From Phycisphaerales bacterium (lineage in GTDB: Bacteria; Planctomycetota; Phycisphaerae; SM23-33): a stretch of DNA of 33,918 bases. The notes beneath the pieces were generated by a model, which saw nothing but the letters and a program-made list of their open reading frames with translations, did no database searches and was not told where the DNA came from. Positions within the stretch are counted from its first letter, which is position 1. The number at the start of each line of letters is the position of its first letter. The stretch covers positions 1 through 33,918 of the forward strand of contig JABGPF010000020.1 of NCBI GenBank assembly GCA_018645065.1, read 5' to 3'. Shown one piece after another: positions 1-33,918 of this stretch. The translations under genes and the position numbers were made by a program.

Positions 1-396
1 AGCCTGATCGAAGACATTCACCGCCGCCTGCCCAACACCCACCTGGTCATGCACGGTTCGTCTTCAGTCCCGCAGGAACTGCAGGACATCGTCAACCAGT
101 TCGGCGGTAAGCTCGAGCAGACATACGGCGTACCGGTCGAAGCGATCCAGTTGGGCATCAAGAACGGCGTCCGCAAGGTCAACGTTGACACCGACAACCG
201 CCTGGCGATCACCGGCGCGATCCGCAAGGTATTCGCCGAGAAGCCCGAAGCGTTTGACCCGCGTGCATACCTCGTCCCGGCCCGTCTGGCGATGGTCGAA
301 GTTTGCAAAGCCCGCATGATCGCGTTCGGCCAGGCCGGACACGCCGGAAACATCCCGGTCAAGACCTGCAAAGAAATGGTGGACTTCTACCTGTAA
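1..396 (+). CDS. fba: Class II fructose-bisphosphate aldolase, C-terminal part (5' end outside window)
   Basis: The reading frame is open from the first base of the window to the TAA at 394-396, so this is the last 131 codons of a longer gene. Zn-dependent class II aldolases cleave fructose 1,6-bisphosphate to dihydroxyacetone phosphate and glyceraldehyde 3-phosphate in glycolysis, gluconeogenesis or the Calvin cycle. Visible family marks are HLVMHGSSSVP, where the His is a metal ligand, the glycine-rich loop before it, and KVNVDTDNR, the phosphate/substrate-binding NVDTD segment. The long insert between them (PVEAIQLGIKNGVRK) fits the Calvin-cycle-like subtype rather than the E. coli FbaA type, which I infer by eye. 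A strong terminator follows 46 bases later, so this is the last gene of its transcript. Confidence 0.9.
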   Translation, partial: SLIEDIHRRLPNTHLVMHGSSSVPQELQDIVNQFGGKLEQTYGVPVEAIQLGIKNGVRKVNVDTDNRLAITGAIRKVFAEKPEAFDPRAYLVPARLAMVEVCKARMIAFGQAGHAGNIPVKTCKEMVDFYL

Positions 397-442
397 ACAT
401 ACTAGAACAGTCGCCCGCCGACAAGGCGAATTGACAGTTTCA

Positions 443-482
443 AAAAAAGCCCGGAAACCAAACGGTTTCCGGGCTTTTTTAT
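443..482 (+). terminator. Rho-independent terminator after the aldolase gene
   Basis: A 17-bp perfect stem (AAAAAAGCCCGGAAACC with its complement) encloses a 4-5 base loop. The right arm runs into a T tract and the left arm begins with an A tract, so it could also stop transcripts arriving from the right. Confidence 0.9.
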
Positions 483-514
483 GTTCATGGCGGATTGGCG
501 GGAATGCGTAAATT

Positions 515-615
515 GTTTAGCGGCGGGGCAACGCCCCGCGTTCGTCGTTTTGTAATGCAGTGCAGCACGCCACGTCTGGAAACGTCGAGCGTCGAGCGAT
601 GCTCGACCGCTAAAC
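515..615. repeat. REP/MITE-like palindromic element
   Basis: Between the aldolase terminator and tyrS lies a compact set of nested palindromes. The outer arms are GTTTAGCGG (515-523) and CCGCTAAAC (607-615). Inside are two perfect 7-bp hairpins with 3-base loops: GCGGGGC-AAC-GCCCCGC (523-539) and GTCGAGC-GAT-GCTCGAC (591-607). Each hairpin abuts one outer arm. This organisation resembles REP/BIME or miniature palindromic elements of bacterial intergenic regions. I saw no second copy in this window, so its repeated nature is inferred. The bases from 616 to 713 show nothing else recognisable. Confidence 0.5.
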
Positions 616-713
616 GGGGCGCCACACGCCATAGTAAATACCGCGAGTCTTTTTCCGCACCTTCCCCGGTATCAAGCGAAGAACCTTTTCTTGTAGGTGA
701 TTTTGTACGCGGG

Positions 714-1928
714 TCAGACGACTTTTAACTGACCGAACTTTCTCTTTCCGACCTTTAGCACTTGCCCGTCGGTCGGTTCGATTTGGGTGTCGAGTGAAGC
801 GACCTTATCGCCATCGATGCTGACGCCGCCTTGTTTTACCAGGCGTTTTGCCGCGCCGCGCGAGTCGGCGAAGTTCGCCAGGCAGATAAGATCCACAATC
901 CCGATCGGCTCGGAGGGCAGTTCGATTTCCGGCATGTCGGTCGGTACGTCATGTTTCTTGAAGATGCGGTCGAACTCATCAGAGGCAGCCTGCCCTGAAC
1001 CGGCGCCGTGGTATTGATCGACTATCATCTTGCCCAACTCGCCCTTGGCCTGACGGGGGTGGGTTTGCGACGGGTCGGTCAGCACGGCGATTTGGGTTTC
1101 GGGCAGATCGGTCAGGAGCGTGAAGTAGTTGCTCATAAGCTCGTCCGGGATGCTCATGACTTTTCCGAACATATCGTTGGGCTCGTCGGTCACGCCGATG
1201 TAGTTACCCTTGGATTTGCTCATTTTCTGGACGCCGTCGAGTCCGACGAGGATCGGCATGACGATCACGATCTGCGGTTTCTGCCCCGAGGCTTTTTGGA
1301 GATCGCGTCCGACGAGGTTGTTGAACGTCTGGTCGGTCCCGCCGAGCTCCACGTCCGATTCTATGCAAACGCTATCGTACCCCTGCATGATCGGGTAGAG
1401 CATTTCATGGAGGAACACGTCTTCACCGGCATCGAGACGGTTTTTGAAGCTGTCTCGCTGGAGCATCTGGGCGACGGTTTTTTTTGCGGCGATTTGGATC
1501 AGTTCCGCGAACGAAAGTCCTTCTAGCCATTCGCTGTTGTAGCGAATTTCGAGTTTATCTTCGGAAGTGTCCAGTATTCGTCCGGCCTGTTCGAAATAAG
1601 TTTTTGCGTTGGCGTCGATCTGCTCGCCCGTGAGGATCGGACGAGTTTTGTTGACGCCCGACGGGTCTCCGATCCGGGCGGTGTAGTCGCCGATTATCAG
1701 GACGGCTCGGTGGCCCATGTCCTGAAATTGCCGCATCTTGCGCAGCACAACGGTGTGTCCGAGATGGATATCCGGTGCCGTCGGGTCGAGTCCGAGCTTA
1801 ACTCGCATAGGCTTGCCCGACTTGTCTGAGGCGGTCAGGCGAGCGTCAAGTTCGTCGACGGTGTAAGTTTTATCGCATCCGCGAAGTAATAGTTTCAGTT
1901 GTTCCGGTTGTGTTGTTGGAGAATTCAT
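714..1928 (-). CDS. tyrS: Tyrosine--tRNA ligase
   Basis: Charges tRNA-Tyr with tyrosine in the cytoplasm. The 404-residue product has the class I synthetase HIGH-type motif HLGH (residues 55-58), the tyrosine-specific region GDYTARIGDPSG, the KMSKS loop (235-239) and a C-terminal S4 RNA-binding domain (about 345-404, QGGVSIDGDKV). The LGLDPTAPDIHLGH context and length of about 400 fit the TyrZ-like second bacterial subgroup. I chose the ATG at 1928, although the frame stays open to 1982, because family proteins begin near here and a promoter-like sequence (1939-1967) ends just upstream. No Shine-Dalgarno is seen before this ATG. It is transcribed away from the lipoprotein gene. Confidence 0.95.
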   Translation of the reverse strand: MNSPTTQPEQLKLLLRGCDKTYTVDELDARLTASDKSGKPMRVKLGLDPTAPDIHLGHTVVLRKMRQFQDMGHRAVLIIGDYTARIGDPSGVNKTRPILTGEQIDANAKTYFEQAGRILDTSEDKLEIRYNSEWLEGLSFAELIQIAAKKTVAQMLQRDSFKNRLDAGEDVFLHEMLYPIMQGYDSVCIESDVELGGTDQTFNNLVGRDLQKASGQKPQIVIVMPILVGLDGVQKMSKSKGNYIGVTDEPNDMFGKVMSIPDELMSNYFTLLTDLPETQIAVLTDPSQTHPRQAKGELGKMIVDQYHGAGSGQAASDEFDRIFKKHDVPTDMPEIELPSEPIGIVDLICLANFADSRGAAKRLVKQGGVSIDGDKVASLDTQIEPTDGQVLKVGKRKFGQLKVV

Positions 1929-1938
1929 AAGTGCAGAG

Positions 1939-1967
1939 AGTTTATCGTGCACGAACGATATTATCAA
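1939..1967 (-). promoter_or_regulatory. Candidate tyrS promoter with an overlapping dyad
   Basis: On the minus strand TTGATA (1962-1967) is followed after 17 bases by TAAACT (1939-1944). The predicted start of transcription is only a few bases before the tyrS ATG, giving a nearly leaderless message, which agrees with the missing Shine-Dalgarno. The spacer contains the perfect dyad TATCGT-N6-ACGATA (1943-1960), a possible operator. The -10 match is only moderate. Confidence 0.35.
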
Positions 1968-2084
1968 CACCTGGAAAACCACTGGACCTTTTTCAATAAC
2001 TTAATTAGACTGGAAATGTCGACGTTAACTATGCTCGGCCTGGGTGTTGATCCCGAGGCAACTGCTTATTGGACACGCATAAAT

Positions 2085-3587
2085 ATGAAAATTTTCATCC
2101 TGCCGTTCTGTCTGGTCGTTTTTCTTGCAACAGGTTGTGTTGAGCCGATACCTGCGCCTCCTCAAAATCTGGCTGAGTACAGCGAGATCCAGCGGACTCA
2201 TCCGCAGGAATATCCGACCAGTACGGTAAAGAGGCACAATATTCAGCGCGTGCTCGACCCGGACCTCGACGTTGAGCAACGTGAGGCGTCTTTGGAACTC
2301 CTGTCCAATCTGGCTGGACCGGGCGGGCAGCTTCCCGCCGAAATTGCAGCAGTTCTATTGCAGAAGGATTGCCCCAGCTCGCTGCGAAGACTCGTTTCAG
2401 GACAAGACGTCAGCATCGCCGCCGCTAACCAAACACCCGCAACCACGGGCGGAACTACGCGCAAGCCGCCCGTCGCAGCGGTATCAGGCCAACCGGGTAG
2501 AATCCCGTTGGATCAACTCGCCGATGCGCCGGCTGGTCCCCAACGCACCGCCACGTTGCGATGGCTCGTTCAGAATCCCAAGGTTGATTTGCTTGACGAC
2601 CTGGCGAAGCTCTGGGCGCTGCAACCGGTGAACAACGCCGACGAACAACTGTTCCGCCAGGCAGTAACAAAATTGGGGGCGGGACAATGGAGCGATGTGT
2701 TGCTGAATTCCATTAACGCAAAAGGGTTTTCCGCACGCGGTTCGGCGTTATCTGTGCTTGTCGCGCGAGGAGCCGAGATCAATCTGTTCGATCGCGTTAA
2801 GAAGATGACCGCGAAAAACGTGTCGATTCAGGCGATGCAGACTTTTGTAAACAAGTTCGGGTACATGCCCGCTAATGGCGGAGAGTTGCTGGCGTGCGTT
2901 ATTTTGCAGGACAAAGGCCAAACCAATCTCAACGCCACTGCAAAACTGTCCAGGCGATGGAAAACCCTCTACAACTACAAATTCAACATCCGCGACTATC
3001 ATCTTGTCAGCAGTATTGCCGCCGACCCCATTCGCTCCAAGATCGGGCAGAACGAGTTGATCAAGCAGATCGTAACAAGCGTTGGTCCACGAAGACACGT
3101 CGCGCAAAGCGGAACCCCGTTCAGCCAACAAGCGTCACAAATGAGCATGGCCGATCTGTGGAATATTCAGTTGCTCGATAAGATGCTCCACCAGAAAAGA
3201 GTTTCGCTGGCGTTGCGAATACTCGCCGATCGCCTGCGGGCCGGACTCAACAGCCCACGCAGCGGACTTGTTTTTTACGAAAACGCCGCCGCATCGGCAA
3301 AGCTGTATCCGCAGAAGAAGGATTCCGTTGCGGGCGATCGAAATCACCTGCCCGAGCGTGAGCTTCATCGCGCCGGATTCGACGCGCTCTGCCATCTGCA
3401 CACGCGATTTGAAAAGGTCTACAACGGTGATGTAGCTCCGCCTTCGCGACAGGAACTCTCAGCCGCACGCCGAGCCAACTTCTGCGGTTTGCTGCTGGCG
3501 AGCATTGATTCCAGGAAGTTCAGCGTGTTTTATTACAATCCAAACGGAAACGCAGTATCACTGGGCGTGTTCGAATTCGGGAAATAA
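2085..3587 (+). CDS. Lipoprotein with HEAT-like helices and a JAMM-like C-terminal region
   Basis: A 500-residue protein I cannot name. The chosen ATG gives a textbook lipoprotein signal: MKIFILPF, a hydrophobic stretch and the lipobox LATGC with Cys18, so the mature protein should be anchored to a membrane outside the cytoplasm. The middle (about 60-400) is rich in short amphipathic helices with the feel of HEAT-type repeats. The last 70 residues contain H437-L-H439-T and, 15 residues on, S454-R-Q-E457, followed by alternating beta-strand-like residues. This resembles the HxH...SxxD metal site of JAB1/MPN (JAMM) proteases with Glu in place of the Asp. That assignment is an inference. Its stop codon is only six bases from the pyrD stop on the other strand. 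No good Shine-Dalgarno precedes the ATG. Confidence 0.75.
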   Translation: MKIFILPFCLVVFLATGCVEPIPAPPQNLAEYSEIQRTHPQEYPTSTVKRHNIQRVLDPDLDVEQREASLELLSNLAGPGGQLPAEIAAVLLQKDCPSSLRRLVSGQDVSIAAANQTPATTGGTTRKPPVAAVSGQPGRIPLDQLADAPAGPQRTATLRWLVQNPKVDLLDDLAKLWALQPVNNADEQLFRQAVTKLGAGQWSDVLLNSINAKGFSARGSALSVLVARGAEINLFDRVKKMTAKNVSIQAMQTFVNKFGYMPANGGELLACVILQDKGQTNLNATAKLSRRWKTLYNYKFNIRDYHLVSSIAADPIRSKIGQNELIKQIVTSVGPRRHVAQSGTPFSQQASQMSMADLWNIQLLDKMLHQKRVSLALRILADRLRAGLNSPRSGLVFYENAAASAKLYPQKKDSVAGDRNHLPERELHRAGFDALCHLHTRFEKVYNGDVAPPSRQELSAARRANFCGLLLASIDSRKFSVFYYNPNGNAVSLGVFEFGK

Positions 3588-3593
3588 CGAACG

Positions 3594-4523
3594 TTAAATT
3601 TCCAACGCCCCGATTATCTCAGTGATTTTCGAGTGTCCGTGTCGTTGAAGGTAATCGGTGATTCCGTCGCGGATGCCCACCAGGCAGGCGGGGTCAACGA
3701 ACAACGCCGTTCCGACCGCCAGTCCGCTGGCTCCGGCCAGCAGGAACTCCAGAGCGTCTGAGGCGTATTGGATTCCGCCCATCGCGATAATCGGAATGCC
3801 CGCGGGCTTTGCGACTTTTCGGTAGACGTTGTGTACCATGTGAAGTGCGACCGGTCGTATGGCCGGACCGCTGAGCCCTCCGGTGATATTCGCTAAAACC
3901 GGGCGTCTTGTCTCGGTGTTTATCGCCATTCCCGTAAGCGTGTTGATCATGCTTATCGCCTCGGCGCCGGCATCGACAACCGCAGAAGCGATAGCGCATA
4001 TGTCCGTTACGTTTGGCGAGAGCTTCACGATAAGAATGTTTTTACCGCATACTTCCTTGATGCGTCGCGTGATTTCGCCGGCTTGTTCCGGGACGGTCCC
4101 GAACTGGATCCCGCCTGCTTTTACGTTCGGGCAGGAGATATTCAACTCGATCCCGCGAACTATCGACACCTCGCTCAACGCTGCGGTCACCGCGACGTAA
4201 TCGTCGATGGTTGTCCCCGCAACGTTCACGAAAACGGGCAGCCCGAGTTTCTCAAGAAGCGGGACTTTCTCGCTGAGGAACACGTCGAGCCCAACGTTCG
4301 CCAATCCTATCGCGTTCAGCATTCCGGCGCGGGTTTCGACTATACGTTCGTAGTCGTTGCCCAGGCGGGGCTGAAGCGTTATTGACTTGGTCACGAAGGC
4401 GCCCAGCGTTGTGAGGTCTACGAAGTCGGCGTATTCGTCGGCGTATCCGCAGGTTCCGCTGGCGGTCATGAGTGGGTTGCTAAGTTGCACGCCGGCGATG
4501 TCTACGCTCAGGTCGATATTCAA
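3594..4523 (-). CDS. pyrD: Dihydroorotate dehydrogenase, class 1B type
   Basis: FMN enzyme of pyrimidine synthesis that oxidises dihydroorotate to orotate. Marks of the class 1 family are NPLMTASGTCGYADEY at the N-terminus, TKSITLQPR with the flavin-binding Lys46, and LNISCPNVKAGG with the catalytic Cys131 (class 2 enzymes have Ser there). The C-terminal part has the phosphate-binding GGI and GTALF segments. Class 1B enzymes work with a PyrK electron-transfer subunit, which is not in this window. The frame is open to a TTG at 4586, but I prefer the internal TTG at 4523: a GGAG lies 7 bases upstream, and the 309-residue product matches the family length. It follows aroB by 46 bases and is probably co-transcribed with it. 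Confidence 0.92.
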   Translation of the reverse strand: MNIDLSVDIAGVQLSNPLMTASGTCGYADEYADFVDLTTLGAFVTKSITLQPRLGNDYERIVETRAGMLNAIGLANVGLDVFLSEKVPLLEKLGLPVFVNVAGTTIDDYVAVTAALSEVSIVRGIELNISCPNVKAGGIQFGTVPEQAGEITRRIKEVCGKNILIVKLSPNVTDICAIASAVVDAGAEAISMINTLTGMAINTETRRPVLANITGGLSGPAIRPVALHMVHNVYRKVAKPAGIPIIAMGGIQYASDALEFLLAGASGLAVGTALFVDPACLVGIRDGITDYLQRHGHSKITEIIGALEI

Positions 4524-4569
4524 TGTTCTGCTCCGATTCGCGCGGCCTGGCCGCGATGGTGTATCCTGA

Positions 4570-5661
4570 TTATCCCAGCGCCGCAACGCCTCGGGCGACT
4601 TGCTGAGGGGTGGTGTTATCGAAAATTTCCACTCGACCTATCTCCGTCGGCAGCACCATTCGCACGTGTCCACCGCGGGCCTTTTTATCTCGCTGCATCA
4701 CTTCCCAAACCTCGTCTGGGTTCAGGCCTGGATACGTCACGGGGAGTTTCAACGCTTCCAGGGCCTGTCGGACGCGATCGGCGTCGACGGGGGAGATCAG
4801 TCTGGAGTCGACTGCTATTGCGTTGGCGGCGATTATGCCCAACGAGACAGCCGCCCCGTGAGACAGGGTTCCGTATCCGGCGATGGTTTCTATCGCATGC
4901 CCGACGGTATGCCCGTAGTTAAGGTGTGCTCGTGTTCCTGTTTCCCGCTCGTCGCCGGCGACGACGTCTGCTTTTATCGCAACGTTTCGAGCGACTAGAT
5001 CGCACATTACGTCGCTTTGGCAGGCGAGTATCTCGGTGGTGTTTTCGGCGATGAAGTCCAGCAGCGACGCGTCGCGGATCACCGCGTGTTTCACGCACTC
5101 GCCCAGACCGCTCTGGAGTTCTCTCGGCGCGAGGGTTTTTAGCGTTTCGACGTCGATCAGCACGCCTGACGGCTGATAAAACGCGCCGATCAGGTTCTTG
5201 CCCGTTGCGTGATTGATGCCCGTTTTTCCGCCTACTGAGGCGTCAACGTCAGCCAGCAGGGAAGTGGGGCACTGCAGCCAGCGAACGCCTCTCAGCGTGC
5301 TGGCGGCAACGTAACCGCTGATATCGCCGGTGACCCCGCCGCCGCATGCGACAATCAGCAAGTCGCGATCAATCGCGGGGCTGATCGCGAAAACCGCATC
5401 GAGCATGTCCGAGAAAACCGCGACTGTTTTATTTGCCTCGCCTGTGGGGAACTCTATCAGCGTGGCGTCTATTCCCGCGGCGGTAAGCGAGTCGGCGGTT
5501 TGTTTACCGTAGCTGGAGGCGATGTTCGAATCGGCGATGACCGCAGCCTGTCGCACCGTTGGCAGGGCGGCAGCGGCTGGACCAACTGAATCCAATATGC
5601 CCGACCCAACTCGCACATCATAGCTGCGATCGCCTAGTTCAACTCTTATCGTCTGTTCCAT
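4570..5661 (-). CDS. aroB: 3-dehydroquinate synthase
   Basis: Second step of the shikimate pathway: converts DAHP to 3-dehydroquinate using NAD and Zn. The 363-residue product carries GGGVTGDISGYVAA (107-120, nucleotide binding), DASVGGKTGIN (140-150, substrate binding) and likely zinc ligands Glu188 (LGECVKHA), His251 (LNYGHTVGHA) and His268. The ATG at 5661 gives the standard N-terminus; an in-frame TTG at 5682 is also open. Either start lies inside the 3' end of the upstream gene (overlap of 23 bases for the ATG), suggesting translational coupling in a three-gene unit with that membrane protein and pyrD. Confidence 0.95.
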   Translation of the reverse strand: MEQTIRVELGDRSYDVRVGSGILDSVGPAAAALPTVRQAAVIADSNIASSYGKQTADSLTAAGIDATLIEFPTGEANKTVAVFSDMLDAVFAISPAIDRDLLIVACGGGVTGDISGYVAASTLRGVRWLQCPTSLLADVDASVGGKTGINHATGKNLIGAFYQPSGVLIDVETLKTLAPRELQSGLGECVKHAVIRDASLLDFIAENTTEILACQSDVMCDLVARNVAIKADVVAGDERETGTRAHLNYGHTVGHAIETIAGYGTLSHGAAVSLGIIAANAIAVDSRLISPVDADRVRQALEALKLPVTYPGLNPDEVWEVMQRDKKARGGHVRMVLPTEIGRVEIFDNTTPQQVARGVAALG

Positions 5662-6700
5662 CTGTATTTCTCTTGCTCTCAAAGGCTTGCACTGCGTTTA
5701 CGAGGTCTTGGTCGACCGGTTGGGTTTCACGCTCTTCATTTGGGAGGTTGTCTTCCTCGACGTTTCGCAGGGGTGTATATTTTACGTTTCCTGCGGCGCC
5801 GGAACCGATTGGGGCGGCTTTGACTTGCTTGGCCCGTTTGCGAACAGTATACAGCAGCCCCATCATCGCCACGACTACTACGATCACAGCGTTCCGCATC
5901 GCTGTAGACCCGTCCGTTTCGTGACTGGTTACTTTCGACGCTTTCAAATGGTACGCGATCACCACCGGGAAGTCGCGTTTTGCGGGTCGTTTACTGTTGG
6001 AGTCTACTATTTCGTCTTTGTATGTTTTGTAGAAGATGCCCGCCAGTTCAATTGTCTTTCCGTACTGTCCGTAGGTGCAGGCTCCTTTGTCGCTGACGGC
6101 TTTGGGCTTACCGAGCAGTTCGGCAGGATCGACCAGCGAGAAGACCACGATCTCCTGGGCGGGAGTTTTTTTTTCGCTGTTCGCTCCGAGTTCCGAGAGT
6201 CTGAACCCCGTCATATGCCACAATTTTTTACCCCTGGGCCAATCTCTATCAGGGGCCCAGTTCCTCGATCCGCTGACGTATTCTTCGGTCATGTGAACTC
6301 GCATCGTCACGCGAATCTTCTGGGCTCGATAGCGGTTCGGATAGTCCAGCAAACTCCCGATAGCAGGGGACTCCAGTGCGGGAAACTCCTTGCTCGACGC
6401 TTCGGGGTCAACCAGCTCAGCCGTTCGGGCCAGCATTACGTAGAACGCTTTCTCCCGCCAATGCGCCCCGTCCCGCCCCGCCGACAACGCCACCTTCTGA
6501 CGATACGTTAAATCGATCGCAGCTTCGGAGAGGTTTTTAGGCATGTAGGGTTTTGTGGTTGCAGTGGCGGGCTGAGTCGTCGGTTCGGTGGTTGTAACTT
6601 CAATCCCCGCAGCCTTGAACGCTATCACGCAAAGCACTGCAACAATCCCCGCTGTCGGTAGGGCGCCCTTGGGCTGTCTGAATGATCTTACTGTCTTCAT
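5639..6700 (-). CDS. Uncharacterised protein with two transmembrane segments
   Basis: I do not recognise this 353-residue family. A hydrophobic N-terminal segment (about 16-32) acts as anchor or signal, followed by a T/P/Q-rich linker (EVTTTEPTTQPATATTKP). A globular region of about 200 residues comes next, with many Trp, Tyr and basic residues (for example SRNWAPDRDWPRGKKLWH). A second hydrophobic segment lies near 268-286 (AVIVVVVAMMGLLYTV) and is followed by a basic then acidic tail. The predicted topology places the central domain outside the cytoplasm. The 3' end overlaps the start of aroB, so it is probably the first gene of the aroB-pyrD operon, but nothing ties it functionally to aromatic amino acid synthesis. 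Confidence 0.75.
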   Translation of the reverse strand: MKTVRSFRQPKGALPTAGIVAVLCVIAFKAAGIEVTTTEPTTQPATATTKPYMPKNLSEAAIDLTYRQKVALSAGRDGAHWREKAFYVMLARTAELVDPEASSKEFPALESPAIGSLLDYPNRYRAQKIRVTMRVHMTEEYVSGSRNWAPDRDWPRGKKLWHMTGFRLSELGANSEKKTPAQEIVVFSLVDPAELLGKPKAVSDKGACTYGQYGKTIELAGIFYKTYKDEIVDSNSKRPAKRDFPVVIAYHLKASKVTSHETDGSTAMRNAVIVVVVAMMGLLYTVRKRAKQVKAAPIGSGAAGNVKYTPLRNVEEDNLPNEERETQPVDQDLVNAVQAFESKRNTDGTDDKS

Positions 6701-6881
6701 ACTGTGATTTTAAACAAATTCGCGTTGATTGCAACTTCCACGCGATGATGCAGGCAAGCGTTTTCCAGCCGAGACAACCGGTATGTTAGCGTCCGGGGCG
6801 GTTGGAAGCATATAATTCACCGGCTTGACTTGCGGACAAGGGCTCTGTTTGCCGATAGAAATCAGTAAGGAGACGTAAATA

Positions 6882-7436
6882 ATGAAACAGTTTAAGAAAT
6901 ACATGATGGTAATAGGCATTTTGGCGGCTTCATTTCTAGGCGGCGCAGCTTCAAGATGGGTGTTCCCAGAACCGCAACAGGCCCAAGCCGCCAAGCCCAG
7001 GAGCACGGAAGACGCCTTGAGATGGTCCCTGGCCAAACCCGTTTTCACAAAAAAACTGAACGTTGGCGACCCCAAGGGCGGGACAACAGGAATTATGGAT
7101 TTCTCTGGTCTGAAGATATTCGATACTCGCGGAAAGTCGCGAATTCGGATGGAAAGCAGCACGGGTAACATGACGCTGTCAGACGGTAGCGGCAAGGATC
7201 GCGTGAAACTCGGAACCGTTTGCCGCGGAGACAGCGGAGTAGTGCTGCTGGATTCGTCCGGCCGTCAGCGAATCCAACTCGACACCAAGGGAATGAAAAT
7301 ATTCGACGCCTCGGGCAAGGAAGTGGGCAGTTTTGGATTCCAGAGCGACGGAACAATGGGCGTGTCGGTTGCCGACAAGAGCGGAAAACTCCGCCGAATC
7401 GACATAGAAAAGAAGGCTCCGGTCAAAGCTGAGTAA
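6882..7436 (+). CDS. Membrane-anchored protein with about five short beta-type repeats
   Basis: The 184-residue product begins with a single hydrophobic segment (8-24), then a linker, then from about residue 70 to 175 a row of about five units of 18-25 residues with the pattern G-x3-hydrophobic-x-D-x2-G-x2-R-hydrophobic. Examples are GLKIFDTRGKSRIRM, GVVLLDSSGRQRIQL and GMKIFDASGKEVGSF. Such units suggest a stack of beta-hairpins exposed outside the cytoplasm. I know of no assigned function. The start is supported by TAAGGAGA at 6866-6873. It stands alone: the upstream neighbour is divergent and the downstream one convergent, with a terminator between. Confidence 0.75.
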   Translation: MKQFKKYMMVIGILAASFLGGAASRWVFPEPQQAQAAKPRSTEDALRWSLAKPVFTKKLNVGDPKGGTTGIMDFSGLKIFDTRGKSRIRMESSTGNMTLSDGSGKDRVKLGTVCRGDSGVVLLDSSGRQRIQLDTKGMKIFDASGKEVGSFGFQSDGTMGVSVADKSGKLRRIDIEKKAPVKAE

Positions 7437-7463
7437 GCACCTGAAACAAACCGGCCGTAATGC

Positions 7464-7513
7464 AATTGAGCCAATCACGTCATCAAAGACGCGATTGGCT
7501 CAATTATTTTTCT
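7464..7513 (+). terminator. Rho-independent terminator after the repeat protein
   Basis: A perfect 13-bp stem, AATTGAGCCAATC (7464-7476) with its complement at 7493-7505, is followed by ATTTTTCTC. The T tract lies on the plus-strand side, so it serves the 6882-7436 gene; on the minus strand the tract is poor. Confidence 0.8.
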
Positions 7514-7526
7514 CAGACCGCCAGGT

Positions 7527-9500
7527 CTATGCAGTTGTTTCTTCTGTCGAATCGCCGCATACTTTTGACCACAATACCATCAAGACGATGGTGCAGACAA
7601 CGGCGATGCCGGTCAGGATTGACGCGATACCGGTATTTCCGTAGAGGAACATGCCTACTGCGAACAATGCGGCATATACTCCCATAGAACCGAGGACCAT
7701 GCACAAGATACCACGTGGCAGATTGACTGATTCGTGGACTGATTCAATGGGTTGGCCATCTACTTCAGCCTGCTTGTAGACTTTCCGCCAACCCGGTCCG
7801 CTTGGATTGATGAGCTTGCAGAAGCTCCTGAGCGTAGCGACGTCGGTGGGGCGGGTCAGAAGCGTGGCGGTCACCCAGCACGCAGTCGTAATTCCGACGC
7901 CTACCAGCAAGCTCTGCCATGCCTCCATTTTCCACGGGCCAAGTGCGAGAGTCACCGCGACTACAAACGATACAACCATTCCCACTACTTCGCTGATTGC
8001 GTTGACACGCCACCAGAACCACCTCAGAATGAACAGTAGTCCCGTTCCGGCGCCAATCTGCAAGAGAATCTCAAACGCCTGTAGGGCGCTAGTAAGTTGC
8101 AGGGCGAACAATGCTGCAATCACCATCATCACAACCGTGGATAACCGTCCAACCAGAACGAGTTCCTTGTCCTTGGCCTCGGGTTTGATAAATCGTTTGT
8201 AGAAGTCATTAACCACGTAGGACGAGCCCCAGTTAAGGTGTGTGGAGATCGTCGACATATACGCCGCTACAAGCGACGCAAGCACAAGTCCCAACCATCC
8301 GTGCGGTAGTGACTGAAGCATCGCCGGGTAAGCCAAATCGTGTCCGATCTTATCGTCAGGCGTATTTGGGAAAGCTTCCCTGAGGGCAGTCAGTCCGTCT
8401 TTCTGGAACTTCAGGGCCTGGAGCTTGTCTTTAGACGCTTGGTCGACCTTGGTGGGATCTGCGTTGATATCCTCCTGTATTTGAACGATTTGCGGACTAT
8501 TGAGTTCCTTAGCCGCCGCATCACGATCGCGTTGGGAGTCCATCGGAAAAACAACCAAAGAGCAAAGTGCAACGATAATCCAGGGCCAGGGCCTTAGAGC
8601 GTAGTGGGTGACGTTAAAGAACAATACCGCGCCTGTTGCGTGTTTTTCGTTCTTGGCCGCCAGCATTCGCTGGGCCAGATATCCGCCGCCGCCTGGTTCG
8701 GAACCGGGATACCACACGCTCCACCATTGGACTGCCAGCGGTACGATCAGCACACCCATCATTAGATTGAGGCTGTCGTCTGTTATCGCTCCGTTGGTGT
8801 CTTGTTTCAATTGAGGAATTATCGAAAGCTTTTCCGCCACCTGTTCGTTAGAAAACAAGTTCGTCAATGTTCCGATATCGGCATGCTGTACCGCAAAAAC
8901 CGCAGCAGCAACCGCACCGATCATAGCGACAACGAAGAGAACGCAGTCGGTCAGAAGCACGCCCTTGAAACCGCCCAGCGTTGAGAATACAACGGTTACG
9001 ATTGAAGCATACAGGATTGACTCCCACGGTGCGAGTCCCAGCATTACACTACCGATTTTGATCGCAGCCAGAGAAACTGCGCCCATAATCATGATGTTGA
9101 AGAATACCCCCAGGTACAATGCCCTGAACCCTCTCAGGAACGCCGCGGTCTTTCCACTGTACCTGATTTCGTAGAACTCGACATCAGTGAGCACTTTCGA
9201 GCGGCGCCACAACTTGGCGTAGACAAACACAGTCAACATACCGGTCAGCAGGAACGCCCACCACATCCAGTTACCGGATACACCGTCTTTTCGCACTAGA
9301 TTGGTCACGAAGTTCGGCGTGTCGGTCGAGAATGTGGTTGCGACCATCGAGAAGCCCAGAAGCCACCAGGGCATGTTGCGTCCAGAGAGGAAAAAGTCTT
9401 CCGAACTCTTACCGGCCTGTCTCGCGACGCTTAGACCTATGCCTAACGCTAACGCGAAAAAGCCAAAGATAAATGCCCAGTCAAGCATCGTCAGTTCCAT
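7527..9500 (-). CDS. Sodium:solute symporter family transporter
   Basis: A 657-residue polytopic protein of the SSF/SGLT family, importing a small organic solute with sodium. Family marks are the N-terminal region with SSEDFFLSGRNMPWW, FSTDTPNFVTNLVRKDG and TDVEFYEIRYSGK, and in the later half MSTISTHLNWGSSYVVNDFY, which corresponds to the helix carrying the Na2-site Ser/Thr residues. A soluble insert rich in charged residues (about 310-370) interrupts the membrane core. The ATG at 9500 has GAGGAG 7 bases upstream. It is the last gene of a run that includes the GHMP kinase 37 bases upstream and the NagB-LmbE fusion, so the substrate is probably a sugar or amino sugar; this is inferred from context. 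Confidence 0.92.
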   Translation of the reverse strand: MELTMLDWAFIFGFFALALGIGLSVARQAGKSSEDFFLSGRNMPWWLLGFSMVATTFSTDTPNFVTNLVRKDGVSGNWMWWAFLLTGMLTVFVYAKLWRRSKVLTDVEFYEIRYSGKTAAFLRGFRALYLGVFFNIMIMGAVSLAAIKIGSVMLGLAPWESILYASIVTVVFSTLGGFKGVLLTDCVLFVVAMIGAVAAAVFAVQHADIGTLTNLFSNEQVAEKLSIIPQLKQDTNGAITDDSLNLMMGVLIVPLAVQWWSVWYPGSEPGGGGYLAQRMLAAKNEKHATGAVLFFNVTHYALRPWPWIIVALCSLVVFPMDSQRDRDAAAKELNSPQIVQIQEDINADPTKVDQASKDKLQALKFQKDGLTALREAFPNTPDDKIGHDLAYPAMLQSLPHGWLGLVLASLVAAYMSTISTHLNWGSSYVVNDFYKRFIKPEAKDKELVLVGRLSTVVMMVIAALFALQLTSALQAFEILLQIGAGTGLLFILRWFWWRVNAISEVVGMVVSFVVAVTLALGPWKMEAWQSLLVGVGITTACWVTATLLTRPTDVATLRSFCKLINPSGPGWRKVYKQAEVDGQPIESVHESVNLPRGILCMVLGSMGVYAALFAVGMFLYGNTGIASILTGIAVVCTIVLMVLWSKVCGDSTEETTA

Positions 9501-9537
9501 AAGAGTCTCCTCAATATAGTATAGATTCGTTTAGATT

Positions 9538-10920
9538 TCAGGCCTCTTGCACGAAAAACGCCGCGGGGCCTGGGGTTGTTGCGAAAAAATTCGATGATTT
9601 GTTTTCTTCCGGAAAGGCGTTGGCGTAGCGGGCGGACCATTTGGCGGTAAAATCGTCAGCCTGGTCTTTGCGAACTAACGCCCATACCGCTCCGCCGAAT
9701 CCTGCGCCGAACGATGACGCCGCCGCAGCGCCCAACTCGCGGGCTGAACCGGCCAGGAAAACGGTCTGCGGAACCTGGCTGCCTAGTTTCGTGTCGGCCA
9801 GTTCCTGCGATTTGTCGACAAACACGCCGAACGATTCCATATCGCCCTGCACCAGCGCCGCACAAGCGGCCGGCATGATTTGGAAATTTTCCACGATGAA
9901 CTGGTCGCAACGCGTTACGAGTTCTTCCTCGGTAAGATCGCCCGATCCGTCTGCGAGCATATCAGCCAGGCGTTTCGTCGCGTCTGGGGCGCTTTCGATC
10001 ACGGCGGCTAGGTGCGGATCATCGCGTCCGGTGTCCTGGCGCCATATCTCAAGAACTGTTTGGGCGCGACGCGACATGCGATTGTATTTTTCCCTCGCCG
10101 ATCCGGTTTTTGGCGCCGATACGCCGCTGCAACCCAGCACGAAAACATACTCGTCGCTCAAGTGCAAATTCTCGTGGAGCGTCACCGGGAAGTACGAGTA
10201 TCGCCCAAGCCAACCGGGCTGAGCGTTCAGAATGGCGGTGTGGTCTTCGCTTCCGCCCCTGGTGCCCACACCGCTTAATCCGGTAAGCGAACCGAAGTCG
10301 CTGCCGTTTTCCACTGAGCCCAGATACGCCGCAAGCGAGCGGCGATCAGTAATATTTTCGCTATATTCGCTGCGTGATTCGAGATCGTTGATCTGAGAGA
10401 TCACCATAAACATCCCGATAAGCACCGCGCTTGAACTGCTCATGCCCGAGTCGGGCGGAAGGTCGCCGCAATATGCGATATGGGCGCCGCGTAGCTGTCC
10501 GGGAAAGTTTCGTGACACGCGTCGAGCAAGCGTCATCGGATAGTTCGACCAGTGCCCAACGGTCGGCTCGACATTCTCAGCCAGCGCAAATTCGCATTTA
10601 TCGTCGAGATCCGGCGCGATTGCACGAATAACCGCATCGTCGCGTCGGACGGCAAGGAAGCATATTCCACGCTGGGCGGCTGCGACCAGGCTGTGACCAC
10701 CGCAATAGTCGGTATGCTTTCCGAGCACTTCGATGCGCCCGGGCACAAATACGCCTATCGCCTCTGCATCTCGGGGCAGCCCGTCGTCGAGCAGGGCGGT
10801 TGCCCCGCGCGCGAACTGGGCGGCCTGGGCCCGTGCCGCCGACTCAGAAAGCCCGGACCCGACAAGAGATTCCACCAGTCTGGCTTCGTCCAGGTATGCC
10901 TCTATCGTCGCAGTGCTCAA
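9538..10920 (-). CDS. GHMP-family sugar kinase, galactokinase-like
   Basis: A 460-residue kinase with all three GHMP motifs. Motif 1 is GRIEVLGKHTDYCGG (61-75), the galactokinase signature with Lys68 where Glu is usual. Motif 2 is GDLPPDSGMSSSSAVL (152-167), the ATP phosphate loop. Motif 3 is SSFGAGFGGAVWAL near the C-terminus. GGSEDHTAIL places Asp226 where galactokinases have the catalytic Asp. It should phosphorylate a hexose or amino sugar, probably at C1, but the sugar cannot be read from the sequence. The start is TTG at 10920, overlapping the upstream stop as TTGA, with GGAG 8 bases before it, so translation is coupled to the NagB-LmbE gene. Confidence 0.88.
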   Translation of the reverse strand: MSTATIEAYLDEARLVESLVGSGLSESAARAQAAQFARGATALLDDGLPRDAEAIGVFVPGRIEVLGKHTDYCGGHSLVAAAQRGICFLAVRRDDAVIRAIAPDLDDKCEFALAENVEPTVGHWSNYPMTLARRVSRNFPGQLRGAHIAYCGDLPPDSGMSSSSAVLIGMFMVISQINDLESRSEYSENITDRRSLAAYLGSVENGSDFGSLTGLSGVGTRGGSEDHTAILNAQPGWLGRYSYFPVTLHENLHLSDEYVFVLGCSGVSAPKTGSAREKYNRMSRRAQTVLEIWRQDTGRDDPHLAAVIESAPDATKRLADMLADGSGDLTEEELVTRCDQFIVENFQIMPAACAALVQGDMESFGVFVDKSQELADTKLGSQVPQTVFLAGSARELGAAAASSFGAGFGGAVWALVRKDQADDFTAKWSARYANAFPEENKSSNFFATTPGPAAFFVQEA

Positions 10921-12851
10921 CGGTACTGCTCCATGTCCATGCTGACGAAAGCTTCCATCGCCTCATATTCCGCCAGGCCAAGTTTATCGTATTGTGTCGC
11001 CAGCGTGCGGTTTCGCCCCTGGGCACGCTGCCAGAACTCACGTTGATCGCGTCCGGGGAACAGGGCGCGGTCCTTCTGTGATTCATGCATGAATATGGCG
11101 TTGCGTTTGCGTGCCAGTTCGCCCGGCGAGAGCGGGACAGCCATCTCGATCTCCGCCAGGGGCCATTCCTGCCACGCTCCGCGGTACAACCATACTTCGC
11201 ATTCTGACATCCACGGTTCGTCTGAGACCTTCTCCGCCAGCGCCAGCTTCAATGCGGTAAGGCACATGCGGTGAGTTCCATGCGGGTCGGAAAGGTCGCC
11301 GGCTGCGTATATCTGGTGCGGTTTGACTTTCCGCAGAATGTCGGCAACGATCTCGATATCCGCGTCGCCAAGATCGCTCTTTCGCACTCGTCCGGTCTCG
11401 TAGAAGGGCATGTTCAGGAAGTGCGTGTGCTCCTCGGGCAGACCGCAATATTGACCGGCCGCACGCGCTTCGCTGCAGCGGATCGCGGTCTTGATCGCCA
11501 AAACTTCCTTGCTGTCAACTTGCCCGGGCTCCTTGTTGCGGAGGAAATCTCCGACCTTTTCGGCCAAGCCCGCCGAGTCGTTCTGATCGATGTTGAACTC
11601 GCGATTGACATCCAGCACGAACTCGGCGTAACGGCTCGCGTCGTGATCGAATACCGCGATTGCTCCTGAGGTCTGGAAGGCTACGTGTACTTCGTGGCCT
11701 TGATCGACAAGCCTCAGCAGCGTCCCGCCCATTGAGATAACATCGTCATCGGGGTGCGGAGAGAACACGAGGATTCGTTTGGGGAATACTTCGTCCCGCG
11801 ATCGCACGATATCGCCGGGCAGGCGTTCTTCGGCGGGCTTTCCGCCGGGCCAACCAGTTATGGTGTGCTGCAGCGTGCGGAAGACTTTCAGGCTGATTTT
11901 ATACGCCGAACCCTCGGTGGCCAGGAGTTCCTGTAGGTGGTGTTCGTTGTAATCCTCGTCGGTGAGTTTCAGGACGGGCTTGTCGACTTGATCGGCCAGC
12001 CATGTGACGGCCTTTCTCACCAGGTGATCGTCCCAGTCAACCGGTCCGAGCACCCACGGGCATTTGAATCGCGTGAGATCTTCCGCCGCCGCCTCGTCCA
12101 ACATTACCGTGGAGTCGGGGTGTTCCTGTAGGAAACTTGCTGCGACAGCTTCTGTGATTGACCCTTCTATGGCCCGGGCGACGATAGGGGCCTTGTTCTC
12201 TCCGAACGCCATCATGATAATGCGTTTGGCGTTCATGGCGCTTCCGACGCCCATCGTGATCGCTCGGTGAGGCACGTTTTCCAATCCGAAGAAATCGCTC
12301 GCAGCGTCCAGGCGGGTCAGGTAGTCAAGGGCGATCAGCCGGGTTACGCTGTCTCGCGACGATCCCGGTTCGTTGAAGCCAATGTGTCCGGTTCGACCGA
12401 TACCGAGCAGTTGCAGATCGATCCCACCGGCGTCTTCGATCGCCTTCTCGTAGTTCACGCAGTAGTCATGAACCTCTTTTTCGTCGAGCGTACCGTCCGG
12501 TATGTTTATGTTTTCCGGTTTGATGTCTATGTGATCAAACAGGTATTCGGACATGAAGAGCTTGTAGCTCTGCAGCGCCCGCGGGCACATCGGGAAATAT
12601 TCATCGAGATTGAACGTAATTACGTTTTGGAAGGACAGCCCGTCCTGGCGATGCATTCGGACCAGTTCGTCGTACACGCCCACCGGTGTTGCTCCGGTGG
12701 CCAGGCCCAGCACACACATTTCGCCTTTTTGTGCTTTGGTTTTGATAAGTTCGGCGATCTCATTGGCAACGGCGGCACTAACGTCGGCCGGCGCCTCATA
12801 AACGTGTGTTTTGATCCGCTCTGGGTTTGTTGATGTCTGATGCTCGGTCAT
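10917..12851 (-). CDS. nagB: NagB-like deaminase fused to a LmbE/PIG-L deacetylase domain
   Basis: A 644-residue two-domain protein. Residues about 1-260 are a glucosamine-6-phosphate deaminase fold: LGLATGATPVGVYDEL (phosphate loop), FNLDEYFPM (catalytic Asp region) and GIGRTGHIGFNEPGSS (His and Glu of the active site, but Thr where E. coli NagB has Asp141). After a linker, the second domain has the PIG-L motif SPHPDDDVISMGG and a later DPHGTHRM supplying the other zinc-ligand His, as in GlcNAc deacetylases. The same fusion is known from Bacteroidetes proteins of about 660 residues. One polypeptide could remove the acetyl group and then the amino group of an amino sugar phosphate; this is inferred. 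An upstream ATG at 12905 is also open. It is followed by the kinase and symporter genes. Confidence 0.92.
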   Translation of the reverse strand: MTEHQTSTNPERIKTHVYEAPADVSAAVANEIAELIKTKAQKGEMCVLGLATGATPVGVYDELVRMHRQDGLSFQNVITFNLDEYFPMCPRALQSYKLFMSEYLFDHIDIKPENINIPDGTLDEKEVHDYCVNYEKAIEDAGGIDLQLLGIGRTGHIGFNEPGSSRDSVTRLIALDYLTRLDAASDFFGLENVPHRAITMGVGSAMNAKRIIMMAFGENKAPIVARAIEGSITEAVAASFLQEHPDSTVMLDEAAAEDLTRFKCPWVLGPVDWDDHLVRKAVTWLADQVDKPVLKLTDEDYNEHHLQELLATEGSAYKISLKVFRTLQHTITGWPGGKPAEERLPGDIVRSRDEVFPKRILVFSPHPDDDVISMGGTLLRLVDQGHEVHVAFQTSGAIAVFDHDASRYAEFVLDVNREFNIDQNDSAGLAEKVGDFLRNKEPGQVDSKEVLAIKTAIRCSEARAAGQYCGLPEEHTHFLNMPFYETGRVRKSDLGDADIEIVADILRKVKPHQIYAAGDLSDPHGTHRMCLTALKLALAEKVSDEPWMSECEVWLYRGAWQEWPLAEIEMAVPLSPGELARKRNAIFMHESQKDRALFPGRDQREFWQRAQGRNRTLATQYDKLGLAEYEAMEAFVSMDMEQYR

Positions 12852-12992
12852 GAGTCTGCTTGGTCCTGTAGGTAGGATGTTCGGTGCGCCTGTACATGGG
12901 CGCATTCTGAAGGGACCCCATTTTGGCGTGTCAGGCGGTAAATTTCAACTATGTGGTGAAGTTATCGCATTTTTTTTGCGAAATAAGCGTCA

Positions 12993-13991
12993 TTACGGAC
13001 CACTCGGGCGGGATGCGGGCTGAGTCGCAGGTTGCGATGCAGGCTGGGATGCGGGTTGCGAAGTGCTCTGGTCGATGGACGCGAGCACATCTTTGCGAAG
13101 GGCAATATGCTGATTGCATAACGCCAAATGTTCGGGCGACGCCTTGCTCAACTCAATAACGCGTTCGATATCCTCTAACGCTCCGGTCATATCACCCAAG
13201 CCGATTCTCGACACTGCGCGATATTGCAGTGAGCGAATGTGTCGGGGATTTATACTGAGGGCATAATTGAAATATGCTACTGCCTCCTCATATTCCTGTT
13301 CGTCGTAAGCGGCTCGACCGCTTTGGTAAATCCATTGGCACATCGTGCTGTCACTGGGTGGAATGCGACTATAGGTCGTTTCGACAACAAATTTGAACAC
13401 GGGCGTCAGCGTCCCGCTTTGCATGAGGAATATAATTCCGATGATGAATATCCACATCCCCTTGCCCCCAAACGCCGGTTTAAGGTTCGGGATCAGGCAA
13501 GGCCATATCTTCGACCCGTCCAGCGGAGGGATCGGAAGCAAATTAATAACCGCCAATATCGCGTTGATTATCGCCGTAGCAATCACCAACTCATGGACCT
13601 TCAACATGTATGGCTGCGCTGAATGCCCAAAGATGTAGTCATGCCTCGTCAACTGCATCAGGGAGAAACAGAATATCATGACGATAACATTCGCCAGCGG
13701 TCCAGCCAGGCTGGTTATCAGGTAATCACGTTTGGGATGTTTGAAGTTGTAGAGGTTAACCCCGACGGGCTTACCCCATCCGAATCCAAGAAGGAACAGG
13801 GCCAGCGTGCCCAGAATCGACAAATGACGAAACGGGTTCAGGCTGACTCTACCCTGCCTGCGCGAGAAATCGTCGCCCAGCAGGCTTGCTGACCATGCAT
13901 GAGCAAACTCGTGCAGCGACAGGCCGATTATCAGCCCGGGAAGCATCATCATAGCGTCATCCAGGCTCATCATGGCGAGAATTGGGCTCAT
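12993..13991 (-). CDS. M50-family membrane metalloprotease with C-terminal TPRs
   Basis: A 332-residue site-2-protease relative that cleaves within or near the membrane using zinc. HEFAH (27-31) is the HExxH zinc motif, NLLPIPPLDG (150-159) supplies the third ligand Asp158, and 4-6 hydrophobic segments surround them. The short form without a PDZ domain, with the WGKPV segment, matches the FtsH/YwhC-like M50B branch. After about residue 210 come two or three TPR-like helices (AAYDEQEYEEAVAYFNYALSI and onward), then a tail of S/Q/P/A/T repeats to the end. The ATG overlaps the upstream stop as ATGA, so it is coupled to the TPR-like membrane protein. An 87-base gap separates its 3' end from the start region of the NagB fusion. 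Confidence 0.88.
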   Translation of the reverse strand: MSPILAMMSLDDAMMMLPGLIIGLSLHEFAHAWSASLLGDDFSRRQGRVSLNPFRHLSILGTLALFLLGFGWGKPVGVNLYNFKHPKRDYLITSLAGPLANVIVMIFCFSLMQLTRHDYIFGHSAQPYMLKVHELVIATAIINAILAVINLLPIPPLDGSKIWPCLIPNLKPAFGGKGMWIFIIGIIFLMQSGTLTPVFKFVVETTYSRIPPSDSTMCQWIYQSGRAAYDEQEYEEAVAYFNYALSINPRHIRSLQYRAVSRIGLGDMTGALEDIERVIELSKASPEHLALCNQHIALRKDVLASIDQSTSQPASQPASQPATQPASRPSGP

Positions 13992-14833
13992 TTGCTCCCC
14001 CTTATCGCATTAACATGCCAAACCGCTCGCTCAGCCAACGCCGAGTTATGGTCGTTTATTTTCGCGAGTTGCTGGGCGGCTTGGGCTTCAGAACCCGTTC
14101 CGCAGGCTGCGAGGAACTGGTAGTAATGCAGTTCGGCAGGCGGGAGCTTCGCCGCTTTTTCAAGATGTCTCGCCGCCATGACTTTATTTCCATCGACCCG
14201 GGCGAGTTCCGCCATCACCACATTGGCGATCGGATCATCTTCGACGCTGAGTATATACTCGGCCCGTTGTTTGGCTTGGCCCAGGCGTTCTGTGATCATC
14301 TCATTCCACAGCAGTTCGGTATGCATCATCTTGCTGACTGTGGGTGACAGATCGTGACGCGCCTCCAGGCTGCGTGCATAGTCACATGCCGCGGCAGGGG
14401 AGGCGTCGAATCGCATCGCGATCGAAAACTCGAGAAGTTCAGTCAACCCGAGCTGATCGACGGGCAGCTGTTTTGCCGCCGCCAACATGCCCCGGGCGAC
14501 TTCTTCCAGCCCTGCGTTGGCGGCCAGGATACCGGCGTAAGCGGACAACTCCACACGCGGGTATTTTTCCGCCCACGCGATGGCGCACCCTATGGCTTGG
14601 GCAGCGTCACCGTGTTTGGCGACTGCAATCAGAGCGGTAAGGCCCGTCTGCCCGTCCAGGGATATCCACCACGCCGCTCGCAAAAGCGGTATGGATATCG
14701 GCATCTGGAACATGCCGGTTAACTGCCCGCCCCAAAGAAAAGGCAGCGAGAGTAGTATTCTAATAAAGCGTATAATGAACATCAGGGGCAAGAGTCTAAG
14801 AAAACTCACCGTCATGGGCCAGCAAATTGTCAT
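13988..14833 (-). CDS. Membrane-anchored TPR-like helical-repeat protein
   Basis: The 281-residue product starts with one or two hydrophobic segments (about 8-35) followed by a soluble all-helical region rich in Ala, Leu and Glu with the spacing of TPR or Sel1-like repeats (for example EYILSVEDDPIANVVMAELARVDGNKVMAARHLEKA). There are no catalytic motifs, so I expect a scaffolding or partner-binding role. The ATG at 14833 has AAGGAG about 5 bases upstream; an internal ATG at 14815 has none. Its stop overlaps the start of the M50 protease, which also has TPRs, so the two may act together; this is inferred from coupling. Confidence 0.75.
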   Translation of the reverse strand: MTICWPMTVSFLRLLPLMFIIRFIRILLSLPFLWGGQLTGMFQMPISIPLLRAAWWISLDGQTGLTALIAVAKHGDAAQAIGCAIAWAEKYPRVELSAYAGILAANAGLEEVARGMLAAAKQLPVDQLGLTELLEFSIAMRFDASPAAACDYARSLEARHDLSPTVSKMMHTELLWNEMITERLGQAKQRAEYILSVEDDPIANVVMAELARVDGNKVMAARHLEKAAKLPPAELHYYQFLAACGTGSEAQAAQQLAKINDHNSALAERAVWHVNAIRGSK

Positions 14834-14935
14834 ACTGCTCCTTAGGGCCAGCTAAATAGTTCTGCGATTTAATGGTAAACTCGTGTACAATCTTTGACCT
14901 CGGAACCAATACAAACCTAAGTAAGGAACTTGTAA

Positions 14936-17900
14936 ATGAGCATTAAGTATTTCTCATCGCTTAAACGTAACATGTCCGTATTGTCTTTTTTACTCGTCGC
15001 AGGCCTGCTTGCTGCGATGCTGGTCTCGCCGGCGACAGCGGCACGGAAGGCAAAAACCGCCAAACCCAAAGTCGCCAAGCCCAAGCGTAAAGCTAAGAGA
15101 AAGCCCAAGGCTCCGCTCCCGCCCGGTGGTCCGGACATTACCGTTGAATCGCTGGAGCGGGCGATCGTCGACCTGTCCAAAACTTACCCGAAAAAATATG
15201 CCAAGGGTCCGTCGTACATGGCCCGCCTGACGAAGCTTAAAGCTACGCCCGATGCAGCAAAGCTCCAGGCGTTGGCGTATGAGGCTTTGCTGGCCAACCC
15301 GGTGCTCGACTTCGATAAGCTTCTGCTGATCAAGCGTGCCTCGGGCAACAAGTTCCTCGTTAACAACTGGCTCAGCAACACCGCTCTGAGAACAACAGGG
15401 CACACCAACGAGATCGCGATCCTTTCGCCGATCAGCCCCGAAGGTAAGCTCACCACGATCTACACGCCGGAAAAAGGCGCGTACGTAGGCGATCTGGACT
15501 TGCACTTTGACGGTACGAAAATGCTTTTCTCGATGCCCAAAGACGGTAAGCACTGGCAGATTTTCGAAATCGGAGCCGACGGAAAGAACCTCAGGCAAGT
15601 CACACCCGCCGATCACAGCGACGTAAGCAGCTACGATCCGTGCTACCTTCCTGACGGGAACATTATGTACACCTCGACGGCCAACATGCAGGGCGTACCG
15701 TGCATCGGTGGTAAGAGTCACGTCGCCAACATGGCGTTGTATAACCCGACTACCAAAAAGACGCGAATGCTCTGCTTTGAGCAGGATCACGACTGGTGCC
15801 CGACGCTAATGCCCAACGGACGCGTAATGTACCTTCGCTGGGAATACACCGATACGGCGCACTACTTCACGCGAGTCATGATGTCGATGAACCCCGACGG
15901 GACCAACCAGGTTGCTTACTACGGAAGCAATTCGTACTGGCCCAACTCGCTGTTCTTCGCTCGCCCGGTGCCCGGTACGGCAACTAAGTTTGTTGGTATC
16001 GTAGGCGGACATCACGGTATCGCACGCGAAGGCGAAATGGTCATTTTCGACACGGCCAAGGGCACCCACGAGGCCGACGGCGTTGTCCAACGCATCTCGG
16101 ACTACGGTAAACCGGTAAAGCCCGTGATCGCTGATCGCCTGGTCGATCGCAGTTGGCCTCGGTTCATTCATCCGCTCCCGCTGGATGAAAATTACTACTT
16201 CGCGTCGCGGCCGATCAAACGCGGCAGCAAGGAGTGGGGCATTTTCCTGGTCGATGTATGGGACAATATGCTGCTGATCAAAACGATCCCGGGCAGTGCG
16301 CTCGTCGAGCCGCTTCCGCTTCGCCCGACTAAGGCTCCGCCTGTAGTGCCCAGCAAGCTGAACCCCGATATGAAAGACGCCATCCTGTACGTGCAGAGCG
16401 TTTACAACGGACCTGGCCTGAAAGGCGTACCCAAGGGCACCGTCAAGAAAATGCGCGTATTCACCTATACATACGGTTATCGCGGTGTGGGCGGACACAC
16501 ATGCTTCGGAACCGAAAGCGGATGGGACGCCAAACGAATACTCGGTACGGTGCCTGTCGAGGCCGACGGTTCGGCGATGTTCCACGTGCCGGCAAACACG
16601 CCGATCTCACTCCAGCCGCTGGATGAAAACGGCGCCTCGCTGCAGCTTATGCGAAGCTGGCTTACCGCGATGCCCGGCGAGGCTCTCTCGTGCGTAGGTT
16701 GTCACGAAACGTCTAAAGAGGCGCCCTCGCCGACACGAACACTTGCCGGCCTGAAGGCTCCGGCGAAGATCACGCCATGGAACGGTCCGGCGCGCGGATT
16801 CGGATATCGGCGTGAAGTTCAGCCCGTGATTGAGAAGTACTGCGGCGGATGCCATGACGGCTCGAAGAAAACCGCACCTAACTTCATGGCCAGGCGGGGC
16901 GGTTACGATACCCTCCAGCTTTATGTCCGCCGCCCAGGCCCCGAGAGCGACTATCACATGTTCCGCCCGATGGAGTATCACTCAACGACCAGCGAACTTA
17001 TGCAGATGCTCGTCAAGGGCCATAACAATGTTAAGATCCCCGCTACCGATATGAACCGGCTGCGAACCTGGATCGATCTGAATATTCCGTATCACGCTTC
17101 GTGGACCGAATCACGCGGTGAGAAGAAAGTTACCGCTATTTCCAAACGATATCGCGAACTCCAGAAGCAGTACGCTTATGTTGACGTTGATCCGGAATTT
17201 GTCGGCGGACCGATCCCGACGGGCATTAAACCGGTCATGCCGGCCAAGCTTGCGCTGCCGACAATCACTGTGCCCACCGTTACAGGGTGGCCTTTCGACG
17301 CCAAAGCCGCTGCTGTCAAACAGGCCGGCGCCGGCGCCAAAACTACGCAGACAATCGAACTGGCCAAGGGCGTGACGATGGATATGAGTTTGATACCGGC
17401 CGGTGAGTTTGTAATGGGCGACGCCAGCGGCGACGCTGACGAACGCAACGTTGCGGCTGTGAAGATCGCCAAACCGTTTTGGATGGGCACCTGCGAAGTC
17501 ACCAACGCACAGTACGCCGCGTTCAACGCCGAGCATGATAGTCGCTACATCGATAGCGCCGGTAAGGACCAGAGCAGCCCGGGCTTCCCGGCCAATCAAC
17601 CCAATCAGCCCGTTATCCGCATAAGCTGGGCCGAGGCCAATGCGTTCTGCGCCTGGTTGAGCAAGAAGAGCGGTAAGAAAATCTCACTGCCCAGCGAAGC
17701 TCAGTGGGAATGGGCCTGCCGCGCCGGAACAAACACGGCCATGTCGTTCGGAGCAGTTGACAGCGACTACAGCAAGTTCGCAAACTTCGCCGACGCCACC
17801 GCCGCCAAGAGCCTGGGCACCGGTAGAGGGCGCCTCACGCCGTTCATCACTGACAAAACGTTCAACGATGGTCAGCGCATCGTTTGTAACGTCGCACAAT

Positions 17901-18106
17901 ACAGCGCCAACGCCTGGGGCCTGAAGGACATGCACGGAAACGTGGCCGAGTGGACCTGCTCGACGTTCAGCGGTGAGACTAAAGTCGTCCGCGGCGGATC
18001 GTGGCATGATCGGGCTAAGCGCGGGACCTCGTCGTATCGCCTGCCTTACCCGACGCACCAGAAAGTATATAATGTTGGTTTCCGCGTAATCTGCGAAGCG
18101 AAATAA
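14936..18106 (+). CDS. Exported dihaem protein: HZS-alpha-like middle domain plus FGE-fold domain (copy 1)
   Basis: A 1056-residue exported protein. A signal peptide (to about residue 36, ATA|AR) is followed by a Lys/Pro-rich linker. A propeller-like region (about 125-460) contains repeated PDG/FDG turns and SSYDPCYLPDGN. A region from about 467 to 600 resembles the hydrazine synthase alpha-subunit middle domain of anammox bacteria and ends in the haem motif C586-VG-C589-H590. A second haem motif is C636-GG-C639-H640. From about 815 to the end lies an FGE/SUMF1 fold (LIPAGEFVMGD, WACRAGT, GLKDMHGNVAEW, RGGSW). Where active FGEs have two copper-binding cysteines it has Asp1025 and Gly1030, so formylglycine formation is unlikely. 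AAGGA at 14923-14927 supports the start. Role unknown; an extracytoplasmic redox or binding function is inferred. Confidence 0.88.
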   Translation: MSIKYFSSLKRNMSVLSFLLVAGLLAAMLVSPATAARKAKTAKPKVAKPKRKAKRKPKAPLPPGGPDITVESLERAIVDLSKTYPKKYAKGPSYMARLTKLKATPDAAKLQALAYEALLANPVLDFDKLLLIKRASGNKFLVNNWLSNTALRTTGHTNEIAILSPISPEGKLTTIYTPEKGAYVGDLDLHFDGTKMLFSMPKDGKHWQIFEIGADGKNLRQVTPADHSDVSSYDPCYLPDGNIMYTSTANMQGVPCIGGKSHVANMALYNPTTKKTRMLCFEQDHDWCPTLMPNGRVMYLRWEYTDTAHYFTRVMMSMNPDGTNQVAYYGSNSYWPNSLFFARPVPGTATKFVGIVGGHHGIAREGEMVIFDTAKGTHEADGVVQRISDYGKPVKPVIADRLVDRSWPRFIHPLPLDENYYFASRPIKRGSKEWGIFLVDVWDNMLLIKTIPGSALVEPLPLRPTKAPPVVPSKLNPDMKDAILYVQSVYNGPGLKGVPKGTVKKMRVFTYTYGYRGVGGHTCFGTESGWDAKRILGTVPVEADGSAMFHVPANTPISLQPLDENGASLQLMRSWLTAMPGEALSCVGCHETSKEAPSPTRTLAGLKAPAKITPWNGPARGFGYRREVQPVIEKYCGGCHDGSKKTAPNFMARRGGYDTLQLYVRRPGPESDYHMFRPMEYHSTTSELMQMLVKGHNNVKIPATDMNRLRTWIDLNIPYHASWTESRGEKKVTAISKRYRELQKQYAYVDVDPEFVGGPIPTGIKPVMPAKLALPTITVPTVTGWPFDAKAAAVKQAGAGAKTTQTIELAKGVTMDMSLIPAGEFVMGDASGDADERNVAAVKIAKPFWMGTCEVTNAQYAAFNAEHDSRYIDSAGKDQSSPGFPANQPNQPVIRISWAEANAFCAWLSKKSGKKISLPSEAQWEWACRAGTNTAMSFGAVDSDYSKFANFADATAAKSLGTGRGRLTPFITDKTFNDGQRIVCNVAQYSANAWGLKDMHGNVAEWTCSTFSGETKVVRGGSWHDRAKRGTSSYRLPYPTHQKVYNVGFRVICEAK

Positions 18107-18125
18107 CCTGACATAAATACAATAA

Positions 18126-18170
18126 ACAAAGGCCTCTTACGTTTGTACACTACTGCGTAGAGGCCTTTGT
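18126..18170 (+). terminator. Hairpin between the tandem paralogues (terminator or attenuator)
   Basis: ACAAAGGCCTCT (18126-18137) pairs perfectly with its complement (18159-18170), extended by TACG/CGTA inside. The right arm ends TTTGTTG and continues into TGCATATATT, which is a weak U tract. It could reduce, rather than abolish, read-through from copy 1 into copy 2, or protect the 3' end of the copy 1 message. Confidence 0.55.
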
Positions 18171-18239
18171 TGCATATATTGGCCTCAAGCTACATCAGCA
18201 AGATAATTAATCGAATCGATAGAAGTAAGGAACCCCAGA

Positions 18240-21200
18240 ATGAGTATTAAGCGTTTTTCGATGTGTAAATCGGCGTTGCTGGCGACCTTGACGATAGGCT
18301 TGCTGGTTATGTCGGCTCCGACGGCGAAAGCAGCAAACGCCAAAAAGCTGGTCAAGCTTGGCCCCTGGTACACCAGCGTGGAAATCAAGTGCAGCCTTAA
18401 GAAGGCCGAGTTCGCCGAGAGAAACGTAGATCTGAAAGCCAAAACCGCTGGCGGCAAGGCCCTCTGGACAGCGATCCCCAAATTCAAGGACGGAGCAACG
18501 CTTAGGCTTGGAATGTCCGGCGCCAGTTCGAAATATTTCTACCGCACGATAACCGCAAAAGCTGACATCACGGTAACAGGCGGTTTCGGTAGTGACGACG
18601 GTTGCGCCATCTGGTTGAACGGTAAGCAGGTTTTCCTGCACGAACGCGTGGTGGGCGCCGATTCAAAGCCCGTAAAGCTCGCGTTGAAGAAGGGCGAGAA
18701 CCAACTGCTGATCAAAGTTCACAATAGTGGCGGAGGTTCGAGCGTCTACTTCCGCTGCCATGAAATCACCAAGGCCAGCCGTCCTCGACGCAATAATCGA
18801 TCGAGTGCACCCAGGCACAGCGGACCGGACGTTACAGTCGAATCGCTCGAACGGGCAATCGCAGACCTGTCCAAAAACTACCCCAAGAAATACGCCAAGG
18901 GCGCCGCGTTCATGGCCCGCCTGAACAAGCTCAAAGAAACACCCGACGAAGCAAAGCTCAAAGCCCTGGCATACGAAGCACTGCTCGCCAACCCGATCCT
19001 CGACTTCGATAAGCTCCTGCTAATCAAGCGGTCATCGAAGAACAAGTTCCTGGTTAACAACTGGCTCAGCAACACCGCACTGCCGAAAACCGGACACACC
19101 AACGAGATCGCCTATCTTTCGCCGATCAGCCCCGAAGGCAAAATTACCTCGGTCTACAAACCCGAAAAGGGCGAATATGTCGGCGATGTCGATCTGCATT
19201 TTGACGGCACGAAAATGCTCTTTTCCATGCCGAAAGATGGAAAAGACTGGCAGATATTTGAAGTCGGCGCCGACGGTAAGAATCTCAAACAGGTCACGCC
19301 TTCGGATCACACAGACGTAAGCAGCTACGATCCGTGCTACCTGCCGGACGGCAACGTAATGTACACATCGACTGCAAACATGCAGGGCGTTCCCTGCATC
19401 GGCGGCGGGTCACACGTAGCCAACATGTCGCTGTACAACCCGACTACCAAGAAAACGCGAATGCTCGCCTTCGAGCAGGACCACGACTGGTGCCCGACGC
19501 TCATGCCCAACGGACGCATAATGTACCTCCGCTGGGAATACCCCGATACCGCACACTACTTCACGCGTATCATGATGACGATGAACCCCGATGGAACCAA
19601 CCAGTTGAGCTACTACGGCAGCAATTCGTACTGGCCTAACTCGCTGTTCTTCGCTCGTCCGATCCCGGGCAGCTCGTCGAAATTTGTCGGTATCGTCGGC
19701 GGCCACCACGGTCTGCCGCGCATGGGCGAAATGATCGTCTTCGATACGTCCAAAGGCACCCACGAGGCCGATGGCGTCGTGCAACGAATCTCCAACTACG
19801 GTAAACCCGTCGAGCCGATCATCCGCGACGGACTGGTCAACGGAAGCTGGCCGCTGTTCATCCACCCGTTCCCGCTGGACGAAAAATACTACTTCGCCTC
19901 ACGCCCGATCACTCGCGGCAGCAAGGACTGGGGCATCTTCCTGGTCGACGTATGGGACAACATGCTGCTGATCAAAACCCTGCCCGGTGAATCGCTGTGC
20001 GAGCCGGTACCGTTCCGCGCAACCAAAATGCCGCCGGCGATCCCCAGCAAACTTAACCCCGATATGAAAGACGCCGTGCTGTACGTCCAGAGCGTCTACA
20101 ACGGACCTGGCCTCAAAGGCGTACCCAAGGGCACCGTCAAGAAAATGCGCGTGTTCACCTATACGTACGGCTATCGCGGCATGGGCGGACACTCACAGTT
20201 CGGTATCGAAAGCGGCTGGGACGCCAAGCGAATACTCGGCACGGTTCCCGTCGAGGCCGACGGTTCGGCGATGTTCCGCGTACCGGCAAACACGCCGATC
20301 TCGCTGCAGCCGCTGGACGAAAACGGAGCCGCACTGCAGTTGATGCAGAGCTGGCTGACCGCAATGCCCGGCGAGGCACTATCGTGCGTAGGCTGCCATG
20401 AAGCCTCACGCGAGGCGCCGTCGCCCGTGATAACAATGGCCGGCCGCAAACCTCCCAAAAACATCACACCCTGGAACGGACCGGCCCGCGGTTTCGGCTT
20501 CCGTCGCGAAGTTCAGCCCGTACTCGATAAGTACTGCGTTGGCTGTCACGATGGCAAAACCAAGGGCGCCGCAGACTTCGCCACGCGGAGCAGCAAGTTC
20601 TCCGAAGGCTACAAGTTCTTGCAACTTTACGTCCGCCGCCCAGGTCCCGAGAGCGACTACCACCTGTTCCAGCCGATGGAATATCACTCATCGACCAGCG
20701 AGTTGGTGCAGATGCTCCGCAAGGGCCACAATAACGTTAAACTGCCCGTCGCGGCGATGAACCGCCTTCAGACGTGGCACGATCTGAACATCCCGTACCA
20801 CGCATCCTGGACGGAAATACGCGGTACGAAAAGGGTTGAAAATATCGCCAAACGTTATCGCGCACTGGCCAAACAGTACGCCTACATAGACGCCGATCCT
20901 GAGTTCGTCGGCGACCCGGCGCCCGAGGGCATCAAGCCGATCATGCCCGCCAAGCTAGAACTACCGAAGATCACCGTCCCGAAAGTAACCGGGTGGCCCT
21001 TCGATACAGCCACCGCCACGGCCAAGCAAACCGCCGCCGGCAGCGAGACCACCAAGAGCATCGAACTGGCTGAAGGCGTGATGATGGAGTTGAAACTTAT
21101 CCCCGCTGGCGAGTTCGTAATGGGCGACGCCACAGGCGACATCGACGAGCGCAATGTCGCGGCGGTTAAAATCGCCAAGCCGTTCTGGATCGGAACGCTT

Positions 21201-21854
21201 GAAGTAACCAACGCACAGTACGCCGCGTTCAACCCCAAGCACGATTCGCGTTACATTGACAAGGCCGGTAAGGACCACGGCGACGCGGGTCTCCCGGCCA
21301 ACAGGCCCACTCAACCCGTTATCCGCATAAGCTGGGCTGAGGCCAACGAGTTCTGCGCATGGTTGAGTAAGAAGAGCGGTCAGAAGGTCGAACTGCCGAC
21401 CGAAGCGCAGTGGGAATGGGCCTGCCGCGCAGGTACAAACACCGCCATGTCGTTCGGCGCCGTCGATAGCGACTTCGGTAAGTTCGCCAACTTCGCTGAC
21501 GCATCGGCAGCCAAACGCCAGGGTCTGGGCGGCGGAAACATCACGCCGTTCGTCGCCAATAAGACATTCACCGACGGCCAGATCATCGTCGGCGAAGTAG
21601 GTAAGTACACCCCCAACGCATGGGGTCTGAAGGACATGCACGGTAACGTAGCCGAGTGGACGCGTTCGGCGTTCAAGGCGTATCCGTACAAGGACGACGC
21701 ACGCAACGCGGCCGATGCCAAGGGCACAAAAACGGTTCGCGGCGGATCGTGGCATGACCGTCCCAAGCGTTCGACATCATCGTACCGCCTGCCTTTCCAG
21801 GCCCACCAGAAGGTCTACAACGTAGGCTTCCGTGTAATCATCGAGGCGAAATAA
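18240..21854 (+). CDS. Exported dihaem protein: added beta-sandwich, HZS-alpha-like and FGE-fold domains (copy 2)
   Basis: A 1204-residue paralogue of the preceding gene; from GPDVTVESLERAI onward the two align along their whole length with most residues identical by eye. The leader and first codons (TAAGGA, MSIK) are also alike, showing tandem duplication. It differs by an extra domain of about 140 residues after the signal peptide (about 35-180), with DDGCAIWLNGKQVF and KKGENQLLIKVHN, typical of PA14-like or carbohydrate-binding beta-sandwiches. Haem motifs are C716-VG-C719-H720 and C766-VG-C769-H770. The FGE fold (about 948-1202) has Asp1173 and Ser1178 in place of the copper cysteines. 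Six bases separate its stop from the beta-helix gene, whose Shine-Dalgarno overlaps the stop region. Confidence 0.88.
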   Translation: MSIKRFSMCKSALLATLTIGLLVMSAPTAKAANAKKLVKLGPWYTSVEIKCSLKKAEFAERNVDLKAKTAGGKALWTAIPKFKDGATLRLGMSGASSKYFYRTITAKADITVTGGFGSDDGCAIWLNGKQVFLHERVVGADSKPVKLALKKGENQLLIKVHNSGGGSSVYFRCHEITKASRPRRNNRSSAPRHSGPDVTVESLERAIADLSKNYPKKYAKGAAFMARLNKLKETPDEAKLKALAYEALLANPILDFDKLLLIKRSSKNKFLVNNWLSNTALPKTGHTNEIAYLSPISPEGKITSVYKPEKGEYVGDVDLHFDGTKMLFSMPKDGKDWQIFEVGADGKNLKQVTPSDHTDVSSYDPCYLPDGNVMYTSTANMQGVPCIGGGSHVANMSLYNPTTKKTRMLAFEQDHDWCPTLMPNGRIMYLRWEYPDTAHYFTRIMMTMNPDGTNQLSYYGSNSYWPNSLFFARPIPGSSSKFVGIVGGHHGLPRMGEMIVFDTSKGTHEADGVVQRISNYGKPVEPIIRDGLVNGSWPLFIHPFPLDEKYYFASRPITRGSKDWGIFLVDVWDNMLLIKTLPGESLCEPVPFRATKMPPAIPSKLNPDMKDAVLYVQSVYNGPGLKGVPKGTVKKMRVFTYTYGYRGMGGHSQFGIESGWDAKRILGTVPVEADGSAMFRVPANTPISLQPLDENGAALQLMQSWLTAMPGEALSCVGCHEASREAPSPVITMAGRKPPKNITPWNGPARGFGFRREVQPVLDKYCVGCHDGKTKGAADFATRSSKFSEGYKFLQLYVRRPGPESDYHLFQPMEYHSSTSELVQMLRKGHNNVKLPVAAMNRLQTWHDLNIPYHASWTEIRGTKRVENIAKRYRALAKQYAYIDADPEFVGDPAPEGIKPIMPAKLELPKITVPKVTGWPFDTATATAKQTAAGSETTKSIELAEGVMMELKLIPAGEFVMGDATGDIDERNVAAVKIAKPFWIGTLEVTNAQYAAFNPKHDSRYIDKAGKDHGDAGLPANRPTQPVIRISWAEANEFCAWLSKKSGQKVELPTEAQWEWACRAGTNTAMSFGAVDSDFGKFANFADASAAKRQGLGGGNITPFVANKTFTDGQIIVGEVGKYTPNAWGLKDMHGNVAEWTRSAFKAYPYKDDARNAADAKGTKTVRGGSWHDRPKRSTSSYRLPFQAHQKVYNVGFRVIIEAK

Positions 21855-21860
21855 GGCACT

Positions 21861-23975
21861 ATGAAAAATACAGCGGCGTACCCAAGCGTTCGATCTAATC
21901 CTGCGTTACTTTGTGCGTTGCTGTCTATCGCATTGCTGTGCCCCGCATCCCGGGCCGCGGCGACTACGATATACGTCAGTCCAAACGGTAACGATAACTG
22001 GTCCGGACGCCTCGAACAGGCAAACGCCCAGAAAACCGACGGGCCACTGGCGTCACTAGTCGCAGCCCGGGATGCTTTACGTAAACTCGACGCCGATTCG
22101 CCCAGGACGGTTATCGTAGCGGCGGGGCGGTACGAGATGAGCGAAACTCTCGTCCTGACGCCGCAGGACAGCGGGACCGAAAAATGCCCGGTAGTTTACC
22201 GGGCTGCCGACGGTGCCAAACCGGTGTTCTCAGGCGGGCGGAGAATTACAGGCTTCAAACGCGGACCAGACGGAATATGGCGCAGCAAGATATCGCCCAA
22301 GATGCGGTTTGAACAACTGTTCGTAAACGGCAAGCGTGCGACCCGTGCCAAAACGCCGAATGATTCCTGGATCTCATTCCTTGACGTGAAGGAAGCGAAA
22401 CTCAAGGCGCCCAAGGGTCGCGCCACTCACCGCCAAACAGTGAAGCTCCGCGCCGAAGACATCAAACCGCTTTTGAAGATGAAACCGGCTGAGCTTGGCG
22501 ACGTGAGCATGATGATCTTCCACAAGTGGGACAACACCCGCAGATTTGTCGGGGCAATTGACCCAGCGGCTTCGTTGATCATCACCGACGGTAAGAATAT
22601 GAAATCGTGGAACAGTTGGCGGAAAGGCACGCGGTTCCATTTGGAGAACTATATCGGCGCCCTGGACGCACCTGGAGAATGGTTCCTGGCTCGCGACGGA
22701 GTGCTGGCGTATAAACCGCTGGATCAACAGGATATGTCGATCGCTGAAGTTGTGGCGCCCGTGCTTGAAAAGTTTATCATTATCGCGGGCAAGCCAAGCG
22801 ACAAGAAATTCGTGCAACACGTGACAATCAAGGGCCTGGGCTTCCATCACGCGCAATACATAACACCGCCAGGCGGGTTCGAAGCCGCCCAAGCCGCATC
22901 GCCCATCGACGCAACAGTAATCGCAGACGGCGCCCAAAACGTATCGATCGAAGACTGCGAAATCGCGCACGTCGGAACCTATGCGGTATGGTTCCGTAAG
23001 GGATGCACGAACTCGGCGATCCGTCGAACGTTCATCCATGATATTGGCGCCGGTGGAATCCGTATCGGTGAAAACGCCATCGCGAAAAAACTCGCCGAGC
23101 GTACGAGCCGCATTACCGCAGATAACAATATCATCCATTCGCTAGGGCATGTTTTCCCCTGTGCCGTCGGCGTCTGGATCGGCCAGAGCGGTGATAACAG
23201 CGTTACTCACAACGATATCGGACGCCTGTATTACACGGGCATATCCGTTGGGTGGCGGTGGGGGTACGCCGAGTCGATCGCAAAACGCAACAAAATCAAC
23301 TTTAATCATATCCACCATATTGGGTATGGGGTGCTCAGCGATATGGGCGGGGTCTACACGCTCGGACCAAGCCAGGGCACCACGGTTAACAACAACCGCA
23401 TTCATGATGTTTGGTCATATTCCTACGGTGGGTGGGGCCTATACACAGACGAGGGCAGCACTGGGATCGAGATGGCTAATAATCTCGTCTACAACGTCAA
23501 GGACGGATCGTTCCACCAGCATTACGGGAAAGAGAACGTCATCCGAAACAATATTCTGGCGTTCAGTGAACTGTGCCAACTCCGGGCCACCCGCGTGGAA
23601 AAGCACCTGTCGTTCACGATCAAAAACAACATTATATTCTACCGCACGCCGAAGCTCCTGCACGGGCCATGGACGAAACTAAACGTAAAAATGGCCAACA
23701 ATCTCTACTTCAATTGCTCAGGCAAACCGGTAACTTTCGCCGGGATGAACCTGAAAGACTGGCAGGCGAAGGGGCATGACGCCGGCTCGATAATCGCAGA
23801 CCCGCAATTCGTGGCGCCGGACAAATTCGACTTCACGTTCAAAAAGGGCTCCTCGCAGGCCGCTGCAATCGGTTTTAAACCGTTTGACTATACAAAAGCT
23901 GGCGTATATGGAGCTTCTGACTGGGTGAAATTGGCCAAAAAACTCCCGACTCCCCCAGTAATCCCCAAAAAATAA
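21861..23975 (+). CDS. Exported right-handed parallel beta-helix protein
   Basis: A 704-residue protein with a signal peptide (hydrophobic 16-30, cleavage near SRA|AA). It opens with [14 protein letters not shown] and [15 protein letters not shown], the usual N-terminal cap of planctomycete and Bacteroidetes beta-helix enzymes. An immunoglobulin-like insert (about 115-290) follows, then beta-helix rungs rich in Asn and Gly ([54 protein letters not shown]). Relatives act on polysaccharides (the architecture is seen in GH141, GH120 and several lyase families), but I cannot assign a family or catalytic residues. It starts six bases after copy 2 of the dihaem proteins, so it is almost certainly co-transcribed and should act in the same extracytoplasmic system. 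Confidence 0.85.
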
Positions 23976-24458
23976 CCCCAAACACAGTGGGGCGGGGCGG
24001 AGAATCCCCAGACCGTAAGTTAGGGCAAATAATGCGTTTTTCAGTATTGGGGTTGATATATTATCAACATTTGATAGAATAATTATGGCTGAACTGGTGG
24101 CTTTGTCACCCGTTTGGTCGACGTTCATCGCTCTTTGCCGTATGGGCTGCATCGGCTGAGGGGCCGGTAGCAGAAGTCTCCTTGCTTTTGGAGGAGCGAA
24201 AGACTTGGCCGCCCGGCGGTCTGTTTTGGGCATGTCGCAGTAATGCGCATTACCAGAACAGTCGCTGGGCGGCGCCATTTTATACACTCATTTCGCCGGA
24301 GCACAGCTACCGCACTCTGGTGGTTGGATATCAACGGACCGATCTGGAGTATGTTGCGGTAACTTTGCAATGTAATCCCGAATGGGTATCCGGTATTATC
24401 ATGCTGACGGGTCGAACATGACGATAATTATGCTGTACTGCTTTTAAGGAATACTAAC
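23976..24458 (+). other. Gene-free 483-base stretch before manA
   Basis: No convincing coding frame. It holds the candidate promoter at 24053-24080 and several GC-rich hairpins, for example CTGCATCGGC/GCCGGTAGCAG near 24147-24173 and CTCC...GGAG near 24177-24195. A 24-codon frame from an ATG at 24085 has no Shine-Dalgarno. If the promoter is real, manA has a leader of about 370 nt. I recognise no known riboswitch or small RNA in it. Confidence 0.4.
24053..24080 (+). promoter_or_regulatory. Candidate sigma-70-type promoter upstream of manA
   Basis: TTGATA (24053-24058) is followed after 16 bases by TAGAAT (24075-24080). The -35 region is part of the dyad TTGATA-TAT-TATCAA (24053-24067), and a further TTGATA follows at 24071-24076, so an operator may overlap it. 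Confidence 0.4.
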
Positions 24459-25421
24459 ATGGGTAAGCTAGAATTATACCCGTATAAATTCACTCCGATT
24501 TATATCGAGAAAATATGGGGCGGGCGGAACCTGGAAAGGCTCTTCGCTCGCCAGTTGCCTTCCGACGCGCCGATAGGTGAGAGTTGGGAGCTGGCCGATC
24601 TGGACGCAGGGACAAGCCTGGTGGCCAACGGACCGATGAGCGGCATGTCCCTGACCGACCTGACGCGCCAACTAGGCGCCGAACTTCTCGGACGAGCAAA
24701 ACCGCTGGACAATGGGCGTTTTCCGCTACTGCTGAAACTGCTCGACGCCAACGACATACTCTCGCTACAGGTCCATCCCGACGCCAAAGCCTCAGAGGAA
24801 ATACCAGGTGCTGCACTGAAAACAGAATGCTGGTACGTCCTCGACAGTCGCGACGGATACATCTACAAGGGACTGGCCCCTGATGTTAGCTCCGAACAAT
24901 TCAGGGTGGGTATCGAAAACGATACCGTTGAGAAACTCGTCAAGCGATACGACCTGGAGGCGGGGGACTTCCATTACCTACCGGCAGGCACGGTCCACGC
25001 CGTCGGACCGGGACTCGTCGTCGCCGAAGTGCAAACCCCCTCGGACACCACCTATCGAGTGACCGATTGGGGACGAGGACGTGAAATACACATAGAACGA
25101 TCCATGCAGTGTATCCATTTCAGCCCGACCAGCGACGCCTCGCCCGGAGCCGATGGAGACACGCTGCTGGTCACCGAGTTCTTCACCGTTGCACGCAGAA
25201 CCCTTAAACCCAACGATTCATACAACACGCCTAATGGCCGATGTGTCGCGATAATGATGCTCGGCGGCGATGCGGAACTGCATCACACAGGGCCTGTCGA
25301 ACCGACCACCATCGTCGCTGCGGGCGACACGATTGTCCTGCCGGCGGCTTTGACAAACGCATCGGTCCGCAGTGCAAACGGATGCTGCTTCCTGGAAATA
25401 ACGCTGCCCGATACCGAATAA
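24459..25421 (+). CDS. manA: Mannose-6-phosphate isomerase, class I
   Basis: Zn enzyme interconverting mannose 6-phosphate and fructose 6-phosphate, linking mannose use and GDP-mannose supply to glycolysis. The 320-residue product is the short bacterial form. Likely zinc ligands are Gln104 and His106 (LSLQVHPDA), Glu123 (KTECWYVL) and His180 (GTVHAVGPG); the early IWGGRNL and IGESWEL segments are also typical. The ATG has AAGGA at 24446-24450, 8 bases upstream. The pseudouridine synthase gene follows after 39 bases and is probably co-transcribed. Another sugar isomerase activity of the same cupin family is possible but less likely. Confidence 0.93.
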   Translation: MGKLELYPYKFTPIYIEKIWGGRNLERLFARQLPSDAPIGESWELADLDAGTSLVANGPMSGMSLTDLTRQLGAELLGRAKPLDNGRFPLLLKLLDANDILSLQVHPDAKASEEIPGAALKTECWYVLDSRDGYIYKGLAPDVSSEQFRVGIENDTVEKLVKRYDLEAGDFHYLPAGTVHAVGPGLVVAEVQTPSDTTYRVTDWGRGREIHIERSMQCIHFSPTSDASPGADGDTLLVTEFFTVARRTLKPNDSYNTPNGRCVAIMMLGGDAELHHTGPVEPTTIVAAGDTIVLPAALTNASVRSANGCCFLEITLPDTE

Positions 25422-25460
25422 CCTATATGAACATTGCTACAACCAGAATAAAGTGGAACA

Positions 25461-26471
25461 ATGAGTAAAGCTAAAAAAGTACGTGTACAAAAATTCCTCT
25501 CAGAACTTGGAATAGCATCCAGACGCGCCGTTGAAGAAATGGTGCTCGAAGGACGCATATCAGTAAACGGGCGAACTCGCACGAAGCTGCCCGTGCTGAT
25601 CTATCCAGGTGACGACGAAATACGCCTGGACGGACTGCTAGTAGACACCACCCCTCCGGACAAGGTTTACTACCTGCTCAATAAACCGCAAGGCACAGTC
25701 TGCACACAGCAGGACCAGGCCGGGCGCCGCAGGGCTATCGATCTGATAAAAGACGCGCCCAGAGGCGTGCATTGCGTCGGGCGACTCGATATGGACTCGA
25801 CCGGCCTGATCGTGATGACAAACGACGGAGACCTGACCCAGCATCTGACGCATCCAAAACACGGAATACCAAAAACGTACGTCGTGGAAATCGAAGGTCG
25901 ACTTGACGAGGAGCAAATGGCGAAACTCAAATCGCCAACGTATCTCGACGGCCGGAAAACTGCGGGCCTGAAAGTAAAATCGCTTCGGCGAGGATATGAT
26001 CGCAGCGTGCTGGAAATAACTCTGCGAGAAGGGCGAAACAGAGAAATCAGACGCCTGCTGGCAAGGCTCGGACACAAAGTTTACAAGCTTCGGCGCACTG
26101 CGATCGGGGCGATAACTGACCGCGGAGTGAAAGTCGGAAACTCCAGGCCACTGAAGCGATATGAGGTTGCGATCCTGTTCAAAGGCCCGTCGGAAGAGGA
26201 TATCCTGCCTGCTCCGATCGTTAGAAAACCGGGCGGTAAAAAACCGATCGCCAAACGCAGCACCCGAAAAACGACTCCTGCCAAAATTGAAACGAAAACC
26301 ACCCGTAAAACCAGCAGTCGCAAGACGCCTGTCAAACCGGGCAGCCGTCGCGGCGCAGCACGCAAAACCGGTGGGAAAGCATCATCGCCCGGACGTCCTA
26401 CTGCAAAACGAGGTGGGCGAGGGACCACTCCAGCAGGGAAAAAAAACAAACGCAGACGCGGATCAAAATAG
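25461..26471 (+). CDS. rluB: RsuA/RluB-family rRNA pseudouridine synthase with long basic tail
   Basis: Modifies uridine to pseudouridine in ribosomal RNA (RluB acts on 23S rRNA). An N-terminal S4 RNA-binding domain (about 7-65, RVQKFLSELGIASRRAVEEM) precedes the catalytic domain with YLLNKPQG and the GRLD motif holding catalytic Asp110 (VGRLDMDSTGLIVMTNDG), then GRNREIRRLL. From about residue 250 to 336 the chain is an unstructured Lys/Arg/Thr/Gly/Pro-rich tail that probably binds RNA without specificity. The choice of RluB over RsuA or RluF rests on general similarity and the tail. Only a weak GTGGA lies before the ATG. Confidence 0.9.
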   Translation: MSKAKKVRVQKFLSELGIASRRAVEEMVLEGRISVNGRTRTKLPVLIYPGDDEIRLDGLLVDTTPPDKVYYLLNKPQGTVCTQQDQAGRRRAIDLIKDAPRGVHCVGRLDMDSTGLIVMTNDGDLTQHLTHPKHGIPKTYVVEIEGRLDEEQMAKLKSPTYLDGRKTAGLKVKSLRRGYDRSVLEITLREGRNREIRRLLARLGHKVYKLRRTAIGAITDRGVKVGNSRPLKRYEVAILFKGPSEEDILPAPIVRKPGGKKPIAKRSTRKTTPAKIETKTTRKTSSRKTPVKPGSRRGAARKTGGKASSPGRPTAKRGGRGTTPAGKKNKRRRGSK

Positions 26472-26517
26472 TAACTCAAAACGCAACGTCACTTTGGACG
26501 CGGAACATCGTTCTAAA

Positions 26518-26589
26518 AAAACGCAAAAAAGAACGGCAAGCTGGTGGGGGGAGACCAGCTCACCGTTGCTCGGCATTTGACTGCCAAGT
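26518..26589 (-). ncRNA. Candidate small RNA of about 70 nt with a C-rich loop
   Basis: A minus-strand unit with its own promoter (26596-26623) is predicted to start near 26589. It contains a small hairpin GGCA-GTCAAA-TGCC, then a long hairpin made of AACGG...CCGTT and AGCTGGT...ACCAGCT with a CA/CA internal loop and the loop CTCCCCCC (26546-26553), then T runs (26525-26530 and 26515-26521) that make the long hairpin an intrinsic terminator. No open reading frame of note is inside. C-rich loops in bacterial small RNAs often pair with Shine-Dalgarno sequences; that role is inferred here. The alternative is that the hairpin is simply a second terminator for the PEP-CTERM gene. Confidence 0.5.
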
Positions 26590-26595
26590 GCCTGT

Positions 26596-26623
26596 ATAAT
26601 AACAGGCCGAGCCAGAGTGTCAA
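26596..26623 (-). promoter_or_regulatory. Candidate promoter of the small RNA
   Basis: On the minus strand a perfect TTGACA (26618-26623) is followed after 16 bases by TATTAT (26596-26601). It lies in a non-coding stretch and points straight at the hairpin-plus-T-tract unit. Confidence 0.55.
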
Positions 26624-26697
26624 CTCCAAAGTGCGGTTTTTTTGGTGCTATGCGAGTAACTTATCGTCTTCACCATATCTGCATTTGATGCGCATAG

Positions 26698-26734
26698 AAA
26701 AACGCGGCGACCTGTCCAGGCCGCCGCGTTTCTA
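26698..26734 (-). terminator. Terminator of the PEP-CTERM gene
   Basis: AAACGCGGCG (26700-26709) pairs with CGCCGCGTTT (26722-26731), with an inner CCTG/CAGG. On the minus strand the stem ends in a run of five T, 22 bases after the PEP-CTERM stop codon. Confidence 0.8.
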
Positions 26735-26755
26735 TTATACAGTTGAAACCGATGC

Positions 26756-28390
26756 TTATTTCTGCCTGCGTTTGCGTCTGGCCAGCAGGGCCGAAGCTCC
26801 GGCCGCTAGAAGGATCATACTCGCCGGTTCGGGAGCATGGCCTACCTGTGCAATGTAAATTCGGTTATCGGGGAAGTATATCTTCGTTCCGTTATCGTCG
26901 AAGTAGAGATTCTGGCTTGCGTCCACGTTAATCGTGATAGCAATCGGATTGGTCTGCTGACCGGTAAGCGGATCGGTGGCGCCCCAGTCGTAGAAGATAA
27001 TTTCGGAGATTCCAACCAGAGCGTCCTTGTCGAAACTGGCCTTGTCGAAATCGATTCGTATTACCTGCTGCTCAGCCCAATGCGTATTGAGCCTCTGATC
27101 GCCAGGGAAGTACTGACTGTAGTCGTCGTATCCGCTCAGACCAGCGATCACGCCGCCGTCTGTGCTTCCTTCGATCCACTGGGCGCCGTCATTCAGATTT
27201 CCGCCAGCAGAACCGTCCCGCTGCATGAACGCATCTTCGTAGAAGTACAGGTTCTGGCCAAGACCGTCCGTCACGCCAGCGTTTAGCAACGCCTGGGGTG
27301 AGTCCGCGGCGTGGATCGGCGCGAGTCCGTTGAGCTCGGGAGTCGCACCGTTAGTGTAAGCGTTCACTTCGCGAACATCCATCGAGGCAACAACAGCGTC
27401 GAACTGGCTTTCAGTCGCCAATGTAGTAGGAGTGGCGGTGTTGAAGTCGCCGTCGACGAGGTACTTGCCTCCGATGGGACCAGGCGTGCCGCCATTGAGA
27501 GCGGCTGTGCCACCGTTAAAACCGTCATAGACATACCCGTCGTTACCACCATAAGTGAATCCATCGGCACGGGTCGGGTCACTAATGTATGAGTCATCGC
27601 GATAGTCAGGGACCAGCATCATGTTATCATTTTGTCTGGCTCGCAGGTTCATGTCATTGCTCTGTGCTACCTGCGGATCGGATCGGCTGATGGTTGAGGA
27701 TCCAGCTCCAAAATTAATGTTGTTATCTCGACCTCCGGGGGCGTTATCGCTTTTACCGGCATGGACAAAGATGTCCATCTTAACGTTGCCCGTGTTTGTT
27801 CCGAGATCAACAGCTCCCTTGCTGTCCACAACTGTCTGGCCAGTCAACCAGCCCATTGCGTAACCGTTGCGTTCATAATTGCGTTGCATAAGAGTTGCGG
27901 GCGGAGTACCACCATCGTTTGTGAACTCCGAAACGTAATCGGCGTTGTCCAGATGACTATAGGTCATGTAGAAACCGATTGTACCGGCCTTTTGGGGCAG
28001 GCCCTGGACCTTATTGGTGGTATAGTTGGCCTGGTGATCAATCGGAGTCGAAGGATATTCGTCACCAGCGGCGGGGGGCGCGCCAATCTCGTGGCCGTGT
28101 TGAGTACCCGCAGACTCAGGGGTCCACCAGTTCTGGAATTCCCCAATTCGAGTATCGCCTGGATTCAGAATACCGTCGTTAACGGTATCGGAGAAAATAT
28201 GCCACGTCCGAATAGCATCGGGTCGCATATCGCGAACATTGGGATTGGAGCGGATTCCGGCACTGACAATGCTGTTGGATTCCCTCCCATTTGGCTTTAT
28301 GTGCAGATTAGCCCCAGACAGGACACTCCCCGAAACTAACACACAACCCGCTAGTACAGTCAAAAATGTACGCTTTACATTACGACTCAT
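26756..28390 (-). CDS. PEP-CTERM-anchored exported protein
   Basis: A 544-residue secreted protein. The N-terminus is a signal peptide (TFLTVLAGCVLVSGSVLSG). The C-terminus is a complete PEP-CTERM sorting signal: the PEPAS motif, a hydrophobic stretch (MILLAAGASALLA) and the basic end RRKRRQK, recognised by an exosortase in exopolysaccharide-producing bacteria. The region between is Gly/Asp/Asn-rich, mostly beta and low in cysteine, and I recognise no enzymatic motif; surface or matrix attachment is likely. The ATG has GGAGGAGG (28397-28404) 6 bases upstream. It is monocistronic, with its own promoter, a long leader and a terminator. No exosortase gene is in the window. Confidence 0.88.
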   Translation of the reverse strand: MSRNVKRTFLTVLAGCVLVSGSVLSGANLHIKPNGRESNSIVSAGIRSNPNVRDMRPDAIRTWHIFSDTVNDGILNPGDTRIGEFQNWWTPESAGTQHGHEIGAPPAAGDEYPSTPIDHQANYTTNKVQGLPQKAGTIGFYMTYSHLDNADYVSEFTNDGGTPPATLMQRNYERNGYAMGWLTGQTVVDSKGAVDLGTNTGNVKMDIFVHAGKSDNAPGGRDNNINFGAGSSTISRSDPQVAQSNDMNLRARQNDNMMLVPDYRDDSYISDPTRADGFTYGGNDGYVYDGFNGGTAALNGGTPGPIGGKYLVDGDFNTATPTTLATESQFDAVVASMDVREVNAYTNGATPELNGLAPIHAADSPQALLNAGVTDGLGQNLYFYEDAFMQRDGSAGGNLNDGAQWIEGSTDGGVIAGLSGYDDYSQYFPGDQRLNTHWAEQQVIRIDFDKASFDKDALVGISEIIFYDWGATDPLTGQQTNPIAITINVDASQNLYFDDNGTKIYFPDNRIYIAQVGHAPEPASMILLAAGASALLARRKRRQK

Positions 28391-28658
28391 GATGCGCCTC
28401 CTCCGGCCGCCTCTTGTGGCGACCTAGAGCACTTCGAGCATTGCGACCGACTCTCGCCAAGGTAAACGAGCAGTAAACCCGACCAAGCAGTCGTTTTTGT
28501 GCGGGCGATCGAGCAATCGCCAGTTTCGCACACAGCCAGACTTCAAACGAGCGAGCAGCTCACAAGAAATCAAACCTCATTCCGTTTCGACCATGCCAAC
28601 CGCACGCAGGCAGATTTGGTCCTCCAACCACATGCGGTCCTTCTGCTAACAATGAACA
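28391..28658 (-). other. Long 5' leader of the PEP-CTERM gene
   Basis: About 268 nt lie between the predicted transcription start and the ATG. It includes a stable hairpin at 28499-28531 (GTGCG...CGCAC outside, GGCGAT...ATCGCC inside) and, nearer the 5' end, CCGCA...TGCGG enclosing TGGT...ACCA. No known riboswitch class is recognised. Confidence 0.4.
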
Positions 28659-28664
28659 CTACTA

Positions 28665-28693
28665 TAATATCAGAGAAACCCATTTTTGTCAAG
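28665..28693 (-). promoter_or_regulatory. Near-consensus promoter of the PEP-CTERM gene
   Basis: TTGACA (28688-28693) is followed after exactly 17 bases by TATTAT (28665-28670) on the minus strand, 11 of 12 consensus positions, in an AT-rich stretch. Confidence 0.7.
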
Positions 28694-29587
28694 CATAGAA
28701 GTTCGCCAATATACAATGAAACAAAACTTTTTCTAAAGTTCGTAACTGGATAGCTCACAAGGCTTTATGTTGATGATATAGCGAAGGCGAGCGAATAAAA
28801 TGAGTTTTTGTTCAATTTATATACTAAATTGGTGATGGAAAAGGGCCAAAAATTGGTTTGGAATATCAAACAGCGTGATCTGTGGAATCGAAAACAGATA
28901 CGCGATAAGCCCCGATCGCAAGGCAGGCAGTCGCGGGCTTGAAATCAGCACAGCCTCGATATCGACACGCGCCTGATCCAGCAATCCGAGTCCGCCAACA
29001 GCGGGCATTGCCCGAAACGGATAAAAAACAACCAGCACCCCAAGTGGGGATTGGTATTACTATGGCGTAGGCGGGGGCTAGATATAATAAACCTCGTCAG
29101 CCCAAACCGGAAACACCGACACGCCAGGCGATCCTGGGCGGGATTATCAAAGGTACCGGCCAGGATCCCTAAAACAAAACATCACCGCACAGCAAGTTCG
29201 AAATTTATTATCCAATACCAGCCTTTGAGGTGCAGTTACAAGGAAGCATCAAATAGGTGACCCCGTAATCCGAGACGCCATTTTTCATCAAATAGATAGC
29301 CCGCAGCACGCTACAAGCCATTCACGAGGCCCGTAGAACGCCAAAAACAAGAGAAAACCCCAAACACACCACAAGGCGCCCTATAATCCCCAACGTCCGA
29401 TAAGGTGCGTTATGTTACTTTCCGGGCGGGTTTGGCTCAGGATGGCCTTGCGGGCGTAACATTCGTGATATGCGGCATTTAGCGAAGCCTCAGCCTGCTC
29501 TGTGTGCTTATATCCTACAAAACCCCGCTCAAACTGCCTAGCGTCCTAGCGTCTGCACTTAGCGTATTCGAATTTCAATTCAAACCG
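28694..29587. other. Gene-free stretch of about 890 bases
   Basis: I see no convincing gene here. The longest frame (28817-29038, minus, GTG start, no Shine-Dalgarno, 73 codons) has a hydrophobic character but no recognised match; it may be a remnant. A small AT-only inverted repeat, CAATTT...AAATTG, lies at 28813-28831, and TAGCGT occurs three times at 29539-29565, close to the 3' end of bioB. No tRNA-like or CRISPR-like pattern was found. Confidence 0.5.
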
Positions 29588-30592
29588 TTATCTGTCGAGT
29601 ATTTTCAGGCCCAGGTCGCTTATCATCTTCAAGTCGTCCTCGGGCGAACGCCCTATGGTGGTTAGATAGTTGCCTATGAGGACGCTCGTGGCGCCGGCGT
29701 AGAATATCCAACTCTGCATGTCGCGAAGATTGATTTCCCGGCCGCCAGCTATTTTGATGTCGGCCGTTGGCATCATTATCCGGTACATCGCGATAATGTT
29801 CAGTATCTCTCGAGGCCCCATTGGCTTGGCGTCGCCCAGTGGTGTTCCGGGTATCGGCGACAGGAAGTTCAGCGGGACCACATCAGGCTCGATCTCGTCC
29901 CTGAGCGTCAGCCCCATATCGATTCGATCGGCCCAGGTCTCGCCGATTCCGAATATCCCGCCCGCACAGAGGCTCATTCCGGCCGTTCGGGCGGTTTTAA
30001 GGGTGTCAACACGGTCTTTGTAGGCGTGCGTGCTAACCATCTGAGCGTACATTCGCTCGGAGGTTTCGAGATTGTGATTATACCTGGTGACGCCTGCATC
30101 GACGAGTTCGGCCGCCTGCTGCGGTGTCAGGAGGCCCAGCGAGGCGCAAAGTCGCATTTCCGAGGCGGTTGCCTGCTCGATTTGTCGAGTTGCCTCCAGG
30201 ACGGCCTGGAAATCCGGGTCGCCCGGTTTGAGCCCCGAATTTACGATCCCGAAGCTCGATGCGTGATTTCGCCTCGCACTGCATGCCGCGTCGGTCAGCT
30301 CTTCCGGACCGATCAATTCCGCCGGCTTTTGGCCTGGCGCGAACGCTGCACTCTGGGCGCACCATTTACAGTCTTCGCTGCATGCGCCTACCTTACCGGC
30401 TCCGATTGAGCAGAGCCTTACAGTATCGGCGAAATGCTTCACGCGGATCTGGTTTGCGTAATACAGCAGTTCGTAGTGACCAGCAGAGTCGCCAGCCAAT
30501 CGCGCGCACTCCAGCAGATCATCTCTCGACGCCTTCTGGCCGTCCAACACACCAGCTACGACACGCGGGATAATGGTATCCGCACGACTCAT
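29588..30592 (-). CDS. bioB: Biotin synthase (radical SAM), with one cluster ligand missing
   Basis: Inserts sulfur into dethiobiotin in the last step of biotin synthesis. The 334-residue protein has the radical SAM motif C71-SED-C75-KW-C78. Of the four [2Fe-2S] ligands of E. coli BioB (Cys97, Cys128, Cys188, Arg260), Cys149 (RLCASLG), Cys209 (SLCAGGIFGIGE) and Arg285 (IAGGREIN) are clear, but the first is Gly115 (SFGIVNSG) where relatives read CIV-SG. It may be a variant enzyme or a paralogue with another substrate. The ATG at 30592 is preferred over a GTG at 30601. It follows a tiny membrane protein gene by 18 bases. No other biotin gene is nearby. Confidence 0.88.
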   Translation of the reverse strand: MSRADTIIPRVVAGVLDGQKASRDDLLECARLAGDSAGHYELLYYANQIRVKHFADTVRLCSIGAGKVGACSEDCKWCAQSAAFAPGQKPAELIGPEELTDAACSARRNHASSFGIVNSGLKPGDPDFQAVLEATRQIEQATASEMRLCASLGLLTPQQAAELVDAGVTRYNHNLETSERMYAQMVSTHAYKDRVDTLKTARTAGMSLCAGGIFGIGETWADRIDMGLTLRDEIEPDVVPLNFLSPIPGTPLGDAKPMGPREILNIIAMYRIMMPTADIKIAGGREINLRDMQSWIFYAGATSVLIGNYLTTIGRSPEDDLKMISDLGLKILDR

Positions 30593-30610
30593 AAGCTTCA
30601 CTTACAGTAA

Positions 30611-30910
30611 TTATCTTCTTATTGTGGTGGACGGTTTCAGCGGAATAGCCGAACCCATTTTATCAATCGTCCGCTTGCCAATATTGGGAGCGTAGACACA
30701 GAGTTTCTGTGTTTCGATATTGACAATGTAGATCAGATCAATGCCTCTGTCGTATGCGCCAGTGGACATGATGTATTTCCCTTGACGAACGGCTGCATCA
30801 CCATAGGCCATGGAATCGGTGTCATTAATGAACGCCGGGATTATCATCGCAGTCAGGATAGCTGCGGTTACTGTCAACATTATAATAGTTGCGTTTTGCG
30901 TATCTTTCAT
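30611..30910 (-). CDS. Small membrane-anchored protein, paralogue of the next gene upstream
   Basis: A 99-residue protein with one N-terminal hydrophobic segment (about 8-27) and a short soluble domain outside the cytoplasm. Its core (KYIMSTGAYDRGIDLIYIVN, then a TQKL segment) matches the pattern of the 92-residue protein encoded 53 bases upstream (IMMTG, DAIYIIDMATEKL), so the two are diverged tandem copies. The shared pattern, YIM-TG then D-hydrophobic-IYI-(V/I)-(N/D)-x-x-T-x-KL, looks like two or three beta strands. Function unknown. It lies in a unit with bioB. Confidence 0.7.
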   Translation of the reverse strand: MKDTQNATIIMLTVTAAILTAMIIPAFINDTDSMAYGDAAVRQGKYIMSTGAYDRGIDLIYIVNIETQKLCVYAPNIGKRTIDKMGSAIPLKPSTTIRR

Positions 30911-30963
30911 AGGATTATTCCTTTGATTTCGAGGTTCTTCGAAGCTTTTCGATGGGTGCGGGG

Positions 30964-31242
30964 TTATTTCAGATCGAGCGTCAGGTCACGCGTGCCCATA
31001 GGCCTCATGCTCCTGACGTTGCCTTTTCTCTGAAACTCAAACGCAGCCAGCTTCTCGGTGGCCATATCTATGATATAGATAGCATCCTCGTTTTCGCGGA
31101 TTTGCCCGGTCATCATGATCGTATTGTTCGGCATGAGCGAGCCTTGATACGCATTGGCTTTGGGTGCTCCCACCCCTAATATCAGAGCCATCAACAGCCC
31201 GACGTTAACACATACTAATACGGCAATAATCGCTTTCTTCAT
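30964..31242 (-). CDS. Small membrane-anchored protein, paralogue of the next gene downstream
   Basis: A 92-residue protein with a hydrophobic N-terminal segment (5-24), a possible cleavage site near ANA|YQ and a short beta-rich domain: NNTIMMTGQIRENEDAIYII, then DMATEKLAAFEF. It shares this pattern with the 99-residue product downstream. I know no function. An AAAACCATG context with GGAGAAAAA just upstream (TTTGGAG) supports the start. It is 15 bases from the preceding small gene. Confidence 0.72.
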   Translation of the reverse strand: MKKAIIAVLVCVNVGLLMALILGVGAPKANAYQGSLMPNNTIMMTGQIRENEDAIYIIDMATEKLAAFEFQRKGNVRSMRPMGTRDLTLDLK

Positions 31243-31257
31243 GGTTTTTCTCCAAAG

Positions 31258-31488
31258 TTAGTCCGTTTGCGTTCGCTTGGGATTTTTGAACGCTACGACA
31301 CAAATGCCCGCAAGGGCGACCACGGAATATATTACAGCCATCCAAGGCGTCTCGGCTTTGGCCACCGGTTGACTCTTGGAAGGTTTAGCTGGTTTGGCGG
31401 CGCCTATCGCAGTCGATCCGCCCAGCGACAGCACACCGACCAGTACGAGCACAGCACAAGCTCTCGCGTATCGTTGCAGTTTCTTCAT
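31258..31488 (-). CDS. Very small two-segment membrane protein
   Basis: A 76-residue protein with an N-terminal signal or anchor (VLVLVGVLSLGGSTAIG), a Lys/Pro/Ala linker (AKPAKPSKSQPVAKAE) and a second hydrophobic segment (MAVIYSVVALAGICVVAF) with a basic end. Function unknown. The frame is open to a TTG at 31506, but that would lie in or before the -10 element, so I prefer the ATG at 31488. With the promoter at 31495-31522 the message would be nearly leaderless. It is the first gene of the unit that ends in bioB. Confidence 0.65.
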   Translation of the reverse strand: MKKLQRYARACAVLVLVGVLSLGGSTAIGAAKPAKPSKSQPVAKAETPWMAVIYSVVALAGICVVAFKNPKRTQTD

Positions 31489-31494
31489 ACCCCG

Positions 31495-31522
31495 ATTATA
31501 ACTCAACTAACCAACATTTCAA
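31495..31522 (-). promoter_or_regulatory. Candidate promoter of the small-protein/bioB unit
   Basis: TTGAAA (31517-31522), 16 bases, then a perfect TATAAT (31495-31500) on the minus strand. Only six bases separate the -10 box from the ATG at 31488, which predicts a leaderless transcript for the first gene. Confidence 0.6.
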
Positions 31523-31586
31523 CCATCCGATTTCACCTATTGATAATATTAATAACCGCTACGTAAAATCCCGCCGAATCTCCGGT

Positions 31587-32108
31587 TTACAACATGTTGG
31601 CAATGTCGGTGATCTCGTTGCGAAACTCACGAGTCGGCATGGTTATCGTCTCCCACTTTGCACTCCTTGGCCGGGCCCCTGCTACATATCGGTCTAATCC
31701 AATGCCTACAAACCCGTAAGCCTTCTGGCCGAAAATATGCACGTCGTCAAACGGTGCTCGCTGCGGCGGACCCTGAAGCCAATACGCGAAAACCAGTGCA
31801 GCTCGAAAGTCTCGTCCGAAAACTTTCTCCCATTCTCCGAGCCCCTCGACGTCCTGGCGGGTGATCCAATTCTCCCAGGCGCGAGTGGTTCCTTGTCGAC
31901 GCCCTGCCGCAGAATCCGGAAATTTGCGCCCTTTAACGTCGACCAGTAAATTTTGACCGCTGCTGCTGTAGACCAGAAAGTCGAAACTTTTGACCGCCGA
32001 ATTGGCGAAGATCGCCTTCTTAGTTTCGTCGACTGCTACGTAGGGCAATCCTCTGGATCTAAGGTAATCCTCGAAGGCGGCCTCATAATGTACGCTGCGT
32101 CTGGCCAT
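31587..32108 (-). CDS. HYExAFE-family protein with PD-(D/E)xK nuclease-like core
   Basis: A 173-residue protein whose N-terminus reads HYEAAFE (7-13), the signature after which a planctomycete family is named. SFDFLVYSS (Asp43) followed by LLVDVKGRKF (Asp57-Val-Lys59) has the D...(D/E)xK arrangement of restriction-endonuclease-like folds, so metal-dependent nucleic acid cleavage or binding is possible, but no activity is established to my knowledge. It starts 18 bases after hisS and is probably the last gene of the YkgJ-hisS unit. There is no partner methylase or toxin-antitoxin gene beside it. Confidence 0.8.
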   Translation of the reverse strand: MARRSVHYEAAFEDYLRSRGLPYVAVDETKKAIFANSAVKSFDFLVYSSSGQNLLVDVKGRKFPDSAAGRRQGTTRAWENWITRQDVEGLGEWEKVFGRDFRAALVFAYWLQGPPQRAPFDDVHIFGQKAYGFVGIGLDRYVAGARPRSAKWETITMPTREFRNEITDIANML

Positions 32109-32126
32109 CGATCTCCAGTTCGGCGT

Positions 32127-33431
32127 TTATAAAATCGTCGTCGGATCGGACAGTATTTCTGCAAGTTTGCAGGCGGTCTGCTCACCGCTGGCCAGGTCCT
32201 TTATCATTACCACGCCATCGGGTTCGAGGATGACGGCCTTGCAGGCCCCTCGCCGATCAGCCTGCTTGAGCTGCTTGCCAATATTCTGACGTTTGTAGGA
32301 AAACTCCGCTGCGGCGCCAACGCTGCGTAACCGCCCCACCACGTTTATTACATCACTGAACATATCGGCAGATCCGTCTATAACGAACAGTTCCACGCCT
32401 TGGGCCAAGTCGCCGATGAGTTGTTTTTCCTCCAGCAAAATACCGAGCACAACGTCACCCATACCAAACCCGCTGGCCGCTACTGCCGGCCCGCCGAGTA
32501 CTTCCAGCAAGTTGTCGTATCGACCACCGCCGGCGATTGCTCGCAGCGTTTCGCCTACGTCCATCACCTCGTAAACGATACCCGTGTAATACGCCAAACC
32601 ACGTACGATGCCCGTATCGTATCGGCACCAGTCGGCGATTCCGAACGCCTTGAGGTAACCGCCGAACGCCTGCAATTTCGCAATCGCAGCCGTCGCGTTT
32701 TCGCTCGGCGCAATCCCCGCGCTTGCAGCGATTTCGGCGGGACTGGCGTCGGGGTCAATCGCCCCTGTGTCCAGGAATTTCAATATCCCCGCCATGGCGG
32801 TTTTGTCACCGACTGCATCGCTTAACATCGCCTCGAACTTCTCGGCGGGAAGCTTGTTGCGTTTATCCAGGACGGCCATAACGTCAGCTGAGCTTTGTCC
32901 TTTGACACCCAGGGACTCTAGCACTTCACTCAGCAGTTCACGGCTTGAATAGCACACTTGCACGTCGTTGCTGGTGAGCCCCAATTCCCGCATCGCGTCA
33001 ACGGCGGTCAGTACACATTCGGCGTCGGCCAGTTCGTCCTGCGGGCCAATAATATCGACATTCCACTGGAAAAACTCGCGCAGGCGCCCTTTCTGCGGTC
33101 TTTCGGCCCGGCACAAACGCGGGATTGAGAACCACTTAATCGGGCGTGGCAAGGCGTTGATTTTCGCGTTTACCATCCTTGCCAATGACGGCGTGATCTC
33201 CGGGCGAATCGCCAGGTTCCGCCCACCGCGATCGGTTAAGTTGAACAGCTGCGAAGCGATTTCGTCGCCCGACTTGGCTGTGAATAGATCGAGGTATTCG
33301 AATATTGGGGAATCGTATTCTTCAAATCCGTTCCGCAGCGAGGCCGACCGCCACGCATCGGCGATCCAATTCCGCATTCGCATTGCTTCGGGATAAAAGT
33401 CCCGCGTGCCTTTTACCGGTATAAATTTCAT
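32127..33431 (-). CDS. hisS: Histidine--tRNA ligase
   Basis: Class II synthetase charging tRNA-His. The 434-residue product begins PVKGTRDFYPEAMRMRNWI and contains motif 2 (RLCRAERPQKGRLREFFQ), the HisRS-specific VRGLAYYTGIVYEV (usually RGLDYYTG) and motif 3 (GGGRYDNLL...GFGMGDVVL), then an anticodon-binding domain (about 330-425). Its length is typical. The ATG overlaps the TGA of the upstream cysteine-cluster gene (ATGA), so translation is coupled. Confidence 0.95.
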   Translation of the reverse strand: MKFIPVKGTRDFYPEAMRMRNWIADAWRSASLRNGFEEYDSPIFEYLDLFTAKSGDEIASQLFNLTDRGGRNLAIRPEITPSLARMVNAKINALPRPIKWFSIPRLCRAERPQKGRLREFFQWNVDIIGPQDELADAECVLTAVDAMRELGLTSNDVQVCYSSRELLSEVLESLGVKGQSSADVMAVLDKRNKLPAEKFEAMLSDAVGDKTAMAGILKFLDTGAIDPDASPAEIAASAGIAPSENATAAIAKLQAFGGYLKAFGIADWCRYDTGIVRGLAYYTGIVYEVMDVGETLRAIAGGGRYDNLLEVLGGPAVAASGFGMGDVVLGILLEEKQLIGDLAQGVELFVIDGSADMFSDVINVVGRLRSVGAAAEFSYKRQNIGKQLKQADRRGACKAVILEPDGVVMIKDLASGEQTACKLAEILSDPTTIL

Positions 33432-33844
33432 TCTTCGTCGTCCTGTATTTGAGCTTCCTCGATCTCTTTGACCGCGGCGGCTTTTTGCTTCGCATATATT
33501 TCGTCGCCCAGTGTTTTCCGAGCGTATTCTTCCAACTGATCAGCTGTTGTGAACAACTCGTCATATCCGTAATCACCGCCAGTGTGATCACAGTTGTCGG
33601 TTACGTATTTACGGCATATCAGCGGGCGTTTTTCGTAGCCCACGCACTTGCTATCGTCGCCGAGCATCATGCATCTGTTCGCGATCGATATAAACCAGTC
33701 GCCCTCGTCGATATGCACCGAGACCCCTTCGTGGCAGAGGTACCATCGAATGTCTTCGAACGCATCGTAGGCCTCGGGCTCATCGATCTCGAATGAAAAA
33801 TAGTTGCAGCACTTGGCTCCGCATTTTTGGCACAGTTCGCTCAT
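33428..33844 (-). CDS. YkgJ-type cysteine-cluster (zinc/iron-chelating) protein
   Basis: A 138-residue protein with the family signature C5-QK-C8-GAK-C12-C13 and further conserved residues RCMMLGDDSKCVGYEKRP and ICRKY, a domain believed to bind a metal or iron-sulfur cluster. The C-terminal part is helical and acidic (AAAVKEIEEAQIQDDEE). I chose the ATG at 33844, with GGAG 6 bases upstream; an ATG at 33856 and a TTG at 33886 are also in frame. The biochemical role of the family is unclear. It is coupled to hisS. Confidence 0.85.
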   Translation of the reverse strand: MSELCQKCGAKCCNYFSFEIDEPEAYDAFEDIRWYLCHEGVSVHIDEGDWFISIANRCMMLGDDSKCVGYEKRPLICRKYVTDNCDHTGGDYGYDELFTTADQLEEYARKTLGDEIYAKQKAAAVKEIEEAQIQDDEE

Positions 33845-33918
33845 CGTCAACTCCATCTCGACTAATTCATTACACACGCAAGGCAAAAAGACTCACCTTT
33901 GAATCGCATGTTCTAGCC

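Follow-up and report, generated by a model that had tools for sequence, protein, structure and literature searches.

The window analysed here, a stretch of 33,918 nucleotides from an ocean bacterium of the Phycisphaerae, contains on its forward (+) strand three neighbouring genes for exported proteins. The first (14936..18106), delineated from its ORF together with Pfam, AlphaFold and Foldseek, encodes copy 1, a dihaem protein of 1056 amino acids that resembles the alpha subunit of hydrazine synthase (HZS-alpha) and ends in an FGE fold. The second (18240..21854) encodes copy 2, 1204 amino acids long, for which the ORF, Pfam and a pairwise alignment indicate the same architecture with an additional N-terminal jelly-roll module; both dihaem proteins carry export signals and are 78% identical across 1030 aligned positions. 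Separated from gene 2 by a gap of six bases, the third gene (21861..23975) encodes a right-handed, GH141-like beta-helix protein of 704 amino acids, which phmmer relates to BT_1002 (5mqp; E=7.5e-33) and to 9rx2 (E=1e-45), and whose Pfam Beta_helix match (1.6e-16) lies far over the curated cut-off. The ORFs, Pfam and the motifs thus bear out what an earlier note had described, namely two adjacent exported chains, each with a propeller, two CxxCH motifs and an FGE fold, and a secreted beta-helix gene directly behind them.

In copy 1, a beta-propeller of approximately residues 125-465 (15308..16330), homologous to the N-terminal propeller of HZS-alpha as judged from a profile match from 5c2v_A residue 25 on and from the AlphaFold strands, is followed by the HZS_alpha middle domain (PF18582; residues 501-591, 16436..16708). 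The motif and the alignment place the haem I site, CVGCH, at residues 586-590 (16691..16705), where position +4 is not Tyr, in contrast to anammox, and the haem II site, CGGCH, at residues 636-640 (16841..16855). His696 (17021..17023), invariant in alignment A5, falls in the column of HZS-alpha His772, the distal ligand of haem II, when aligned with the alpha chains of anammox (four sequences). Copy 2 has its HZS_alpha middle domain at 20130..20402 and its haem motifs, both CVGCH, at residues 716-720 (20385..20399) and 766-770 (20535..20549), so that the haem sites of each chain lie about 50 residues apart. The Pfam HZS_alpha matches (E=5e-32 in copy 1, 1e-33 in copy 2) and the FGE-sulfatase matches (7e-39 and 2e-42) are far over the curated cut-offs.

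The extra domain of copy 2 (residues 39-178, 18354..18773) is modelled by AlphaFold with a pLDDT of 91.5 as a jelly roll of PA14 / GH-accessory-like type. A carbohydrate-binding-like domain had been proposed at this place, and the best structural match is indeed a PA14 sugar-binding domain, though a weak one (Foldseek E=4.5e-4). The module is present in 33 of the 78 aligned rows, and since both copies in genome G002 and the single copy in genome G001 carry it, copy 1 of the source genome has lost it.

Relationship to hydrazine synthase alpha and to FGE-fold proteins

The likeness to the HZS-alpha middle domain, which the earlier note had recognised, was understated there: a profile built from 84 paralogue cores of the source genome matches all three HZS-alpha domains (propeller, haem-I and haem-II) of 5c2v_A with E=5.6e-60. 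Structure prediction, set beforehand as the refuting test, returned a strong similarity, with HZS-alpha 5c2v_A as the top PDB match in Foldseek (E=1.6e-24, 792 columns) to an AlphaFold model of copy 1 that comprises the protein only, with haems not placed (pLDDT 89.7).

In hydrazine synthase, which produces hydrazine from NO/hydroxylamine and ammonium, Tyr591 (CxxCHxxxY) is a ligand of the haem alpha-I iron and Cys303 is a zinc ligand. The Tyr591 column holds Tyr in all four anammox chains and Asn, Gly, Ser, Lys and others in the paralogue family, and the Cys303 column, with Cys in three of the four anammox chains, holds Asn, Tyr, Asp and others. Because both residues are absent, nitrogen chemistry, which had not been expected from the outset, is unlikely and was rejected as the main reading of the window genes. 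As far as these residues go, the window proteins are not hydrazine synthases, though they share the whole HZS-alpha fold. Both CxxCH motifs are found in 84/84 aligned cores from the source genome, and the counterpart of His772 in 74/84 of these cores and in 13/14 from other genomes; the loss of this His, as published for clade I homologues, was therefore rejected here. In the same alignment, Cys256, Trp302 and Tyr304 are near-invariant and His359/His360 mostly kept in the paralogue family, none of which applies to anammox alpha, which argues for a function that is maintained and different.

The FGE-fold domains (17381..18091 in copy 1, from Pfam, Foldseek and alignment; 21096..21839 in copy 2, from Pfam) match 1y1h and others in Foldseek, and the closest PDB likeness of the copy 1 domain is to PvdO (5hha). 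The FGE copper Cys pair, which we take to be human Cys336/Cys341, was found in the aligned C-terminal segment of neither copy nor of the relatives displayed, and on this sequence evidence the window proteins are not FGEs. A role as activator of the genome's sulfatases (126 matches) was rejected because these copper cysteines are missing. The fusion to the FGE fold has a single origin, and proteins about 50% identical that carry it are found in several phyla; within the source genome the domain is present on 18 of 96 paralogues, the rest keeping the dihaem core without it.

The paralogue family and its genomic surroundings

The window pair represents two of 107 HZS-alpha-like paralogues in the source genome, a count by which an ordinary small set was rejected; the family makes up 5% of the assembly. 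The other two species of the genus have 85 and 121 copies, and most members of the taxonomic family have zero. COX1 is absent from all three genus genomes, each of which contains cytochrome c assembly genes and only 2 PSCyt2 matches. The earlier note's statement that other HZS subunits are missing holds for the window, where neither a beta nor a gamma subunit was found, and fails for the genome, which encodes elsewhere about six beta-gamma homologues, one of them matching HZS beta with E=1.9e-26 and gamma with E=5.2e-26. Such homologues also occur near 16 of 79 FGE-type relatives. They belong to the CCP/MauG superfamily, whose members act in protein modification or peroxide reduction.

The link to glycans drawn in the earlier note gains support from the GH141-like partner, from the modules on the paralogues and from sulfatase enrichment. 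Among the 96 paralogues, the accessory domains comprise F5/8 type C, NPCBM, LamG, CBM_4_9 and 3-keto-disaccharide hydrolase-like types; F5/8 and jelly-roll domains are known for protein contacts too. Sulfatase genes lie at most 4 kb from a family member in 22 of 117 cases, about threefold the 7.8 expected in a binomial test that ignores the clustering of sulfatases among themselves. In the neighbour statistics, which are based on fetched regions and domain search lists, a sulfatase is the commonest close neighbour (11/83), and the majority of family members have neither a sulfatase nor a GH adjoining. Since many members bear sugar-binding parts and sit near sulfatases, the HZS-alpha-like family probably serves mostly for complex carbohydrates and not for nitrogen.

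Conservation of the neighbours, the other refuting test set beforehand, gave a mixed outcome: the beta-helix partner is kept with full synteny in all three genus genomes, and no close homologue of it was found adjoining relatives outside the genus. The trio of two alpha-type genes and the beta-helix gene is thus a genus-level arrangement and not a widespread system, and the beta-helix protein was rejected as a general partner. Given that the whole neighbourhood is syntenic within this one genus, the linkage could reflect simple inheritance. What is conserved as a unit is the HZS-alpha protein with its fused FGE fold, accompanied in some cases by a homologue of HZS-beta-gamma.

Proposed function and alternative readings

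In our tentative model, the window proteins may quite possibly, though we stop short of saying probably, be periplasmic or secreted dihaem redox proteins of a large family that diversified for glycan catabolism in bacteria without a haem-copper oxidase, with the substrate and the direction of the redox reaction put forward by inference. The proteins would share the whole HZS-alpha fold and act on a substrate different from that of hydrazine synthase. The accessory domains (jelly roll and FGE fold), together with the face of the propeller, would bind a glycan or a fragment of one, on which haem I could carry out redox chemistry. The walls of the haem I pocket would be formed by residues peculiar to the family, for which Cys256, Trp302, Tyr304 and His359/His360 are candidates. 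Haem II, with a putative bis-His ligation, would hand electrons on to the cytochromes of the periplasm or receive them from there, and the GH141-like beta-helix enzyme might then cleave, or else supply, the modified glycan. Each paralogue could serve another polymer, like the sulfatases in the same genomes. Redox attack on polysaccharides is what we infer. It is a more doubtful extension that the HZS-alpha-like proteins constitute a family of haem enzymes, very large and so far overlooked, with which anaerobic PVC bacteria break down polysaccharides by oxidation or reduction and which has diversified to more than 100 isoforms per genome; hydrazine synthase would be one offshoot of this family, recruited to nitrogen chemistry.

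A different, non-catalytic role is rather unlikely, in which the haems would do no more than hand on electrons, with the modules tethering the protein to glycans or cell-surface polymers for extracellular electron transfer. The two haem sites, the second of them with a conserved candidate for bis-His ligation, the many copies with binding-type modules, the FGE fold without catalytic cysteines and the need for another electron sink in three genomes lacking a haem-copper oxidase would all suit such a role, whereas Cys256, Trp302, Tyr304 and His359/360, specific to the family, near-invariant and not part of the haem motifs, suggest an active pocket, just two haems about 50 residues apart make no multihaem wire, and the gene context is rich in hydrolases. 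Less probable again is a peroxidase or haem-dependent modifier of proteins or of phenolic or organosulfur polymers, with the FGE fold recognising a substrate other than sugars; the PvdO-like FGE part and the CCP/MauG membership of the partner beta-gamma homologues point that way, but few paralogues carry the FGE domain while the others keep the dihaem core, the accessory modules are mostly of sugar-binding types and a conserved protein substrate was not seen nearby.

A nitrogen enzyme, in which the window copies would join beta-gamma proteins encoded in trans to form an HZS-like complex with NO, hydroxylamine or ammonium as its substrate, appears very improbable. It would accord with the beta-gamma genes in the source genome and near FGE-type relatives, with the homologue that matches both HZS beta and gamma, and with the proposal that Phycisphaerae with hzsABC-like genes are possible anammox bacteria (PMC10732223). 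Against it stand the loss of Tyr591 and Cys303 in the paralogue family, the ratio of 107 alpha to about six beta-gamma genes, none of them in the window, and the rejection of hydrazine synthesis for comparable homologues on the same grounds, that is, key residues lost (PMC12758564).

Hydrazine synthase has so far been seen as almost without homologues outside anammox, and a 2025 survey reported few alpha relatives. With 85-121 alpha-type genes in each genome, of which most lack beta-gamma and many are connected with sugar-binding modules and sulfatases, the genus suggests a candidate ancestral function and offers a large pool of natural variants for mapping the origin of hydrazine synthesis; hzsA-like genes, even beside beta-gamma, should not be taken as anammox markers. 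Should the proteins act on glycans, this would mean haem-based polysaccharide attack in genomes without a haem-copper oxidase. A literature search for the combination of FGE, cytochrome c and Phycisphaerae, or for HzsA-related proteins, returned nothing.

Comparison with known systems

With the HZS-alpha of Kuenenia (5c2v; PF18582 / NF052339) the window proteins share the six-bladed propeller, the haem-I middle domain and the haem-II C-terminal domain, as well as both CxxCH motifs and the distal His of haem II. They differ from it in the missing Tyr591 and Cys303, in the fused FGE and jelly-roll modules, and in that no beta-gamma gene stands alongside the window copies, two of about 107 in the genome; the NF052339 score of 53.6 bits is far under the cut-off of 800. 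Their C-terminal fold is that of SUMF1, PvdO, GldK/PorK and EgtB, without the FGE copper cysteines, and they score far under the PvdO and GldK cut-offs. The beta-helix protein is like GH141 (BT_1002, 5mqp) in its sequence and its beta-helix, and its GH141_M domain reaches 21.2 against a 27-bit cut-off, which the L112 orthologue just passes.

The planctomycete PSCyt/PSD cytochromes are a different protein family, and none of their Pfam domains was found on the window proteins or among the families listed for the 96 paralogues. The setting is similar, with many c-type cytochromes, CBM-like modules and sulfatases nearby, as in PVC bacteria (PMC5615132); PSCyt genes peak in genomes of the upper lake layer (PMC5615132), and the present genus is without COX1.

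For the non-anammox HZS-alpha homologues, of which few have been reported, in clades I-IV with co-encoded beta-gamma (PMC12758564; see also PMC10732223), no mention of an FGE fusion or a glycan context was found in the literature, where a family with alternative substrates has already been suggested. They resemble the window proteins in the alpha fold and in the loss of key HZS residues, and a beta-gamma gene lies near some FGE-type relatives here too. The present genomes differ from those of PMC12758564 in their 85-121 alpha genes per genome with about six beta-gamma, and the window proteins differ from clade I in that His772, reported missing there, is kept.

Domain architecture of the two copies

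Copy 1 (positions 14936-18106, forward strand) and copy 2 (18240-21854, forward strand) encode products that are 78% identical, each with a signal-peptide-like segment at its start, two CxxCH motifs, an HZS_alpha domain (Pfam E = 5e-32 and 1e-33, respectively) and a C-terminal FGE domain (FGE-sulfatase, 7e-39 and 2e-42). Six bases 3' of copy 2, a further forward-strand gene (21861-23975) encodes an exported right-handed beta-helix protein, whose sequence resembles PDB entry 9rx2 (E = 1e-45) and, among GH141 enzymes, BT_1002 (5mqp; E = 7.5e-33). Given this gene layout, the CxxCH motifs and the Pfam and beta-helix matches, the arrangement described in the earlier note is correct far beyond chance.

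The resemblance to hydrazine synthase (HZS) alpha, which had been claimed for the middle domain, reaches all three domains. A profile of 84 own-genome paralogue cores matches HZS alpha (5c2v_A) with E = 5.6e-60, spanning residues 25-561 of the chain (propeller and middle domain) and 639-767 (C-terminal haem-II domain). The AlphaFold2 model computed from 78 aligned sequences (pLDDT 89.7, pTM 0.87) has 5c2v_A as its top PDB match (E = 1.6e-24, 792 columns; TM-score 0.59 when normalised by target length); the next matches, PvdO and FGE, are to its C-terminal part.

At its N terminus, copy 2 has a jelly roll with a confidently predicted fold (pLDDT 91.5). Of the 78 aligned rows 33 contain this module, and both copies in the Arabian Sea species of the genus carry it; copy 1 has therefore lost it. 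A lysine/proline-rich linker is left in copy 1 (14936-15150), whereas the orthologues in the two sister species retain the jelly roll.

At the positions of the copper-binding pair of human FGE, the C-terminal alignment of both copies and of the relatives shown with them has no cysteines, so the domain is not a true FGE. The domain occurs in 18 of the 96 own-genome members scanned. FGE-carrying members form one clade (FastTree support 100), pointing to a single gain of the fusion; the only unlabelled member inside the clade is truncated. The scan of 84,980 species genomes for copy 1 relatives yielded 373 stretches, those kept including full-length FGE-fused matches of about 45-52% identity in Planctomycetota, Verrucomicrobiota (Kiritimatiellae and Lentisphaerae among them), Hydrogenedentota, Armatimonadota and Sumerlaeota.

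A large paralogue family and its gene neighbourhoods

The middle domain (PF18582) is found at 107 places in the 5.85-Mb own genome, taking up some 308 kb (5%) of the assembly, and at 85 and 121 places in its two genus-mates. It has to be noted that all these genomes are fragmented and incomplete MAGs (the own genome is 91.7% complete) and that contig ends hide neighbours. Most other genomes of the taxonomic family have no match; any match was seen in 59 of 298 genomes of the class sample and 77 of 392 of the phylum sample. Match counts per genome in these samples are lower bounds, but first-look candidates per genome peak at 63 outside the genus versus 104-154 inside. With a median pairwise identity of 30% and a median nearest-paralogue identity of 56%, the paralogues are old. 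Two HZS-alpha-like proteins (L045:3663-7706 and L083:4705-8532) are HEAT-repeat fusions with one CxxCH each.

Conservation of the neighbours was borne out within the genus, whose three genomes share the alpha(-alpha)-beta-helix arrangement in synteny (the Black Sea genome having one alpha rather than two), but not beyond it, as no clear beta-helix homologue was found at the other relative loci searched. The syntenic flanks comprise NagB-PIG-L, M50, ManA, pseudouridine synthase and PEP-CTERM genes. In the window, a divergent amino-sugar block on the minus strand (7527-12905) holds the NagB-PIG-L fusion, a GHMP kinase, also syntenic in the genus, and an SSF transporter; ManA comes after the beta-helix gene, at 24459, and an exported protein bearing the PEP-CTERM sorting signal (26756-28390, minus strand) is kept beside the locus in the sister genomes.

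Homologues of HZS beta-gamma, which are propeller-plus-CCP/MauG proteins, lie within the fetched region at 16 of 79 relative loci, so an HZS-like alpha-beta-gamma set occurs in other bacteria. The own genome has about six such genes, one of which directly matches both HZS beta (1.9e-26) and HZS gamma (5.2e-26); by far the larger share of the alpha-type proteins here lack a co-encoded beta-gamma. At one Arabian Sea locus (L197, contig C102; 1033-6826, minus strand) three tandem beta-gamma homologues represent a duplication with no alpha directly beside it, the nearest being a non-FGE alpha at 9072-11594.

Haem-site residues

Four alpha chains taken to be anammox served as reference (about 806-832 aa, from genomes with one or two copies each); all carry CxxCHxxxY and three also adjoin a beta-gamma homologue. 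All 84 own-genome cores keep both haem motifs, I and II, and His772, the distal ligand of haem II, is His in 4/4 reference chains, 74/84 own cores and 13/14 others. The residue Tyr591, which binds the iron of haem alpha-I and is unusual as such a ligand, is present in all four reference chains, while the family has Asn, Gly, Ser or Lys at this position. The zinc-binding Cys303 (three of four reference chains) is not conserved in the family either. Both differences agree with the earlier view that nitrogen chemistry is not expected. The family has its own set instead: the near-invariant Cys256 (83/84), Trp302 (84/84) and Tyr304 (83/84), along with His359 (73/84) and His360 (69/84), none of them conserved in the four anammox-type chains. 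This comparison indicates that the haem core was retained, that the hydrazine-synthase specialisation is absent and that another set of residues is under constraint.

Glycan context, proposed role and known systems

The proposed glycan link was supported by the GH141-like beta-helix partner, by sugar-binding-type modules on paralogues and by sulfatases near the family. The copy 2 jelly roll is a weak structural match to PA14 sugar-binding and glycosidase accessory domains (E = 4.5e-4). Sulfatases are the commonest family among close same-strand neighbours (11 of 83), followed by gluconolactonase-like, esterase and sugar isomerase-like genes (2-3 each). Sulfatase matches in the own genome number 126, for about 117 genes; 22 of these genes lie no more than 4 kb from a family member versus 7.8 expected, at a nominal P of about 1e-5 that is optimistic because sulfatases cluster among themselves. 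Accessory domains on the 96 own-genome paralogues scanned include F5/8 type C (14), NPCBM (5), LamG (4) and CBM_4_9 (1); a 3-keto-disaccharide hydrolase-like domain (PF06439 type) on two of them, in paralogue sets A1 and A2, is a lead towards possible 3-keto-glycoside chemistry.

Taken together, the data support an exported dihaem family with the HZS-alpha fold that has diversified in these bacteria and is at least partly tied to glycan breakdown. Our best guess, a tentative one, is that haem I would perform redox chemistry on glycan, with electrons passing through haem II. A role in electron transfer or attachment only is a less probable alternative, and so, somewhat further down, is haem chemistry that acts on proteins or on polymers other than sugars. 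Hydrazine synthesis is unlikely, and the data speak against hzsA-like genes as markers. As to respiration, cytochrome c assembly genes occur in all three genus genomes; haem-copper oxidase was looked for in the same three and not found, and cytochrome bd turned up in the Arabian Sea genome only, which has 6% contamination. A 904-aa five-haem protein is encoded near an HZS-alpha-like gene at another locus (L053:5869-8583, minus strand).

In PVC bacteria, PSCyt cytochromes are reported to be numerous close to sulfatases (PMC5615132); the genomes studied here have only two PSCyt2 matches each. Alpha homologues were described as few (PMC12758564), to which the genus is a strong counter-example. 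Tyr591 and Cys303 are also absent from other homologues compared in that study, and in this the family described here resembles them; it differs from clade I of the study in keeping His772, which clade I is reported to lack.
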